From NCBI RefSeq assembly GCF_012940005.1, contig NZ_SPMX01000022.1, positions 1 through 64,000 of the forward strand: a stretch of DNA of 64,000 nucleotides. Direction: 5' to 3'. The notes beneath the pieces are model-generated. The model searched no databases. It saw only the letters and a program-made list of their open reading frames with translations, and was not told the origin of the DNA. This document shows, one piece after another, positions 1 through 64,000 of the stretch (its first letter is position 1; every line of letters begins with the position of its first letter). This DNA is from Candidatus Accumulibacter contiguus. GTDB lineage: Bacteria > Pseudomonadota > Gammaproteobacteria > Burkholderiales > Rhodocyclaceae. A program made the translations under genes and the position numbers.

Positions 1-2
1 TT

Positions 3-170
3 GTTGTTTCGACACTGCATCACGTTGATTTCCTTCTGACCTGGAATTGCCGTCACATTGCCAATCCAGTGATTCAGGAAAAGATCGCCGTGTATCTTGA
101 ACAGTTCGAATTGTTCCTCCCGATCATATGCACCCCCGAGGAACTTCTTGGAGGAAGTGACGATGACTGA
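3..170 (+). CDS. PIN-domain toxin-like protein, C-terminal part (5' end outside window)
   Basis: An open frame enters from the left edge and ends with TGA at 168-170, giving 55 residues. It contains LLTWNCRHIAN and ends in ICTPEELLG, which I recognise as the C-terminal portion of a family of VapC-like PIN-domain proteins (type II toxin-antitoxin ribonucleases). The catalytic N-terminal acidic residues lie outside the window, so activity cannot be judged. The stop codon overlaps the ATG of the next gene at 163, consistent with translational coupling. An attC-like site downstream suggests the pair is an integron cassette. The assignment rests on recalled family resemblance. Confidence 0.6.
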   Translation, partial: VVSTLHHVDFLLTWNCRHIANPVIQEKIAVYLEQFELFLPIICTPEELLGGSDDD

Positions 171-369
171 CGAAATCATGATGGAAGTCCATGGCATCAA
201 GGATGCGATTGGCGCCAAGTATGGCAATAATCTGGACGCACTGTTCAAAGAGATACAACGTGGCGAGGCCAGACTGAAGGCGGCCGGCGTCCAGATTGTG
301 CCTCCCCCCGCCAATCCAACAAATTTGCCCAACACTGCATTGCAGCGGACTCGCTTCGCTCACCGCTGA
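163..369 (+). CDS. small partner protein of the PIN gene (68 aa)
   Basis: The ATG at 163 has a strong GGAGG Shine-Dalgarno 7-8 bases upstream, so I prefer it to the in-frame start at 97. The product begins MTDEIMMEVHGIKDAI and resembles short helical proteins (form xEIxxEVxxIRDAxxxxxGxDxxAL) that commonly follow PIN-type genes and may act as antitoxin or accessory protein. It overlaps the upstream gene by 8 bases. Its last residues (NTALQRTRFAHR) are encoded by the attC-like site, a usual feature of integron cassette genes. Antitoxin function is an inference from gene order only. Confidence 0.6.
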   Translation: MTDEIMMEVHGIKDAIGAKYGNNLDALFKEIQRGEARLKAAGVQIVPPPANPTNLPNTALQRTRFAHR

Positions 370-384
370 ATTTGAATGTTGGGC
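327..384 (+). repeat. attC-like integron recombination site
   Basis: The 58-bp element begins with GCCCAAC (327-333, fits RYYYAAC) and ends with GTTGGGC (378-384, fits GTTRRRY). These are the two outer core sites of an attC. Inside lies a second inverted pair, CAGCGG (343-348) with CCGCTG (363-368), so the strand folds into the expected stem with outer and inner arms. The small CDS stops at 369, inside the element. No integrase gene or attI is visible; the rest of the array would lie to the left. Confidence 0.65.
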
Positions 385-757
385 GTTGGCGCCACCAAGT
401 ATTCGTCGTGTGCTTGGCCACCGGCTGGGGTTCTTCGGGCAAAGCACGGGTCACCGTGGCGCTTGCCTGCGGTAGCGTGCCTGCCCGAACCAGGGCCGCC
501 TGGGTCGGGGGGGTACGAAGGGGGAGCGCTTTCGGTCGGCGCGCTGGCAGCGTGGCGTTTCGGGTCGGGCCGGTCCGTGGCCGCGTCGGGTCCGCCACAC
601 GAGCGGGAGGTTTTTGCTGGTTCCCCGTCCAACTTCTCATCACGCCAAGGCCCTGAAGTCCTTATTGAGCCTGAACTTCCAAACCCTCCCGAAGGCTAAG
701 ATTATGACCATCTAAAATATAGTTTGTCAGAGTAGCCTGGTCAGGCTGCGATCGCGC
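385..757. other. gene-poor stretch after the attC-like site
   Basis: About 370 bp. Open frames exist on both strands, but none has a Shine-Dalgarno sequence or a composition I recognise as protein. It would correspond to the next integron cassette, perhaps non-coding or degraded, yet I find no second attC core pair before 757. A short AT-richer patch at 705-730 precedes the stop of the minus-strand gene. I see no clear terminator. Confidence 0.4.
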
Positions 758-1546
758 TCAGCACAGGTCGGTCTTCTCCTCGTCGGCCACGACTTCGCGG
801 TAGACATGCCAGCTCGCGTGCCCCACCAGGGGCATGGTCACAATCAGCCCGAGAAACAGCGTTGCAAAACCGATGGCGGCAAGGACCGCGATGCAGGCAG
901 CCCAGAGCAGCATCGGGCCGGGGTTGCGAGCGCAGGCAAAGAGACTGGCGATCGCCGCCGTGATTGCATCGGTCTTGCGGTCGAGCATCATGGGCAGGGC
1001 GATGACACTGATTGCGAAAACGAAGCAGGCGAAGAAACCACCGACGGCAAAGTAGACGATCGCAAAGTCGGCTTGCTCGAAAGTCAGAACGGTGCGCACG
1101 ACTTCAGCAAAGCTGGGCAAGCCGCCGGCGAAGAAAAGCGCAAAGACAATGATCGACGCGCGCGCCCAGATCAGCAGGACCACCGCCAGCAGCGCTGCAA
1201 ACACGCCAATGTTGGCCAGATTCGGGCGCCAGGCGACGAGGGTCGGAGCCAATCGTGGCGGCTCGCCGATTTCGATGCGCCGACTCAGGTCGTAGAGCCC
1301 GAATGACAGAAAAGGGCCAAACAGCAGGAAGCCGGTCGCCAGCCCTGCAAAAAGTGCAGAGGCGTGCTCGAAAACCACCTGCATCAACCAGCCGGCGGCG
1401 GCAAAACACGTGCCGTAAAACAGACTGGCAAAGCCGCTCTGACGACAGTCATGCCAGCCGGCCTGCACCCAGCCGAAGACGGCTCTGGCATGGACCTGGC
1501 GGATGGTCGGGAAGCGGCTCGCGGTAGGGTCTGGTGTGTGGTTCAT
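758..1546 (-). CDS. DUF2189-type integral membrane protein
   Basis: The product is 262 aa from ATG 1546. A TTG at 1642 would add 32 residues, but that segment reads better as the remnant of another gene. Several hydrophobic stretches of 20-25 residues alternate with short loops (roughly residues 45-65, 70-95, 120-145, 170-195, 215-250), giving about six membrane spans. The segment after the first spans, LLFGPFLSFGLYDLSRR, matches the DUF2189 family of uncharacterised inner-membrane proteins. It lies downstream of the exonuclease gene on the same strand with about 120 bp between. The function is unknown. Confidence 0.7.
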   Translation of the reverse strand: MNHTPDPTASRFPTIRQVHARAVFGWVQAGWHDCRQSGFASLFYGTCFAAAGWLMQVVFEHASALFAGLATGFLLFGPFLSFGLYDLSRRIEIGEPPRLAPTLVAWRPNLANIGVFAALLAVVLLIWARASIIVFALFFAGGLPSFAEVVRTVLTFEQADFAIVYFAVGGFFACFVFAISVIALPMMLDRKTDAITAAIASLFACARNPGPMLLWAACIAVLAAIGFATLFLGLIVTMPLVGHASWHVYREVVADEEKTDLC

Positions 1547-1653
1547 CGGCTGGCTTCGCCATTCCCTGCCGAGTACTGGCACATCGGTGCGACCGCGATG
1601 CGCTTGGCGAGGGGGAGCTTGCCTGGTGATATTGGAGAACAAGGTTGGTTCAT
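1543..1653 (-). pseudogene. 5' remnant of an old-yellow-enzyme (NADH:flavin oxidoreductase) gene
   Basis: ATG at 1653 opens a 36-codon frame that includes RIAVAPMCQYSAGNGEAS and stops at TGA 1543-1545, overlapping the ATG of the DUF2189 gene. APMCQYSA with a preceding KRI is the characteristic N-terminal segment of XenA/YqjM-type old yellow enzymes, which normally continue with a WH-containing stretch. Here the frame ends instead, so only about the first tenth of the gene remains. The frame is distinct from that of DUF2189. I call it from the motif alone. Confidence 0.55.
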
Positions 1654-1663
1654 GATGGGTCCT

Positions 1664-2308
1664 TCAGGGGTGTGTCAGAGGGTTCAAGCCAGGCCAGGTG
1701 CGTCGCTTGAAGCTGTCGACGAACTTGTCGAGCGTCTTGCAGGGCGCGGTCTGGATGCGCCGCATCAGATCCAGCGGCACCTCGGGCAGGGCGAAGTCGT
1801 GCTGCAACTTCTGCTCCATGCGCAGCCAGAGCAGGGCGGTCATTTCGGCATCGGCCAGCGCCCGGTGGTACTGGCCGGTCGCTTCGATGCGGGTGTGCGC
1901 GATCAATGTTGCCAGGCGGTGATTGGGCGCTTCCGGATAGACGCGGCGGGCCACTTTCATCGAACAGAGCAGCCCGGTCGGACAGGATTCACCGATGCGG
2001 TCGAGTTCGGCGCTGAGGAAGCCGTGGTCGAAAGAGGCATTGTGGGCGACCAGCGGACGCCCGGCGATGAAGTCGAACAACTGGCGCATCACCGTCTCGG
2101 CCTTGGGCGCCTGGCGGATCATCAGGTTGCTGATGCCGGTCAGTTGCTGGACGAAGAGTGGAATCTGGCGGCCGCCGTTCATCAGGCTCTGAAAACGGTC
2201 GATGATTCCCGTTTCGTCGATCACCACCGCCGCGACCTCGGTGGCCCGGTCGCCCATCATCGCCGACAGTCCGGTGGTTTCAAAGTCGATGATCACCCGT
2301 TCACGCAT
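1664..2308 (-). CDS. DEDDh-family 3'-5' exonuclease (DnaQ/epsilon-like)
   Basis: The product is 214 aa from ATG 2308, chosen because GGAGG sits four bases upstream; TTG 2362 and ATG 2320 are alternatives. The exonuclease motifs are complete: Exo I D8-x-E10 in IIDFETTGL, Exo II D94 in NASFDHGFL, and Exo III H148 with D153 in YHRALADAE, which makes it the DEDDh subtype like the polymerase III epsilon subunit and RNase T. It is far shorter than polymerase-fused forms, so it is a stand-alone nuclease that would trim 3' ends of DNA or RNA using two metal ions. It directly follows the SWIM-SNF2 gene; if the TTG is used, the two genes overlap by four bases. Confidence 0.8.
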   Translation of the reverse strand: MRERVIIDFETTGLSAMMGDRATEVAAVVIDETGIIDRFQSLMNGGRQIPLFVQQLTGISNLMIRQAPKAETVMRQLFDFIAGRPLVAHNASFDHGFLSAELDRIGESCPTGLLCSMKVARRVYPEAPNHRLATLIAHTRIEATGQYHRALADAEMTALLWLRMEQKLQHDFALPEVPLDLMRRIQTAPCKTLDKFVDSFKRRTWPGLNPLTHP

Positions 2309-2358
2309 ACCGCCTCCCATCCTTTCCTCAAAATCTGCTCGATTCTGCCTGTTGGTAC

Positions 2359-5300
2359 TCAATGCAGGGTGAACAGTTCTTCGAGTTCATCGCTGCCGAG
2401 ATTGCCGATCCATTGTTCGCCGGCGCCGACGGTCAGGTCGGCGAGTTCGCGCTTGGCGCGGATCATGTCGTTGATGCGTTCTTCAAAAGTGGCGCGGGTG
2501 ATCAGGCGATGCACCTGTACATTCTGTTGCTGGCCGATACGGTAAGCGCGGTCGGTGGCCTGTGCCTCGACCGCCGGGTTCCACCACAGGTCGTAGTGGA
2601 TCACGTTGGCCGCCGCCGTCAGGTTGAGACCGGTGCCACCGGCCTTCAGCGAGAGGATGAACACCCGCTCGGTGCGATCGTTCTGGAAACGTTCGACCAG
2701 GGCATCGCGCCGGATGCGCGTCAGGCCACCGTGCAGGAACAGCGGTTCGCGTCGCTGCCGTTCGCGCAGCCAGCCACAGAGCAGTTCGCCCATTTCGCGG
2801 AACTGCGTGAACACCAGCACCTTGCCCAGGCTCGCGTGGATGTCTTCGATCAGTTCGAGGAAACGTACGGCCTTGCCCGACAGCGCTGCGTCGGCATCTC
2901 CCTGTTTTAGGTACTGCGCCGGGTGGTTGCAGATCTGCTTCAGCGCCAGGATCATCTGCAGCACCAGCCCCTGCCGCCGGAAGGTCTCCGATTCGCCAGC
3001 AATGGTCTGCAATCCTTCCTGTACCACCGATTCGTACAGCGCGGTTTGCGCCCTCGACAGGCTGCAGTACTGATCCTGCTCGATCTTGTCCGGCAGGTCA
3101 CTGATGATCGTCTTGTCGGACTTCAGCCGGCGCAGCAGGAAGGGGGCGGTGACACGCCGGAAGCGCTGCACCACCTGCTGGTCGTGATCGGTCTGGATCG
3201 GCAGCGCGTATTCCCTGACGAACTGCGGCAGTTTGCCAAGATAGCCGCGGTTGGCGAAGTCCATGATGCTCCAGTATTCCGAGAGACGGTTCTCGACCGG
3301 TGTGCCGCTCATGGCAATGCAGGTCGTCGCCGGGATGGCCTTGACGGCCCGGGTCTGGGCGGTCGCCGGGTTCTTGATGTTCTGCGCTTCGTCGACGATG
3401 ACCACCCGCCAGGGCAAGGACTTCAGCGCGGCGCCCTCGCTGCGCGCGACGCCATAAGTGGTGAGCAGCAGGTCCGGTCGCTGCTCCCCCGGACGTGTCG
3501 CGAGTTCGCGGCGGCTGCCGTGGAAAACGGCAACGCTCAATTCCGGGGCGAAGCGGGCGAGTTCCTTCTGCCAGTTGGTCAACAGGCTGGTAGGAACCAC
3601 CACCAGCACTCTGGCCTCGGCCAGGGCGCCATCCTCCTTGAGTTTCTGCAGCATCGCGATCACTTGCACGGTCTTGCCGAGCCCCATGTCGTCGGCGATG
3701 ACGCTGCCGAAGCCGAGCCGGGCATTGCGATAGAGCCAGGCGTAACCGCGCTCCTGGTAAGGGCGCAGCCTTGCCTGCAGGGCCGCCGGCAGGGCGACCG
3801 CGCCGGCTTCCAGCAACTGCTGCAGCAATTGCTGCGCCGCGGCATCGAGGCCGATCGGCGCGCCCGCGTATTCACCAGCGAGAGCGACGCGCAGCAGTTC
3901 GCTGCCGGGGAGTTCGGTGGAGTGCGCGAGCCGGGCACGCAGACGCTCGATCTCGGCCGGGTCGAGATAGACATAAGTGCCCTTGAAGCGGATCACGCCG
4001 GTCGCCTCGCGCACCAGCCGTTCGAACTCCTCGCGCGACAGCAGATACTCGCCGACCGCCACCCGCCAGTCAAAGGCGAAGACGTCATCGGCGTTGAAGA
4101 AGCCGCCGCTGTCCGGTGCCTGACCCTTGATCTGCAGTGACAGGCGTGGCCGCAGCAGACGCTCCAGCGCTTTCGGAAGCAGCGTCCGGATGCCGAGCAG
4201 ACGCAGCACCGGCAGGGTGTCGAAGAGCAGGTCCGGCAGCTCGTCGGCGGCAATGCGCAGCGGTATGCGCGCGCCGGCACTGACATAGCGGTTGAGCGGC
4301 GGATAGAACTCGGCGAGCAGCGCCACCGTTTGCAGAATCCCGAAACGTGCCTGCGACCAGGCAGGATCGCGGAGTACGGTCGCCAGAGCGACCGGCACTT
4401 CGAGGGCATTGTTGCTTTCCGCGGCCAGTGCCAGCGCAAAGTCACCGGCATCACCGTCATCGCTGGCGGCACACTCGTCGAGGCAGAGCACCGGCGCGTG
4501 CTCACGGCGGGCAAGATGAAAGCGTGCCAGCCAGGCGTGGATGCCGGCGGCAATCGACCCTTCGCCGGGTCCGTCGTAGCGCGCGCGTCCGCTGACGAAG
4601 AACAGCGCCAGCGTTTTGTCGCCGGCGGGTTTCTCCTGGCCGGCCCCGCAGTACGCGTGGATGAAGTGATCGAGAAGCAGCGAGCACAGCGTCGTCGCCT
4701 GCGCCTCGGCGCTCAGGGCAAGCGTCTTGCGGCCCTGGCGCAGTAGCACCCGTCCGGGCGGCAACCCATCCTGAACCCGCTGCATCAGTTCGCGTACTGC
4801 CGGATCGAGGGTCGCCGGCAGCCAGCGCAGACCAGCCTCGTGCCCCTGTAGCGAGAAGATCTGCGGGACGACTGCGCCGCGGGCGAGCAGGTGCAGGGCC
4901 AGCAATCGCAACGGCTGCAGTGCCGCGAGTTCGGGCTGGAAGTCGGGCAGGCGGGCTGGGGAGAGGTTCGCGAGAGTCGCCAACAACGCCGGCCAGTCGC
5001 TGATCCCGGCGACTCCGCTGAGCGTGCACGCATACTCGGAGTTGATCACCAGGCATGGGCGGTCGTCGGGCGAGAGTCCGCCGGTCTCGTCGCCTGGCGC
5101 CGCGGCGAGCGCCTGCCGGGCCGCTTTCGCGACGCGTGCCAGCAAACGCCCCATGAGCATGCGGAAGTCTCCCGTCGGGAAGAACGGCGGTTGCGCCGAC
5201 AGGACGCGCAGCAGCGGTTCGGACAGAGCCGGCACGAGCGAGAAATCGATGCCGTCGAGCAGTTCGGCATCGGCGCTCACCCGCTCGTCGCCGGTGGGCA

Positions 5301-5868
5301 GGAGTTCGCTCAGGGCGGGCAGCGCGCTGCCGGCATCTTGACCGAGCTGAATGTCGCGCGACTTGAGGGCGGCGGCGAGGTCGATCCCGCGCAGGGAAAA
5401 CACCAGGAAGGGATTGCCGTCGATCTCCCGACTCAACAGATAGATCGCCGCCGCCAGGTGCTTGCACGGCACCGCCCAGTCCGGGCACGAACAGCGCAGG
5501 TCGAGATCCTGCCAGCGGGTCGGGAAGACGGCGATGCCAAGTTCGCTGGCCAGCGCCAGCACTGCCGGATCGAGTTGCCGATTGAGCATCTGGGCGATCA
5601 GCGCGGGGTCGGCAGCAATCCGGTCGAGCAGGCGGGTCACGGCGCGTGCCGCGATCGGCGGCACGGTGATGGTCACCCGGTAGGGCTGGATGCGCGAACC
5701 CTGCACGCTGGCCAGGATCGTGCCACCGCTGACCGTCAGGTTCCTGACCGCGCCCTTTTTGGCGTAGCTGCGACCACGTGGCAGGCGGTTGGCGAAATCG
5801 ATCTGGGTCAGGGCGTTGAGCCATTGCTTGCCCCACCAGGTCTGTCCAAATGCCGAATGGGTCAACAT
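2359..5868 (-). CDS. SWIM zinc-finger SNF2-family helicase/ATPase
   Basis: The product is 1169 aa from ATG 5868, where TWWGKQWL follows as in related proteins; ATG 5910 would add 14 unusual residues. The N-terminal part carries a SWIM zinc finger, CSCPDWAVPCKH, around residues 125-140. A long middle region follows. The C-terminal half holds the SNF2 ATPase: Walker A in DDMGLGKT, the DEAQ box, SGTPVENRL, and a helicase C lobe with SLKAGGTGLNL and TDRAYRIGQ. Such proteins translocate on double-stranded DNA and remodel DNA-protein complexes; their bacterial role is poorly defined. The stop at 2359 touches the exonuclease frame. Confidence 0.85.
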   Translation of the reverse strand: MLTHSAFGQTWWGKQWLNALTQIDFANRLPRGRSYAKKGAVRNLTVSGGTILASVQGSRIQPYRVTITVPPIAARAVTRLLDRIAADPALIAQMLNRQLDPAVLALASELGIAVFPTRWQDLDLRCSCPDWAVPCKHLAAAIYLLSREIDGNPFLVFSLRGIDLAAALKSRDIQLGQDAGSALPALSELLPTGDERVSADAELLDGIDFSLVPALSEPLLRVLSAQPPFFPTGDFRMLMGRLLARVAKAARQALAAAPGDETGGLSPDDRPCLVINSEYACTLSGVAGISDWPALLATLANLSPARLPDFQPELAALQPLRLLALHLLARGAVVPQIFSLQGHEAGLRWLPATLDPAVRELMQRVQDGLPPGRVLLRQGRKTLALSAEAQATTLCSLLLDHFIHAYCGAGQEKPAGDKTLALFFVSGRARYDGPGEGSIAAGIHAWLARFHLARREHAPVLCLDECAASDDGDAGDFALALAAESNNALEVPVALATVLRDPAWSQARFGILQTVALLAEFYPPLNRYVSAGARIPLRIAADELPDLLFDTLPVLRLLGIRTLLPKALERLLRPRLSLQIKGQAPDSGGFFNADDVFAFDWRVAVGEYLLSREEFERLVREATGVIRFKGTYVYLDPAEIERLRARLAHSTELPGSELLRVALAGEYAGAPIGLDAAAQQLLQQLLEAGAVALPAALQARLRPYQERGYAWLYRNARLGFGSVIADDMGLGKTVQVIAMLQKLKEDGALAEARVLVVVPTSLLTNWQKELARFAPELSVAVFHGSRRELATRPGEQRPDLLLTTYGVARSEGAALKSLPWRVVIVDEAQNIKNPATAQTRAVKAIPATTCIAMSGTPVENRLSEYWSIMDFANRGYLGKLPQFVREYALPIQTDHDQQVVQRFRRVTAPFLLRRLKSDKTIISDLPDKIEQDQYCSLSRAQTALYESVVQEGLQTIAGESETFRRQGLVLQMILALKQICNHPAQYLKQGDADAALSGKAVRFLELIEDIHASLGKVLVFTQFREMGELLCGWLRERQRREPLFLHGGLTRIRRDALVERFQNDRTERVFILSLKAGGTGLNLTAAANVIHYDLWWNPAVEAQATDRAYRIGQQQNVQVHRLITRATFEERINDMIRAKRELADLTVGAGEQWIGNLGSDELEELFTLH

Positions 5869-6098
5869 TGCGCTGTCATCATCGGGGCAGAGAAGACAGA
5901 CGACGCCCATCGCATTGCCCGCCTACCGGTGACCATCGGCAAGTGCCTGTGGCGGTCGTGACCAGCCCTTTGCTGATGACCGATGTAGGTTCCATCTCGC
6001 GCTCCTCCTCATACCCGTCAGGGATTGTAGCGAACTTATGCGCTTGGCGGAGCCATGTTTTCTTTCATGATCGGGGGTGCCTGAAAAAGTCATGACCG

Positions 6099-7733
6099 TT
6101 AGCGGCGCGCGTGCGATATCTGGCGCGACAGCGCGATCAGCGGCAGCAGGCCGACGGCGACAATCGCCAGCGAGACGCTGGCCGCTTCGGCGAGTCGCTC
6201 GTCGGAAGCGAGCGTGTAGGCCTGCGTCGCCAGCGTATCGAAATCGAAAGGGCGCATCACCAGCGTCGCCGGCAACTCCTTCATCACATCGACGAACACC
6301 AGCAGGCAGGCCGTGAACAGGCTGCCACGCAGAATCGGCAGATGCACTCGCCGCAGTGTCGCCGCCTGGCCGAGTCCCAGGCTACGCGCCGCGTCGTCCA
6401 TGCTGACGGTGATTTTTGCCAGACTGGTGCCCACCGACTGCAGGGCGACCGCCAGGAAGCGCACCAGATAGGCATAGACCAGGGCGGCGATGCCACCGGT
6501 GATCAGCAGCCCCGGGTTGTCGCCAAACCAGTTCTGCCATTGCCCGGCCAGCCAGTGGTCGAGACGCGTCACCGGGATCAGTACACCGACGGCGATCACC
6601 GAACCCGGTACCGCGTAGCCCAGGCTGACCAGACGATTGAGTGTCGGCGCCAGCAGCCCGTTTGACAGGCGCGCACCATAGGCAAGCAGCACCGCCAGGG
6701 CAACGGCGATGATCGCGGTCAATCCTGCGAGCAGGAAACTGTTGCGCGCCAGAGCGACGAAATGCGCGCCGAACTGCGCATCGACGTCGGTTAGCGCCAG
6801 TCGCAGCAGCAGCCAGGCAGGCAGCAGAAAGCCAATGCCCAGCGGCACGGCGCAGCTTGCCATGGCCAGCCAGCCTCGCCAGCCCGGCAAGCGCTGACGG
6901 GCGATCGATCGCCGGCGTCCGCTGGTGTTGTGAAAACGCGAACGACCGCGTGAAGCGTGTTCGATCAGCAGCAGCACGATGACAAAAGCGAGCAGCGCCG
7001 CTGCCAGTTGCGCGGCCGCAATTCGATCGCCAAGAGAGAACCAGGCACGATAGATGCCGGTAGTGAAGGTCTGCACGCCGAAGTAGGAAACCGTCCCGTA
7101 GTCGGCGAGTGTTTCCATCAATGCCAGGGTTGCGCCGGCTACGATCGCAGGCCTGGCCAGCGGCAGGGAGAGCCGGAAGAAGCTGCGCCAGGAGCCGAAA
7201 CCGAGGCTGCGCGAGGCTTCCAACATGCCGCTGGCGCGCTCGCTGAAAGTCGTACGCGTCAGCAGATAGACATACGGGTAGAGGACGAAAACAAACATGG
7301 TGACCGCACCGGCGAGGCTGCGTACCTCGGGAAACCAGTAGTCTGCCTTGCTCCAGCCGAAGAATTCGCGCAGGAAGCTCTGCAGCGGGCCGACAAACTG
7401 CAGAAAGTCGGTATACACATAAGCCAGCACATAAGCCGGCATGGCCATCGGCAATACCAGTGCCCACTCGAAGACACGCCGCCCCGGAAAGTCGTGCATT
7501 GCCGTCAGCCATGCCGTGGCCACCCCGACGACGATCACTCCGAGGGCGACAGCGAGACACAACACCAGGGTATTCGCCACGTAGTCCGGCAGCACCGTCG
7601 CCGCCAGATGCGACCAGGTTGCGCTGGTCCCGCCGCTGAGGATATTGGTCAGAACGCTCGCCACCGGCAAACCAACCAGGGCAGCGACGGCAGCAGAGAT
7701 GGCGAGCAGGGGATTGAGGCGCGGCTTGATCAT
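6099..7733 (-). CDS. ABC transporter permease, iron(III)/FbpB type
   Basis: The product is 544 aa with about twelve predicted membrane spans in two similar halves, each carrying the cytoplasmic EAA loop that contacts the ATPase: EASRSLGFG near residue 190 and DAARSLGLG near residue 445. This fused-permease layout is typical of FbpB/SfuB/ThiP. YAVPGSVIAVG and the overall pattern point to the ferric iron (Fbp/Fut) subgroup. No binding protein or ATPase gene is adjacent, so its partners must be encoded elsewhere. The upstream region has a TATAAT on the minus strand embedded in a Fur-box-like sequence, which supports iron regulation. Confidence 0.8.
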   Translation of the reverse strand: MIKPRLNPLLAISAAVAALVGLPVASVLTNILSGGTSATWSHLAATVLPDYVANTLVLCLAVALGVIVVGVATAWLTAMHDFPGRRVFEWALVLPMAMPAYVLAYVYTDFLQFVGPLQSFLREFFGWSKADYWFPEVRSLAGAVTMFVFVLYPYVYLLTRTTFSERASGMLEASRSLGFGSWRSFFRLSLPLARPAIVAGATLALMETLADYGTVSYFGVQTFTTGIYRAWFSLGDRIAAAQLAAALLAFVIVLLLIEHASRGRSRFHNTSGRRRSIARQRLPGWRGWLAMASCAVPLGIGFLLPAWLLLRLALTDVDAQFGAHFVALARNSFLLAGLTAIIAVALAVLLAYGARLSNGLLAPTLNRLVSLGYAVPGSVIAVGVLIPVTRLDHWLAGQWQNWFGDNPGLLITGGIAALVYAYLVRFLAVALQSVGTSLAKITVSMDDAARSLGLGQAATLRRVHLPILRGSLFTACLLVFVDVMKELPATLVMRPFDFDTLATQAYTLASDERLAEAASVSLAIVAVGLLPLIALSRQISHARR

Positions 7734-7945
7734 GGTTCTATGCGTAAATGAGAATTATAAGCGGCGTGGAAGGTATCATTCTTCTCATCCGTAGCGTTAC
7801 CGTGAAAGAAGCGGTTATGCATTCGCTGCGATAGGCGCTCGTACACCCTTTCGTCGACCGTACCCTGGTGAACCAAGTTCAGCATGTCGACTGTTGAACG
7901 GACTTGACCGAAGCGCTTGATGCGGCCAATTCGCTGTTCAAGTCG
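7730..7945 (-). pseudogene. C-terminal fragment of a SNF2-like helicase
   Basis: The minus-strand frame from about 7942 to 7808 encodes LEQRIGRIKRFGQ and GTVDERVYERLSQRMHNRF, the motif VI and post-motif VI region of SNF2/DEAH helicases such as those of DrmD type. Everything upstream of motif VI is missing. Downstream of HNRF the sequence departs from the family and stops at 7730. It abuts a damaged AAA gene in the opposite orientation, so the join near 7945-7955 is probably a deletion breakpoint. Confidence 0.6.
7745..7763 (-). promoter_or_regulatory. possible promoter with Fur-like site ahead of the iron permease
   Basis: The minus strand has TATAAT at 7754-7759, about 20 bases before the ATG at 7733. 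The plus-strand text ATGAGAATTAT (7748-7758) matches a large part of the Fur consensus core ATGATAATCAT. The -35 region 17 bases away (AGAATG) is a poor match. A repressor bound here would cover the -10 box. The overlap is visible; Fur control is inferred from it and from the transporter class. Confidence 0.3.
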
Positions 7946-7956
7946 GGTTAAGCAAT

Positions 7957-8482
7957 TTGCTGATCGAGCCTGCGCCGGCACCGGCTTGGTCGCTCGATGA
8001 CTTTCCGCATCTGGCCACCGCCGGGCAGCGGCTGGTAACCGTACTGAAGCGCGCTGCTCAGGATGGCGTGGCTGGAGTCAATGGTCTGTTGTTCGGCCCG
8101 CCCGGCACCGGCAAGACCGAGTTCGCCCATGTGCTGGCCGATGCGCTCGACCGCGAACTGGTGGTCCGACAGTCTTCCGACCTGGTGTCGAAGTATGTCG
8201 GCGAAACCGAGCAGAACATTGCGCGGCTGTTCAATACCGTGGATGCCGAAGTCATTGCCCCAGCGTGCGGCGATGTTTGCCCGCGAAGCCCTGGGCGACA
8301 TTGGCCTAGCCGAAGGTTTGCCGGCGCCGATGCTCAATCGCCTGACCACACAGGAGCAATTGACGGCGGGTGATTTTGCCAATGTCTGCCGGCAACGGGA
8401 ACTGTTGGACGAGGCTCTGATGCCGGAGGAATTTCTGCGACTACTGGTGCAGGAATGTCGCTGGAAATCGGTGGCCGCGTAA
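7957..8482 (+). pseudogene. internally deleted and frameshifted AAA+ ATPase gene
   Basis: The first part, in one frame, encodes WSLDDFPHL, then a Walker A loop LLFGPPGTGKTEF, then KYVGETEQNIARLF. From about 8255 recognisable sequence continues in another frame (FAREALGDIGLAEG, LTAGDFANVCRQ, PEEFLRLLVQEC), ending at 8482. That second part corresponds to the C-terminal end of such ATPases. The Walker B, sensor and arginine-finger regions that should lie between are absent. The 5' end is also missing, since recognisable sequence begins abruptly at about 7955. The product cannot be an active ATPase. Confidence 0.65.
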
Positions 8483-8545
8483 TCGGATGGCAGTATCCGT
8501 GTTCGATCAAGAGATTGGCGAACCCGCGATCCGCCATCACTAAAT

Positions 8546-8568
8546 CGGGGCAAGAAAATTCTGCCCCG
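8546..8568. terminator. possible hairpin terminator
   Basis: CGGGGCA (8546-8552) pairs perfectly with TGCCCCG (8562-8568) around a nine-base loop and is followed by a short T tract (GTTT). It sits after the broken AAA gene. The short T run makes it a modest terminator. Confidence 0.35.
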
Positions 8569-8609
8569 GTTTACAGCACAGCTGTGGCAAGAGTTTGCGA
8601 GGAGTGCAA

Positions 8610-8762
8610 ATGTCTCATCCTGAACCGCCTGCAGCGCATCGGGAGGTTGTCTTCTGCCTGAGTTTTGGGTACATTCGCGGCCTTGCGTTGCAAGGGTTCG
8701 CAACGCCGGGCCTGGTCCACGATATTGCGACCATCGCGCTGCTCTACGGCTGCTGGCAGTAG
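8610..8762 (+). CDS. possible small protein (50 aa), unknown
   Basis: ATG 8610 is preceded by GAGGAG at a good distance. The 50-residue product begins MSHPEPPAAHREVVFC and contains a moderately hydrophobic stretch (LALQGFATPGLVHDIATIALLYG). It stops at TAG 8760. The same frame then stays open into the glycosyltransferase gene, so the TAG is the only interruption between them. I do not recognise a family; it may be a non-functional remnant. Confidence 0.25.
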   Translation: MSHPEPPAAHREVVFCLSFGYIRGLALQGFATPGLVHDIATIALLYGCWQ

Positions 8763-8873
8763 AGGGCACGGCTGCTGACTCATTGCTCCGCCGAGAGAGA
8801 GCGTCAACTGGAAGACCATAGAAACCGCCTCTCGCCGGGTTCTCCCGCCGATGTGCAGGCCGCGACCAGCGGC

Positions 8874-10790
8874 ATGCGTTCGCTCGCCGCACTGGCGCAC
8901 ACCGACCCCGCGTTCCTTCGGCGCTGGCGCTTTGCTGCCGGCGCCGCTGCACTCGCCGATATGCTGGCCTTCGCGCTCCTGCACGGCGCTGGCGTGTCGC
9001 TCGAATTCGCGCAGGCGCTGGCCTTTGCCGCTGCGCTGCTGGCTGCGATCAGCGTGCTGCGAGGGATCCGCTGCGCGCACCGCTGGGCGACGCTGTGCTT
9101 CGTCGTCGCGCTTGCCTATCCGCTGCGCGCCGGCGTGCTCTCGCTGTTCGCGGCGCAGTGGCCGCCTCTCGTGGCGATCGTGCCAGCGGCGCTGGCGGGT
9201 GCATTGACCTTGCTGTTGGGTGGCACGGCGACCGGCGCGAGTACGCGACGGCAGGATTTTGCCGTTGCGGTGCCATTGGCGGTGGTCTACCTGCTGGTGC
9301 TGCGCCTGGTCTACCTCGGGCAGATCGAGCTGGCGCCGCAGGAGGCGTACTACTGGAACTATTCGCAGCATCTCGACATCGGCTACCTCGATCATCCGCC
9401 GCTGGTCGCGTGGCTGATCGCGGCAACCTTTGCCCTCGGCGATGGCGAGTTTTTCGTGCGCCTGCCGGCGGTGCTCGCCTGGGCGGTGATGCTCGCTTTC
9501 GCCGTCGCATACGCGCAGGACATGGCCGGGCGCGGCAACGCCCTGCGTTGTGCCCTGCTGGCCGCGACACTGCCGTTCTTCTTCGGGATCGGGGTGATGA
9601 TCACGCCCGATGCGCCACTCGCCGCTGCCTGGGCGGCTGCGCTGTTCTTCCTGCAGCGCGCGCTGCTCGGTGAACGCCCGCTGGCCTGGCTCGGCGCCGG
9701 GCTGGCAATCGGCATCGGCATGCTCGCCAAATACTCGATGGTGCTGGTGCCGGCGTCCGCATTCGTCTTCATGCTCGTCGATGCGCGTTCGCGCCGCAGC
9801 CTGCTCTCGGCGTGGGCCTGGGGTGGCGTACTCGTGGCACTGCTGGTGTTCTCGCCGGTAATCGTCTGGAACCTCCAGCACGACTGGGCTTCATTCGCTT
9901 TTCAGGGGTCGCGGCGGCTGGCGGCGCGGGCGCCACAGTTCAGCCTGCCGGAGTTTCTGGCTTCTGCACTCCTGCTGCTGACGCCGCTCGGCGTGCTCGC
10001 CCTGTGGCGCTGGTTGCGACCACAGGGCGGCATCAGTTCCACTTTCCAGGTGGTGCCGGCCAACGACGAACCGAGCTTGCTGGCCGGAAGGCGACGCCTG
10101 TTCATGCAGGTCTTCACGCTGCTGCCGCTACTCGTCTTCGCGGTATCGAGCCTGCGCGCGGAGACCAAGTTTCACTGGACCGGGCCGATCTGGCTGGCGA
10201 TTCTGCCGGTGCTCGCGGCGACGATGTCGCGGCCGGGGCTCGGCGAAGGCGCGCTCGACCGATGGCTCGCCCGCGGCTGGATGCCGCTGCTGCAGGCGCT
10301 GCTGCTGGTCTATGCCTATGGCCTGTTCTACTACCCGGTCTGGGGGCTGGCCGGGCTGCGCCTTCACCACACCTACCTGGAGATGGGCTGGCGTGACCTG
10401 CGCGGACAGGTGCAGGGCATCGAGGAGGCAGTGCTGCGGGAAACCGGCAGCCGTCCCGCCATCGTCGGCCTCGACAAGCACAACACCGCCGACGAGATGG
10501 CTTTCTACGATCCACGTGGCGACGGTGCCCGCGACACCGCCAGCCGGCACCTCTTCTTCAACGAAAACGCCGTGATGTACGAATTCTGGTTTCCGCGTTC
10601 GGCATTTGCCGGGCGCGATCTGATCGCGGTCTCGGGCTGGCGCGGCAACCTCGAAGATCCGCGTCTGCCCGCCATGGCCACGCGCCTCGGCCCGGTGCAG
10701 GTGCTCATCGCCAGGAAGGGCGGCGTCGCCGTCGCCACCTACTATGCGCGGGTGGTCTATGGCTATCGCCCGGCGCCGCTGCCACAATGA
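8874..10790 (+). CDS. GT39-family membrane glycosyltransferase (ArnT/PMT-like)
   Basis: The product is about 638 aa from ATG 8874; GTG 8853 is also possible and neither has a clear Shine-Dalgarno. Residues 15-125 form a four-helix hydrophobic block that resembles a degenerate GtrA unit. The GT-C core follows, with QEAYYW...DHPPLVAWL in the first periplasmic loop; in many relatives the residue before this glutamate is aspartate. About ten more membrane spans and a soluble C-terminal region follow. Such enzymes transfer a sugar from a polyprenyl-phosphate donor to a lipid or protein in the periplasm. The stop overlaps the next ATG by ATGA, indicating an operon with GT9 and GtrA genes. Confidence 0.75.
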   Translation: MRSLAALAHTDPAFLRRWRFAAGAAALADMLAFALLHGAGVSLEFAQALAFAAALLAAISVLRGIRCAHRWATLCFVVALAYPLRAGVLSLFAAQWPPLVAIVPAALAGALTLLLGGTATGASTRRQDFAVAVPLAVVYLLVLRLVYLGQIELAPQEAYYWNYSQHLDIGYLDHPPLVAWLIAATFALGDGEFFVRLPAVLAWAVMLAFAVAYAQDMAGRGNALRCALLAATLPFFFGIGVMITPDAPLAAAWAAALFFLQRALLGERPLAWLGAGLAIGIGMLAKYSMVLVPASAFVFMLVDARSRRSLLSAWAWGGVLVALLVFSPVIVWNLQHDWASFAFQGSRRLAARAPQFSLPEFLASALLLLTPLGVLALWRWLRPQGGISSTFQVVPANDEPSLLAGRRRLFMQVFTLLPLLVFAVSSLRAETKFHWTGPIWLAILPVLAATMSRPGLGEGALDRWLARGWMPLLQALLLVYAYGLFYYPVWGLAGLRLHHTYLEMGWRDLRGQVQGIEEAVLRETGSRPAIVGLDKHNTADEMAFYDPRGDGARDTASRHLFFNENAVMYEFWFPRSAFAGRDLIAVSGWRGNLEDPRLPAMATRLGPVQVLIARKGGVAVATYYARVVYGYRPAPLPQ

Positions 10791-12028
10791 ATATCAAGCT
10801 TCAGCGCGCCATTGATCGTTACCTCGGCGTGCCGCTGTGCGCGTTCGCCTCGCTGTTCGAACGGCTGCGCGCGTGGCGTGCTGCGCCGCAGCCGCCGGCA
10901 TCGCCACCGCAACGCATCGTCGTGATCCTGCTCTCGGAGATGGGCAGCCTGGTCCTCGCACAACCGATGATCGCGCTGCTGCGCGCACGTTATCCGGAAG
11001 CCTCGCTGCATGTCCTGCTGTTCGGCAAGAATCGCGAGGTTCTCGATCTGATGGCCAGCGTTCCGCCGGAGAACGTCATCGCCATCGACGACCGCTCGCT
11101 GGGCGGGCTGCTGCGCACCCTCATCGCCGCGATCCGCAGCTTGCGCCAGTTGCGACCGGATGCCGTGCTCGACTGCGAACTCTTCGCGCGCATCAGCAGC
11201 CTGCTCTCGTGGCTGTCCGGGGCGCCGCTGCGGGTCGGTTTTCACCGCCATACGCAGGAAGGGCTGTACCGTGGTTCGTTCATCAACCGGCCAGTGCTCT
11301 ACAACCCGTATCGCCACCTGTCGCTGCAGTTCCTGACGCTGGCGCGGGCCATCGAGTCGCAGACCCATCCGCTCGACAAGGAGAGCCTCGACGAGGGACC
11401 GCTGCCGGCGCCCCTGCCAGCATTCCGGATGGGCGAGGTCGAAGCCTTCGGAACGCGCTTCGGCGAAGAATTTCCGCGCATCGTGGGACGGCGGCTGGCG
11501 CTGCTCTACCCGAGTGGCGGCATCCTGCCGATTCGCGCCTGGCCGGTGGCGAACTGGCGGCAGGTGGCCAGCGGTTTGCTCGCCGAGGGCTACGCCGTGG
11601 CGATCATCGGCCTGCCCTCCGACAAGGCGCTCGGTCGAGCACTCGCCGAAGCAGTCGCGCATCCCGACTGCATCGACCTGACGGGATACACGAAATCGGT
11701 GCGCGAACTCGTCGCGCTGCTCGGGATCGCCGCGCTCCTGGTCACCAACGACGGCGGGCCGGCGCAGTTTTCTTCGCTGACCGCAGTCCCGACGGTGGCC
11801 TTGTTCGGCCCCGAGACACCGCTGCTCTACGGTCCACTCGGTGAGCACGCACGCTGCCTGCATCTCGCACTTCCCTGTTCGCCCTGCCTGACCGCGTACA
11901 ACCACCGCAACTCGCCCTGCGACGGCGACAACCAGTGCCTGCAGCGGATAGTGCCGGCGCAGGTGCTCGCCGAGGCGCGCATCGTCGTCGCCAGTGCCCA
12001 TCCGCAGGCCGACAGGGATACGGCATGA
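10787..12028 (+). CDS. GT9-family glycosyltransferase (heptosyltransferase-like)
   Basis: The product is 413 aa. IVVILLSEMGSLVLAQPMI near residue 45 is the N-terminal Rossmann segment typical of ADP-heptose:LPS heptosyltransferases. The C-terminal domain has LLYPSGG and TNDGGPAQFSS followed by VALFGPETP, the nucleotide-sugar binding pattern of GT9 (usual form NDSGPMHLA). The distal CxxC with further Cys residues (PCSPC...SPCDGDNQC) is common in a subgroup of these enzymes. It would add heptose or a related sugar to lipopolysaccharide or another glycolipid in the cytoplasm. It is coupled by four-base overlaps to the genes on both sides. Confidence 0.8.
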   Translation: MNIKLQRAIDRYLGVPLCAFASLFERLRAWRAAPQPPASPPQRIVVILLSEMGSLVLAQPMIALLRARYPEASLHVLLFGKNREVLDLMASVPPENVIAIDDRSLGGLLRTLIAAIRSLRQLRPDAVLDCELFARISSLLSWLSGAPLRVGFHRHTQEGLYRGSFINRPVLYNPYRHLSLQFLTLARAIESQTHPLDKESLDEGPLPAPLPAFRMGEVEAFGTRFGEEFPRIVGRRLALLYPSGGILPIRAWPVANWRQVASGLLAEGYAVAIIGLPSDKALGRALAEAVAHPDCIDLTGYTKSVRELVALLGIAALLVTNDGGPAQFSSLTAVPTVALFGPETPLLYGPLGEHARCLHLALPCSPCLTAYNHRNSPCDGDNQCLQRIVPAQVLAEARIVVASAHPQADRDTA

Positions 12029-12525
12029 CGTGCTTCGAGAGGCTCCGGCAACTGCCGCTGCTAGGCCGTCTATTACGTCACCGCTTCATCAAGTTCGGGG
12101 TTGTCGGCGCGTCCGGAACGCTGGTCAACGTGGCCGTCCTCTACCTCGCGCAGGAGACCCTGTTCGTGGCCATCGCGCCGCCGTCGCTGCGCCTCAACCT
12201 GTCGCTGGCGGTTGCGATCTTCTTCGCCACGATCAACAATTTCCTGCTCAACCGCGCCTGGACCTGGCTCGACCGGCGAGCGCATGTACACACCCCGATC
12301 CTTCTGCAGTTCGGCCAATACACGATCGCCTGCTGGCTTGGCATCGCGCTGCAGTTCGCGCTGACGCACGCCTTCGCCAGCTATCTGCATTATCTGCTGG
12401 CGAACGTACTGGCGATCATCATTGCCAGCGTCGCCAACTTCGTCCTCAACGATCACTGGACCTTCGGCCGCCTGCGCCTGCTGATCCGCCGCTGGCGTCG
12501 CCAGCACCCGCAGCATGGCGAGTAG
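12025..12525 (+). CDS. GtrA-family membrane protein
   Basis: The product is 166 aa from ATG 12025, which overlaps the GT9 stop. Four membrane helices are visible (about residues 22-45, 55-75, 95-115, 120-142). FIKFGVVGASGTLVNVAVLYL and TINNFLLNRAWTW are hallmark GtrA motifs; a second NFVLNDHWTF repeats the pattern. GtrA proteins are thought to help move or present undecaprenyl-phosphate-linked sugars, which suits the adjacent GT39 enzyme. The three genes probably act together to modify a surface glycolipid. Confidence 0.85.
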   Translation: MTCFERLRQLPLLGRLLRHRFIKFGVVGASGTLVNVAVLYLAQETLFVAIAPPSLRLNLSLAVAIFFATINNFLLNRAWTWLDRRAHVHTPILLQFGQYTIACWLGIALQFALTHAFASYLHYLLANVLAIIIASVANFVLNDHWTFGRLRLLIRRWRRQHPQHGE

Positions 12526-12574
12526 CCCGGTTTTTATCGCCTTATCTACCGCTTCGGGGTGAGCATCGACACGG

Positions 12575-13939
12575 TCAATGGACCGAGCAAGGGCAGTTCG
12601 TCATTCCCCAGGAAAGCAGCAGGCCGACGACGGCGCAGGCCGCGATGACGTGAATGACATTCTGCCGGTAGCGGAACAGCGCGACCGCGGCAGCCAGAGC
12701 GATCAGGGCGGAGATCCAGTCGAAGCTGCCGGTGAAACCTTTCGGCCAGAGGACGTGGTAGCCGAAGAACAGCGCCAGATTGAGGATCACGCCGACCACC
12801 GCCGCGGTGATGGCGGTCAGCGGTGCGGTGAATTTCAACTGGTTGTGGGTGGTCTCGACCAGCGGTCCGCCGAGCAGGATAAAAACGAACGAGGGCAGAA
12901 AGGTGAACCAGGTCACCAGCGCGGCGGCGACCGCGCCGGCAAGGAACAGGCTGTCCGGGCCGAAAACGGCCTTGAGGTAGCCACCGACGAAGCCGACAAA
13001 AGCGACCACCATGATCAGCGGCCCGGGCGTGGTTTCGCCGAGCGCGAGGCCATCGATCATCTGGGTCGCAGTCAGCCAGCCGTAGTGTTCGACGGCCCCC
13101 TGGTAGACGTAGGGAAGAACGGCATAAGCGCCGCCGAAGGTCAGCAGAGCGGCCTTGGTGAAAAACCAGCTCATCTGCGTCAGCGTGTGCTGCCAACCAT
13201 AGGTCGCAGTCAGCAAGCCCATCGGGACGGCCCACAGAAGAGCAGCGACGATGACCACCTTGATCAGTCTGTACCATCCGAAGCGGGCATGCTCCGGAGT
13301 CGGCGTGTCGTCGTCGATCAAGGCCGGACCGAACGCGGCTTCGGCCGGGCCGTGGCCGCCGCCAAGCTGGAATTTCTCGGGTGCGACACGTCCGCCGATG
13401 TAGCCGAGCAGCGCGGCGACGGCGACGATGACGGGAAACGGCGCAGCGAGCGCGAAGATGGCGACGAAGGAAGCCGCCGCGATCGCCCAGAGGAACTGGT
13501 TCTTCAGGGCACGCAATCCGATCCGGTGCGCCGCCTGGATGACAATGGCGGTGACTGCCGGCTTGATCCCGTAAAACAGACCAGCCACCAGCGGCGTCTC
13601 GCCGAAGGCGATATAGACCCAGGACAGACCGATCAGAAGCAGCAGCGAGGGCAGCACGAACAGGATTCCGGCGACTATGCCGCCACGCGTGCGATGCATC
13701 AGCCAGCCGATGTAGGTGGCCAGTTGCTGGGCTTCGGGACCGGGGAGCAGCATGCAGTAGTTGAGTGCGTGCAGAAAGCGGCGCTCGGAAATCCAGCGGC
13801 GCCGTTCCACCAGTTCCGCATGCATCATCGAAATCTGTCCTGCCGGGCCGCCGAAACTGATGCATCCCAGCTTGAGCCAGAAGGCGAACGCCTGCCAGAA
13901 GCTGACTGAGGGGGGGGCTGCAGGGTTCGCGAGGCTCAT
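12575..13939 (-). CDS. chrA: ChrA-type chromate transporter
   Basis: The product is 454 aa with two homologous CHR domains. The N-terminal one has FAFWLKLGCISFGGPAGQISMM and CMLLPGPEAQQL, and the second has FFTKAALLTFGGAYAVLPYV with GETTPGPLIM. Ten or so membrane segments are predicted, and the full length matches long-chain ChrA proteins, which export chromate by proton antiport. Only one base separates its ATG from the stop of the upstream SNF2 gene, so the two are probably co-transcribed. No chrB regulator is present. Confidence 0.85.
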   Translation of the reverse strand: MSLANPAAPPSVSFWQAFAFWLKLGCISFGGPAGQISMMHAELVERRRWISERRFLHALNYCMLLPGPEAQQLATYIGWLMHRTRGGIVAGILFVLPSLLLLIGLSWVYIAFGETPLVAGLFYGIKPAVTAIVIQAAHRIGLRALKNQFLWAIAAASFVAIFALAAPFPVIVAVAALLGYIGGRVAPEKFQLGGGHGPAEAAFGPALIDDDTPTPEHARFGWYRLIKVVIVAALLWAVPMGLLTATYGWQHTLTQMSWFFTKAALLTFGGAYAVLPYVYQGAVEHYGWLTATQMIDGLALGETTPGPLIMVVAFVGFVGGYLKAVFGPDSLFLAGAVAAALVTWFTFLPSFVFILLGGPLVETTHNQLKFTAPLTAITAAVVGVILNLALFFGYHVLWPKGFTGSFDWISALIALAAAVALFRYRQNVIHVIAACAVVGLLLSWGMTNCPCSVH

Positions 13940-13940
13940 G

Positions 13941-16900
13941 TCATTTTCCCCGAATCAGCGCCATTAGATCTTCGGTCGATGGCAGGGCACTGGCTTCGCC
14001 TTCGGCGAGAATGCTCTCGGCGAGCGCGCGTTTTTCATGGTGCAGGTCGACGATACGTTCTTCAACGGTGCCCTTGGTGACCAGCCGGTAAACGGTGACG
14101 GGTCTGAGCTGCCCGATGCGGTGCGCACGTCCCATCGCCTGATCCTCGGCCGCCGGGTTCCACCACGGGTCGGTGATCACCACGTAGTCGGCAGCGGTGA
14201 GGTTGAGGCCGAAGCCGCCGGCCTTGAGACTGATCAGGAAGAGTTCGCCTTCGCCGGCCTGGAATGCGGCGACCCGGCGCGTTCGCTCGGCGGCGGGGGT
14301 GGCACCGTCGAGGTACTGATAGCGGATTCCGGCTGCGTCGAGCGGTTCGCGGAGGATGCTCAGAAAATCGACGAACTGGCTGAAGACCAGCGCCTTGTGA
14401 CCGTTGGCGATGAGCTCGCTGGCCAGTTCGCCAAAGGCCTGCACCTTGGCGCCGCTGATTCCGAACTCCGGGCTGCACAGGCGCGGGTCGCAGGCGGCAC
14501 GCCGCAGACGCGTCAGTTGCGCGAGGATGTTGAAGCGGGACTGGGCTTCCGGTGTGCTGTCGAGCGTGCTGCTGATCTCGTTTGCGGCTTCGCGGCGCAG
14601 GGCTTCGTAATGTGCGGCTTCGCCAGCCTCCGGGCTGACCGTCAGGATCAGCTCGATGCGTGGCGGCAGTTCCTGCAGCACTTCCGCCTTGCTTCGCCGC
14701 AACACGAAGGGACCGATCAGGCGCTTGAGGACATGCTGGGCGTCGCGGTCGCGGTTGCGTTCGATCGGACCCGCGAAGCGCTCGTTGAAGCGGTTGACGG
14801 TGCCGAGCAGGCCGGGATTGGCAAAACGCATGATCGACCACAGGTCGGCGAGGCGGTTTTCCACCGGCGTTCCGGTCAGTGCCAGGCGAAAATCGGCCTT
14901 GAGCTCGAACACCGCCTGCGAGCGCTTGGCGGCTGCATTCTTGATCGCCTGTGCTTCGTCGGCGATCAGCGTGTGCCAGTTGCGCCCGGCGAAGCGTTCC
15001 TGCGCGAGTTGCAGCAGCGTGTAGGAGACGATCAGCAGATCCTGCGGCCCGGCCTGGCTGACCAGTTCCTCGCGTTCGCTGTCGCCGGCGTCGCTGTAGA
15101 TGCGGGCGTTGAGCGTCGGTGCAAAACGACGTGTTTCGGCGAACCAGTTGCCGCATACCGAGGTCGGCGCGATGACCAGCGCCGGCCCGCCGGCGGCGCG
15201 CTCGAGCAGCACGGCGAGTGCCTGCAGCGTTTTGCCCAGGCCCATGTCGTCGGCCAGACAGCCGCCCATGCCGGCGGTCGCCAGACGCATCGCCCACTGG
15301 TAGCCGTCTTCCTGATAGGGCCGCAGCCTGGCCTGCAGCAGGCTCGGCAGTTTCGGTTCGGCGGACTGGGCGCTGCGCAGGCGCTCGATGGCCTCGCGAA
15401 AATCCTTGCCGGCGTCGAGCCGGGTGCCGTCGAGAATCTCGTCGAGCCAGGCGGCGGCGATCGTCGGTGCCTTGCCTCCCTGCTTGTCGGTTTCGATAAC
15501 CGCCGCGAGTTCGCTGAGCTTTTGTTTGAGTGAGCGCGTCAGCGCAGCATACACACCGTCACCCATCGGGACGAAGCGGGATTTTTCGCGTGCCGCCGTC
15601 AGCAGGGTTTCGAGCTGCAGCACCAGACCCTCGTCGAGCGTCGCCTGCCCGGAGAGGCGGAACCAGTCGTGCTCGCGGCTGACGCTGACGCCGAGCTGCC
15701 GCGTATCGACGCTGACGACGCGAACGGCCTTGCCCTTGGGCCATTCAACCGCGGCAATCGCGGCCAATGTCGGCAGCGTTTCGACCGCCCCGAGTGCCTG
15801 CTCGGGGTCTTCGATCAGCCACTCGCTGATGCCGTCGCTGCCGTCGAGGAAGGGCAGGGCGTCGAGTACCGCTTCGAGATGCTGGCGCTCGCTCTGGAGG
15901 TCGCGTTCGGTGCCGACGCTTTCGCCTCCGAGCACGCTCATCAGGCGAAGCCGGCCGCTGCCCGCCGGCAGTCGCGGGCCGTCGGGGCCCAGCGGTGTCA
16001 CCACCAGGCGCAGCGCCAGGTACTCGCCGACCGGCGAGAGTTCGGCACGCAGGCGTGAATCACTGGCGACCTGCCGGGAGGCCTGTGCCGAGTCGGCGTG
16101 TACCTGGAAACGTCCGGACAGCGCACGCAAGGTCTTTTCGACTTCTGCCTGCGCTCCCGGCGCATTGGCGGGAATGGCAACACGCCTCGAGACGAGCTGC
16201 GCGGCCTGCTGCTGCGCCGCCGAAAAACGCACCAGCCGGAGACGCTGCGGGCCGTCCTGGACGAGCGTGAGCAGGCGCAGCGCTTCGTTCTCGCGACGCA
16301 TGTCAGCGTCCTCGACATAGAGGTACGTGCTTTCGACGACGGGTCGCAACGGTGGCTCGATGCGCATCACGAAGTGTTCGCCCTGACGGACCAGTTCCAG
16401 CTCCGGCTGCGATTCGCTGAGTTCGACGAACTGCTCCGGCGCGTTCTCCAGGACGATGCACGGATGACCCACCAGGGCGACGATCGCCGTTGGCAGATCG
16501 ATGCGATAGCGGTTGCTGTAACCGCGCTCGGGGCGCAGCGCGCGCGCCACCTTGGCATCCCACGCTGGCAGATGTTCGTTGCCGAAGATTTTCACGAGGC
16601 TCAGCGCGCGTGGTCGGCCCCAGCCGCGCTGACCGCGCTTCTGTTCGAGCGGTTTGATCCCGAGCAACTGACCCTCCTTGCCGATCTCGATGGCCCAGAG
16701 CAGGCGTGTCGTTTCACTGCCGGCGTCGGCAGCAGTCTGCTCGCCGCCGAGCGATTGCAGGGCGTCGAGAATCGCGCGCCATTGCTCGCCAGCAGCGGCA
16801 ACAAAATAGCCGGTTGGTGGATCGCGTCCGGAAAGTAGCTCTTCGGCGCCACGCAGCATGCGGCTCGGCAATTTCAGATGACAGTTCAGCAGCTTTCGCC

Positions 16901-18146
16901 GCAGGGCCATGATCGTCTCATGCCAGCCGCTGGCCGTATGCTGTGCATTCTGCGTACCTGGCGCAGCGATCGTCTCGCTACCCAGCCAGGCCGAGAGCAG
17001 AATGGCCCACAACGAATCCAGTCCCCAGCGATGTTCCTGGTCGCGGACTGGCTGGAAAGCGGCATGGATGATCGGCGTCTTGCCGAGACGAACGTCGATG
17101 GCATGGACCCAGCGCCCCCATACGGTGAATGGACTCGGGTCGCGCTGGCCGGCTTCGCCAATGCAGAACTTGCGCGCCAGTTCCAGATGCTTCGGGGTCG
17201 ACTGGGCGAGCAATGCGAGTGGATAGAGCCAGCTGATACTCTCGGGCAGCAGGTGTTTGTTGCCACCGATTTCGCCCTTGCGCTGCTTCAGCGCTGCCTC
17301 GAAGGCGGCCTGTCCGGCTGCCCACTGGCTATCGACGACCAGGGCTGCGGCCCGGATAGCGGCAGCGAAGCCGTTGTCAAGCCCCTGCAGCGCTTGCTGC
17401 AACAGGTCGGCGTCACTGCGTTGCAACGCCAGCTCAGCAAGCGCCGGACGCAGATCACTGGACACTTGGTCGGGGTGCCGTCTGATCTGGTCAAGGGCCC
17501 ACTCCGCGATCGGGTTGAAATCCGGCGCCCAGTTCAAGCATATCGATGCCACGCCCCGGCAGGCGAGCCGCGAGCGTTCGACCGGATCGATGTACTCGAA
17601 ACTGGGGCCATCGAAGCCGAGCAGGAGGGCCTGAGTGAGGATGACGTTCCAGTCCATCGAACGTGCGACCAGTTGCCTGATCGCCGATAGCTCTTCGCTC
17701 GCTGTGCCGGAAAAGAACTTGGCTCGCACATAGGCAATGGTCGTCGGAAGACTGCTGCTGGGCCAGTAGTAGCTGGATCGTGTGGGGTCGAAACGATCGA
17801 GTTCGGCGACCAGCCCCGGTAGGCACTTCCCTGGACGGGTCTCGAGCAACTGCCGGTAGAGCGGCGCACGCAAAGCGTCCACGAGTTGGAAGGCGGTGGG
17901 GCGTGCCGCTGCGACGAGCAGTTTCTTGTCCTTGAGTTCCTCGACCGCGCTCTTCACATCGTTGAAGGTGAACGCTCTTCCGGTACTGGTGGTCAGACCA
18001 CTCAAGCCGAGCAGGCGGTGTACGTCGGTCTGTGTACGGGCGGTCCACAACAGTGCACAGGCCAGTGCCACCTTGTGCGTGTCGGGAGTCAGTCCGTGCT
18101 TGTCGAGTTGCTCGATGGCGGAGTTGTTCAAGGAGTTCTTGAGCAT
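13941..18146 (-). CDS. large SNF2-family DEAD/DEAH helicase
   Basis: The product is 1401 aa. The first 900 residues form a long region rich in leucine and arginine without a motif I can name. The SNF2 ATPase occupies roughly residues 930-1390: DDMGLGKTLQALAVL (Walker A), DEAQAIKN (DEAQ box), LTGTPVENRL, LISLKAGGFGLNLTAADYV and MGRAHRIGQ. There is no SWIM finger, unlike the SNF2 protein at 2359. It probably translocates on double-stranded DNA, as RapA/HepA-like proteins do. It lies 41 bp downstream of queA and one base upstream of chrA. A role in phage defence is possible but not shown. Confidence 0.85.
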   Translation of the reverse strand: MLKNSLNNSAIEQLDKHGLTPDTHKVALACALLWTARTQTDVHRLLGLSGLTTSTGRAFTFNDVKSAVEELKDKKLLVAAARPTAFQLVDALRAPLYRQLLETRPGKCLPGLVAELDRFDPTRSSYYWPSSSLPTTIAYVRAKFFSGTASEELSAIRQLVARSMDWNVILTQALLLGFDGPSFEYIDPVERSRLACRGVASICLNWAPDFNPIAEWALDQIRRHPDQVSSDLRPALAELALQRSDADLLQQALQGLDNGFAAAIRAAALVVDSQWAAGQAAFEAALKQRKGEIGGNKHLLPESISWLYPLALLAQSTPKHLELARKFCIGEAGQRDPSPFTVWGRWVHAIDVRLGKTPIIHAAFQPVRDQEHRWGLDSLWAILLSAWLGSETIAAPGTQNAQHTASGWHETIMALRRKLLNCHLKLPSRMLRGAEELLSGRDPPTGYFVAAAGEQWRAILDALQSLGGEQTAADAGSETTRLLWAIEIGKEGQLLGIKPLEQKRGQRGWGRPRALSLVKIFGNEHLPAWDAKVARALRPERGYSNRYRIDLPTAIVALVGHPCIVLENAPEQFVELSESQPELELVRQGEHFVMRIEPPLRPVVESTYLYVEDADMRRENEALRLLTLVQDGPQRLRLVRFSAAQQQAAQLVSRRVAIPANAPGAQAEVEKTLRALSGRFQVHADSAQASRQVASDSRLRAELSPVGEYLALRLVVTPLGPDGPRLPAGSGRLRLMSVLGGESVGTERDLQSERQHLEAVLDALPFLDGSDGISEWLIEDPEQALGAVETLPTLAAIAAVEWPKGKAVRVVSVDTRQLGVSVSREHDWFRLSGQATLDEGLVLQLETLLTAAREKSRFVPMGDGVYAALTRSLKQKLSELAAVIETDKQGGKAPTIAAAWLDEILDGTRLDAGKDFREAIERLRSAQSAEPKLPSLLQARLRPYQEDGYQWAMRLATAGMGGCLADDMGLGKTLQALAVLLERAAGGPALVIAPTSVCGNWFAETRRFAPTLNARIYSDAGDSEREELVSQAGPQDLLIVSYTLLQLAQERFAGRNWHTLIADEAQAIKNAAAKRSQAVFELKADFRLALTGTPVENRLADLWSIMRFANPGLLGTVNRFNERFAGPIERNRDRDAQHVLKRLIGPFVLRRSKAEVLQELPPRIELILTVSPEAGEAAHYEALRREAANEISSTLDSTPEAQSRFNILAQLTRLRRAACDPRLCSPEFGISGAKVQAFGELASELIANGHKALVFSQFVDFLSILREPLDAAGIRYQYLDGATPAAERTRRVAAFQAGEGELFLISLKAGGFGLNLTAADYVVITDPWWNPAAEDQAMGRAHRIGQLRPVTVYRLVTKGTVEERIVDLHHEKRALAESILAEGEASALPSTEDLMALIRGK

Positions 18147-18187
18147 GGCAGCGGTTTCAGAAGAGTAGGGCGAGCCTGTGGATTGAA

Positions 18188-19228
18188 TCAGTCGCGGTGC
18201 AGCAGCATGGCGTCACCATAACTGAAGAAGCGGTAGCGCCGATTGATCGCGTGCCGATACGCGCCGCGGATGGCGTCCAGGCCGGCGAAAGCCGAAACGA
18301 GCATCAGCAGTGTCGATTTCGGGAGGTGAAAATTGGTGATCAGCCGGTCGACGACGCGAAAGCGGTAGCCTGGAGTGATGAAGATGTCGGTTTCTGCCGC
18401 GCCGGCGTGCAGTTCGCCGTGCTGCGCAGCCGCTTCGAGCGCACGCAGGCTGGTCGTCCCGACGGCGATGACCTGGCCGCCGCGGGCACGCGTGCGGGCA
18501 ATCGCGGCGACCGTCGCCGGCGGAATCTCGAAACATTCGGCGTGCATGCGGTGATCGGTGATGCGCTGTACTCGCACCGGCTGAAAGGTGCCGGCACCGA
18601 CGTGCAGCGTCAGCCAGGCCATCTCGGCACCGCGCTTTGCGAGTTCGGTCAATAGTGCCTCGTCGAAGTGCAGGCCGGCAGTGGGCGCAGCGACGGCGCC
18701 GGGGTGGCGGGCGAAAACCGTCTGATAGCGCGCTTCGTCGGCAGCGCTGGCCGCGTGCGTGATGTAGGGCGGCAAGGGCAAGCGGCCGTGGCGATCGAGC
18801 AGGCTCCAGAGATCACTTTCGCCGGCCGGTTCCAGCAATTCCAGGTCGAAGAACTCCTGCTGTTCACCGCTACGCCCGCGTACGCTCAGCAGGATGGCGT
18901 TTTCGAGGAGGATGCGGCTGCCGGCCTTCGGCGCTTTGCTGGCGCGGATTTGTGCCACGGCATGGCGAGCATCGACGATGCGCTCGATCAGAACCTCGAC
19001 CTGGCCGCCGCTTTCCTTCTGCCCAAAGAGGCGCGCGCGGAGCACGCGCGTATCGTTGAACACCAGCAGATCGCCGGCATCGACGATTCCCGGAAGCTCG
19101 CTGAAGCGGCGGTCGTGGATGGTGCCGTCGGCCAGTTGCAACAGACGACTGGCGGTACGTTCTGCGGTCGGGTGCTGGGCGATCAGTTCGCCGGGAAGAT
19201 CGAAGTCGAAATCGTCGAGCGTCAGCAT
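18188..19228 (-). CDS. queA: S-adenosylmethionine:tRNA ribosyltransferase-isomerase
   Basis: The product is 346 aa, the family's usual length. Recognisable blocks are [15 protein letters not shown] at the start, [36 protein letters not shown] and [16 protein letters not shown] near the end. QueA transfers the ribosyl part of SAM to 7-aminomethyl-7-deazaguanine in tRNA to make epoxyqueuosine. Usually tgt follows it; here an SNF2 helicase gene follows on the same strand. The start region faces the divergent tRNA-Leu promoter. Confidence 0.95.
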
Positions 19229-19291
19229 GCGTGGGGTCTGCAGAGGGTTGTCGAGCGAGCGCCAGCGCGGAACGAATGTTGTCGAGTCCGC

Positions 19292-19320
19292 TTGTTCCTT
19301 GCCGGAGAATCAGCGATAAT
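19292..19320 (+). promoter_or_regulatory. promoter for tRNA-Leu
   Basis: TTGTTC (19292-19297) and GATAAT (19315-19320) are separated by 17 bases, close to sigma-70 consensus. Transcription would start near 19327, about 30 bases before the tRNA. Confidence 0.55.
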
Positions 19321-19355
19321 CAGGGCCTCTTCCGGCTCGCGAGTTGCGAGCCAAA

Positions 19356-19442
19356 GCCGAGATGGCGGAATCGGTAGACGCAGCGGACTCAAAATCCGCC
19401 GGTGGAAACATCGTGGGGGTTCGATTCCCCCTCTCGGCACCA
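19356..19442 (+). tRNA. tRNA-Leu (anticodon CAA)
   Basis: GCCGAGA at 19356 pairs with TCTCGGC before the discriminator A, and CCA is encoded (19440-19442). The anticodon stem GCGGA/TCCGC encloses the loop CTCAAAA, giving anticodon CAA, which reads UUG. The T arm GGGGGTTCGATTCCCCC is perfect. A long variable arm makes the total 87 nt, as expected for a class II tRNA. Confidence 0.97.
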
Positions 19443-19493
19443 TCCAGAACAGCACATGCTCGCAAAGTGTTGAAGTATAACACGCTGCGGGTA

Positions 19494-19510
19494 GGCGGGC
19501 GCTTCCCGCC
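19494..19510. terminator. GC-rich hairpin between tRNA-Leu and cobA
   Basis: GGCGGG (19494-19499) pairs with CCCGCC (19505-19510) around a five-base loop. It is placed to end transcription from the tRNA on the plus strand and from cobA on the minus strand. No T tract follows, so it is a weak call. Confidence 0.35.
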
Positions 19511-19522
19511 CGATCCGTCGAT

Positions 19523-20293
19523 TCATCGTGCTGGTTTGAACCAGTCGAGTTTCTGCTGCAGGCGCACCACGGTTCCGACGATGATCAGCGCCGGAGAAGA
19601 GATGCCGGCGGCTGCGACCTTCGCCGGCAGGGTTGCCAGATCGGCGGTGAGCACGCGTTGCCGCCGCGTCGTGCCGTTCTGCACGACCGCCGCAGGGTGG
19701 TCCATGGGCAGTCCGTGGGCGATCATCTGCTGGCAGATTTCGGCGAGGCCGCCGACGCCCATGTAGAAGACTACCGTCAGCCGCGGACGCGCCAGCGAAG
19801 GCCAATCGAGATTGATCGTCCCGTCCTTGAGGTGGCCGGTCGCGAAGGCCACGGCCTGGGCATGCTCGCGATGGGTCAACGGGATGCCGGCATACGCGGC
19901 GCAACCGGCGGCGGCAGTCACTCCCGGCACCACCTCGAAGGCAATTCCCGATTCGACCAGCGTTTCGATTTCCTCGCCGCCACGCCCGAAAATGAAGGGG
20001 TCTCCCCCTTTGAGGCGGACGACCTGCTTGCCCGCGCGTGCCAGGCGCACCAGCAACTGGTTGAGTTCATTCTGTGGCACACTGTGTCGTGAACGTTCCT
20101 TGCCGGCATAGATTTTTTCTGCGTCAGGACGCGCCAGTTCAAGGACGCCATCGGCAATCAGATGGTCGTAGACGATGGCATCCGCTTCGCCGATCAGCCG
20201 CGCAGCACGCAGCGTCAACAGGTCGAGGTCGCCGGGACCGCTGCCGACGATGTACACGGTTCCGCTGGGCGTTGACGAAGGGGTATGGGTCAT
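19523..20293 (-). CDS. cobA: uroporphyrinogen-III C-methyltransferase (SUMT)
   Basis: The product is 256 aa from ATG 20293; an ATG 24 bases earlier is also open. [43 protein letters not shown] and [22 protein letters not shown] are diagnostic of stand-alone SUMT. The enzyme adds two methyl groups to uroporphyrinogen III to give precorrin-2, the branch point to cobalamin and siroheme. It is a monofunctional form lacking the CysG N-terminal domains. It fits with the cobJ, cobE and cbiG genes at the right end of the window, although 42 kb away. Confidence 0.92.
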
Positions 20294-20335
20294 TCCGGTG
20301 TTTCCAATCATTACCATTAATCGAGGTGTCCGCTA

Positions 20336-20668
20336 TCAGTCGGGCGGCAAGGCCGGGTCAGGGCGAACGGCGTCCGGCGAGAGCACCGGCGGCGGGTTCG
20401 TTGCCTCTGGCGAAAGTGCCCGCTCACGCGGTACGGCATCCGGCGAAAGCACCGGATCGGTTGCGGTTTCTTGCGGGGAGAGCGCACGCTCGGGACGCAC
20501 CGCGTCCGGCGAGAGTACGGGTCCGGGATGGGTCTCCTCGGGCGATAATGCTGGGTCGAGGCGCACCGCGCCGTCACTCGTGTAGGATTGCGCATGCGCG
20601 GCTGACGGACTGAGCAAGGCCAGCGTGCTGCTCAGCATCACAATTGATAGGCGTTGACGGTTCGGCAT
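20336..20668 (-). CDS. secreted 22-residue-repeat peptide (110 aa)
   Basis: ATG 20668 is preceded by AGGGAAG. The first 27 residues form a signal peptide (RLSIVMLSSTLALLS then AHAQ). The mature part consists of just over three copies of a 22-residue unit of the form RxxxALSPxETxxxPVLSPDAV, ending in PALPPD. It is proline- and acid-rich, has no cysteine, and is likely disordered and exported. I know no function. It lies 42 bases upstream of cobA on the same strand, so it may share a transcript. Confidence 0.6.
   Translation of the reverse strand: MPNRQRLSIVMLSSTLALLSPSAAHAQSYTSDGAVRLDPALSPEETHPGPVLSPDAVRPERALSPQETATDPVLSPDAVPRERALSPEATNPPPVLSPDAVRPDPALPPD
20339..20563 (-). repeat. 66-bp tandem repeats in the secreted peptide gene
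   Basis: Three 66-bp units (20366-20431, 20432-20497, 20498-20563) plus a 27-bp partial unit encode the 22-residue repeats. The copies differ at several positions, so the array is not recent. Unit boundaries were derived from the protein. Confidence 0.6.
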
Positions 20669-20882
20669 TATTGTTTCTTCCCTGAGGTGGCCCGGCAATC
20701 CGGTGAGCATGGGGAGCGCTCCCCAGGCGAATGTAGCGCGTGCCCGGCAAGCGGTCAATGAGCGGTGGCCAGCGCTGCTCGAGGTCGGACCACGTTGGAC
20801 CATCGCTCGGTGGCCGCATCGGCCATCTCTCTGGTAGACTGCCGGTCAGCAGAAATTCGTGTCTCTCATGGAGAGGGTGAAC

Positions 20883-21728
20883 ATGGCGTCAGCAAAGGGT
20901 TTCAGAAAATGTACCGTCGGTGCCCTGGGCGCACTCGGTCTGCTAGCGGTCACGCCAGGCAGCGCCGCAGAGAATCAGCCCCGGATGGACATCTTCGACG
21001 GGCAGTGGCACTTCAGTGTCACGCCCTATGTGTGGCTGCCGACGATCTATAACACGACGACGCTCAACCCGCTCGGGATCAGCAATGGCGTGACCAGCAA
21101 GCTGCACAGCACTCCCGACACTTACCTCCACAACCTCTCCTTCGCCTTTTTCCTTGCCGGCGAAGCGCGCAAAGGCGACTGGTCGCTGTTTTCCGACTAC
21201 ATCTACATGAAATTCGACCACCAGAACTCGGGGCTGAAGCCCATCGACCGACCGGGAGCAGCAGGCGCGTTACCATTTGACTCCTCGTCGGGTATCCAGT
21301 CCAATGTCCTGACGCTCGCCGGCAGCCACAGTGTCTGGCGCAAAGGCGCGTCGCATCTCGATGTATTCGCTGGCACCCGTTACCTCAACCTGGTTACAAC
21401 GCTGAATTACAACTTGTTTCCTTTTCCGGATAATCTGAATGCCTCGGTCTCCGTCAACAAGTGGGACGGGATTGTCGGCGTCAAGGGCAGGATTGGCCTC
21501 AGTGAAGATGGCCGGTGGTTCATGCCCTACTACCTGGATGTCGGTGCCGGTTCGCAAAACACGACCTGGCAGGCGCTGGTCGGTACCGGCTACCGCTACG
21601 GCTGGGGTGACGTGACAGTGATCCTGCGCAACCTCAGCTACAACTTTGACGGCAAGGGTCACGGCGGCCTGGACGCGCGCTTCACCGGGCTGGCAGTGGG
21701 TGCGACCTTCTTTTTTTTAAACACCTGA
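20883..21728 (+). CDS. outer-membrane beta-barrel protein
   Basis: The product is 281 aa from ATG 20883, with GGAGAGGG upstream. A signal peptide ends near GSAAEN. The body shows alternating hydrophobic and polar residues typical of beta strands (WHFSVTPYVWLP, WSLFSDYIYMKF, GWGDVTVILRNLSYNF, FTGLAVGATFFF). It resembles uncharacterised outer-membrane proteins that accompany sulfatase clusters. The gene ends in FFFLNT. If the T8 run at 21711-21718 had one base less, the protein would end in phenylalanine, as barrels normally do for BAM recognition. The sulfatase gene starts 28 bp downstream. Confidence 0.7.
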   Translation: MASAKGFRKCTVGALGALGLLAVTPGSAAENQPRMDIFDGQWHFSVTPYVWLPTIYNTTTLNPLGISNGVTSKLHSTPDTYLHNLSFAFFLAGEARKGDWSLFSDYIYMKFDHQNSGLKPIDRPGAAGALPFDSSSGIQSNVLTLAGSHSVWRKGASHLDVFAGTRYLNLVTTLNYNLFPFPDNLNASVSVNKWDGIVGVKGRIGLSEDGRWFMPYYLDVGAGSQNTTWQALVGTGYRYGWGDVTVILRNLSYNFDGKGHGGLDARFTGLAVGATFFFLNT

Positions 21729-21756
21729 AAATTTTCAACAACGCAAGGAGATGATA

Positions 21757-24270
21757 ATGAAAACAGGGATACATCGATGGGCCTTGCTTGCCCTGGCTGT
21801 ATTGGCCATGGCGATTGCCGGCCCCGGCCTTGCCCAGCAAGTTACCGGTGTGCTCGGCTCACCCAGCGCGACGGCTTCGATCAGCGGCAAGCAGCTGCCC
21901 GCGCCCGATCCGAAATTTGCTGGCGTGATCCAGGACGACGCCCTGCAATCCAAGCCCTGGTGGGCGCCGCGCATCGTGCCGCCGAAGGGTGCTCCGAACG
22001 TGCTGCTGATCATCACCGACGACGCCGGCTTCGGCGTGCCGAGCACCTTTGGCGGCGTCATCCCGACGCCGGCGATGGACCGCATCGCCAACGAAGGACT
22101 GCGCTACAACCGCATGTTCTCGACGGCGTTGTGCTCGCCAACGCGCGCCGCGCTGATCACCGGGCGCAACCACCACTCGGCCGGCTTCGGCGTGATCTCC
22201 GAGCAGTCGACCGGCTACCCTGGCTACAACAGCATCATCGGCAAGGACAAGGCGACGATCGGCCGCATCCTGCTCGACAACGGCTACGCCACCTCGTGGT
22301 TCGGCAAGAACCACAACACGCCGGCGTTCGCCGCCAGCCAGGTCGGGCCATTCGACCAATGGCCCAGCGGCATGGGCTTCGAGTATTTCTACGGTTTCGT
22401 CGGCGGCGACGCCAACCAGTGGCAGCCGAACCTGTTCCGCAACACGACGCAGATCTATCCTTTCGAGGGCAAACCGGGCTGGAACCTCGTCACCGGGATG
22501 GCCGACGATGCCATCGACTACATGACACGCGTACACCAGATCCAGCCGGACAAGCCGATCTTCATCAAGTACGCCCCCGGCGCCACACACGCGCCGCATC
22601 ACCCGACCCAAGAATGGGTAGAAAAGATCAGGGCGATGCACCTCTTTGACGACGGCTACGAGAAGCTGCGCGAGCGCATCTTCGAGAACCAGAAGCGGCT
22701 CGGGGTGATCCCCAAGGACACCAAGCTCGGGCCCTGGCCGTCGCAAGTCCTCAAACCATGGGATCAGCTGAGCGCCGACGAGAAGAAGCTGTTCATCCGC
22801 CAGGTCGAGGTCTTCGCCGCCTATGCCGCCTACAGCGACCATGAAATCGGCCGCGTGATCCAGACCTTCCAGGATCTTGGTAAGCTCGACAACACGCTGA
22901 TCATCTACATCAACGGCGATAACGGCACCAGCGCCGAGGGCGGGCCGCTGGGCACGCCGAACGAGGTCGCGTTCTTCAACGGCCTGAACCAGTTGCCCGT
23001 GGACGTGCAGATGAAGTTCTACGACGTCTGGGGAACCGAGCAAACCTACAACCACATGTCGGCCGGCTGGTCCTGGGCTTTCGACACGCCGTTCTCGTGG
23101 TTCAAGCAGAACGCCTCGCAGCTCGGCGGCGTAAACCAGAACATGGTGGTGTCGTGGCCAGCGCGCATCAAGGACAAGGGCGGCTTGCGCGAGCAGTTCG
23201 TGCACGTCATCGACGTCGTGCCGACCATTCTCGAGGCAGCGGGCATTCGTGCGCCGGAGATGGTTGACGGCATCAGACAGGCGCCGATCGAGGGCACCAG
23301 CTTCGCCTACACGTTCGACGCGACCAGTGCCAAGGCGCCGACGCGCCACAAGACCCAGTATTTCGAGATGATGGGCCAGTGGGCGCTGTACCACGACGGC
23401 TGGTTTCTCAGCACCAAGGTGAATCGCGCGCCATGGGAAGCCTTCGGCCCGGCGAATCCCGACCCCCTGAACAACCAGGTGCTCGAACTGTTCAACCTGA
23501 ACAGCGACTTCAGCCAGACCACCGACCTGGCTGCGAAGAACCCGCAGAAGGTCAAGGAAATGAAGCAGATGTTCATCGCCGAGGCGAAGAAGCACCAGGT
23601 CTTCCCGATGGATGCTTCGGTGGCGGCGCGCATCGTCGCGCCACGGCCGAACATCACTGCCGGGCGCAGCGAGTTCGTCTACACGCGACCGATGGTCGGC
23701 CTGCCGCAAGGGGATTCGCCGCTGCTGCTGAACACCTCCTACACCGTCACCGCCGACATCGAGGTGCCTGCCGCTGGAGCCGAGGGCATGATCCTGACCT
23801 CGGGTGGGCGTTTCGGTGGCTACGGCTTCTACCTGCTCAAGGGCAAGCCGGTGTGGCTATGGAACATGGTCGATCTCGAGCGCCTGAAGTGGGAAGGCGC
23901 CGAGGCGCTACCACCCGGCAAGCACACGCTCGAGTTCGATTTCAAGTACGACGGTCTGGGTGCCGGCACGCTGGCCTTCAACAGCTTCAGCGGCGTCGGC
24001 CGGCCCGGTACCGGCACGCTGAAGGTGGACGGCCAGGTCGTCGCCACCAGGACGATGCCCAAGACGCTGCCGATGATCCTGCAGTGGGACGAGAGCTTCG
24101 ACATCGGCTCCGATACCCTGACCGGCGTGAACGACGCGGACTACAAGCCGCCGTTCACTCTGACCGCGAAGCTCAACAAGCTGACGATCAAGGTCGACCG
24201 GCCGCAGTTGTCACCCGAGGACATGAAGAAACTCGATGCGGCCATGCGCAACAACAAGGTGAGCGAGTAG
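21757..24270 (+). CDS. arylsulfatase, exported
   Basis: The product is 837 aa. The ATG at 21757 is chosen because AAGGAG lies six bases upstream; the ATG at 21751 is too close. A signal peptide ends near GLAQQ. VLLIITDDAGFGVPSTFGG provides the metal-binding DD, and CSPTRAALITGRN near residue 126 is the sulfatase signature whose Cys is converted to formylglycine. KDKATIGRILLDNGY and the extended C-terminal jelly-roll-like region fit the large type I arylsulfatases. It would hydrolyse sulfate esters in the periplasm or outside. No formylglycine-generating enzyme gene is seen nearby. Confidence 0.92.
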   Translation: MKTGIHRWALLALAVLAMAIAGPGLAQQVTGVLGSPSATASISGKQLPAPDPKFAGVIQDDALQSKPWWAPRIVPPKGAPNVLLIITDDAGFGVPSTFGGVIPTPAMDRIANEGLRYNRMFSTALCSPTRAALITGRNHHSAGFGVISEQSTGYPGYNSIIGKDKATIGRILLDNGYATSWFGKNHNTPAFAASQVGPFDQWPSGMGFEYFYGFVGGDANQWQPNLFRNTTQIYPFEGKPGWNLVTGMADDAIDYMTRVHQIQPDKPIFIKYAPGATHAPHHPTQEWVEKIRAMHLFDDGYEKLRERIFENQKRLGVIPKDTKLGPWPSQVLKPWDQLSADEKKLFIRQVEVFAAYAAYSDHEIGRVIQTFQDLGKLDNTLIIYINGDNGTSAEGGPLGTPNEVAFFNGLNQLPVDVQMKFYDVWGTEQTYNHMSAGWSWAFDTPFSWFKQNASQLGGVNQNMVVSWPARIKDKGGLREQFVHVIDVVPTILEAAGIRAPEMVDGIRQAPIEGTSFAYTFDATSAKAPTRHKTQYFEMMGQWALYHDGWFLSTKVNRAPWEAFGPANPDPLNNQVLELFNLNSDFSQTTDLAAKNPQKVKEMKQMFIAEAKKHQVFPMDASVAARIVAPRPNITAGRSEFVYTRPMVGLPQGDSPLLLNTSYTVTADIEVPAAGAEGMILTSGGRFGGYGFYLLKGKPVWLWNMVDLERLKWEGAEALPPGKHTLEFDFKYDGLGAGTLAFNSFSGVGRPGTGTLKVDGQVVATRTMPKTLPMILQWDESFDIGSDTLTGVNDADYKPPFTLTAKLNKLTIKVDRPQLSPEDMKKLDAAMRNNKVSE

Positions 24271-24349
24271 CCGGAACGAAGCGGCCGGCGTCCGAAGTGC
24301 CGGCCGCAGCAAATCATTGGACAATCATTTTCTCAAGGGTCGGCAAGGC

Positions 24350-24767
24350 ATGCAGATCTCGATCGTACGCACCCTGGCCAGCCTCGCGCTTGCCCTGAGT
24401 ATATTGGCTGAACCGGTTGCTGCACAGGGTACGGCGCCGCACCCACCATCCGAGCCCACTTTCGGTGCCCTGCCGGGGCGCTGGGTACGGCCCGACGGCG
24501 GCTATGTGATTACCATCAAGAGTGTCGATGCCGGCGGTAAACTCGACGCCGCCTACGCCAACCCGAACCCGCTGCCGTTCTCGAGGGCCGAGGCCGTACG
24601 CGACGGCAAGACCATCAGGCTCTTTTTTTGAATTGCGCGCCGGTGGCTACAACGGATCCACCTACACGCTCAGTTATGACCCGGAGAACGACCTCCTCAA
24701 AGGGGTCTACTACCAGGCGGTGGTGCAGCAGAAGTTCGATGTCCATTTCACGCGCGTCAGGCAATAG
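24350..24767 (+). pseudogene. small exported protein, frameshifted in a T7 run
   Basis: From ATG 24350 a signal peptide (LASLALALSILAEPVAAQ) is followed by GRWVRPDGGYVITI. The frame then runs into TGA right after the T7 run at 24623-24629. Continuing one base over, the sequence remains protein-like (ELRAGGYNGSTYTLSYDP, then VVQQKFDVHFTRVRQ) up to TAG 24765-24767. With six T residues the product would be one protein of about 138 aa reading RLFFELRAGG. I take it as one gene with a single-base insertion, real or from sequencing. Family unknown; it belongs to the sulfatase cluster by position. Confidence 0.6.
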
Positions 24768-24799
24768 GCAATAGGCAATAGGCAATAGGCAATAGGCAA
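24759..24799 (+). repeat. AGGCAAT heptamer tandem repeat
   Basis: Five perfect copies of AGGCAAT (24759-24793) and one partial copy follow directly. The stop codon of the preceding gene lies in the first unit boundary. The array fills most of the gap before the next gene. Confidence 0.85.
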
Positions 24800-24843
24800 G
24801 CAGTAATGTCATACTTCTTACACCAACCAATGAGGAGTCAATC

Positions 24844-25128
24844 ATGAACAAGCATTTCTGGCGGTTTGCCATCCTGCCGGCCGTTTTCGTCGCCGGCCTC
24901 AGCTTTGCGCAATTCCCGGTCCTCGACATGGTCGCCGACAAGGTGGTCCAGAAATACCAGACGGCGACCTGTGAGCAGTTGTGGATGAATAAAGGCCAGC
25001 CGAAGTCGGCAGAGGAGCAGCGCGTCATCGGCCTGCTGCGCAGCGATCCGGCGATGCGCACCGAGTTTCTGAATCGGGTGGCGGCGCCGATCGCCAACAA
25101 GATGTTCGAATGTGGAATGATCCCGTAA
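24844..25128 (+). CDS. small exported protein of the sulfatase cluster (94 aa)
   Basis: ATG 24844 is preceded by GAGGAG. A signal peptide (FAILPAVFVAGLSFA) leads into a short, mainly helical domain. It has two cysteines (TATCEQLW and MFECGMIP), which could form a disulfide in the periplasm. The start, spacing and codon use are normal. I do not recognise a named family. Its position between sulfatase-cluster genes suggests an accessory periplasmic role, which is only an inference. Confidence 0.65.
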   Translation: MNKHFWRFAILPAVFVAGLSFAQFPVLDMVADKVVQKYQTATCEQLWMNKGQPKSAEEQRVIGLLRSDPAMRTEFLNRVAAPIANKMFECGMIP

Positions 25129-25172
25129 GCAGCGTTGCGCAGGCATTCTGCTGCCTTTTCAAGGAGGAGACA

Positions 25173-26048
25173 ATGATTCATCACCCGTTCGCCCGGCGTG
25201 TGGCGCTGCTCGCTGCCGGTCTGCTCGTGGCCGGCAGCGTGCAGGCACAGCAGCCATCGGGCAAGCCTAAAGCCGCCAAGCCGGCCAGGACCGCAAGCAA
25301 AGCCGTGGCGCCCAAGCCGGTAATCGAGATCAAGGCCGTCGACCTTCTGAAGGCGATGAGCGAGCGCTTGGCGGCAGCGCGTTCGATGGCGTTCACCGCC
25401 GTGGTCACCTACGAAGCACCGAGTCGCCTCGGCCCTGCGCTGGCCTACACGACCACCTCCGAAGTGCTCATGCAACGGCCAGACAAGCTGCGGGTGATCA
25501 CCATCGGCGACGGCCCGGCTTCGGAGTTCTACTACGATGGCAAGGCGATGACCGCCTATTCGCCGGCGGAGAATTTCGTCGCAGTCGCCGCGGCACCGCC
25601 GACCATCGACGCGACACTCAAGGCTGCATTCGAGAGTGCCGCGATCTATTTTCCGTTCGCCGACGTGGTTCTTGCCGACCCCTACAGGAACATCGCCGAG
25701 GGACTGACCAACGCTTTCTACATCGGTCAGTCGAAGGTCGTCGGCGGCACGGTCACCGACATGCTGGCCTACGTCAACGACGCAGTCTTTGTGCAGATCT
25801 GGATCGGCGCCGATGACAAGCTGCCGCGCATGCTGCGCGCCGTCTATCGTGACGATCCGTTGCGCCTGCGTCATCAGATGGAGCTTGCCAACTGGAAGCT
25901 CGACCCGGCCGTGGCAGCGGATGCGTTCGCCACGTCGAAGACCACCACGGCGGTGTCGGTAGCCTTCGCCCACCCGGATGCCAAAGCGGCGGCGGCTCTG
26001 CAAGCGCCGGCGAAACCTAAGCCAGCCAAGTCCACCCAGTCGCAGTGA
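25173..26048 (+). CDS. DUF2092-type exported protein
   Basis: The product is 291 aa from ATG 25173, with AAGGAGG upstream. A signal peptide ends at VQAQQ and is followed by a lysine/alanine/proline-rich linker (residues 30-55). The domain has DLLKAMSERLAAARSMAF, VLMQRPDKLRVITIGDG and YDGKAMTAYSPAENFVA. These match DUF2092, a LolA/LppX-like fold that may bind a lipid or hydrophobic ligand in the periplasm. The tail is again rich in Ala, Pro and Lys. It sits among the small exported genes behind the sulfatase and is probably co-expressed with them. Confidence 0.75.
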   Translation: MIHHPFARRVALLAAGLLVAGSVQAQQPSGKPKAAKPARTASKAVAPKPVIEIKAVDLLKAMSERLAAARSMAFTAVVTYEAPSRLGPALAYTTTSEVLMQRPDKLRVITIGDGPASEFYYDGKAMTAYSPAENFVAVAAAPPTIDATLKAAFESAAIYFPFADVVLADPYRNIAEGLTNAFYIGQSKVVGGTVTDMLAYVNDAVFVQIWIGADDKLPRMLRAVYRDDPLRLRHQMELANWKLDPAVAADAFATSKTTTAVSVAFAHPDAKAAAALQAPAKPKPAKSTQSQ

Positions 26049-26059
26049 GGAGCACTCTC

Positions 26060-26716
26060 ATGAACAGGATCGTTATTGCCCTTGCAGGGGTGATCGGCAG
26101 CATGCTATTACCCGGAGAGGCCGCCGCCTGGGGCAGTGCCAACCGCTTTGGCGGCAGCACCGAGCACGTCGCGGGGGTAGGAACCGAGCATACCAATGCC
26201 TGGGGCGGCAGTTCAGCGCACGCCTTTGACGGTGGCAGCGAGCACACCAATAGATATGGCGGTACCACTGCCGGCAGGTATGGCGAAGGGGCTTACCACA
26301 GCACGCCCTACGGTGCGACCGCCTATCACCCGCCAGGGTATCCGGCGTACCCGGCGTACCGCCCAGCCGCTCCATATTATCCGTACCACCCGCCCGTCGT
26401 TGTTCCCGCCTACACCGCAGCGGGTTGCTACGGCTGTGCGGCAGCGGCCGGCGCCGTCGTCGGTGTCGCTGCCGGTGCGGCGATCGCCTCGGCGAATACC
26501 GCCGCTGCCACCAGCAACGCCTATTCTTCGGGCTACGCCGCCGGCAGCGCCAACACTGCCGCGGCCTACGCGATGGGGGTGAACTACGCGGCACTGCCCG
26601 CCGGCTCGGTGCCGGTCCAGAAGTATGGCACCACCTACTATCTGCTCGGGAACACCTGGTTCCAGCCGGCCTTCGGTGCCAACGGCGTGTATTACCGCGT
26701 CGTCCCGACACCGTGA
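26060..26716 (+). CDS. exported Gly/Ala/Tyr-rich protein
   Basis: The product is 218 aa from ATG 26060, just after the DUF2092 gene; GAGGAG of the preceding stop region serves as Shine-Dalgarno. A signal peptide ends at EAAAWG. Short repeats follow (GGSTEH, GTEHTNAWGGSS, GGSEHTNRYGG), then a proline/tyrosine stretch (PAYPAYRPAAPYYPYHPP) and an alanine-rich hydrophobic segment. The C-terminus (YGTTYYLLGNTWFQPAFG, YYRVV) resembles the end of DUF6515-like proteins. It is probably a surface or periplasmic structural protein. Function unknown. Confidence 0.65.
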   Translation: MNRIVIALAGVIGSMLLPGEAAAWGSANRFGGSTEHVAGVGTEHTNAWGGSSAHAFDGGSEHTNRYGGTTAGRYGEGAYHSTPYGATAYHPPGYPAYPAYRPAAPYYPYHPPVVVPAYTAAGCYGCAAAAGAVVGVAAGAAIASANTAAATSNAYSSGYAAGSANTAAAYAMGVNYAALPAGSVPVQKYGTTYYLLGNTWFQPAFGANGVYYRVVPTP

Positions 26717-26720
26717 CCGC

Positions 26721-27278
26721 ATGAACTTCTCGGAATTGCCGGAAAACCTTCCGGTTCCTACGGACGACGGTGCTGCAGCGCATCTGCAAGGCCTGTTTCT
26801 GCCCGCTCTGACCCTCCCGGCCACGGACGGTTCGAACGTTTCTTTGAACGAGCTGGATGGGCGTTGGGTGATCTACATCTATCCGATGACCGGCCGGCCC
26901 GGACTTCCGTTGCCGGAGGGATGGGACGGAATTCCCGGTGCGCGCGGCTGCACGCCGCAGTCCTGCAGTTTCCGCGACCACCACGCCGAGTTGACAGCCT
27001 TGCATACCGGCGTTTTCGGCCTGAGTGTGCAGAGCACCGACGTGCAGCGTGAAGCCAGGGAAAGGCTGCATCTACCGTTTCAATTGCTGAGTGACACTGG
27101 CCTGCAGCTCAAGAGCTCGCTGCGACTGCCCACCTTCAGCGTAACCGGTACGGAATGGTTCAAGCGGCTGACGCTGATCGTGCAGGATGGACGAATTGCA
27201 AAGGTCTTCTACCCCGTCTTTCCGCCGGACAGCAACGTCGTCGAGGTCCTCGCCTGGCTACGCAATGCAGGCGATTGA
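26721..27278 (+). CDS. peroxiredoxin, PrxQ/AhpC-TSA type
   Basis: The product is 185 aa from ATG 26721, four bases after the preceding stop. It has a thioredoxin fold. C77 in GARGCTPQSC is the likely peroxidatic cysteine and C82 fits a PrxQ-type resolving cysteine (CxxxxC). DHHAELTALHTGVFGLSVQ and LPFQLLSDTGLQL match the family. It would reduce hydrogen peroxide and organic peroxides using thioredoxin. No signal peptide is present, so it is cytoplasmic, unlike the preceding exported proteins. Confidence 0.8.
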   Translation: MNFSELPENLPVPTDDGAAAHLQGLFLPALTLPATDGSNVSLNELDGRWVIYIYPMTGRPGLPLPEGWDGIPGARGCTPQSCSFRDHHAELTALHTGVFGLSVQSTDVQREARERLHLPFQLLSDTGLQLKSSLRLPTFSVTGTEWFKRLTLIVQDGRIAKVFYPVFPPDSNVVEVLAWLRNAGD

Positions 27279-27356
27279 TGCCGGAACGATGACGCTTGCC
27301 GCAGCCATTCGTGCCGAAGCGGCGCGCTGAGGCGCCGACAGTCACCACGAACGGGT

Positions 27357-28976
27357 TCACTGCTTGTGCCGGGCCACCTGTCCGAGCATTTCCCGCGTCA
27401 CCGCTTCAGCCACCCGGATCCCGTCGACGCCGGCCGAGAGGATGCCGCCGGCGTAACCGGCGCCTTCGCCCGCTGGATAGAGACCCTTGACGTTCAGGCT
27501 CTGGCAATCGTCGCCGCGGGTGATGCGCAGCGGCGAAGAGGTGCGCGTCTCGACGCCGGTGAGCACCGCGTCGGGCATGGCAAAGCCGCGAATCTGGCGG
27601 TCGAAGGCGGGTATCGCTTCGCGCAGGGCGGCGATGGCGTAGTCGGGCAAGGCGCTGGCGAGACTGGTCAGACGCACGCCGGGCTGATACGAGGGCAGCA
27701 CCGTGCCGAGCCGTGTCGATGGGCGGCCAGCAAGAAAATCGCCGACGAGCTGGCCAGGCGCCTCGTAGGTTCCACCGCCGAGTTCGAATGCGTGCGCTTC
27801 GAGCTGCCGCTGCAGTGCAATGCCAGCCAGCGGTCCGCCGGGGTAGTCGAGCGGGGTGATGCCGACGACGATGCCGGCGTTGGCGTTACGCTCGTTGCGC
27901 GAATACTGGCTCATGCCGTTGGTGACCACGCCGTTCGGTTCGGAAGTGGCGGCGACCACCGTGCCGCCGGGACACATGCAGAAACTGTAAACGCTGCGAC
28001 CGTTGCGGCAATGATGCACCAGCTTGTAGTCGGCGGCACCGAGCAGCGGGTTGCCGGCGTATGGCCCGAAACGCGCCTGGTCGATCAGTGCTTGCGGGTG
28101 TTCGATGCGCAAGCCGATCGAGAAGGGCTTGGCCTCCATGAACACGCCGGCAGCGTGCAACATCGCGAAGGTGTCGCGGGCGCTGTGGCCGAGCGCCAGG
28201 ATGACCTGCTCGGCGCGCAGTTCCTCGCCGCTCGCGAGTGTCACGCCACGCACTCTGCCGTGTTCGATGTGCAGGCCGCTGACGCGCTGCTGAAAACGGA
28301 TTTCGCCGCCGAGCTGTTCGATCTCGCGGCGCATCTGTTCGACCATGCCGACCAGCCGGAAGGTGCCGATGTGCGGTTTGCTGACGTAGAGAATCTCCGC
28401 CGGGGCGCCGGCCTTGACGAATTCCATCAGCACCTTGCGCCCGTAGTGCCTGGGATCCTTGATCTGGCTGTAGAGCTTGCCGTCGGAAAAGGTGCCGGCG
28501 CCGCCTTCGCCGAACTGCACGTTCGATTCCGGGTTGAGCTGCTTCTTCCGCCACAGTCCCCAGGTATCCCGGGTGCGTTCGCGCACTGCCTTGCCGCGCT
28601 CGAGAACGATCGGCCGGAATCCGCTCTGCGCCAGGATCAGTGCGGCAAAGATGCCGGCCGGGCCGAAGCCGACGACGATCGGCCGCGTCGTGAGCTGCGC
28701 CGGCGCCTGCCCGACGAATTGGTAGCGCATGTCCGGTGTCGGTTGCACCTGCCGGTCGGCAGCGAATCGCTCGAGGATCGCGGCGGCGTCGGGCAGCGCC
28801 ACGTCGACACTGTAGAGGAAGGTCGGCGCACTCGCCTTGCGCGCGTCGCAACTGCGCCGGAAGACGCTGATCTCGCCGAGATCGGCCTCGGCAATGCCGA
28901 GGCGAGCGGCGACCGCGGCAGCCAGCGCGGCCGGCGGATGCTCGATGGGAAGGCGAATTTCGCTGATCCGCAGCAT
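27357..28976 (-). CDS. FAD-dependent oxidoreductase (COG2509-like)
   Basis: The product is 539 aa from ATG 28976. It starts with a small N-terminal domain and then the dinucleotide-binding loop VVGFGPAGIFAALILAQ. ESNVQFGEGGAGTFSDGKL, CMCPGGTVVAATSEPNGVVTNGMS and GLYPAGEGAGYAGGI are typical of the COG2509 flavoproteins often annotated as NAD(FAD)-utilising dehydrogenases. Substrate and physiological role are not established. It lies 32 bp downstream of the class II aldolase gene on the same strand and may belong to that operon. Confidence 0.8.
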   Translation of the reverse strand: MLRISEIRLPIEHPPAALAAAVAARLGIAEADLGEISVFRRSCDARKASAPTFLYSVDVALPDAAAILERFAADRQVQPTPDMRYQFVGQAPAQLTTRPIVVGFGPAGIFAALILAQSGFRPIVLERGKAVRERTRDTWGLWRKKQLNPESNVQFGEGGAGTFSDGKLYSQIKDPRHYGRKVLMEFVKAGAPAEILYVSKPHIGTFRLVGMVEQMRREIEQLGGEIRFQQRVSGLHIEHGRVRGVTLASGEELRAEQVILALGHSARDTFAMLHAAGVFMEAKPFSIGLRIEHPQALIDQARFGPYAGNPLLGAADYKLVHHCRNGRSVYSFCMCPGGTVVAATSEPNGVVTNGMSQYSRNERNANAGIVVGITPLDYPGGPLAGIALQRQLEAHAFELGGGTYEAPGQLVGDFLAGRPSTRLGTVLPSYQPGVRLTSLASALPDYAIAALREAIPAFDRQIRGFAMPDAVLTGVETRTSSPLRITRGDDCQSLNVKGLYPAGEGAGYAGGILSAGVDGIRVAEAVTREMLGQVARHKQ

Positions 28977-29008
28977 GGTCGGTTCCTTGCCGTGATCCGC
29001 AGTAGCGC

Positions 29009-29662
29009 TCAAGGCTGCTGGCCGTAGCTGGCGAACTTGTCGAGCACCGTCGCCATTTCGGTGGCATCGAGCAGCACCGGTTGACCGAGCTGGCAGGCGC
29101 GCCAGTATTGTTCGCAGAGTGTTTCGAGTTCGATGCCGAGGTCGATCGCCTGTTGCAGATCGTCGCCGAGCACCAGCATGCCGTGGTTCGCGAGCAGGCA
29201 GGCGCGGCGTTTCACGATCGCCAGCAGGACGGCGTCGGAGAGTGCCTGTGTACCGAAGGTCGCGTAAGCGGCACAGCGAACATTGTCGCCGCCAAAGCGT
29301 GCGATCATGTAGTGGAATGGCGGGATGTCGCGGCGCAGGCAGGCGAGGCTGGTGGCGAACGGCGAATGCGCGTGCAGGATGGCGCCGGCGTCGGCGCGGG
29401 CAGCGTAGAGGTCGCGGTGGAAGCGCCACTCGGACGATGGCCGGCGGCGACCCTGGCAACTGCCCTCGTGGTGCATGTGGACGATGTCTGCAGCGACCAG
29501 TTCGTCGTACGCCATGCCGGTCGGCGTGATCAGGAAGTCGCCGTCATTCCCCGTTCCGGCCTCCCCGACGCGCACGCTGAGGTTGCCGGCGGTACCGCGG
29601 TTCAGGCCGGCGGCCTGCATGCGGCGCGCGCTGTCGATCAGTTGTTGGCGCAGATCAGTCAT
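29009..29662 (-). CDS. class II aldolase (FucA/Ald2-like), methylthioribulose-1-phosphate cleavage likely
   Basis: The product is 217 aa. RGTAGNLSVR near the start, PSSEWRFHRDLY with the catalytic Glu, HAHSPFATSLAC (two zinc-binding His) and LLANHGMLVLG (third His) define the class II aldolase/adducin family. HYMIARFGG and ATFGT are closer to L-fuculose-phosphate aldolase than to MtnB dehydratase. Because mtnA is immediately upstream, the likely substrate is 5-methylthioribulose-1-phosphate, cleaved to dihydroxyacetone phosphate and methylthioacetaldehyde as in the DHAP shunt. Fuculose-phosphate or dehydration (MtnB) activity are alternatives. Confidence 0.75.
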   Translation of the reverse strand: MTDLRQQLIDSARRMQAAGLNRGTAGNLSVRVGEAGTGNDGDFLITPTGMAYDELVAADIVHMHHEGSCQGRRRPSSEWRFHRDLYAARADAGAILHAHSPFATSLACLRRDIPPFHYMIARFGGDNVRCAAYATFGTQALSDAVLLAIVKRRACLLANHGMLVLGDDLQQAIDLGIELETLCEQYWRACQLGQPVLLDATEMATVLDKFASYGQQP

Positions 29663-29691
29663 GCCGTTACTGTGAAAGTCGCATCAGTGAC

Positions 29692-30825
29692 TCACGATGT
29701 GTGAATGTCTGGATGTATGGATGTATCGAAAAGGCATGACCGTTCCTCCGGGTAGAGGGCGCTCAGCCCGTCGCTGCTTGCCGGGCAGGCGCCGCGTTCG
29801 CTGATCAGGGTGCTGACCAGACTCGCAGGGGTAATGTCGAAAGCCGGGTTGGCGACCGCGGCATCGGCCGCGAGCTGCCGGACCTGGCCGGGTCGGCCAG
29901 CCGCGTCGCATCCCTGAAGCAGCCGCAACTCGTCGCCGGCGCGCTCCTCGATCGGGATGTCGGCGCCGTTCGTGCAGGCAAAGTCGATCGTCGACCGTGG
30001 TGCGGCCACATAGAACGGGACGCCGGCGGCACGCGCTGCCAGTGCCTTGAGGTAGGTACCGATCTTGTTGGCGACGTCGCCATTGGCAGCGACGCGGTCG
30101 GCGCCGACGATCACCGCGTCGATGCGGCCGCGCGCCAGCAGCAGACCGGCGGCGTTGTCGGCGATCAGCGTGTGCGGCACGCCGTGCTCACGGAGTTCCC
30201 AGGCGGTCAGCAGGCCCTGGTTGCGCGGACGCGTTTCGGAAACCCAGACATGGATGTCGATTCCCTGGTCGAATGCGGCATAGACCGGTGCCAGCGCCGT
30301 ACCGTGGTCGACGGTCGCCAGCCAGCCGGCGTTGCAGTGGGTCATGATCTCGATGCGCCCGCGCACACCGACGAGTGCGCGCAGCAGTCGCAGGCCGTGC
30401 TCGCCGATGCGGCGACATTGCTGCACGTCCTCTTCGGCGAGCCTGCCCGCTTCCAGCCATGCCGCCTCGGCACGCAGCGACGGCGGCAGCGGCAGCAGGC
30501 AGGCTTGCAGGCGCATCAACGCCCAGTGCAGATTGACCGCCGTCGGACGCGTCGCACCCAGCGTCCTGATCGCCGCGAGCAGCGTGGCGTCGTCGGCACA
30601 GGGCGACAACGCCAGCGCGACCCCATAAGCGGCGGTGACCCCGAGCAGCGGTGCGCCGCGGACCTGCATGCTGCAGATCGCCTGCGCCACTTCTTCGAGG
30701 CGGTTCAGCCGCAACACGCGATAGGCCTGCGGCAGTAGCGTCTGGTCGATGATGTCGACGGCGCGGTCCTGGGGTACGGGGGTGATCGTTCGCGTCGGCT
30801 TGCCATGGACTCTCATGGCCGTCAT
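29692..30825 (-). CDS. mtnA: S-methyl-5-thioribose-1-phosphate isomerase
   Basis: The product is 377 aa. MQVRGAPLLGVTAAYGVALA, MTHCNAGWLAT (catalytic Cys), HVWVSETRPRNQG and VIVGADRVAANGDVANKIGT (catalytic Asp) are the conserved MtnA blocks that separate it from eIF2B subunits. It isomerises methylthioribose-1-phosphate to the ribulose form in salvage of 5'-methylthioadenosine. Twenty-nine bases separate it from the aldolase gene, so the two form an operon. The extreme C-terminus (SIHPDIHTS) runs into a small repetitive tract. Confidence 0.93.
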   Translation of the reverse strand: MTAMRVHGKPTRTITPVPQDRAVDIIDQTLLPQAYRVLRLNRLEEVAQAICSMQVRGAPLLGVTAAYGVALALSPCADDATLLAAIRTLGATRPTAVNLHWALMRLQACLLPLPPSLRAEAAWLEAGRLAEEDVQQCRRIGEHGLRLLRALVGVRGRIEIMTHCNAGWLATVDHGTALAPVYAAFDQGIDIHVWVSETRPRNQGLLTAWELREHGVPHTLIADNAAGLLLARGRIDAVIVGADRVAANGDVANKIGTYLKALAARAAGVPFYVAAPRSTIDFACTNGADIPIEERAGDELRLLQGCDAAGRPGQVRQLAADAAVANPAFDITPASLVSTLISERGACPASSDGLSALYPEERSCLFDTSIHPDIHTS

Positions 30826-30904
30826 TCTACCAGCCGGCCGCGCGCTGCCGACGATTGATCGCTGCGCCTCGTCCGCCGGCGCCCCCTTCTGCCGGCAAGT
30901 CCCT

Positions 30905-30925
30905 TACAATATTGGACCGCAATAT
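30905..30925 (+). promoter_or_regulatory. promoter -10 with overlapping palindrome before the acyl-CoA synthetase
   Basis: TACAAT (30905-30910) is a good -10 box. ATATTG (30909-30914) and CAATAT (30920-30925) form a perfect inverted repeat with a five-base spacer that overlaps and follows it, 33 bases before the ATG. A dimeric repressor could bind here. The -35 region is not recognisable. Confidence 0.35.
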
Positions 30926-30957
30926 CCAGAGGTTTCATCCACAAGAGAGGAGCAAAC

Positions 30958-32640
30958 ATGTCTTATTCGGCCTTCGTGCAGGCACGCGATTTCCTTCTGA
31001 CTCACCGCACCGACTACGAGACGGCATACCGTGATTTCCAATGGCCACAGCTCACTGAATTCAACTGGGCACTGGATTATTTCGACGTAATGGCAGCAGG
31101 CAACGATCGCCCGGCGCTGTGGGTGGTCAACGAAGACGGTGCGGAGCAGAAGATGTCGTTCTCCGAAATGTCGCAGCGTTCGAACCAGGTTGCCAACTGG
31201 CTGCGCGCGCAAGGCGTCGGGCGCGGCGATCGCATTCTGATGATGCTCGGCAACGAAGTATCGCTGTGGGATACGATGCTGGCCTCGATCAAGCTCGGCG
31301 CGGTGTTGTCGCCGGCCACCACGCTGCTCGCCCCCGACGACCTGCGCGACCGTCTCGACCGTGGCCAGGTGCGGCATGTGATCATCGGCCACACGCACGC
31401 CGACAAGTTCAGCGGCCTGCCCGGCGACTACACGCGCATCACCGTCGGTGGGGCGGTCGCCGGCTGGCAGCAACTCGAAGACGCTTACCAGGGGTCGAGC
31501 GAGTTCGAACCCGACGGCCCGACCCTGGCGACCGACCCGCAACTGCTCTATTTCACCTCCGGCACGACCTCGAAACCCAAACTGGTGCTGCACAGCCAGC
31601 AGAGTTATCCGGTCGGGCATCTGTCGACCATGTACTGGCTCGGACTGCAGCCCGGCGACGTGCATTGGAACATCAGTTCGGCCGGCTGGGCGAAGCACGC
31701 CTGGAGCTGCTTTTTCGCGCCCTGGAACGCCGGTGCAACGGTATTCATCTACAACTACTCGCGCTTTGCCGCGGCGTCGATCCTCGAAACGCTGGTCAGA
31801 TGCTCGGTGACCACCCTCTGCGCGCCGCCGACGGTGTGGCGGATGCTGATCCAGGAAGACCTCGGCAAGTATCCGGTCAAGGTACGCGAACTGATCGGTG
31901 CCGGCGAGCCGCTGAATCCGGAAGTCATCGACCAGGTCAAGGCCGCCTGGGGAATCACCCTGCGCGACGGTTTTGGCCAGACCGAAACCACCGCCCAGGT
32001 CGGCAACTCGCCCGGACAGGCGGTCAAGCTCGGTTCCGTGGGTCGCCCGATGCCCGGCTACCAGGTGCGCCTGGTCGACATGGACGGTCATGTCTCCGAT
32101 GAAGGCGAAATCTGTCTGACGCTATCGCCGCGTCCGCTCGGGCTGATGATCTCCTACGATGACGACCCCGAGAAGACCGCCGAGGTGATGCGTGATGGCT
32201 TCTATCACACCGGCGACACCGCTTCCGTCGATGCCGACGGCTACATCACCTACGTCGGCCGCGCCGACGACGTGTTCAAGGCTTCCGACTACCGCATCAG
32301 CCCGTTCGAACTGGAGAGCGTCCTGATCGAGCACGAAGCGGTTGCCGAAGCGGCCGTCGTGCCGAGTCCCGACCCCCTGCGTCTGGCCGTGCCGAAAGCT
32401 TTCCTGACCTTGCGCGCCGGCTATGCACCGGGGCGTGAACTGGCGCGCGACATCTTTGTTTTCCTGCGCAGCCGTCTGTCGCCGTACAAACGCGTGCGAC
32501 GACTCGAATTCGGCGAGCTGCCGAAGACCATTTCCGGCAAGATCCGCCGCGTCGACCTGCGCAGGGGCGAACAGGACCGGGATCGCGCGGCCACGACGCG
32601 CGGCGAATTCGAATACTACGAGGAGGATTTCGAGTTCTAG
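30958..32640 (+). CDS. AMP-forming acyl-CoA synthetase (medium-chain/benzoate-CoA ligase-like)
   Basis: The product is 560 aa from ATG 30958, preceded by GAGAGGAG. The adenylation motifs are intact: YFTSGTTSKPKLVLHS (P-loop), DGFGQTETT (A5), GFYHTGDTASVDADGY (A7), YRISPFELES and the C-terminal ISGKIRRVDL with the catalytic Lys. It activates a carboxylic acid to its CoA thioester via an acyl-adenylate. SSAGWAKHAWS places it with medium-chain or aryl acyl-CoA ligases; the substrate cannot be read. A 54-bp segment (32228-32281, coding DADGYITYVGRADDVFK) recurs exactly at 52088. Confidence 0.88.
   Translation: MSYSAFVQARDFLLTHRTDYETAYRDFQWPQLTEFNWALDYFDVMAAGNDRPALWVVNEDGAEQKMSFSEMSQRSNQVANWLRAQGVGRGDRILMMLGNEVSLWDTMLASIKLGAVLSPATTLLAPDDLRDRLDRGQVRHVIIGHTHADKFSGLPGDYTRITVGGAVAGWQQLEDAYQGSSEFEPDGPTLATDPQLLYFTSGTTSKPKLVLHSQQSYPVGHLSTMYWLGLQPGDVHWNISSAGWAKHAWSCFFAPWNAGATVFIYNYSRFAAASILETLVRCSVTTLCAPPTVWRMLIQEDLGKYPVKVRELIGAGEPLNPEVIDQVKAAWGITLRDGFGQTETTAQVGNSPGQAVKLGSVGRPMPGYQVRLVDMDGHVSDEGEICLTLSPRPLGLMISYDDDPEKTAEVMRDGFYHTGDTASVDADGYITYVGRADDVFKASDYRISPFELESVLIEHEAVAEAAVVPSPDPLRLAVPKAFLTLRAGYAPGRELARDIFVFLRSRLSPYKRVRRLEFGELPKTISGKIRRVDLRRGEQDRDRAATTRGEFEYYEEDFEF
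32228..32281 (+). repeat. 54-bp direct repeat, left copy (inside acyl-CoA synthetase)
   Basis: These 54 bases of the acyl-CoA synthetase gene, coding DADGYITYVGRADDVFK, recur without mismatch at 52088-52141, 19,860 bp further, in the same orientation. Here the copy is part of the intact gene. Confidence 0.95.
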
Positions 32641-32812
32641 GAAGATATTGGGTGGACTATGCTCCCCTTCCCCCCTCGTGGGGGCGAAGGCGGGGTTTCG
32701 CGGAGCACTGCTCCGCGCCGCCGCAGCCGGCCCGGGCTGCAGCGCGGGCCGTGGAAGGGGTTGGGGAAGAGGGAGGGAATAAGCGCTCTTCCATTTGCTC
32801 ACGAGCGCTACC
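32641..32812. repeat. GC-rich intergenic inverted-repeat segment
   Basis: CTCCCCTTCCCCCC at 32660 and GGGGTTGGGGAAGAGGGAGG near 32757-32776 are imperfect inverted copies separated by a GC-rich core that contains the small palindrome GGAGCACTGCTCC. No gene is supported here. It looks like a dispersed intergenic (REP-like) element at the left border of the BREX island. A whole-genome repeat search would confirm this. Confidence 0.4.
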
Positions 32813-33082
32813 ATGGCCCATGTCCCGCAAGCCCGGCTCTTTTCCTGGGAAGACGTTGAAAGCGGCTCCGACCTCGACCGCTGGTCGTTGGCGCTCGATT
32901 ACCTGCCGGACGACGCGCTGATGCAGGCCCTCGAAGCTCGTCGAGCGAAGGGCCGAGACGACTATATGCAAAAATCATCAAGCGCTGTTGAAAAAAGCCC
33001 TTCGACATTCCTGTGGCTGCCATCGCGGAACGACAGGGCCGGAATGTCGGAGAACTTGTCCGAGTGCGCTTGCTTGGGCTGA
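32813..33082 (+). pseudogene. N-terminal fragment of a transposase (IS1182/DDE type)
   Basis: ATG 32813 starts MAHVPQARLFSWEDVE and continues LDRWSLALDYLPDDALMQALEARRAKGRDDY to 32965. This is the N-terminal pattern of IS1182-like transposases (FSWEDVE, LEARRxxGRDDYP). After RDDY the frame departs from the family and stops at 33082 without any catalytic domain. The break is therefore at about 32965. It marks the left edge of the defence island. Assigned from remembered family pattern. Confidence 0.55.
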
Positions 33083-33105
33083 GAGACCTTCGGAACGGGG
33101 ATCCA

Positions 33106-33702
33106 ATGGGAGTCTACAATGCGGAAATCTCGGCAGGTTCCTTGATGCTGCCTGAAAGCCGCAGGATTGCTGGTCTGCTCCTGACCAGTCCTTCCCGGGA
33201 GCAGTGGTTCGCTGCCCTCAAGCTCGACAATCTGCTGCAGAAGAAGACCCCGGCAACGGCCCATCGCCAGGCGCAATTGATCCGCAAACGCCTGGAGACG
33301 CTGGAGGATGAAGGGTTGAAGCTGATTGCCACCGGTTCGCAGGAGGTCGCGACGCAGCTGTTGTTTGCCGCAGCCGTCAAGCACAGCCGCATCCTCGCCG
33401 ACTTCCTGCTTGACGTGTACGCTGGAAAACTTCGCCGGCTCGAGCAGAACCTGTCTCCCGCCAAAGACTGGGACGCCTTCCTCGCGGAATGTGTACAGCG
33501 CGATCCCGAGCTTGCCAATCTCAGCGCTTCGACCAAAGCAAAGGTGCTACAGGTCATCCTCCGCGTGCTCGCCGAAGGCCGCTATGTCGATTCCACCAAG
33601 ACATTGCGGCTGACCCCGCCGCACCTGCACCCCGGCGTCGTCAGCTACTTCAAGCGCCACGGAGAGACCGAAGTGCTTGCCATCATGGACATGACTCGAT
33701 GA
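33106..33702 (+). CDS. brxA: BREX protein BrxA (DUF1819)
   Basis: The product is 198 aa from ATG 33106; an upstream in-frame start would add 31 residues without family resemblance. YNAEISAGSLMLPESRRIAGLLL is the typical BrxA start, and TLRLTPPHLHPGVVSYFKRHG near the C-terminus is characteristic of DUF1819. BrxA is a small helical DNA-binding protein that is the first gene of type I BREX loci. Its stop overlaps the brxB start (ATGA), so both are translationally coupled. The length matches known BrxA proteins (about 200 aa). Confidence 0.9.
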   Translation: MGVYNAEISAGSLMLPESRRIAGLLLTSPSREQWFAALKLDNLLQKKTPATAHRQAQLIRKRLETLEDEGLKLIATGSQEVATQLLFAAAVKHSRILADFLLDVYAGKLRRLEQNLSPAKDWDAFLAECVQRDPELANLSASTKAKVLQVILRVLAEGRYVDSTKTLRLTPPHLHPGVVSYFKRHGETEVLAIMDMTR

Positions 33703-34277
33703 GTCACGGCCTCAACGAGCGGCTCAACCAGCTACTGCCCAAACTGACTTCGCCCGACGTGTTGGCGAATCACGGTTCCGGCGGCGAGATCGGCTTCTGG
33801 ATCTTCGACTACCCGCCCGAGGACGAGATGGCCGTGCGGACTTTCCTCCAGGAGGTCGTCCTGCCGGCACTGGCCAGGCATCAGCCGACGATCCGGGTCG
33901 CGGCGGTCAATCTCTTCGACCTCGTGATCGGCCTGCTGGAAGAGCGCAAGCTGCTCGACAAGGCCATCGAGATGCAACGCACGCAAGGTGACGCCAAGAC
34001 ACTTGAATCGCTGCGCCGTGTCCTCAAGGAAGACAGGCTCGCCGAACGGCTGGTGGCCCAGCACGACCTTGCCGAACTGGACCTGCTCATTCTCTGGAAC
34101 GTCGGCGCCGTGTATCCGATGCTGCGCACCCACACACTGCTCTCGGCGCTGCACGCCCACATGAAAGACAAGCCGCTGGTAATGTTCTATCCCGGACAGT
34201 ACGACGGCTATTCCTTACGCCTCTTCAGCCGGCTGAAAGACGACCACTATTACCGGGCCTTCCGTCTCGTTGCCTGA
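33699..34277 (+). CDS. brxB: BREX protein BrxB (DUF1788)
   Basis: The product is 192 aa from ATG 33699. GEIGFWIFDYPPEDEMAVR, AAVNLFDLVIGLLEER, LLILWNVGAVYPMLRTHTLLSALH and KPLVMFYPGQYDGYSLRLF are the conserved DUF1788 blocks. BrxB is required for BREX defence and is thought to join the complex with BrxC and PglZ, but its activity is unknown. It overlaps brxA by four bases; brxC follows after 25 bases. The gene order brxA-brxB-brxC is that of type I BREX. Confidence 0.92.
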   Translation: MSHGLNERLNQLLPKLTSPDVLANHGSGGEIGFWIFDYPPEDEMAVRTFLQEVVLPALARHQPTIRVAAVNLFDLVIGLLEERKLLDKAIEMQRTQGDAKTLESLRRVLKEDRLAERLVAQHDLAELDLLILWNVGAVYPMLRTHTLLSALHAHMKDKPLVMFYPGQYDGYSLRLFSRLKDDHYYRAFRLVA

Positions 34278-34302
34278 ACGCCTTTTCCCGGAACAACCAA
34301 CA

Positions 34303-37300
34303 ATGAAAATCAGGGACATCTTCACCAAGCCGATCGACCGCCCTATCAATGGTGTGATCAAGGCTGACCAGCGCGACGCCGAGAGCATCTGGCAGGAACT
34401 CGACGAGTACGTCGTCACCAAGCAATTGACGGCGTATTTCCGCCGCTTCTTCGACGCCTTCCTCGCTGCCGCCGACAACCCGAAAGACCCCGTTCTCTCG
34501 GCGCGGATGGCCGTCTGGGTCTCGGGGTCCTTCGGCTCCGGCAAGTCGCACTTCATCAAGATCCTCTCCTACCTGCTGGAAAACATCGAGGCGGTCAACC
34601 CGAAGGACGGTAGCACCAAGCGAGCGGCGCAGTTCTTCGACGAGCACAAGATCAAGGACGCGATGCTGCTCGCCGATGTCCAGCGTGCGGTGCGGGGCAG
34701 CTCCGACGTGATCCTGTTCAATATTGATGCCAAGGCCGACAGCAAGGATGAGCGCGATGTCATCCTGCAGGTCTTTCTGCGCGTCTTCAACGAAAAGCTC
34801 GGCTACAGCGGCGACGCGCCGCACGTCGCCGAAATGGAGCGCCACCTCGTCAGCAAGGACGCCTACGATAGCTTCAAAGCTGCCTTCGCCGACAGGAACG
34901 GCTCCACCTGGAATGCCGAACGCGACGCCGTCGATTTCCTGCGTGACGACGTGGTGTATGCCCTGGCCAGGGCGCTCAAGCAAAGCGAGGACTCCGCCGC
35001 GGCCTGGTTCGACCACGCACGCGACACCTACCGGATCAACATCGAAGGGCTCGCCAGGCTGATCCGTGACTACCTCGCCAGCAAGCCGGCCGGGCACCGG
35101 ATCGTCTTTCTGGTCGATGAAGTCGGCCAGTTCATCGGCAACAACACGCAGTTGATGCTCACCTTGCAGACCATCGCCGAGCAGCTGGGGACGCTGTGCC
35201 AGGGGCGCGCGTGGGTGATCGTCACCAGTCAGGAAGACATCGACGCCGCCATCGGCGAAGCCAACAAGGCCAGGTCGCAAGACTTCTCCAAGATTCAGGG
35301 GCGCTTCCACACCCGTCTGTCGCTGGCGAGTTCCAACACCGACGAGGTGATCGGCGAACGTCTCCTCGCCAAGACCGAAGCTGCCCACGTCGCCCTGCGC
35401 GACCGCTTCGAACAGAAGGGCGACATCATCAACAACCAGCTCGCCTTCGTCGGCAATTCGGTCACCATGAAGAGCTACAAGGACTCTGCGGAATTCGTCG
35501 CCTGCTACCCGTTCGCCCCGTACCAGTTCGCGCTGCTGCAGAAGATCTTTGAATCGATCCGCAAGGTCGGCGCCACCGGCAAGCACCTCTCGAAAGGCGA
35601 ACGTTCGCTGCTCGACGCCTTCCAGTCTGCCGCCATTCTCAATGCGGAGCGGGGAATCGACGCGCTGGTCCCGCTCTACGACTTCTACCCCTCGATCGAG
35701 AGCTTCATCGACACCACGGCCAAGCGCTCGATCGACGAAGCGCCGGGCAACGCTGCGCTCGAGTCCTACGACGTTCATCTGCTCAAGGCAATGTTCCTGA
35801 TCCGTTACATCCCGGACATCGTCAAACCGAATATCGACAACCTCGCCACCCTTTGCGTCAATGAAATCGACGCCGACAAGCTGGCCCTCAAGCGCCGCAT
35901 CCAGGAAAGCCTCGCCCGACTCGAAAGGCAGCGACTCGTCAGCCGCAATGGCGACCTCTGGTTCTTCCTGACCAACGAAGAGCGCGATGTCGCCCGCGAA
36001 ATCGGCCACGTCGCCGTCTCTGCCAACGAAAAATGGCGGCTGCTCAGCGAGCTGATCTACGACGACATCCTCGGCGGGCAGACCAAGGTGCGGCACAAGG
36101 ACACCAAGGCCGACTACGAATTCAACCGCCTCCTCGACGGCGCCCCGTGGAAAAACGCCAGCCATCCGCTCAGCCTTGAAATCGCCACCCCGCTCGGCGA
36201 CGACTACGAACTGCTCAGCGAAGCCAAATGCATTCTGCGCAGCTCGGAATCGGGTGGCCGGGCGCTGATCCGGACCGCCGAAGGCGAACGGCTCGACATC
36301 GAGCTGACCCTCTACCTGCAAATCGAAAAGTACATCGACAGTCCCAAGGCCGGTATCGCTGCCGCATCGCTCAAACGCATCCTGTCGGACCGCAAGGACG
36401 AAAACCGCGAGCGTCGTGGCCGCATCCTGGCGCAACTGGGCGAACTCATGGTCACCGGCGACTGCTATGCGCTCGGCCAGAAACCGCAGATCAAGGCCGC
36501 CAGCCCAACCACGCTGCTCGACGAACTGGTCAATTATCTGATTTCCAACACCTACACCAAGCTCCCGTATCTCAAGGTACGGCAGGCTGACCCCATCGCC
36601 GAAATCAAGGCCGTGCTGGCCGTGGACACGATCGGCCAGCAGGGGCTCAGCCTGAATGGCGAACAAGGCAACCCCCTCGCGATCAAGGAACTGCGCGACT
36701 ACCTGCACCTCAAGGCCAGCAGCGAGCGCGTCCTGCTCTCCGATGTCGTCGATCGCTTCACCGGCATCCCCTGGGGATGGAAGCCGGAGTGGGAGGTGGT
36801 GCTGCTGGTCGCCCGACTGTTCATGGCTGGCGAGATCAAGCTGATGCGCGAAGGCGACGATCTCGACCCGAAGAGCGCCGTCGACCCGCTGACCAAATCG
36901 GTTCGCTTCAAGCAGGTTTCAATCCTCAAGAAGAAGGTTCCGGATGCTGCCGCGCTCAAGCGGGCGCGCGATCTCTACAAGGAAATCTTCGCCAGGATTG
37001 CCCGCGATGATGCGGACGGGCTGGTTGCGGATTACCGCGCTGCCCTTGGCGACTGGCAGGCCGAGCTCAAGGGCTACGTCCAGACCGCCGCGATCAGGCA
37101 CCATCCCGGCAAGGACGCGATCGACACGGCCGTCACCCGCATCGGCAAGCAGCTCGCGATCCGCGACGCCTTCGAGTTCATCGAGGCGATGCTGAGCGCG
37201 AAAAGCGACTGGCTGGACGCCAGCGACGACATCCATGACGTCGTCAGCTTCTACAAGACCCAGCTTCCGACCTGGCGCAAGCTGCTCGAAGCGCTGAGCA

Positions 37301-37917
37301 GCTTTGCCGACAACCGCGAAGTCTTGCAGAAGCTTCCGCCGATTGCCGCCTCACTCGCCGAACTGGAATCGATCCGCGACAACCCGGCACCTTACGGTCA
37401 GATCCCGCGTATCGAAGCGCTGATCAGGACGGTTGAGGCGGCCAATGAAGCGGCAGCGCAGGAGAAGCGCGAACGCGCCCTCCACTCGATCGACACCAGG
37501 ATCGCCGAGGTCGTGAAATCGCTCGATCAGCTTCAGGCGAGTGCGGATCTGCGCAACAGGGCACTGCTGCCCCTGCAGGAGCTGAAGACCCAAGTCGCCG
37601 GGCTGACCAGCATTCCCAGGATTCTGTACCTGCAGGGGCAAGCCGGCGATCTGCTCGACGAGGCGATGGTCGTGATCGAGAAGGCCAGCCAGAAGCACGC
37701 AACGGTGTTGAAGGATTCCGGAAGCATGACGACGCAAAAGGTCATGACCACCGGCGCCAGCACCGCAGCACCCAGACCTGCGAAGGTGATTCGGGCCGCA
37801 GACCTTTCACCGACGATCTATCTGGAAACCGCAGCCGAGGTCGAAAGCTACGTGGGCAAACTCAGGGCCGAGCTGCTCGCCGCCATCAAGGCCGGCCAGC
37901 GCGCCCGCATCCAGTAA
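34303..37917 (+). CDS. brxC: BREX ATPase BrxC (PglY-like)
   Basis: The product is 1204 aa from ATG 34303, where KIRDIFTKPIDRPINGVIKA begins as in other BrxC proteins; a start at 34270 is in frame but adds unrelated residues. Walker A is GSFGSGKSH at about residues 75-83 and FLVDEVGQFIG is the likely Walker B near residue 260. The C-terminal third contains a coiled-coil stretch (about 1040-1130). BrxC is an AAA+/STAND-like ATPase that is essential for both methylation and phage blocking. The frame is intact. Confidence 0.93.
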   Translation: MKIRDIFTKPIDRPINGVIKADQRDAESIWQELDEYVVTKQLTAYFRRFFDAFLAAADNPKDPVLSARMAVWVSGSFGSGKSHFIKILSYLLENIEAVNPKDGSTKRAAQFFDEHKIKDAMLLADVQRAVRGSSDVILFNIDAKADSKDERDVILQVFLRVFNEKLGYSGDAPHVAEMERHLVSKDAYDSFKAAFADRNGSTWNAERDAVDFLRDDVVYALARALKQSEDSAAAWFDHARDTYRINIEGLARLIRDYLASKPAGHRIVFLVDEVGQFIGNNTQLMLTLQTIAEQLGTLCQGRAWVIVTSQEDIDAAIGEANKARSQDFSKIQGRFHTRLSLASSNTDEVIGERLLAKTEAAHVALRDRFEQKGDIINNQLAFVGNSVTMKSYKDSAEFVACYPFAPYQFALLQKIFESIRKVGATGKHLSKGERSLLDAFQSAAILNAERGIDALVPLYDFYPSIESFIDTTAKRSIDEAPGNAALESYDVHLLKAMFLIRYIPDIVKPNIDNLATLCVNEIDADKLALKRRIQESLARLERQRLVSRNGDLWFFLTNEERDVAREIGHVAVSANEKWRLLSELIYDDILGGQTKVRHKDTKADYEFNRLLDGAPWKNASHPLSLEIATPLGDDYELLSEAKCILRSSESGGRALIRTAEGERLDIELTLYLQIEKYIDSPKAGIAAASLKRILSDRKDENRERRGRILAQLGELMVTGDCYALGQKPQIKAASPTTLLDELVNYLISNTYTKLPYLKVRQADPIAEIKAVLAVDTIGQQGLSLNGEQGNPLAIKELRDYLHLKASSERVLLSDVVDRFTGIPWGWKPEWEVVLLVARLFMAGEIKLMREGDDLDPKSAVDPLTKSVRFKQVSILKKKVPDAAALKRARDLYKEIFARIARDDADGLVADYRAALGDWQAELKGYVQTAAIRHHPGKDAIDTAVTRIGKQLAIRDAFEFIEAMLSAKSDWLDASDDIHDVVSFYKTQLPTWRKLLEALSSFADNREVLQKLPPIAASLAELESIRDNPAPYGQIPRIEALIRTVEAANEAAAQEKRERALHSIDTRIAEVVKSLDQLQASADLRNRALLPLQELKTQVAGLTSIPRILYLQGQAGDLLDEAMVVIEKASQKHATVLKDSGSMTTQKVMTTGASTAAPRPAKVIRAADLSPTIYLETAAEVESYVGKLRAELLAAIKAGQRARIQ

Positions 37918-37926
37918 GAACAAACC

Positions 37927-40900
37927 ATGAACAAAGCCAGACTCAAGACCTACGCACCGCAGGCGCGGCGGGACTTCGTCGCCGCTGTCGAGGCGCGCGC
38001 CCATCTCCTCGGGCTGTCCGGGAAGGGCGGCACGCTCGACATCGCGCCCGGCGAGCGGAAGGGCGACATCGCCGTCATCGCCGGTCAGGCATGGCCGGCG
38101 AAGGTGCACGAACAGCGCGAACGCCTGATCAGGCGGATGCAGAAGGACGGCTTTGCGCAGACCGTCGAGGCGGTCGCCTACACCTGGTTCAACCGCTTCG
38201 CCGCGCTGCGCTACATGGAGATCCACGACTATCTCGGCCACGGCCACCGCGTGCTGTCGAGCCGTGAAGGCGGCTTGCCGGAAATCATCGCCCACGCCAC
38301 CGAGCTGGCAGCAGGGTCGTCGGGCCTTCCCGGCTTGAATGCCGCCACTGTGGCGGAGATGAAACTGGCCGGCAACCAGGACGGCGAACTGTACCGCCTG
38401 CTGCTGGTCACCCAGTGCAACGCCTTGTCGAAAGCCATGCCCTTCCTGTTCGAGCGCATCGACGACGAATCCGAACTGCTGCTCCCCGGCAACCTGGAGC
38501 GCACCGACTCCGTCGTCGCCAAGCTGGTGGAAGCGATCCCCGACGAAGACTGGAACGAAGTCGAGGTGATCGGCTGGCTGTACCAGTTCTACATCAGCGA
38601 GAAGAAGGACGCGGTGATCGGCAAGGTGGTGAAGAGCGAGGACATCCCCGCCGCCACGCAGCTTTTCACGCCGAACTGGATCGTCCAGTACCTGGTGCAG
38701 AACAGCGTCGGCCGCCTGTGGCTGATGGCCAATCCCGCTTCAGGTCTCAAGAGCCAGTGGCCGTATTACATCGAGCCGGCCCAGCAAACGTCGGAAGTGC
38801 AGACGCAACTGGACGCTCTGATCAGGACGCGCATGGACGAAGATGGCGGCAGCCTGAACCCCGAAACCATCACCGTGCTCGATCCCGCCTGCGGTTCGGG
38901 CCACATCCTGGTCGAAGCCTACGCGGTGCTGAAAGGCATCTATCTGGAGCGCGGCTACCCGGCCCGCTCGATTCCGCGCCTGATCCTGGAGAAAAACCTC
39001 TACGGCCTCGACATCGACGACCGCGCGGCGCAACTGGCCGGCTTTGCGCTGCTGATGAAGGCACGGGCGGACGACCGGCGCCTGCTGGATGGCCCGATCA
39101 AGCTGAACGTGCTGTCCTTGCAGGAAAGCACCGGCATGGACCTCGACGAGTTCGCTGACCACATGAAGCCGCACGGCATCGACCGGACGGTGCTGGGTTC
39201 GCTTCTGGGCACCTTCGCCCATGCCAAGACCTTCGGTTCGCTGATTCAGATACCCAAGGTGCTGGAGGATGGTCTGGCCGGACTGGAAGATGGGATTGCC
39301 CAGGCCATCGAGAATGGGGATGTGTTTGCCAGGGCGGCGGCGCAGGATCTGGTGCCGCTGGTGCAGCAAGCGAAGATTCTGGCGATGAAATTCGATGCGG
39401 TGGTGGCGAATCCACCGTATATGGGCACAAAGGGGATGAATGCGCCATTGAAGTTCTTCGCAGAACTGCATCATCCAACAGCGAAAACCGATCTTTACGC
39501 CATGTTTATAGAGAGGGGAGGCGCATTATTGAAGGCGACTGGCTTCAACAGCATGGTTACGATGCAAGGTTGGATGTTTTCGTCCTCGTTCGATGAGTTT
39601 CGCGAAAGCATTCTTGCCACAAAAACCATAGTGACCGAGGCGCAGTTTGGACCGCGAGCGTTTGGAGAGATCTCTGGTGAGGTAGTACAGACAGCGGCCT
39701 TTTCCATATCTGCGAACCATTATGGCGCATACCGACCAACATTCTTCCGTCTTGTCGATGGCACTGAGGAAGACAAGAGGAAAGGACTGCTGTTGAGGCA
39801 GGGTCAATTTGATCGGTTTTCACAGCGCGATCTCACGCGCATCCCTGGTTCTCCTGTTGCCTACTGGACGAGTCGTCTATTGCTTAGCACGTTCAATGGA
39901 AAATCGATTGGTTCGATTGCTCGATTTTGCTCTGGAATGTCCACTGGAGACAACCCAAGGTTCCAACGTTTATGGCATGAAGTTTCTCTTTCCAAGATTA
40001 GTTTTGACTGCAAGGGAAACGATAAAACGGCACTGAAGCGCTGGTATCCCTGCAACAGTGGCGGGAACTTTAGGAAGTGGTATGGCAATAACGAGATTGT
40101 CGTTGACTGGCAAAACAATGGTGCCAGGATTAAGAGCCACAAAGGTTCTGCGATTCGAAATTCAGAAACGTATTTCAAGAAAGGTCTTACTTACTCAAAA
40201 ATAAGTTCCGGGCGCTTCGCCGCACGCTACAAGGAAGAAGGGTTTGTCTATGACGATACTGGCCGAGCGGTCGTATGCGAGGATCAGTCAGACATTTTTT
40301 CCATTGTTGGGAGTCTTATGCTCCAACATTGCACACGAATACCTCAAAGTTCTGGCTCCCTTGATGAGCTTCACCAGTACGGAACTAGCCCGAATTCCCT
40401 TAGTCTCCTTCGATAAAGACGCAATTGCTGCCACAGTCAAGAAATTGGTGGCAATAGCGAAAGCGGACTGGGATGAACATGAAACCTCATGGGAGTTTGG
40501 CGGGCACCCACTGCTTTTCAGTGCGGAGGAAACTCGTGCGCTAGAGCAGCGTTGGACTAAATACGATTACCGCACGACTTCGCGATTGCAGGAAATGAAG
40601 AGCCTAGAGGAGGAAAACAATCTCCTATTGAGTGAGACCTATCGCCTTTCCGATGAAATCGACCCTGCGGTTCCCGAAGACCAAATCACTCTCTCTCGCG
40701 CCGACCGGAAAACAGACTCCCAGCGCCTGATCTCCTACGCCATCGGCTGCATGATGGGCCGCTACAGTCTCGACGAACCCGGCCTGATCTACGCCCACGC
40801 GGGCAACGTCGGCTTCGATGCCACCCGTTACAAAACCTTCCCCGCCGACGCCGACGGTATCCTCCCGGTCACCGACGAACTCTGGTTCGAGGACGATGCC

Positions 40901-41461
40901 GCCAAGCGTTTCCGCGAATTCCTGCTCGCCGTTTGGTCAGCGTCGACTTTTGACGAAAACATGGCCTGGCTCGCCGAAAGCCTGGGCATCAAAGGCAATG
41001 AGACGCCGGACGAGACCATCCGCCGTTACCTAGCCTCCAGCTTCTTCAAGGATCACCTGCAAACCTACAAGAAGCGCCCGATCTACTGGCTGTTCAGCTC
41101 TGGCCGCCAGGGCGCCTTCCAGGCCCTGGTCTATCTGCATCGCTACCACGAGGGCACACTGGCCCGCCTGCGCGCCGAGTACGTCGTCCCGCTCACCGGC
41201 AAGATGCAGTCGCGCATCGAGATGCTGGAAAAGGACAGGGACGCTGCCACCTCCACCGCCGCCCGCAACAGGATCGCCAGGCAGATCGAAGCGCTGAAGA
41301 AGAAACACGTCGAACTGCTGGCCTACGACGAAAAGCTCCGTCACTACGCCGACATGCGCATCAGCATCGATCTGGACGACGGCGTGAAGGTGAACTACGG
41401 CAAGTTCGGGGATCTGCTGGATAGCGTGAAAATCGTCACTGGAGGTGCCTCAGATGATTAG
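37927..41461 (+). CDS. pglX: BREX adenine methyltransferase PglX, broken by one frameshift
   Basis: The gene encodes about 1177 aa if the single frameshift is repaired. Motif I is LDPACGSGHILVEAY near residue 317 and motif IV is ANPPYMGTKGM near residue 493, both typical of N6-adenine methyltransferases. After 40294 the frame changes: reading one T fewer in the T6 run 40295-40300 gives SDIFPLLGVLCSNIAHEYLKVL and restores homology to the end (VNYGKFGDLL). As written, translation stops at 40416 and a second frame covers 40244-41461. PglX marks host DNA and is needed for BREX immunity. The target-recognition part (about 39470-40690) is visibly less GC-rich than its flanks, suggesting exchange. 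Confidence 0.88.
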
Positions 41462-42658
41462 GTCTGTTCGTGTTATCAATTTCAAGTCGCTTGCTGCAGT
41501 GGAAATCCCACTCGGACATTTCAACTGTCTGGTGGGCATGAACGGTGCGGGCAAGAGCACGGTGTTGCAAGCCTTGGACTTTTTGTCACAGTTGATGCGT
41601 GGCGATGTGCAGGGCTGGCTTGACCAGCGAGGCTGGTCTGCGGCTGACCTCAATTGCAAGTTGCGCAAGGAACGCAACATCACGTTCAACGTGATGTTTT
41701 CAACCGCTGGGGGGGGGGCTGACTTGGATCGGCGTGTTGAACCGTTCTGATCTGCGTTGCTCACACGAGAGGGCATTCCTGAATGACGGAAATGGCACCA
41801 CCACCGTGCTGCGCTTGAGTGCTCAGACATTTGCATTGGGTGGCAAGGAGAGCCAAAACATCGCGTTTGAATACCAGGGATCCATCCTGTCGGCGTTGAA
41901 AGATTCGGAATTGCCAGCGCCTTTGCTGGCGTTCCGTGATGCGCTGCGTCGCGTCCGTTCGCTGGAGCTGTTGTCGCCTGAGAAATTACGCAAGAGCGCC
42001 CGAGTTAGCGAACACGACATTGGTGCAGGTGGCGAAAAGCTGTCGGCCTATCTGGACAACATCAAGGGTGAACAAAAAAATCAAGCTGGTGGAACTGCTG
42101 AAAAAGTTTTACCCAGCCTTGGTCGACTTCAAGATTACGTCGCAACGATCTGGCTGGAAGAAGTTGTCGGTGTTTGAGCAATTTGGCAGCCAAAAGCTGG
42201 AAACCGAAGCGCTCCACCTGAACGATGGTCTTCTGCGAATTCTGGCGGTACTGACACAAGCGGATGCAGATCATTCGCTGCTGCTGTTGGATGAGCTGGA
42301 AAACGGCATCAACCAGGAAATTGTGGAAACGCTGGTGGATACCTTGCTGCAAAGTCCGCAGCAATTGCTGGTCACCACCCATAGCCCGTTGTTGTTGAAC
42401 TATTTGCCCGATGACGTGGCGCGCAAAGCAGTGCAGTTTCTTTACAAAACCCCGCAAGGGGAAACAAGGTGTCGCAGTTTCTTTTCTATTCCGCGCGTGG
42501 CTGACAAGCTGAATGCCATGGGGCCAGGCGATGCCTTTGTTGATACCGATTTGCGCTTGCTTGCGCAGGAGTGTATTGATTTGGATGAGCGCAATGAAGC
42601 AATCGCTCGTGCTGAACAGCAGGCCGAATCAGACGCGATCGACCGCGGTGACGCATGA
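41454..42658 (+). CDS. AAA15/OLD-like ABC ATPase, two frameshifts
   Basis: ATG 41454 has GGAGG eight bases upstream and overlaps the pglX stop. MIRSVRVINFKSLAAVEI and LVGMNGAGKST (Walker A) are typical of AAA15/OLD-type ATPases; the C-terminal part has LHLNDGLLRILAVL (signature-like), LLLLDELENGI (Walker B) and VTTHSPLLL (switch His). Two breaks occur: one base too many in the G10 run 41709-41718 and one too many in the A7 run 42074-42080. Removing one base at each yields one protein of about 400 aa. With the following gene it forms an ATPase-effector pair resembling two-gene defence modules such as PARIS, though identity with a named system is not shown. Confidence 0.7.
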
Positions 42659-43401
42659 AGTTGTTGATCAGTGGAGAAGGCGCGAGCGACTTGGGCGCAT
42701 GCAACAACGCGCAAGGCCAGTGCTCTGATGGAGATTTCAACCGTGGGCCGATGGCCGTTTGGCTGGCGCGGTTGTGGGCGGCCAAGTTGGACTACAACGT
42801 GCTGGATACGCCAGAGGCGGTGGTTTATGTGACTGAAAAGGTGCTGGCACAAAAGGCTAAAGAATCAAGCACGCGCATGCAGCGGCAGCGAGGCAAAAAG
42901 CAAGCCGCTGAAACGGGTTTGTATTTCAGCAATGCCCGGCAGCTGGGGCTGATGGCGCAACAGTGGGCTGAAGATCACGCTGACACGGTGATGGCTATTT
43001 TGTTCCGCGATGCAGACGGCACGCGCAGTGCTCCGGGTCAGTTGTGGCAATGCAAATGGGACAGCATGGTGAATGGTTTTGCTTCCGTTGCTTTTGAGTT
43101 TGGTGTGCCTATGTTGCCCAAGCCGAAGTCAGAAGCGTGGCTGTTATGCGCCGGGAAAACGGCAAGGCATTCACACGCGGCATTGGAAGCCATTTCAGGA
43201 AACGACGACTCGCCCAATTCTGCCAAAAAGCAGTGGAACGCCTTCATGGGAAGCCCTCAGACTGCTGCCCAAGAAGCAAATTGGTGTGCCGAAAATCCAG
43301 GAGATTGGGTAAACATGCTCACCATGCCCAGTTTCAAAGCATTTTTCGACCGCTTTCATGCGGTGGCCAGTGCCATCCTTCGGCCTGGGAGGGGCGAGTG
43401 A
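42655..43401 (+). CDS. TOPRIM/DUF4276-like partner of the AAA15 ATPase
   Basis: The product is 248 aa, overlapping the ATPase stop by ATGA. LLISGEGASDLG at the N-terminus, AILFRDADGTR in the middle and PKPKSEAWLLCAG form an E...DxD...E pattern like that of DUF4276 and related TOPRIM-fold nuclease domains, which are common partners of AAA15 ATPases. It would be the effector, probably a nuclease triggered when the ATPase senses phage. I am confident in the pairing and moderately in the fold. The frame is intact, with lower GC than flanking BREX genes. Confidence 0.5.
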   Translation: MKLLISGEGASDLGACNNAQGQCSDGDFNRGPMAVWLARLWAAKLDYNVLDTPEAVVYVTEKVLAQKAKESSTRMQRQRGKKQAAETGLYFSNARQLGLMAQQWAEDHADTVMAILFRDADGTRSAPGQLWQCKWDSMVNGFASVAFEFGVPMLPKPKSEAWLLCAGKTARHSHAALEAISGNDDSPNSAKKQWNAFMGSPQTAAQEANWCAENPGDWVNMLTMPSFKAFFDRFHAVASAILRPGRGE

Positions 43402-44108
43402 TGAGCAATCCGGGTATCACAAGCTCCCTAGCTCTTTCGTCTGCTGCGCTGGCCGACTACCAGGAGTGGCTCAAGGCCATCAAGCAGCGCATCCATGCGA
43501 CACGGATGAAAGGCGCGTTGGCCGCCAATGGGGAGCTGATCTCCCTCTACTACGAAATCGGGGCGCAAATTGTTGATCGGGAATCCCACGCCCAATGGGG
43601 AAGCGGGTTCATCGACGCCTTCAGTCACGACTTGAGACAAGCCTTCCCGGAGATCGGCGGCTTTTCATCCAAGAACCTGCGGTATTGCCGCGCTTTCTTT
43701 CGCTTCTACTGCAATCCTGCAATTTGGCAACAGGCTGTTGCCAAATTACGCGATACCCCTTGGGCAGGGGCTGAAAGCCAGCTTTCTGTGTTGCTGAAGG
43801 AAATTCCCTGGGGCCACAACATCCTGATTTTTACCCAGTGCAGCAGCGTAGCCGAAGCCGGTTTTTATATCGATCAAACCCTTGAGCAAGGCTGGAGCCG
43901 TGATGTGCTGGCACTGCAACTCAAGTCAAAACTGTATGCCCGTACCGGCAAGGCGGTGACCACCTTTTCCCGCGCCTTGCCATTGCCTCAGTCCGACGCC
44001 GATCGGCGCATCACGCTCGATCTCGATGATGGAGTGAAGGTGAACTACGGCAAGTTCGGCGATCTGCTGGCTGAAGATAAAGCGGTGACCGAGGGGTGCT
44101 GGCGATGA
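43401..44108 (+). CDS. truncated DUF1016 protein fused to a PglX-like C-terminal tail
   Basis: From ATG 43401 (overlapping the previous stop by one base; GGGAGGGG upstream) the 235-aa product begins with a DUF1016 N-terminal domain: LADYQEWLKAIKQRIHATR, AALAANGELISLYYEIG, KNLRYCRAFFRFY, PWGHNILIF and YIDQTLEQGWSRDVLALQL. At about residue 200, after LPLPQSDAD, it switches to TLDLDDGVKVNYGKFGDLL, which is the C-terminus of PglX. The DUF1016 nuclease core (PD-(D/E)XK) is therefore missing. It is a recombination product; the residual domain may or may not bind DNA. Confidence 0.65.
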   Translation: MSNPGITSSLALSSAALADYQEWLKAIKQRIHATRMKGALAANGELISLYYEIGAQIVDRESHAQWGSGFIDAFSHDLRQAFPEIGGFSSKNLRYCRAFFRFYCNPAIWQQAVAKLRDTPWAGAESQLSVLLKEIPWGHNILIFTQCSSVAEAGFYIDQTLEQGWSRDVLALQLKSKLYARTGKAVTTFSRALPLPQSDADRRITLDLDDGVKVNYGKFGDLLAEDKAVTEGCWR

Positions 44109-44228
44109 CTGAGCGACGCCTCGTTGTTGGCTATTGGGCAGTTCGAGCAAATCTCCGAGGCCGCGCCGGAGGCCTTCGCCACGTTTTTGCTGGCCCTGGA
44201 AGCACACCATGAACAATCCACCCTTTGA
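44109..44228 (+). other. orphan coding-like tail after the chimeric DUF1016 gene
   Basis: In the same frame as the preceding gene, directly after its TGA, 39 codons read LSDASLLAIGQFEQISEAAPEAF and on to TGA 44226. The amphipathic helix pattern looks like real protein, probably the C-terminus of a gene whose 5' part has been lost. It overlaps the start of the next small gene. I cannot name a family. Confidence 0.3.
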
Positions 44229-44427
44229 GCCGGTAACCGATCCAGAAGTCTTTCGCCGCGCGGTGCAGATGCTCGCCATCGGTAATGTCGCTGCGCATCG
44301 TGCCCAGGTGCTCAACCAGTCGCTGGGTATCCCGAACCATTATTCAATTGGCGGTCGCATCGTCACTGATCGGGATCACGATGATGGCGGGCGCGCCGTC
44401 GAGGTGAAAGGTCCCCGGAATGCGTGA
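44209..44427 (+). CDS. small protein (72 aa), unknown
   Basis: ATG 44209 gives MNNPPFEPVTDPEVFRRAVQ, then AAHRAQVLNQSLGIPNHYSIGGRIVTD. The segment LGIPNxYSIxGRI resembles short proteins, frequent near mobile or toxin-antitoxin genes, that contain a helix followed by a beta-hairpin ending. A weak GGAAG precedes the start. The stop at 44427 overlaps the next gene by eight bases. Function unknown; its place upstream of an intact DUF1016 nuclease suggests it is part of that module. Confidence 0.45.
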   Translation: MNNPPFEPVTDPEVFRRAVQMLAIGNVAAHRAQVLNQSLGIPNHYSIGGRIVTDRDHDDGGRAVEVKGPRNA

Positions 44428-45466
44428 CGTCCTCGTGCTGCCAGTCGATTATGCCGCCTGGCTGACCGGTATCAAGCAGCACGTCCAGAACGTCCAGCAG
44501 AGGGCTGTGCTTGCCGTCAATCGCGAGCTGGTCTTGCTGTATTGGCAGATCGGTCGCGACATCCTGGAGCGCCAGCAAGCGCAGGGCTGGGGTGCGAAGG
44601 TTATCGATCAGCTTGCCAGGGACTTGACGGCGGCGTTTCCTGACATGAAGGGTTTCTCGCGTCGAAACCTGCTCTACATGCGCAGTTTCGCCGACGCGTG
44701 GCCAGAGCCGACATTTGTGCAAGAGGTACTTGCACAATTGCCCTGGTATCACCAGGTGACCCTGCTGGACAAGCTGAAGACGCGCTCAGACCGTGAATGG
44801 TATCTCGCCAAAGCCATCGAGCACGGCTGGTCGCGCAATGTGATGTGGCATCACATTTCCACAGCGCTGCACTTGCGATCCGGCAACGCAGTGACCAACT
44901 TCGAACAACGCTGGCCGCGGCCGGATTCCGAACTGGCGCAGCAAACCCTGAAGGATCCCTACCTCTTCGATTTTCTCGGCGTGTCCGAAGATGCGCTGGA
45001 ACGGGACATCGAGGGCGCGATGGTGCGCCATGTCACCAAGCTGCTGATGGAACTGGGTGAGGGCTTTGCCTTCGCCGGCCGCCAGGTGCATGTCGAGGTG
45101 GCGGAAGAGGATTTCTACATCGATCTGCTGTTCTACAATTACCGCCTGCACCGCTTCCTGGTGGTGGAGCTCAAGGGCGGCGCCTTCAAGCCGGAACACG
45201 CCGGGCAACTCAATTTCTACGTCACGCTGGTGGATGAGCGGCTGAAGAGTGCCGACGACCAGCCCACCATCGGCTTGCTGCTCTGCAAGCAGCAGCATCG
45301 CATCGTTGCCGAATACGCCCTGCGCGGCATGACGCAGCCCATTGGCATGGCGGAATACAAGCTGCAATTGCCGGATGATCTGGCGCGCTATCTCCCCAGC
45401 ATCGAGCAGATCGAGGCCGAGTTGCAGGACGAGGCAGCGTCGGATGACGAGGACGCGCCAGCATGA
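44420..45466 (+). CDS. DUF1016 (YhcG-family) PD-(D/E)XK nuclease
   Basis: The product is 348 aa and complete. The N-terminal DUF1016 domain has VNRELVLLYWQIGRDIL, GFSRRNLLYMRSFADAW and PWYHQVTLLDKL. The C-terminal nuclease core has EDFYIDLLFYNYRLHRFLVVELKGGAFKPEHAGQLNFY, with Asp, then Glu-x-Lys, of the PD-(D/E)XK fold. Such proteins are predicted DNA endonucleases found near restriction and defence genes. A second, truncated copy of this family lies just upstream. Its stop overlaps the ATG of a pglZ 5' copy, so it once directly preceded a pglZ gene. Confidence 0.85.
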   Translation: MRDVLVLPVDYAAWLTGIKQHVQNVQQRAVLAVNRELVLLYWQIGRDILERQQAQGWGAKVIDQLARDLTAAFPDMKGFSRRNLLYMRSFADAWPEPTFVQEVLAQLPWYHQVTLLDKLKTRSDREWYLAKAIEHGWSRNVMWHHISTALHLRSGNAVTNFEQRWPRPDSELAQQTLKDPYLFDFLGVSEDALERDIEGAMVRHVTKLLMELGEGFAFAGRQVHVEVAEEDFYIDLLFYNYRLHRFLVVELKGGAFKPEHAGQLNFYVTLVDERLKSADDQPTIGLLLCKQQHRIVAEYALRGMTQPIGMAEYKLQLPDDLARYLPSIEQIEAELQDEAASDDEDAPA

Positions 45467-45603
45467 GCCAGCAACGCATCACCGACGGGCTCACCGCCGC
45501 GTTCTCCAGTCATTCTATGGTCTTCTGGCACGATGCCGACGGCGAGTTCAGGGATCTGCTGGCGAAGGCGAAGGCTGTAAAAGGAGGGGCGAGTGATGCC
45601 TGA
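45463..45603 (+). pseudogene. duplicated 5' end of pglZ joined to a pglX-like 3' tail
   Basis: The 46-residue frame starts SQQRITDGLTAAFSSHS and continues MVFWHDADGEF, almost the same as the start of the real pglZ at 47196 (TQQRITEALTTAFSSHS). Nucleotide identity over the first 87 bases is high by eye. After GEF the sequence reads RDLLAKAKAVKGGASDA, which resembles the very end of PglX (KFGDLLDSVKIVTGGASDD). It is thus a scar in which a pglZ beginning has been joined to a pglX ending. It serves as the upstream border of the AlbA_2 gene. Confidence 0.7.
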
Positions 45604-47099
45604 GCATCCATCCAACACGCTGGAGGAACTGCTGACTCAACCCGAAGGCAAAACGCTTGAATTCAAGCGCGACCTCTCGTCGCCCAAGCCCTTGCTGAAA
45701 ACCCTGGTGGCCTTTGCCAATACTGCCGGGGGACGATTGTTTGTGGGCGTGACCGATGACCACCAGGTGCTTGGCGTGGCCAACCCTTTGGATGACGAAG
45801 AGCGCTTGTGTAGCCTGATTGCCGATCGCATCGCGCCGCGCCTGGTGCCCAATGTGGAAATGATCACCGTGGCGGGCAAGACCTTGCTGGTGGTCGAGGT
45901 GTTTGTCAGCGGCACGCGCCCGCATTGGCTCAAGGCCGAGGGGCCGGAGCATGGTGTCTATGTGCGACTGGGTTCGACCAGTCGGCAGGCGGATCAGGCG
46001 CTGATTGACGAACTGCGTCGCACAGCGGACGGTGTGGCCTTTGACGAGCTGCCCATGCCCGACCTGGGCTTGGACGATCTGGATTTGGTAGCAGCCAAGC
46101 GACTGTTTCAGGGCATCAATGATCTGGACGACCAGGCGCTGCGCACGCTCAGGCTGCTTACGCCGTATCAGGGCAGGTTGGTGCCGACCAAGGGCGCGGT
46201 GCTGTTGTTTGGCAAGCAGCGCACCCAGCACTTCTCCGATGCCTGGGTGCAGTGCGGTCGCTTCGTGGGCACGGACAAGGCGGCTATCTTTGACCATATC
46301 GACTTTCATGACCCGCTGCCGCAGGCGGTGGACAGCATCATGCTGTTCCTTAAAAAGCACGCCATGCGCGGCGCTGACTTTTCCGACACCCGGCGAAAAG
46401 ATGTTTGGAGCATTCCGCTCACCCTGCTGCGCGAGGCCGTGATCAATGCTCTGGTGCATGCCGACTACTCGCAGCGCGGCGCGCCGATTCGTGTTGCCTT
46501 TTTTTGATGACCGCATCGAAATCGAAAACCCCGGCATTCTGCTGGCTGGAATGACGGTGGAGGACATGCGCCAGGGCATCTCCAAGATCCGTAACCATGT
46601 GATCGCCCGCGTGTTCCGGGAACTGAACCTGATTGAGCAGTGGGGCAGCGGAGTGCGGCGAATTTTTAGTGAAGCGTTGTCGCAGGGATTGCCTGAACCT
46701 GAAATTATTGAAGTGGGCATGCGCATGCGCGTGGTGGTGCATCTGGCCGAAGCGATCCGCCCGGTACAAGTAACCGAACAAGTAACCGAACAAGTAACCG
46801 AACAAGTAACCGAACAAGTAACCGAACAAGTAACCGAACAAGTAACCGAACAAGTAGCACGCTTCCTTGAATGCCTGAAGCAAGGCCCGCTCAGCACGCG
46901 CGAGGCGATGGAGCGTTTGGCGTTGCAGCATCGACCGACGTTTTCTGCGAACTATCTACTGCCGGCGCTGAACGCAGGATTGGTTGAAATGACTCAGCCG
47001 GAATCACCAAGAAGTCCTACCCAGAAATACCGCCTGATTGCTCCACCGTACCGCAGCGGTCGAACGCGGGTTGAACCGGAGGGATGCGGTAATGAATGA
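45596..47099 (+). CDS. AlbA_2 (Schlafen-like) ATP-binding transcriptional-regulator-like protein, one frameshift
   Basis: ATG 45596 follows GGAGGGG. The N-terminal AlbA_2 domain has EGKTLEFKRDLSSPKPLLKTLVAFANTAGGRLFVGVTDD. The middle has RRTADGVAFDELPMPDLG. REAVINALVHADYSQRGAPIRVAFF leads into the HATPase-like fold. The frame breaks in the T7 run at 46499-46505; with six T it continues FFDDRIEIENPGILLAGM and reaches 47099, giving about 500 aa. A run of seven QVTE units sits near residue 390, followed by a winged-helix-like C-terminus (REAMERLALQHRPTFSANYLLPAL). COG2865 proteins are often found with defence and toxin genes; the role is undefined. Confidence 0.75.
46767..46850 (+). repeat. 12-bp tandem repeat coding QVTE
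   Basis: Seven perfect copies of CAAGTAACCGAA, followed by a partial copy. Each encodes Gln-Val-Thr-Glu, so copy-number change by slippage keeps the frame. It lies inside the AlbA_2 gene in the linker before its winged helix. Confidence 0.9.
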
Positions 47100-47195
47100 G
47101 GCTACTGACACCGATTTGTGCACGAGCCTGTTGCACAATCGCTCTCGTGTAGGCCCCGACGATTCCCGGCCAGGGCACTTTACGGCGGGAATCCA

Positions 47196-49807
47196 ATGAC
47201 CCAGCAACGCATCACCGAAGCACTGACCACCGCGTTCTCCAGCCATTCGATTGTCTTCTGGCACGATGCCGACGGCGAGTTCTCTTTCTCCGTCAGGAAC
47301 CTCTTGCCCGAGGGTATCGAACTGCTCTATCTCGACGACCTGCCGGCCTTGTCGATCAAGCTTCAACTGGAGCGCGCGACGCCTCGGGCCAGGTTCCTCC
47401 TCTACAGCGCCAAACCGGTTCCCGACCCAGCCAGCGACTGGCTGCTGGACATCCGGCTGCGCAGCAGGAGCTTCCACGCCGACAATGCGTCGATCCTGCT
47501 GGAGGATCTCGGCCTGAGCTCGCAGCAACTGCGAGCACACCTGAAAGAGCGCGCCAAGTTCCTCAAATCAAAGGATCGTGTCGACCGCCTCAAGCGCTGG
47601 GTTACGCCCAACGATGCCGCCGGGGATCTTGACCGCAAGATGATCGCGGTATTGGCAAGAGCCGAGCAACCGGAACTTTCCGGCATCCTGCTGCGGCTTT
47701 TCTCTGCCCTCGTCCAGGACGGCGTCGCCAATCTGGATGCCGAACCGAAGGCGTGGACCGACATCGTCGCCAATGACCTGATGGACTCGTTCTGGGTCCT
47801 GGTCGAACAGGAAATGGGCTATCGCGATGCCGCGCCGACGCTTCGGGATCTACTGTTCCGGATCCTGGTGACGGATTTTTCGCGGACCGTCAGCGGTTCC
47901 TGTCCTGCGCAGTTGTCGCATTTCATCCTCAACGACAAGGCACGCGCGGCGAATGCCTCGGTCTTTGTTGCCGGATGGCGGTCGCACATGCAGCACTTCG
48001 GCAGCTACGACGCCTTGTCCGGCAAGGTGGCTCGCGAACTGGGGCTGAGCGCGGTAATTGCCGGTCTGCCCGCTGAATCGTTGGCGGAATCGATGACTTT
48101 CGAGGAAGTCGAGCGGCGCATCATCCAGGACCTCAAGGACCGCATCATCGCCGGTGCCGGTGCCGACATGGACACCCTGCGCGAATTGATCGCCCGTCGT
48201 CGCGACGGCCATTGGGCCAACAAGCTGCTGGCGCACTCCAGCGCGACGACACGCGCCTTGGCGTCGTGTTACGACGCGCTGGAAGCGGCGACCAGCTTCT
48301 TCGAGCTGAAGGAGAAGTTCAACGCCGGATTCGGTTTCGCCAACGCCGAGGCCGGCTTGACGGCGTACCAGTCCGGGCTGTTCCGCTTCGATCAACTCTA
48401 CAGGCAGATCAACCATGCTGCCGATGGTGTCGAGCCGACGGGTTGGGCCTTGTTGCATGAGCTTCGCGAGCGCATCGAGAGCGCCTATTCGGGTTGGTTC
48501 GTGCCGCAGTTGGGATCTGCCTGGAGCAAGGTGCTGGAGGGCAGCGACGGGCTGCTATCACGCTGGAAGACCGGTGCCTGGGTCAATCAGCCGGACTTCT
48601 TCGAGCAGCACGTCATGGCGCATCTGGAGGCAGGAATCCGCCGCGTGTTCGTGGTGATCTCCGACGCGTTCCGCTATGAGGCGGCGGAAGAGCTGGTGCG
48701 CGAGATTAACGGCAAGAGCCGCTTCAAGGCGGCCCTGACAGCCATGCTCGGGGTGCTGCCGAGTTATACCGCGCTCGGCATGGCGTCGCTGTTGCCGCAC
48801 CATACGCTGGCCTACAGGAAGAACAGCAACCTCGATGTGATGGCCGACGATGCCGTGGTTTCCACGCTGGAGCAGCGTAGCGCACATCTCTCCAAATATC
48901 AGGCGTTGCCGTCAAGGCCGATGAACTGCTTGCCATGGGCAAGGACAAGGGCCGGGAATTTGTTCGCGACCACCGTGTAATCTACGTCTATCACGACAGG
49001 ATCGACCTGCTGGGCGACAAGCAAGGCTCGGAGGGGCAGACCTTCGACGCCGTGGCGCAGACGCTGACGGAACTCAATCAGCTCGCCACCTTCATCGTCA
49101 ACAGCCTCAATGGGTCGCTGGTACTGATCACGGCCGATCATGGCTTTCTCTACCAGGAATCGGCGCTCGACGACGCCGACAAGTCCACACTCGGCGACAA
49201 GCCGGAAGGCACGTTACGGGCGAAGAAGCGCTACCTGCTGGGGCAAGGAATCGGCCAGAACAGCAAGGCGTGGTGCGGCAATACGGCCGTCACGGCGGGG
49301 ACGACAGCGGGTGAGGGCAGCATGGATTTCTGGGTGCCGAAAGGGGCTGCCCGCTTTCACTTTGCCGGCGGCGCCCGCTTTGTGCATGGCAGCGCCATGC
49401 CGCAGGAGATCGTGATCCCGGTGATCACCCTGCGCGAAAGTGAAAACCAGTCGGCCAGGACGCGCGCGGTGGAATTCAGCCTGCTGGGCTCGTCGAACAA
49501 GGTGGTCACGAACAAGCAGCGCTTCGAATTCATCCAGACGGAACCGGTTTCGGAACGGGTATTGGCAAGGTCGGTGCTGGTCTCCCTGCGCGACGGGGAG
49601 ACGATGATCAGCGACGAACAGCCGGTGACCTTCGACAGCAGTTCCGGCCTGATGGACGAACGCAAGCGCTCGGTGATCCTGACCATCAGGTTCGGTCAAT
49701 ACGACAAGAGCAAAGACCATTTCCTGATTGCCCGTGACACCCAGACCAGGGTCGAAGTGATGCGGATTCCGCTCAAGGTGGATCTGGCCTTCGCCAACGA
49801 CTTCTAG
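47196..49807 (+). CDS. pglZ: BREX phosphatase-fold protein PglZ, broken by one frameshift
   Basis: From ATG 47196 the product would be about 870 aa. VFVVISDAFRYEAAEELV (about residue 490) and VLITADHGFLYQ are the metal-site motifs of the PglZ/alkaline-phosphatase superfamily. The frame ends early at 48980. At 48902-48903 the sequence CAGGCG reads correctly as CAGGGCG, giving SKYQGVAVKADELLAMGKDKG and restoring the rest to 49807. So one G is missing from a short G run. PglZ is essential for BREX defence and probably works with BrxB, BrxC and PglX. An extra copy of its 5' end is at 45463. Confidence 0.9.
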
Positions 49808-49815
49808 AACCGATC

Positions 49816-51858
49816 ATGACTGAACAACTCCCCGAGAACGACGCCGATCTCGATGCCCTGCTGAATCGGCATTTCGCCGGCAAGGTGGTGCGCAAGGATC
49901 TGACCAAGCTGATCAAGGAAGGGGCCAATGTTCCCGTCTATGTCCTCGAATACCTGCTCGGGATGTACTGCGCGTCCGATGATCAGGCGACCATCGACTC
50001 CGGTCTGGTCAATGTAAAGCGGATTCTCAGCGAGAACTATGTTCGGCCCGACGAAGCCGAGAAGGTCAAGTCGAAGATCCGCGAGAGCGGCAGTTACAAG
50101 GTCATCGACAAGGTGACGGTCAGGCTCAATGAAAAGCGCGATGCCTATGAGGCGCTGCTGTCCAATCTCGGGGTCAGGAATGCCGAGATTTCAGATACCT
50201 ACGTTCGCCAGTTCGAAAAGCTGCTGGTGGGCGGCATCTGGTGCATCGTGACGCTCCAGTATCGATTCGAGGAGAACCAGAAGGGCTCGCCATTCCAGGT
50301 CACCGATCTGAAACCGATCCAGATGCCCACCATGGACATGCCAGGGCTGTTCGAAGGGCGCAAGGCCTTCACGGAAGCACTCTGGATCGATGCGCTGATC
50401 CGCTCAACGGGCATGGAGCCCTCCTGCTTCAAGGATCGCGTGAAGTGGCATTTGCTGGCGCGGATGATTCCGCTGGTCGAGAACAATTACAACTTCTGCG
50501 AACTCGGCCCGCGCGGCACCGGCAAGAGCCACCTCTACAAGGAGATCAGCCCGAACAGCATTCTGGTTTCGGGTGGGCAGACCACGGTCGCCAACCTGTT
50601 CTACCACATGGCGGCGCGCAAGGTCGGCCTGGTCGGCCTGTGGGACGTGGTGGCCTTCGATGAGGTGGCCGGGATCAACTTCAAGGATCAGGACGGCGTC
50701 CAGATCATGAAGGACTTCATGGCCAGCGGATCATTCTCGCGGGGACGCGAGGCGATCAGCGCGAACGCGGCGATGGTCTTCGTCGGCAACCTCCCGCAAG
50801 GCCAGACGGTCGAGTCGCTGGTCAAGACCAGCCACCTGTTCAGACCCTTCCCCGAGGTGATGATCGACTCGGCGTTCTTTGACCGCTTCCACGCCTATGT
50901 GCCGGGCTGGGAGATCCCGAAAATGCGCCCGGAGTTTTTCACGAACCAGTACGGGCTGATCGTCGATTACCTGGCCGAGTACCTGCGCGAAATGCGCAAG
51001 TACACCTTCGCCGACGCCATCGACAAGTGGTTCAAGCTCGGCAACAACCTGAATCAGCGCGACACCATCGCCGTACGCCGGACGGTGTCGGGCCTGCTGA
51101 AGCTGATCTGTCCCGCCGGCGATTACCACAAGGAGATCGTGAGGAAGTGTCTTGAGTACGCGCTGGAAGTCCGCCGGCGCGTGAAGGAGCAGCTCAAGAA
51201 GATCGGCGGCATGGAGTTCTACGACGTGCACTTCTCCTACATCGACCTTGAGGATAGTCAGGAGCGTTTTGTTGCCGTTCCCGAACAATCGAGCGGCGCA
51301 CTGATTCCGGATGGCCGCCTCGCACCGGGAGCGCTGCACACGATCAGCATGGGAACGTCCGAAATGCCGGGGATCTACCGTATCGAAATTCAAACCATCG
51401 CCGGCGGTGGAAAAGTATCAGCGTCGGGTGCTGCACCACGCGAACCGGTGCGGGTTGCCTTCGACTATTTCAAGGCCAATTCCTCGCGCATCAGCGCATC
51501 GATCAAGCCAGGCGAACACGATTTCCACCTGCAGCTGCTCGAGTTGCAGAATGCGGGTGCGCCGCAGTCATTCACGCTTGCCAGCTTCATTGCCCTTTGC
51601 TCGGCAGCGCTGGGCCGCCCGGTTCAGTCGCAGATGGCAATCATGGGTGACATGAGCCTTGGCGGTACGGTGGTGCAGGTGCGCAATCTTGCCGAAAGCC
51701 TGCAGCTTGCGTTTGACGCCGGGGCGAAGAAGATACTGTTGCCAATGTCCAGTGTTGGCGATATTCCCAGCGTTCCGGGGGAACTGTTCGCCAAATTCCA
51801 GACCAGTTTCTATTCCGATCCGGTGGATGCGGTATTCAAGGCGATTGGGGTTGAGTGA
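49816..51858 (+). CDS. brxL: BREX Lon-like AAA+ protein BrxL
   Basis: The product is 680 aa and intact. The N-terminus has ALLNRHFAGKVVRKDLTKLIKEGANVP, the typical BrxL beginning. Walker A is FCELGPRGTGKSHLYKE, and VVAFDEVAG is Walker B. The C-terminal region (LGRPVQSQMAIMGDMSLGGTV, KKILLPMSSVGDIPSVP) is the Lon-protease-like domain. BrxL forms hexameric DNA-bound assemblies and is needed for phage exclusion but not for methylation. It starts eight bases after the pglZ stop and closes the type I operon. Confidence 0.94.
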   Translation: MTEQLPENDADLDALLNRHFAGKVVRKDLTKLIKEGANVPVYVLEYLLGMYCASDDQATIDSGLVNVKRILSENYVRPDEAEKVKSKIRESGSYKVIDKVTVRLNEKRDAYEALLSNLGVRNAEISDTYVRQFEKLLVGGIWCIVTLQYRFEENQKGSPFQVTDLKPIQMPTMDMPGLFEGRKAFTEALWIDALIRSTGMEPSCFKDRVKWHLLARMIPLVENNYNFCELGPRGTGKSHLYKEISPNSILVSGGQTTVANLFYHMAARKVGLVGLWDVVAFDEVAGINFKDQDGVQIMKDFMASGSFSRGREAISANAAMVFVGNLPQGQTVESLVKTSHLFRPFPEVMIDSAFFDRFHAYVPGWEIPKMRPEFFTNQYGLIVDYLAEYLREMRKYTFADAIDKWFKLGNNLNQRDTIAVRRTVSGLLKLICPAGDYHKEIVRKCLEYALEVRRRVKEQLKKIGGMEFYDVHFSYIDLEDSQERFVAVPEQSSGALIPDGRLAPGALHTISMGTSEMPGIYRIEIQTIAGGGKVSASGAAPREPVRVAFDYFKANSSRISASIKPGEHDFHLQLLELQNAGAPQSFTLASFIALCSAALGRPVQSQMAIMGDMSLGGTVVQVRNLAESLQLAFDAGAKKILLPMSSVGDIPSVPGELFAKFQTSFYSDPVDAVFKAIGVE

Positions 51859-51882
51859 GGTGAGTCTTGAGGAAGACGGTTC

Positions 51883-52087
51883 ATGAAAAGCGCTTTGTTC
51901 GTTGATTTCGACAACATTCCGGTCTGCGCCGCCTTGACCCGCCAGAACAGGGGCGAGGAGATGGATGCTCTCTGCCGAGAGCATGACGTTCCCTTCTTTG
52001 TCTGGCGGAGATCAAGCCGCTATTACTTGTCGAAGGGTGTCGGTCGCGGCGTATTGTCCGCGGACGGCAGCAGCAGGGGGATCTTGA
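51883..52087 (+). pseudogene. 5' fragment of a NYN-domain gene and unrelated sequence
   Basis: ATG 51883 opens MKSALFVDFDNI, the first strand and catalytic Asp of NYN (PIN-like) RNases. After about ten residues the family resemblance ends and a different sequence (EEMDALCREHDVPFFVWRRSS) continues without an identifiable domain. A perfect hairpin TGCTCTC-TGCC-GAGAGCA lies at 51967-51984. It appears to be a patchwork at the right border of the BREX island. Confidence 0.45.
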
Positions 52088-52141
52088 TCGATGCCGACGG
52101 CTACATCACCTACGTCGGCCGCGCCGACGACGTGTTCAAGG
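52088..52141 (+). repeat. 54-bp direct repeat, right copy (isolated)
   Basis: Exact copy of 32228-32281. Both flanks are unrelated to the acyl-CoA synthetase gene: the NYN-fragment patch on the left and a SleB-type gene on the right. The copy is thus an island of 54 bases, either an insertion scar or an assembly artefact. Confidence 0.95.
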
Positions 52142-52172
52142 ATGCGGGCGGGGCAGGGGACGGGCAGGGCCA

Positions 52173-52898
52173 TTGGCGACAGCCGCCGTGGCGGCGCTGG
52201 CCTGCGGATTGCTGGCGGCGCACGCGGCATTTGCCGAGGACCTGCCGTCGTGTCTGCGACGCGTGGCGGAGCAGGCACCACAGGAGGTGCTTCTCGCCGT
52301 CCGGCCGGGCGACGAGGAACTGCTGGCCCGGCTGGTGTACGCCGAGGCGCGGTCGACCGGCTTCGCCGGCGATCCGCGGGTGGCGCGCGGAATCGCCTGG
52401 GGCGTGATGAACCGGGTGCGTCTGGGCGAAGTGTCGGCAAGCGCGCGTCGGCGATACGGCAGCGGGGTCGCCGGGGTGATCTTCCAGCCGCAGCAGTTCA
52501 ACCCGGCGGTCTCGCGACGTTCGCCCTTCGCCGCCGGCTTTCTCTGCCCGCAGGACGCGGCGGCGTGGCGGCTCGCCTTCGCAGCGGCCGGCATGGCGCT
52601 GCGCGGACACGACGCCGAATCAATCGCTTGCGATGCGGCAGTTGACCGGCATCTGCCGCCGCGGCGGTCCGCGTACCGGCAACAGGCGACGGGCGAGCAC
52701 CATCTCAGCGGGGCACGGTGCCCCATGTGGCCGCTGCGGGCTGCGCGTCAGGGGCCTGCAGCGGCAGTTCGAGGACAAAGGTGGTTCCCGTGCCGGGTGT
52801 GCTGCGCGCCTCGATGCGGCCGCCGAGCACCCGGGTGGCGATGCTGTAGACGATGTGCAGGCCGAGGCCGCTGCCGCCTTGGCCGAGGCGGGTCGTGA
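52173..52898 (+). CDS. SleB-type cell-wall hydrolase, ends uncertain
   Basis: TTG 52173 opens a signal-peptide-like stretch (AALACGLLAAHAAFAEDLPS). LARLVYAEARSTGFAGDPRVARGIAWGVMNRVRLG and VIFQPQQFNPAVSR match the SleB/Hydrolase_2 family, which cleaves peptidoglycan (N-acetylmuramyl linkages) using the Glu of YAEAR. After about residue 145 (GMALRG) the expected Tyr/Phe-rich end is absent. The frame runs into the oppositely oriented sensor kinase gene, which begins to overlap at 52705, so the last 190 bases are not credible. The 5' side also abuts the foreign 54-bp repeat. The gene may be truncated at both ends. Confidence 0.55.
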   Translation: MATAAVAALACGLLAAHAAFAEDLPSCLRRVAEQAPQEVLLAVRPGDEELLARLVYAEARSTGFAGDPRVARGIAWGVMNRVRLGEVSASARRRYGSGVAGVIFQPQQFNPAVSRRSPFAAGFLCPQDAAAWRLAFAAAGMALRGHDAESIACDAAVDRHLPPRRSAYRQQATGEHHLSGARCPMWPLRAARQGPAAAVRGQRWFPCRVCCAPRCGRRAPGWRCCRRCAGRGRCRLGRGGS

Positions 52899-55800
52899 AA
52901 AACGGATCGAAGATGCGCGGCAGGTGTTCGGCGGCAATTCCACAGCCGTTGTCGCTGACCGTCATGGTGATGCGTCCGTTGAGGGGCTGGCTCACCTCGA
53001 TCTCGAGGAGGCCTGCTTCGGCCTGCGCGAAGCCATGCTTGAGCGCGTTGGCTGCCAGGTTGGTGATGACTTGGCCCAAGGGGCCGGGGAAGCTGTCCAT
53101 GACGATGCCGTCCGGGATGTCGACCCGGAGGCGATGCGGGGTCTTCCTGTACTGCGGTTCCAGTGTGGCCACGATCTCGCCGATCGTCGCCGCGAGGTCG
53201 AACTGCCGGCGCTGCGCGCTGGTTTGGTCGACGGCGACCTGCTTGAAGTGTCCGATCAGGTCGTTCGCCTGCAGGAGGCTGCGCTCGAGCAGGCTGGTGG
53301 CCTGCATCGCAACGGCGAAGAAGTCCCGCAGCGCCGTGCGCGACAGGCTCGCGCCCTCCGTCAGTTGCGAGAACTTGCGGATCCTGTCCGACAGGGTGGT
53401 GGCCACCATCAGGCTGTTGCCCAGCGGTGTTCCCATCTCGTGCGCCACGCCGGCTACCAGCGAACCCAGCGAGGCCAGCTTCTCGCTGCGGATGAGTTCT
53501 TCCTGGGCGCGACGCAGGGTGTCCAGCGTTTCCCGCAACTGCGCGTTGGAGGTGGCGAGCTCTTCGGTGCGCAGCCTGACGCGCTCGTCGAGATCCTCGT
53601 TTGCACGCCGGAGGGACTCCTCGGCCTGCTTGCGGGCGGTGATCTCGAGGGCGGCCCCGACCGTGCGCAGTGGCTGACGCGAGCCGCCCTCGCCAGCGAA
53701 AGACGTCTGCCCCATCGCCAGCACCCAGCGGACGACAGCGGCGTGGCCAACGATCCGGTACTCGGATGCGTACTGGCCGTCGCCGCTCGGGTCGTGGGCG
53801 AGGCGAGTGGCCGCCAGCACCATCTCGCGGTCGTCGGGATGGACGAACTCGATGAACCCATCGACGGTCCGTGGCTCATCCGCTCCCCAGCCGAATATCG
53901 CGCCCATCTCGGGCGACCAGTAGATCGTGTCGGCCCGGTGATCGTGGTCGAAGATGCCGATCCCGGAGACGCGGATCGCCTGCCGCAGGCGGTCCTCGCT
54001 CTGGCGCACCGCTTCTTCGGCGCGCCTGCGCTCGGATACGTCGCGCACGAAGGCGAAGCCGTAGACCCGACCGCCGAAAGCGATGGATCGCGACGATGCT
54101 TCGACCGGGAAGATGCTGCCGTCCTTGCGCCGGTGCCGCGTGCCGTTGCCCAGCAAGCCGGCCAGTTCGGAGCCTTGCGCCGATTCGCGCCAGCCGGCTT
54201 CGCTGGTGTCCGGATCGACATCCCAGAGGTGCAGCCGCAACAGTTCTTCGCGCGTGTAGCCGAGCGAGCGGCACGCCTGATCGTTGGCATGGACGAAACC
54301 GCCGTCCCGGTCCAGCCAGAAGATGGCGTCCGACGCGTGCTCCACCGAGAGGCTGGTCAGCTCCAGCATCTCCTCCGACTGCTTGCGGGTGCTGATGTCG
54401 GCATGCGTGCCGAGCAGCCTGAGCGGCCGCCCTTGCCCGTCGCAGGCGACCACCCTGCCGACCGACTGAATCCATCGCCATTCGCCCGACCTGGTCTGCA
54501 GCCGGTACTCCAGCTGATATTCGGTGCGAGTGCCGGCGATGCACTCGTGCAATGTCCGCCCGGCGGCGTCGCGGTCGTCCGGGTGCACGCGCTCGAGCCA
54601 GCTCGCCGCATTCAATTCCAGTTCGCCGGCTGCGTAACCCAGCATGCCGGCATACTCGGCGCTGATCACCGCCTCGCCGGTGCCGAGGTCGAGGTCGTAG
54701 AAGCCGAGGTTCCCCGCGACCAGGGCGAGGCGCAGTCGCTCCTCGTTGTTCTTCAGCGCCGTTTCGGCGTCGCGACGTCTCCGGTTTTCGTGCACGGCCT
54801 CGGTGAGACTTGCGCAGTTGTTCAGGAAGGGAGCGAGCTGTGTCGCCAGTTGCTCGCCGTAGCCCCCCTTGCGGTTGGCGACACCGACCATTCCCACCAG
54901 CTCGTCGCCACGGAAGAAGGGCAGTCCCATGAATGCGTTCAGCGCGGGATGGCCGGGCGGACGGCCGTGTCGCCGCGGATCGTTGTCGGGATCGTTGGCG
55001 ATCACCGGCCTTGCGGTGGTCATCACGGCGCCGAAGAGCGTGTTCAGGTTGCGGAACTCCAGACCCTGTGGCGCATGCGTCGCGTAGAATGCCCGCGTTT
55101 CGTCGTTCCAGGCGATGTTGGTGATCGCCTGCGTGCGCAGGAAGGGCGAGCCGTCTTCGTTGCGGCATACCTCGCCGATGAAACCGTACTCGCTTTCGGT
55201 CATCTCCAGCAGTGAGGACAACATGCGCTCGAAGACCTCGCGGGTATCGGCGCCAGCGATGTACAGGGCCTGCGTCTGGCTGATGGCGTTGATCAGGGTG
55301 TTGGAGGTGCGCAAGGATCTCTCCGCGCCCTTGCGCCGGCGGATGCTGTTGATTAGCAGGAGCACGGCCAGGCTCAAGGCGAGGAGCACGGCCGCCGTCA
55401 CCCAGACGGTGCCGCGATACTGATCGTACAGCGTCGGCGGCTTGCCGACGACGACGCTTCCTTCGGGAAGTTCAGACTCGTCGATGCCGTGGCGCTGCAT
55501 TTGGCCATGGTTGAAGACGTAGGCGAGCGGCGCCTGTTGCACCGGAATGCTCCGCGCGTCCTCGCCCGCCAGGATGCGCAGCGCCATCCGTGCCGCGAGC
55601 CGACCGATGTCGGTGCCGTCCTCGACCTTGCCGCCGAGGGTCAGGCCGCCGCGAACGCGATGGCTGGTGATGTCGAACAGCGGCGCCGGCGACGCGGCGC
55701 TCACCCGGCCGATGACTTCCGCCGGACTGTGCCACTTGCCCGCAGCGTCATGGGCGGAGGCCAGGACGAAGACGATGTCCTCGGCCGACAGCGCGGCGGC

Positions 55801-56523
55801 GCTGGCGACGATTTCCTCGAGCTCGAGATCGTGCTTGATCCGGATCGGTATGTTCGTCTTCAGCGTGCCGAGGACCTCGCGCGCATGCTCCAAACCCGTG
55901 CCGGAATCGGCCCGGTTCGCGTACACCACGACTTGCGCGGCCTTCGGTCGCAGGTGCTGTGCCGCCTGCAGGGTCGACGGGATGTCGATCCGTTCGATCA
56001 CTCCCGTGATCGCGATCTCCGGCGGCAAAGCTGTCGCGTCGAAGGCCGCCGCATCGCTGAAAACGACCGGCGTGCCGGCGAACAGCGACGGCTGATTCCT
56101 GGCGAGGAAGGAAACGGCTGCGTCATCGGTGGCGATGATCAGGTCGAAGCGCTGCGAGCGGTAGCGGCGCCCGAGATGGTCTGCGAAGCCGCGCTCGTCG
56201 TAGGGGGCCGGCAGTCGCAGGACATCCATGTACTCCAGGAAGATCTCCGGACGCAGGCGGCTCTCCTCGAGTACCGACGTGATTCCTTCGACCTGGGCGT
56301 CGGTCCACGCGAAACCCAGGTGGTACGAGCTCAGTACGAGAACGGCCTGGCGATCGGGAGCAGCCTGGACGTCGTCGGTCGCGATCAGGAAGGTCGCCAG
56401 GATCGCTGCCCAGCCGAGCATCCGGATGCCGTTCAGGACGCGCATGCCGGCCACGCTGATCCGCGCCAGTTGGCGCGCGGCAAGCCGGACGCGGACCGCG
56501 GCTGCGCCCGCGTCAGGTTTCAT
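52705..56523 (-). CDS. multidomain membrane sensor histidine kinase
   Basis: The product is about 1272 aa from ATG 56523 (ATG 56445 also fits the membrane start). After an N-terminal membrane segment comes a periplasmic ABC-substrate-binding-like domain (VLVLSSYHLGFAWTDAQVEGI; VYANRADSGTGLEHAREVLG). A transmembrane helix follows (VWVTAAVLLALSLAVLLLI), then a GAF domain, at least three PAS domains (VHPDDRDAAG, GYTREELLRLHLWDVD, FVHPDDREMV), a coiled coil, and a HisKA with VAGVAHEMGTPLG. HATPase_c ends the protein (NAL, DNGCGIA, GGSGLGLHI). No response regulator is adjacent. It would detect a small ligand and phosphorylate an unknown regulator. Confidence 0.85.
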   Translation of the reverse strand: MKPDAGAAAVRVRLAARQLARISVAGMRVLNGIRMLGWAAILATFLIATDDVQAAPDRQAVLVLSSYHLGFAWTDAQVEGITSVLEESRLRPEIFLEYMDVLRLPAPYDERGFADHLGRRYRSQRFDLIIATDDAAVSFLARNQPSLFAGTPVVFSDAAAFDATALPPEIAITGVIERIDIPSTLQAAQHLRPKAAQVVVYANRADSGTGLEHAREVLGTLKTNIPIRIKHDLELEEIVASAAALSAEDIVFVLASAHDAAGKWHSPAEVIGRVSAASPAPLFDITSHRVRGGLTLGGKVEDGTDIGRLAARMALRILAGEDARSIPVQQAPLAYVFNHGQMQRHGIDESELPEGSVVVGKPPTLYDQYRGTVWVTAAVLLALSLAVLLLINSIRRRKGAERSLRTSNTLINAISQTQALYIAGADTREVFERMLSSLLEMTESEYGFIGEVCRNEDGSPFLRTQAITNIAWNDETRAFYATHAPQGLEFRNLNTLFGAVMTTARPVIANDPDNDPRRHGRPPGHPALNAFMGLPFFRGDELVGMVGVANRKGGYGEQLATQLAPFLNNCASLTEAVHENRRRRDAETALKNNEERLRLALVAGNLGFYDLDLGTGEAVISAEYAGMLGYAAGELELNAASWLERVHPDDRDAAGRTLHECIAGTRTEYQLEYRLQTRSGEWRWIQSVGRVVACDGQGRPLRLLGTHADISTRKQSEEMLELTSLSVEHASDAIFWLDRDGGFVHANDQACRSLGYTREELLRLHLWDVDPDTSEAGWRESAQGSELAGLLGNGTRHRRKDGSIFPVEASSRSIAFGGRVYGFAFVRDVSERRRAEEAVRQSEDRLRQAIRVSGIGIFDHDHRADTIYWSPEMGAIFGWGADEPRTVDGFIEFVHPDDREMVLAATRLAHDPSGDGQYASEYRIVGHAAVVRWVLAMGQTSFAGEGGSRQPLRTVGAALEITARKQAEESLRRANEDLDERVRLRTEELATSNAQLRETLDTLRRAQEELIRSEKLASLGSLVAGVAHEMGTPLGNSLMVATTLSDRIRKFSQLTEGASLSRTALRDFFAVAMQATSLLERSLLQANDLIGHFKQVAVDQTSAQRRQFDLAATIGEIVATLEPQYRKTPHRLRVDIPDGIVMDSFPGPLGQVITNLAANALKHGFAQAEAGLLEIEVSQPLNGRITMTVSDNGCGIAAEHLPRIFDPFFTTRLGQGGSGLGLHIVYSIATRVLGGRIEARSTPGTGTTFVLELPLQAPDAQPAAATWGTVPR

Positions 56524-56588
56524 GCGGTCCACCCGGGTCGTCCCGAGCCAATCCGCTTCCCGCCCGTGACCACCGAGCTTCGCGGCCG

Positions 56589-57713
56589 TCAAGCCTGCCC
56601 GCACTGCATCGCCTCGATCTGCTGCCGCAGATCAGCCGCCCGCCGCCGCCCGGCCTCGTCCCCGAGCACCGCACAGGCTTCGTCCACTTGCGCCAGCACC
56701 GCCAGCGCGGGCGCGAACGCCTGCCCCATTGCCAGGAACTGCGCAAGAAGCGGCCCGACGGCCGAGATCCCGTCGGGAATGCGCATCTGCGCGGCGATGT
56801 CGTAGGCCTGGCGGAGGCTCTCGAAAATGGCCAGGAAACCTTCCTCGGTCTGCTGCTCGTTCCTGTCCAGACGCAATGAAGCGATCTTGAAGTGCACCAC
56901 CGACTTCTCGCGCACATCGCCGAGCTTTTCATAGACCGGCAGCTCTTCTTCCCGCCGGATGCGCAGCGCCTCGTCGAGCTGCCCGCGCGCCTGCAGGATG
57001 TCGGCCTGACCCCCGCGCGCAATCGCGACTTCCCGCTCTGCACCTGCCGAACGGAAAAGCTCCACCGCCTCCGCAAAGCAGCCATTGGCGCCGTCGGGAT
57101 CACCGCTGGACTGGGCGGCCCTTGCTTCCCGCAGCAGCGCCGAGCCACGCTCGAAGGGCGAGGTGGCGCGGTTCTTGAGCCCCGCGACGCTCGCCATGCG
57201 CAACCCTGGGTCGCCGGCGCGGTCCGCCACATCATGGACGGCAGACCAGAAGTCGCGGGACGGAGCGTGGCCTTGCGCAGCGAGCGCCTGGCGCGCCGGC
57301 AGGACCAGTTGATCGAGGATGGCCTGGGCGCGGTCGCCCTGCTCGTGGCGATGGCGGGCGAGCACGGCGGTGGCGGCGTCGATCAGCCGGGCTGGCGCTG
57401 CCGACCCGGCCCGCTGGATCAGGCGCCAGGCCTCGGCGGCAAAGGCGACCGGCCAGCGGAAGGTGTCGCCGTCGATCCACGCGTCTGCGAGCGCCGGCAG
57501 CGCGGCGGCCGCCCATTGGCGGGCGTCGTCGTCCGCGATGGCATCGACCAGCGGGCGGGCGAGCGGGTTGACGGCGGCGTGCGCGATGTCGGCCAGTTGC
57601 CCATGGTCGTCGAGCAGGCCGAGGCCGAGCAGGCGCTGTGGAATCGGACGTCCTGGCGCGCACAGCGACGGGCGCGAGTTGCAACTGTGAGAGATAGGCA
57701 TGCGCCGACATGA
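56589..57713 (-). CDS. TPR-repeat protein, probably frameshifted near its start
   Basis: The main frame (56589-57701) has degenerate tetratricopeptide repeats, e.g. AAQSSGDPDGANGCFAEAVELF, ARGQLDEALRIRREEELPVYEKLGD and QTEEGFLAIFESLRQAYDIA. The upstream part (RLLGLGLLDDHGQ, AVNPLARPLVDAI) recalls the link to a larger sensor protein. The best start is ATG 57713, since AGGAGG lies nine bases upstream, but its frame (SAHAYLSQLQLAPVAV) differs from that of the repeats. A frameshift near codon 20 would join them. The TPR domain implies protein binding; function unknown. The gene is followed at once by the sensor kinase on the same strand. Confidence 0.5.
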   Translation of the reverse strand, partial: SCRRMPISHSCNSRPSLCAPGRPIPQRLLGLGLLDDHGQLADIAHAAVNPLARPLVDAIADDDARQWAAAALPALADAWIDGDTFRWPVAFAAEAWRLIQRAGSAAPARLIDAATAVLARHRHEQGDRAQAILDQLVLPARQALAAQGHAPSRDFWSAVHDVADRAGDPGLRMASVAGLKNRATSPFERGSALLREARAAQSSGDPDGANGCFAEAVELFRSAGAEREVAIARGGQADILQARGQLDEALRIRREEELPVYEKLGDVREKSVVHFKIASLRLDRNEQQTEEGFLAIFESLRQAYDIAAQMRIPDGISAVGPLLAQFLAMGQAFAPALAVLAQVDEACAVLGDEAGRRRAADLRQQIEAMQCGQA

Positions 57714-57926
57714 CTGAGGCCTCCTGAGTGTGATGGCGGGCCGCGCCGGCGAGGCGACGGCTGATGGCCGGCAAGCGGCCAGAGTCCGCGGTCTCGCGCA
57801 GGACTGGCAAGCCTCCCTGCTACGAATCCGATGCCGTCCATTCTAGCTGATGGCACACGACATCTGGCGCGTATCCGTGGTTTTCACCGTGCCCTGGCGG
57901 TCTCGATGGCTGGAGCATCGCTCCGG

Positions 57927-59360
57927 CTAGGATTCGCTGCGCGCGTCGCCCGACAATGGCAGGAACTCGCCGTCGCGCGATTGCTGCAGGCGGACTGCAG
58001 GGTTGTACTTGAGGCAGTTGGGTACGCAGTCGCACTCGAATGCGATTTTCATCAGCGCGATCTTGCCCTGGTTTTTCAGCTCGAAGATCCGCGGCACGAC
58101 TTTGTCGCGCAGCGATTCCGGGTCGATGGTGTTGACGTAGATCAGGGTACCGCCCTCGAACCCGGCGGGGTTGGAGACACGCCACTTGATCTGCACCCGC
58201 CACGGCATCGGCACATCGGCATCGGGCGGTTTGTAGTGCCATTCCTCGTTGCACGGGATGCCCGGCCCCATCGCGGCGTGGCAGGCGTGCACCAGATCCG
58301 AGACGGCGCGCAACTCATCGACCGAATGGTTCCACGGCTGGCTGCGCTCGCTCTTCGAATAGACCTCGAGCGTCGGAAACCGATGCCCGAAGCCGGCGAA
58401 GGCGATCGCATGGTCGTTCTCGGCGAACACCAGATTGCGGTAGGCCGCGTAATTGACCGCCTCCTCGTTGTAAATGTTCGGGTTGGCCCGCACCAGGCGG
58501 ATCTCCATGTCATTGGAGACCCCGCGCTCGTCGATGGCGACCAGTTGTTTGTGCAGATGATCGAACGATGCGCCGGCCGGTTTCAGCCAGTTCTGGAACA
58601 CGGCCACGTAGCGCACGTAGCGGTTGGACAGGTAGATTTCGCGCAGCGCCTCGATGGTGAAGCGAAAGTACTGGTAGTGCTCCTCGGGCGTCATCGAGCC
58701 GGAACCGGCGAGCTGATTGGCATGGGTTGCGCCGTCGATGAAATGGCGGTTGGCGATGATGAGTTCATGGCCGCCGCCGAAGAACGCGTTGGCCATCGCG
58801 ATCTTCTCCTCGATCGGTGTGGCGCGGACCGTCGCCTCGTCGGCCCCGCAAAGCCGCATCCGCGTGTTGACGATGTCGAGCACATGGCGCCAGCCGCGCT
58901 CGCTCGCGAGGTAGTTGTCCTTGCGCGACTGCAGCGAGACCGGCAGCGTGTAGTCGTAATTCTTTTGCCAGTAATCGCAGGAAACGATCTCGAACAGATT
59001 CGGCACCCGCCGGAATGCCCAATCGGTATTCACGGTCTCTTCGGCCGACAGCCCCTTGATCGTTTCCCAGCCGGTGGCAGTGCGTACGAGACGGGCTTTC
59101 TCCGGCGGCGTCTCGAACAGCCGGCTTTCGCAGAAGGTGCAGTGCTTGCCGTGCCTGGCGGGATCGAGCGGTGCGCCGGCATGGTTGTCTTCACCGAGCG
59201 GGCGATGGCCGCGACCCGGCACCGTCCAGACCTCGGTACCGGTAAACGGGTTGAACTGCTTGATCGTGCCATCGCGCATGCGGATCAAATAGTCGGCGAC
59301 CGGCATCATGTCATGCGTTATCGGAGCGTGAGTTCGAGGTTCAGGGAAGATCGACATCAT
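57927..59360 (-). CDS. DUF4921 protein, GalT/HIT-like
   Basis: The product is about 477 aa from ATG 59360 (TTG 59381 would add seven residues). HCTFCESRLFETPPEKAR near residue 85 is a zinc- or metal-site-like CxxC motif, and ASFDHLHKQLVA near residue 275 is a HxHxQ-type histidine triad as in galactose-1-phosphate uridylyltransferase. Length and end (FECDCVPNCLKYNPAVRLQQ) match DUF4921. It is probably a nucleotidyl transferase or hydrolase of unknown substrate. It follows the Hsp70-like gene on the same strand by about 20 bases, so the two may be an operon with DUF2760. Confidence 0.75.
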   Translation of the reverse strand: MMSIFPEPRTHAPITHDMMPVADYLIRMRDGTIKQFNPFTGTEVWTVPGRGHRPLGEDNHAGAPLDPARHGKHCTFCESRLFETPPEKARLVRTATGWETIKGLSAEETVNTDWAFRRVPNLFEIVSCDYWQKNYDYTLPVSLQSRKDNYLASERGWRHVLDIVNTRMRLCGADEATVRATPIEEKIAMANAFFGGGHELIIANRHFIDGATHANQLAGSGSMTPEEHYQYFRFTIEALREIYLSNRYVRYVAVFQNWLKPAGASFDHLHKQLVAIDERGVSNDMEIRLVRANPNIYNEEAVNYAAYRNLVFAENDHAIAFAGFGHRFPTLEVYSKSERSQPWNHSVDELRAVSDLVHACHAAMGPGIPCNEEWHYKPPDADVPMPWRVQIKWRVSNPAGFEGGTLIYVNTIDPESLRDKVVPRIFELKNQGKIALMKIAFECDCVPNCLKYNPAVRLQQSRDGEFLPLSGDARSES

Positions 59361-59381
59361 ACTAATTGACGGGTGACGCAA

Positions 59382-61229
59382 TCAGTCGCTGGCTCCAGCG
59401 CGCACGTCGAACTCGACTTTCCAGTGCTGCGGACCATCGTGCGGCAGGGCTTCGAGTTCGAGCGTGCCGGCTTCGGTGATGCGCGCATGCAGCCTGACGC
59501 GCACCACCTCGCCAGCGGCACGGCCTTCGCTGGGCAGGGTGGTCTGGATCTCGTCGAGTTCCTGCAGTTCTTCGGGTTCCCAATCGTCGAGCAGGGTGCC
59601 CACCTGGTCCTGACGGCGGACCGACGAGCCGAAGAAGCGAAAGCGCACCTGCTCGCCGACGACCAGGCCGAATTCCAGCTCCGACAAGGCGGCTTCGCTG
59701 CCTTCTTCCATGCCGAACGGTGCCAGGCACAGCGCCTGCACCGGTGGCTGCAGGCCGGGTACCGCGGGCATCACCGATTCGACCGCGACATAGTACGCCT
59801 GCGCCGTGCCGCCACGGATACGCACGCCCTGGCCGCGCCGGACGTAGCCGTAATAGGCGGCACCGCGCGCGACGGCGAGGTCGAGGTCGGCGCCTTCGAG
59901 CAGGCGTGCGGCCGGGGCGGCCTCGGCGGTGAGCCAGGAATTGACCGTCGTCAGGGTGCGCTCGGCGAGCAGTTCGGACTTGAAGACGCCGCCGTTGAAG
60001 AGCACGGCGGTCGGATGCAGAAAGGTCGCGTCTTCGGGCAACTCGCCGGTGAAACCCTCGAGATCGGCGGTCGCGGCGACCTGGCGGGCGAGAAAAGCGG
60101 CCAGGTGACGGGTGATGGCAGCATCCTGCGCGTAGGGCAGGCCGAGCTGCGTCAGGCCGCCGCGTCCACGGCCCTGCGGGCGATCGGCGATCTTTGCTGG
60201 CGGGAAGAAACCTTCGAGCAGCGTTGCGGTGAGTTCTGCACGCGTCAGTTCGCTGCGGATCGATCCGCCGATCAGCTTGGCGCCGCGGCTGGCGATCACC
60301 AGCGGCACGGCAGCGAGATCGGGATCGCTGAGCAGCGTTTCCTTGGCACCCCGGCAGGCGTGCGTCAGCGCCCGCAGTTGCCAGGCGTCGAGCTTGCTGC
60401 CCTGCGCGGCCAGCTTGCCGGCGACGGCATAGGCCAGCGCCAGGTCCATGTTGTCACCGCCGAGCAGAATGTGCTCGCCGACGGCGACACGATGCAGTTC
60501 GAGGTTGCCTTCCCGTTCGAGCACGGCGATCAGCGAAAAGTCGCTGGTGCCGCCGCCGACATCGACGACCAGGATGATGTCGCCGGGCCGTACCTGTTTG
60601 CGCCAGCCGCCGGCGCTCTGCTGAATCCAGCTATAGAGCGCCGCTTGCGGTTCTTCGAGCAGGGTCATGCGCTCGCAGCCGGCGGCACGCGCCGCTTCGG
60701 CAGTCAGTTCGCGGGCCGCCGGGTCGAAAGAGGCGGGAATCGTGACGACGATCTCCTGCTCGACGAAAGGGGCCTCCGGCTGCGCATCATCCCAGGCGGC
60801 GCGCAGGTGTCCGAGATAGCGCAGCGAGGCTTCGAGCGGCGACAGGCGCGCCACTTCCGGCGGTGCGTCGTTGGGCAGGATTGCCGCGCGCCGGTCGACG
60901 CCGGCGTGGCAGAGCCAGCTCTTGGCGCTCGACACCAGGCGGATCGGCGTTGCCGCACCGCGGCTGCGCGCCATTTCCCCGGTCGCATAGTCCAGTTCAT
61001 CGGTCCACGGCAGGTCCAGATCGCCGTCGGCGAGCTCGCTCGGGTGCGGCAGGTAAATGAATGACGGCAGCAGGCCGAGCGCCTCGATTGAACCGGGTGC
61101 GGTCAACTGCGGCACCTGCAGCACCTCCTGCACGACCTGCTCGCCATCGCAGGCGCCGATATCGACGTAGGAGAGAGCGCAATGCGTGGTGCCCAGATCG
61201 ATTCCGATCGAAAATTTTGGCTCGCTCAT
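59382..61229 (-). CDS. Hsp70-family protein (DnaK-like, non-canonical)
   Basis: The product is 615 aa. IGIDLGTTHCALSYV is the phosphate-1 loop, VVDVGGGTSDFSLIAV the phosphate-2 loop, and LEEPQAALYSW the adenosine/phosphate region. The C-terminal half lacks the typical substrate-binding domain of DnaK. It belongs to the Hsp70-like group that is regularly encoded next to DUF2760 proteins. Being ATP-binding and chaperone-like, it probably works with the DUF2760 protein; the client is unknown. The start overlaps the DUF2760 stop by ATGA. Confidence 0.85.
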   Translation of the reverse strand: MSEPKFSIGIDLGTTHCALSYVDIGACDGEQVVQEVLQVPQLTAPGSIEALGLLPSFIYLPHPSELADGDLDLPWTDELDYATGEMARSRGAATPIRLVSSAKSWLCHAGVDRRAAILPNDAPPEVARLSPLEASLRYLGHLRAAWDDAQPEAPFVEQEIVVTIPASFDPAARELTAEAARAAGCERMTLLEEPQAALYSWIQQSAGGWRKQVRPGDIILVVDVGGGTSDFSLIAVLEREGNLELHRVAVGEHILLGGDNMDLALAYAVAGKLAAQGSKLDAWQLRALTHACRGAKETLLSDPDLAAVPLVIASRGAKLIGGSIRSELTRAELTATLLEGFFPPAKIADRPQGRGRGGLTQLGLPYAQDAAITRHLAAFLARQVAATADLEGFTGELPEDATFLHPTAVLFNGGVFKSELLAERTLTTVNSWLTAEAAPAARLLEGADLDLAVARGAAYYGYVRRGQGVRIRGGTAQAYYVAVESVMPAVPGLQPPVQALCLAPFGMEEGSEAALSELEFGLVVGEQVRFRFFGSSVRRQDQVGTLLDDWEPEELQELDEIQTTLPSEGRAAGEVVRVRLHARITEAGTLELEALPHDGPQHWKVEFDVRAGASD

Positions 61230-61786
61230 AGTTCCACCTCTGCGGGGGCAACGATGTTCAGTTGATGACTGCCGCTCAACTTGGGCAGGCGGGTTTCGAC
61301 CACCCGCCAGCCGCGGTGAGTGATGCTGCCGTGGAAGGGGGGTTGGCCGACGACATTGCCGGTGACGCGAATCGCCGCTGCGTCGAAGCCTGCCGGCAGC
61401 GTGATCCGGCTGCCTTCGGCTTCATCGCGGACCGGGCGGATCGTGAAGTTGTCGTGCAGCACCTTGCGACAGCCTTCATGCACGACGCGTACCGCAGCGC
61501 CGATGTCGGCGTCGGCATAGGCGGCGACATCCTCCTGAATGAAGTCGATGAAGCGCGCCTCGCGCTGCAGCAGGCCAAGGAGTTGCAGTGCGCCGTCGGG
61601 AGCGGCTTCCCGGAGCGGCACGACGACCGGTTTGGGTGCCGGCGCCGCTGCCGAAGGTTCGGCGCGCTGTTCTCCGAAGCGCAGCGCCTGCACGCGCGCG
61701 GCAAACTGGCCATCGGAAAGGATCGAGAAGAAGGTGCCAAAGGCGAGGGAGATCCTGCTCAACAGGGAAGGATTGGCTGGTTTCAT
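61226..61786 (-). CDS. DUF2760 protein
   Basis: The product is 186 aa. LSRISLAFGTFFSILSDGQFAARV is a hydrophobic N-terminal helix, followed by an Ala/Pro linker, then DGALQLLGLLQREARFIDFIQEDV and VHEGCRKVL, the DUF2760 core. Such proteins are almost always adjacent to an Hsp70-like gene, as here with a four-base overlap, and may be a membrane-anchored or J-like partner. Function unknown. It is transcribed toward Hsp70 and the DUF4921 gene. Confidence 0.85.
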   Translation of the reverse strand: MKPANPSLLSRISLAFGTFFSILSDGQFAARVQALRFGEQRAEPSAAAPAPKPVVVPLREAAPDGALQLLGLLQREARFIDFIQEDVAAYADADIGAAVRVVHEGCRKVLHDNFTIRPVRDEAEGSRITLPAGFDAAAIRVTGNVVGQPPFHGSITHRGWRVVETRLPKLSGSHQLNIVAPAEVEL

Positions 61787-62054
61787 GAAATGGTCCTGGT
61801 GTCTGCCGCAGCAGCTCGGTAAGGGGCTTCAAGACTCCGCCGCAGCCCGCAGGCAAGCGTCGCGCCGGGTCTTCTGCGAAGAGGGGCGATCGCTCTGGTT
61901 TGCGCATGCTGGCCGTGGCCGGGGTGTGAGACAACGCCAGTCGAGGGATGCCGCACGGCTGGAAGCCGAGCTGTGGCAGACCCTCCCGGTGTGCCTGTTG
62001 CAGTGCAATATATACGATTTTTCGGTTTTCGGGTAGCGCCGGCCAGTCGCAGTG
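61787..62054. other. intergenic region between DUF2760 and cobJ
   Basis: About 270 bp. TTGCA-G-TGCAA at 61997-62007 and a TATATA nearby (62010-62015) could be a promoter with a palindromic operator. I looked for a cobalamin riboswitch and do not see a B12 box on either strand. No gene is convincing here. Confidence 0.35.
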
Positions 62055-63089
62055 TCATTTGTGAAGCCTAAGCTCGCAAGGCCCGCAGGGCCCACCTTCG
62101 CCTTGAACTCCGTTGTCTGCACCTTCCGCCTCTTGTTGAGCCTGCATCCCGGTCGCCAGCACTGCGGCAATGTAGTCTTCCGGCAGGCGATATTCGACAG
62201 CCAGTTCGGCGGCGCTCTTGCCGCTGGCCTGGATGCTCGCCATCCAGCCTTCGAGGCCGGTGGACAGCGAGCGACCAGCCTGTTCGCCAGCACGGGTGAT
62301 GCTTTCCCCGGCTTCGACGGCGTACTTGTTGGCGTAGCCACGCGGCGTCACCATCAGGCCGTGCCGGATGAAAGTCCTGGAATTGCCGATCAGCACCGTC
62401 GACAGCATGCCGATGTCGCACTCGTTCATGCGCTCGAGCGTCGTCAGTTCGATGCTCTGCTTCGGGCGGTAGCCGGATTTGACGATGGCCACCGGCGTCT
62501 GCGGGTGACGATGGCGCAGGAAGAGACGCCGGGCCTCGACGATCTGCCGGGTGCGGCGGCCGCTCTTGGGGTTGTAGAGGGCGACGACGAAATCGGCATA
62601 GGCGACGGCATCGAGCCGGCGGGCGATGGTCGGCCACGGCGTCAGCAGGTCGGAAAGCGATATGGCACAGAAATCGTGGGTCAGCGGTGCGCCGACCAGC
62701 GCCGCACAGGTATTCAGCGCCGAAGCGCCAGGAACGATCTCGACCTCGATCTCCGAGTCCGGCGTCCAGCCGGCCTGGAACAGTACTTCGAAAGTCGGCC
62801 CGGCCATCCCGTAAACGCCGGCATCGCCCGAGGAAATCAACGCTACCTTCCTGCCCTGGCGGGCACGCTCCAGCGCCACGATGGCACGGTCGATCTCTTC
62901 GGTCATCGATTTCCTGATGATCTCCTTGCCCTTGACCAGATCGGCCACCAGACGGAGGTAGGTGGCGTAACCGATGACCGTGTCGGCTTCGGCAATCGCC
63001 GCGCGCGCGCGCGCGGTCAGGTGCTCACTGCTGCCTGGGCCGAGGCCGACGAGCATGATCTTGCCGGTTTTTTCAAGGGGAGCGTTCAT
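62055..63089 (-). CDS. cobJ: precorrin-3B C17-methyltransferase
   Basis: The product is 344 aa from ATG 63089, which overlaps the cobE stop by ATGA. IMLVGLGPGSSEHLTARARAAI, YATYLRLVADL, ISSGDAGVYGMAGP and IVPGASALNTCAALVGAPLTHDFCAISLSD are diagnostic of CobJ/CbiH. The enzyme methylates C17 with ring contraction in corrin synthesis. The last 70-80 residues form an extension with low-complexity end (EGGPCGPCELRLHK), found in some homologues. It is the last gene of the visible cobalamin operon. Confidence 0.92.
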   Translation of the reverse strand: MNAPLEKTGKIMLVGLGPGSSEHLTARARAAIAEADTVIGYATYLRLVADLVKGKEIIRKSMTEEIDRAIVALERARQGRKVALISSGDAGVYGMAGPTFEVLFQAGWTPDSEIEVEIVPGASALNTCAALVGAPLTHDFCAISLSDLLTPWPTIARRLDAVAYADFVVALYNPKSGRRTRQIVEARRLFLRHRHPQTPVAIVKSGYRPKQSIELTTLERMNECDIGMLSTVLIGNSRTFIRHGLMVTPRGYANKYAVEAGESITRAGEQAGRSLSTGLEGWMASIQASGKSAAELAVEYRLPEDYIAAVLATGMQAQQEAEGADNGVQGEGGPCGPCELRLHK

Positions 63090-63481
63090 TGGGGGATCCT
63101 GGCAATGGAGACGGTGACATGGCGGCCATCGGGACCGCGCAGCTTGTGTTTTTCGATCAGCAGCAAGGACGGCTCGGCATTCGCCGCCAGCAGCGCCGCC
63201 GCTTCGGAGACCGACGGCGTGCCGGTATGGCGGCGAACGGTTTCCGAGGGATGCGGCACCGCGACTTCGGCGAGTACCGCTGCCGGATAAAACGAACAGC
63301 GCCAGCCATTTTCCTCGACCACCTGCAGCAGGCCGGGCTCGTCGGCCTTGAGGTCGATGCTGGCGACCGCACGCACGTCGGCCAGCGTCGCAGCGCAAGC
63401 CGCCAGCGCTTCGGCGATGCCTTGTGCGATCGTCGCCGACGGCGTGCCACGGTCGCAACCGATGCCGAGGGCGACCTTCAT
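63086..63481 (-). CDS. cobE: CobE / CbiG C-terminal-domain protein
   Basis: The product is 131 aa from ATG 63481; a longer in-frame opening to 63655 overlaps the cbiG gene and has no family resemblance. VALGIGCDRGTPSATIAQGIAEAL at the start and SVSEAAALLAANAEPSLLLIEKHK toward the end are typical of CobE, the small protein homologous to the C-terminal half of CbiG. It assists hydrolysis and opening of the acetaldehyde ring in corrin synthesis. It overlaps cobJ by four bases. Confidence 0.85.
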   Translation of the reverse strand: MKVALGIGCDRGTPSATIAQGIAEALAACAATLADVRAVASIDLKADEPGLLQVVEENGWRCSFYPAAVLAEVAVPHPSETVRRHTGTPSVSEAAALLAANAEPSLLLIEKHKLRGPDGRHVTVSIARIPQ

Positions 63482-63542
63482 GCCGCTGCCCTGCGGCAAG
63501 GAGCCAGCGCGGAGTATTCCATGGCAGAAGCCGGAACCCTCT

Positions 63543-64000
63543 TCAAGCTTCGGGAGGGGGGCGATAGACGATCCGCTTTCCCGCCAGTCGGGAGGCCAGT
63601 TCAGCCGGCATCGCGCGCGTCGCAATCCACAGCACGGCAGCGAAGCGGTCGGCATCGACGTCCTCCAGTTGATCGAACAGCGTCAGATTCGCCGGCAGGG
63701 GCCCCCGCCGGCCATTGGCGTGGTTTGCCCACCAATCCCTGCTGCCCGCCTCCTGGACCAGTGCGACGGCTTCATCATTGACCACCGCGGCACTGCAGCG
63801 GACCAATTCGGCATGCGTCGCTTCGAACACCCAGCCGAGTTCGCGGCCAAACAGGTCGACGGCCAGCGTCTGACGAGCGTCGGAAGCGGTGGTCAATACC
63901 GGCGTCGCGCCGAGCGCGCCGGCCAAGTGCCCGGCCAGTGCATTGGCACCACCGAGGTGGCCGGAAAGCACCGGGATGACGAACCGAGCGGCTTCGTCGA
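63543..64000 (-). CDS. cbiG: CbiG N-terminal/central domain (cobalt-precorrin-5A hydrolase), partial
   Basis: The frame is open to the right edge of the window. FVIPVLSGHLGGANALA with TTASDARQTLAVDLFG is the diagnostic CbiG block; the rest (VVNDEAVALVQEAG, NLTLFDQLEDVD, VYRPP at the end) fits the central linker. CbiG releases acetaldehyde from the ring A lactone of cobalt-precorrin-5A. The C-terminal domain is encoded separately as cobE, 61 bases downstream. The 5' end lies outside the window. Confidence 0.85.
   Translation of the reverse strand, partial: DEAARFVIPVLSGHLGGANALAGHLAGALGATPVLTTASDARQTLAVDLFGRELGWVFEATHAELVRCSAAVVNDEAVALVQEAGSRDWWANHANGRRGPLPANLTLFDQLEDVDADRFAAVLWIATRAMPAELASRLAGKRIVYRPPPEA

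What the first reader, a model, noticed from the sequence alone, without database searches (positions are those of the whole stretch)
41361..47285. Stepwise cargo accretion between pglX and pglZ marked by partial copies of their ends
Three sequences similar to the pglX 3' end (41361-41461 real; about 44008-44104; about 45546-45600) and two copies of the pglZ 5' end (45463-45549 partial; 47196 real) punctuate the interval. Between them lie the AAA15/TOPRIM-like pair plus a DUF1016 fragment, a small ORF plus intact DUF1016, and an AlbA_2 protein. The intact DUF1016 stop overlaps the ATG of the pglZ copy exactly as a functional pglX-cargo-pglZ layout would. So accessory defence modules seem to have been stacked by recombination on pglX-end and pglZ-start sequences, making this interval an insertion hotspot inside BREX.
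Basis: partly seen in the sequence, partly recalled or inferred. Interest (0 to 1): 0.85.

Follow-up and report, generated by a model that had tools for sequence, protein, structure and literature searches.

The report
Scarred defence-gene hotspot inside BREX
In a phage-defence operon, the gap between two core genes collects extra defence genes, and short leftovers of those core genes seem to mark where new ones were spliced in; similar leftovers occur in some related bacteria, so the order of past insertions may be readable.

Summary
The pglX-pglZ interval (41462-47195) of this type I BREX locus holds two extra pglX 3' ends and one extra pglZ 5' end; the second pglX end continues the pglZ copy in frame. 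I measured the interval in 64 other loci. Of 54 intervals of at least 100 nt (window included), 12 carry such copies (13 pglX-tail, 3 pglZ-head profile hits), all on the operon strand; none on the other strand, none in control DNA. A further 13 intervals had none. The copies run to the pglX 3' end; their 5' limits vary. Scarred intervals are longer (median 5.1 vs 1.9 kb). Cargo is shuffled between distant BREX backbones. Two Accumulibacter relatives share the window's pglZ-pglX junction; another genus has a different one whose pglZ head is foreign. New here: 9 of 11 scorable scars read in phase from a start codon overlapping the preceding stop, as if selected for translational coupling. Best explanation: integrase-free insertion at the pglX end, newest cargo next to pglX, in-frame joins surviving. 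Cargo inside BREX is known; ten library searches listed no report of the scars. Mechanism is inferred.

The parts
37927..41461 (+). pglX (BREX-1 methyltransferase), split into two frames (37927-40416, 40244-41461); about 39135-40727 (target-recognition region) hardly aligns with L069 and L071
   Evidence: NF033452 hits on both pieces; divergence (one 84-nt stretch aligns in L071)
41346..41461 (+). real pglX 3' end; its last codons carry GGAGGT and the ATG (41454) of the next gene
41454..42658 (+). cargo 1a: AAA15-type ATPase (PDC-M25A), broken into several frames
42655..43401 (+). cargo 1b: PDC-M25B partner of the ATPase
   Evidence: PDC-M25B E 9e-85
43401..43997 (+). cargo 1c: DUF1016 (PDC-S02) N-terminal part, cut at 43997; full gene stands right behind pglX in L069
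43996..44108 (+). scar 1: pglX tail copy, in frame with the DUF1016 fragment; matches the real pglX end of L026 and the 16 nt after it
44105..44427 (+). cargo 2a: remnant of module F10/F9 (kinase-like F10 is longer in L026, L054, L056), with small ORF 44209-44427
44420..45466 (+). cargo 2b: intact DUF1016/YhcG nuclease (PDC-S02)
   Evidence: PF06250, PF17761
45463..45549 (+). scar 2, left half: pglZ 5' end copy
45539..45603 (+). scar 2, right half: pglX tail copy; junction sequence ACGGCrAGTTC common to both genes in the same frame
45596..47099 (+). cargo 3: Schlafen/AlbA_2 protein, broken into two frames, with a 12-nt repeat array (46766-46856)
   Evidence: PF04326
47196..49807 (+). real pglZ (BREX-1 type A), split into two frames
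   Evidence: TIGR02687

Best explanation
The pglX-pglZ interval is an integrase-free capture site for accessory defence genes inside the BREX operon. Incoming DNA from another BREX locus (pglX end, cargo, sometimes the start of pglZ) pairs with the resident pglX by homology. Its far side is joined by short or no homology inside the last 20-90 codons of the resident pglX. The product has a complete pglX, then the new cargo, then the left-over pglX tail, then the old cargo. So the newest cargo lies next to pglX and each scar marks the former first position. Scars survive in which the reading frame runs from a start codon overlapping the previous gene's stop through the tail to the stop that overlaps the next gene's start, because the tail holds that gene's ribosome-binding site and start codon. 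Shown: the copies, their distribution, strand, frame and spacing, and cargo exchange between backbones. Inferred: the route of DNA entry, the one-sided-homology mechanism, the order of insertion, and selection for translational coupling.
For: Scars: 13 tail and 3 head profile hits in 54 intervals (165 kb), all plus strand; 0 on minus and 0 in 152 kb control. Of 16 matches between flank ORFs and their own interval, 14 are PglX's last or PglZ's first residues; the other 2 are alternate-frame readings of the same copies. Spacing: the scar-to-gene distance equals one seen behind intact pglX for L034 (F6 +27), L042-1 (F4 -3), L042-2 (F0/F8 -3), L063 (F0/F2 -7) and L091 (F1 -10). Longer intervals: median 5117 vs 1890, p 1.1e-5. 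Frame: 9 of 11 in phase, binomial p 0.0014 against 1/3; the 2 failures are the 2 whose next gene starts 60 nt or more away. L060/L061: shared scar and modules (90%), DNA next to pglX does not align. Foreign donor: L091's scar starts with a pglZ head 40/45 identical to L031 and 15/45 to its own pglZ. L026 has a pglX 3' part (at least 380 residues) where the window has scar 1. Cargo identity exceeds PglZ identity by 20 points or more in 63 of 497 locus-pair comparisons. In 37 of 54 intervals a cargo ORF starts inside the pglX end.
Against: Over all loci, sharing the first cargo family does not raise pglX-tail identity significantly (excess 1.5 points, 181 of 2000 permutations as high), so a long tail does not generally travel with the cargo. 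Several multi-gene intervals (L056 8.0 kb, L043 7.1 kb) have no tail hit, and 0 of 13 further intervals do. Spacing does not fit for L039-2 (+60 before F4), differs for L060/L061 (-19 vs -10 in L029), and called ORF starts of one family vary behind intact pglX (F0 from -19 to +311). The unaligned inserts of L060 and L061 both encode an F21-family repeat protein, so they are not wholly unrelated. Junction homology at scar 1 is about 2 nt. No donor-recipient pair close enough to show one event was found. The frame test has 11 scars; 4 of 15 could not be scored, and L026's chimera is itself frame-shifted.
Confidence: 0.58

Rival explanations
1. Tandem duplication or unequal crossing-over within one locus: an interval was duplicated between pglZ start and pglX end, then cargo diverged or was replaced by ordinary homologous exchange. 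Scars are passive.
For: The pglZ-head/pglX-tail junction with 11 shared nt is what such an event leaves. By score the copy's own pglX tail is the best or second-best match for L039-2, both L042 copies, L048, L071 and L075 (up to 94%).
Against: L091's head copy is foreign (15/45 to its own pglZ, 40/45 to L031). Window tail 2 and the copies in L034, L060, L061 and L091 score better against other loci than against their own tail (own at place 26, 10, 22, 17 and 48 of the score-ranked alignments), though L060's own tail is 94% identical over a shorter 68 nt. In the window the cargo on the two sides of scar 2 is unrelated.
Confidence: 0.2
2. pglX replacement: the selected event is exchange of the whole specificity gene pglX; cargo merely hitch-hikes, and the old pglX's tail remains as the fossil of a specificity switch.
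For: Between the window and L069 or L071 the region 39135-40727 of pglX hardly aligns while its flanks do at 83-84%. L026 holds a pglX 3' part where the window holds scar 1.
Against: The recognition region also differs from L069, which has no scar, so switches and scars need not coincide.
Confidence: 0.25
3. The copies are functional pieces: PglX-tail mini-proteins or tails on cargo proteins act as docking or regulatory peptides.
For: Most frames are open and the tail sequence is conserved; the PglX C-terminal region of type I is conserved and proposed to contact partners (passages of PMC11842806 and PMC11341690).
Against: The head ends of the mini-frames are mostly unlike each other, open frames run from 37 to 93 codons, L091 lacks the tail core, and 42 of 54 intervals have no copy.
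Confidence: 0.07
4. Assembly artefact from repeated sequence.
For: The window lies in a 167-contig assembly and several genes here are split.
Against: Copies differ by 10-33% from each other, and the same junction occurs in two other genomes.
Confidence: 0.03

Closest known systems
ATPase/DUF4435 pair between pglX and pglZ in Salmonella StySA BREX versus E. coli HS (PMC9009780, passages read)
   Same: Two-gene insert at exactly this place; described as a later acquisition. PARIS-like pairs (F4/F5) are among the cargo here.
   Different: No pglX-tail or pglZ-head copies are mentioned in the passages read; one insert, not a series.
Auxiliary nucleases in BREX loci (PMC12839542, passages and section 35 part 1 of 2 read)
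   Same: Same classes of cargo: ATPase-TOPRIM pairs, PD-(D/E)XK, Shedu, Schlafen, HEPN, inside or next to BREX operons.
   Different: It catalogues neighbours; the text read gives no insertion mechanism or scars.
Defence genes embedded in other immune systems ('guilt-by-embedding', Payne et al. 2024 preprint, seen only as cited in PMC12255303; DarTG2 between hsdS and hsdR, passages read)
   Same: Embedding in a host defence operon; the authors call hsdS-hsdR a potential recombination hotspot.
   Different: No scar series, order of insertion or frame rule in the passages read.
Homology-facilitated illegitimate recombination (mechanism recalled; papers seen only in the listing)
   Same: One homologous side, one side joined by microhomology, with loss of some resident DNA; fits scar anatomy.
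   Different: Not observed here as an event; no before/after pair.

Membership tests
Type I BREX | brxC, pglX, pglZ (type A) and brxL in order | tested here: met
   NF033441, NF033452, TIGR02687, TIGR02653/TIGR02688 over cut-off (the 3' pglX piece alone is below its cut-off, 460 of 500 bits)
Type I BREX | brxA and brxB upstream | tested here: inconclusive
   ORFs 33013-33702 and 33489-34277 lie in that place, but no NCBIfam hit; not scanned against other libraries
Embedded defence cargo hotspot | variable defence genes at a fixed site between conserved genes, with empty sites known | tested here: met
   interval under 100 nt in 11 of 65 loci; 51 ORF clusters and 39 orders in 54 intervals; PARIS-like, PDC-M25, PDC-M38, HEC-01, PDC-S02, Shedu, Fic PDC-S24, TmtA, RT_UG5 among the members scanned
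Integron-like or integrase-driven cassette array | recombinase gene or recombination sites at cassette boundaries | tested here: inconclusive
   no recombinase among the window interval's ORFs scanned (Pfam, PADLOC; 46446-47099 by PADLOC only); boundaries are protein-coding pglX/pglZ ends. attC-type sites were not searched
Transposon insertion | terminal inverted repeats and target duplication | tested here: inconclusive
   no inverted pair of 25 nt or more frames the interval in 36000-54000; shorter repeats and target duplications were not examined
Homology-facilitated illegitimate recombination | one homologous junction and one microhomology junction in a single event | tested here: inconclusive
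   shared sequence of 11 nt (10 identical) and about 2 nt at the two window junctions; the homologous side cannot be dated without a close pair

The most novel reading that the evidence does not exclude
BREX operons of this clade act as self-recording, integrase-free cassette arrays. The pglX 3' end doubles as homology arm, ribosome-binding site and start codon for captured defence genes. Each capture can leave a reading-frame-preserving relay peptide (pglX tail, sometimes with a pglZ head), so scars give the order of acquisition, and frame selection explains which joins survive.
Probability: 0.45. Interest if true: 0.85.

Novelty: new variant of a known kind. Interest (0 to 1): 0.7.

Why it matters
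Defence genes are often found nested inside other defence systems, but how they get there is open. These scars may give a readable record of the insertions, point to a simple mechanism that needs no dedicated recombinase, and make the order of acquisition and the link to BREX specificity changes testable from sequence. Scars also flag module borders, which could help find new defence genes.

Tried and rejected
Whole-locus link between tail allele and first cargo: not significant. Poly-G tract 41709-41718 as a conserved phase-variation site: not conserved in the AAA genes of L039, L053, L063. Scars as a feature of all type I BREX: of 18 further loci, 7 had intervals under 100 nt, 9 testable ones had no copy, and 2 (L022, L123) failed for a script reason; these 2 and L133, L139 were tested again with none, so 0 of 13. 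In the same call the routine found copies in 7 of 7 scar loci tried, though L091 only weakly (E 0.003). Some of these 13 are close relatives (L127, L133), so this is not a clean 'outside the clade' test. The genome scan kept the best 80 of 139 matches. Loci dropped before counts: 16 of the 80 loci L025-L104 lacked a measurable pglX end or pglZ start. Short-profile scan: 18 hits above 14 bits in intervals, 0 on the other strand, 1 in control; the control hit lies in the pglZ stretch of L060 and is taken as chance. An extra 27-nt tail end in L061 and the tail half in L026 came only from that scan; hits at the C-terminal ends of DUF1016 in L035 and AlbA_2 in L043 are left open. The 3.5 kb split in one Fisher test (10 of 12 vs 9 of 42, p 1.7e-4) was chosen after seeing the data. 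No structure was predicted.
Full report
Locus. The window holds a type I BREX operon: brxC, pglX, cargo, pglZ type A and brxL. It is contig C55 of a 5.02-Mb, 167-contig genome. Its nearest BREX relatives found are Candidatus Accumulibacter loci L026, L027, L069 and L071 (85-87% identical in PglZ; L025, a short contig, 88%). pglX, the AAA ATPase gene, the AlbA_2 gene and pglZ are each split over more than one frame. Whether this is decay or sequencing error is not settled.

The copies. Searches confirm two extra pglX ends and one extra pglZ start. Layout: pglX end (to 41461); AAA15 ATPase and partner (PDC-M25A/B); DUF1016 cut at 43997; pglX tail 43996-44108; remnant of module F10/F9; intact DUF1016 (44420-45466); pglZ head 45463-45549 running in frame into pglX tail 45539-45603; AlbA_2 protein; pglZ at 47196. 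The DUF1016/pglX join shares about 2 nt. The pglZ/pglX join shares 11 nt (10 identical), read in the same frame in both genes.

Relatives in the same genus. L026 and L071 carry the same chimeric junction followed by AlbA_2 and pglZ, so I take that event as older than the split of these lineages. In L026 the window's tail 2 and the 16 nt after it align with the end of a real pglX and its next gene; so scar 1 was probably once a real pglX end. L026's contig starts inside this pglX, of which at least 380 residues are seen. In L069 the DUF1016 that is cut in the window is complete and follows pglX directly (90% over 611 nt). In L027 brxC, shortened, runs into the pglX tail and the rest of pglX is missing.

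Survey. A profile scan of genome contigs gave 77 loci (the best 80 of 139 matches kept) and viral contigs 3; 64 of these 80 plus the window could be measured. The distance from pglX stop to pglZ start runs from -20 to 9614 nt; 11 of 65 are under 100 nt. I built profiles of the last 60 residues of PglX and the first 45 of PglZ without the window and scanned the 54 longer intervals in six frames: 13 tail and 3 head hits of 12 bits or more, all on the plus strand, in 12 loci; none on the minus strand; none in 53 control stretches (152 kb) beginning 1.9 kb after the pglZ start. With the window's and L026's chimeric tails, which were not among those hits, there are 15 tail scars. When 736 long ORFs of the flanks were compared with the intervals, own-locus matches were 16: 14 by PglX ends or PglZ starts and 2 by alternate-frame readings of the same copies. 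No piece of another flanking gene was found. Thirteen further intervals had no copy.

Anatomy. Copies run to the pglX 3' end (profile end 56-60 of 60, except L091, which lacks the core), while the 5' limit varies from about 20 to 90 codons before it; L039-1 reaches further with a gap. The gene behind a scar often starts at a distance from the tail stop that the same family has behind an intact pglX: F4 -3 in five loci and in scar L042-1; F6 +27 in L048 and L050 (+28 in L049, -13 in L062) and in scar L034; F0/F8 -3 in L063 and in scar L042-2; F0/F2 -7 in L027, L042, L053, L094 and in scar L063; F1 -10 in L039, L082 and in scar L091. Scar L039-2 (+60 before F4) does not fit, and F11 differs (-19 in scars L060/L061, -10 in L029). 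In 37 of 54 intervals a cargo ORF of 70 codons or more starts within the last 20 nt of pglX, and 44 of 54 pglX ends carry one of seven G-rich motifs that I chose, without a background control. So the pglX end seems to carry the start signals of the first cargo gene.

Frame. For 11 of 15 scars the stop of the preceding gene can be placed. All 11 stops overlap a start codon as NTGA. In 9 of 11 the frame from that start runs open and in phase through the tail (binomial p 0.0014 against 1/3). The two failures, L039-2 and L048, are the two whose next gene starts 60 and 61 nt beyond the tail. Two in-phase scars appear to carry internal deletions that keep the frame (L039-1, L091; my reading of the translations). 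L061, L071, L026 and window scar 1 were not scored because the preceding gene is cut or shifted; L026's chimera is itself shifted, and window scar 1 is an in-frame fusion.

Order and origin. Scarred intervals are longer (median 5117 vs 1890 nt, Mann-Whitney p 1.1e-5; 2.6e-5 without the window). L060 and L061 are sisters (85-91% over the backbone stretches that align) that share a scar and modules F11-F4-F5 (90%); at DNA level nothing between pglX and the scar aligns, although both inserts encode an F21-family protein. This fits new cargo entering next to pglX. L091's scar begins with a pglZ head 40/45 identical to that of L031, 15/45 to its own (best of 200 shuffles 25): that head came from another lineage. 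In 497 comparisons of a shared cargo family between loci, cargo identity exceeded PglZ identity by 10 points or more in 132 (by 20 or more in 63); PglZ exceeded cargo by 10 or more in 115. Families evolve at different rates, but such spread suggests that cargo history is not backbone history.

Cargo. Members scanned include PDC-M25A/B, HEC-01B, PDC-M38A/B (DUF3226), PDC-S02 (DUF1016), PARIS-like AriA/AriB, Shedu SduA, Fic PDC-S24, TmtA, an RT_UG5-nitrilase, Schlafen/AlbA_2 and a zeta-toxin-like kinase. There are 165 ORFs in 51 clusters and 39 different orders in 54 intervals.

Against. Tail identity does not track first cargo overall. Several long intervals have no scar. No before/after pair was found.

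Literature. Ten searches of the held library listed no paper whose title or listed abstract start describes pglX-tail or pglZ-head copies; the library says it holds no bioRxiv preprints, and most subscription papers are missing. Cargo between pglX and pglZ and nucleases inside BREX are in print (passages), as is embedding between hsdS and hsdR (passages).

Verdict. Observation confirmed and generalised to a minority of related loci; accretion hotspot supported; mechanism and frame selection likely but inferred.

Noticed in passing
32228-32281 and 52088-52141: Perfect 54-bp direct repeat flanking the whole BREX operon; the left copy lies inside a long open reading frame that looks like an acyl-CoA synthetase gene (my reading), the right copy in a short ORF after brxL. 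Alignment with four Accumulibacter relatives ends at 51937-51939.
   Followed up: partly
L027:7838-8013: Accumulibacter meliphilus locus in which a shortened brxC runs into the pglX tail and the rest of pglX is missing.
   Followed up: partly
39135-40727: Target-recognition region of pglX hardly aligns with L069 and L071 while both sides align at 83-84%.
   Followed up: no
41709-41718: Run of ten G in the AAA ATPase gene, not conserved in L039, L053, L063.
   Followed up: yes
46766-46856: 12-bp tandem repeat in the AlbA_2 gene; related repeat units occur in L044, L063 and L071.
   Followed up: no
43721-43747: 27-bp near-perfect palindrome inside the DUF1016 fragment.
   Followed up: no
L035:3927-3953 and L043:9644-9670: pglX-end-like 27-mers at the very C-terminal ends of a DUF1016 and an AlbA_2 gene, possibly tail ends captured by cargo genes, or chance.
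   Followed up: partly
2438-2649 and 14017-14228: 70% identical direct repeat far from BREX.
   Followed up: no
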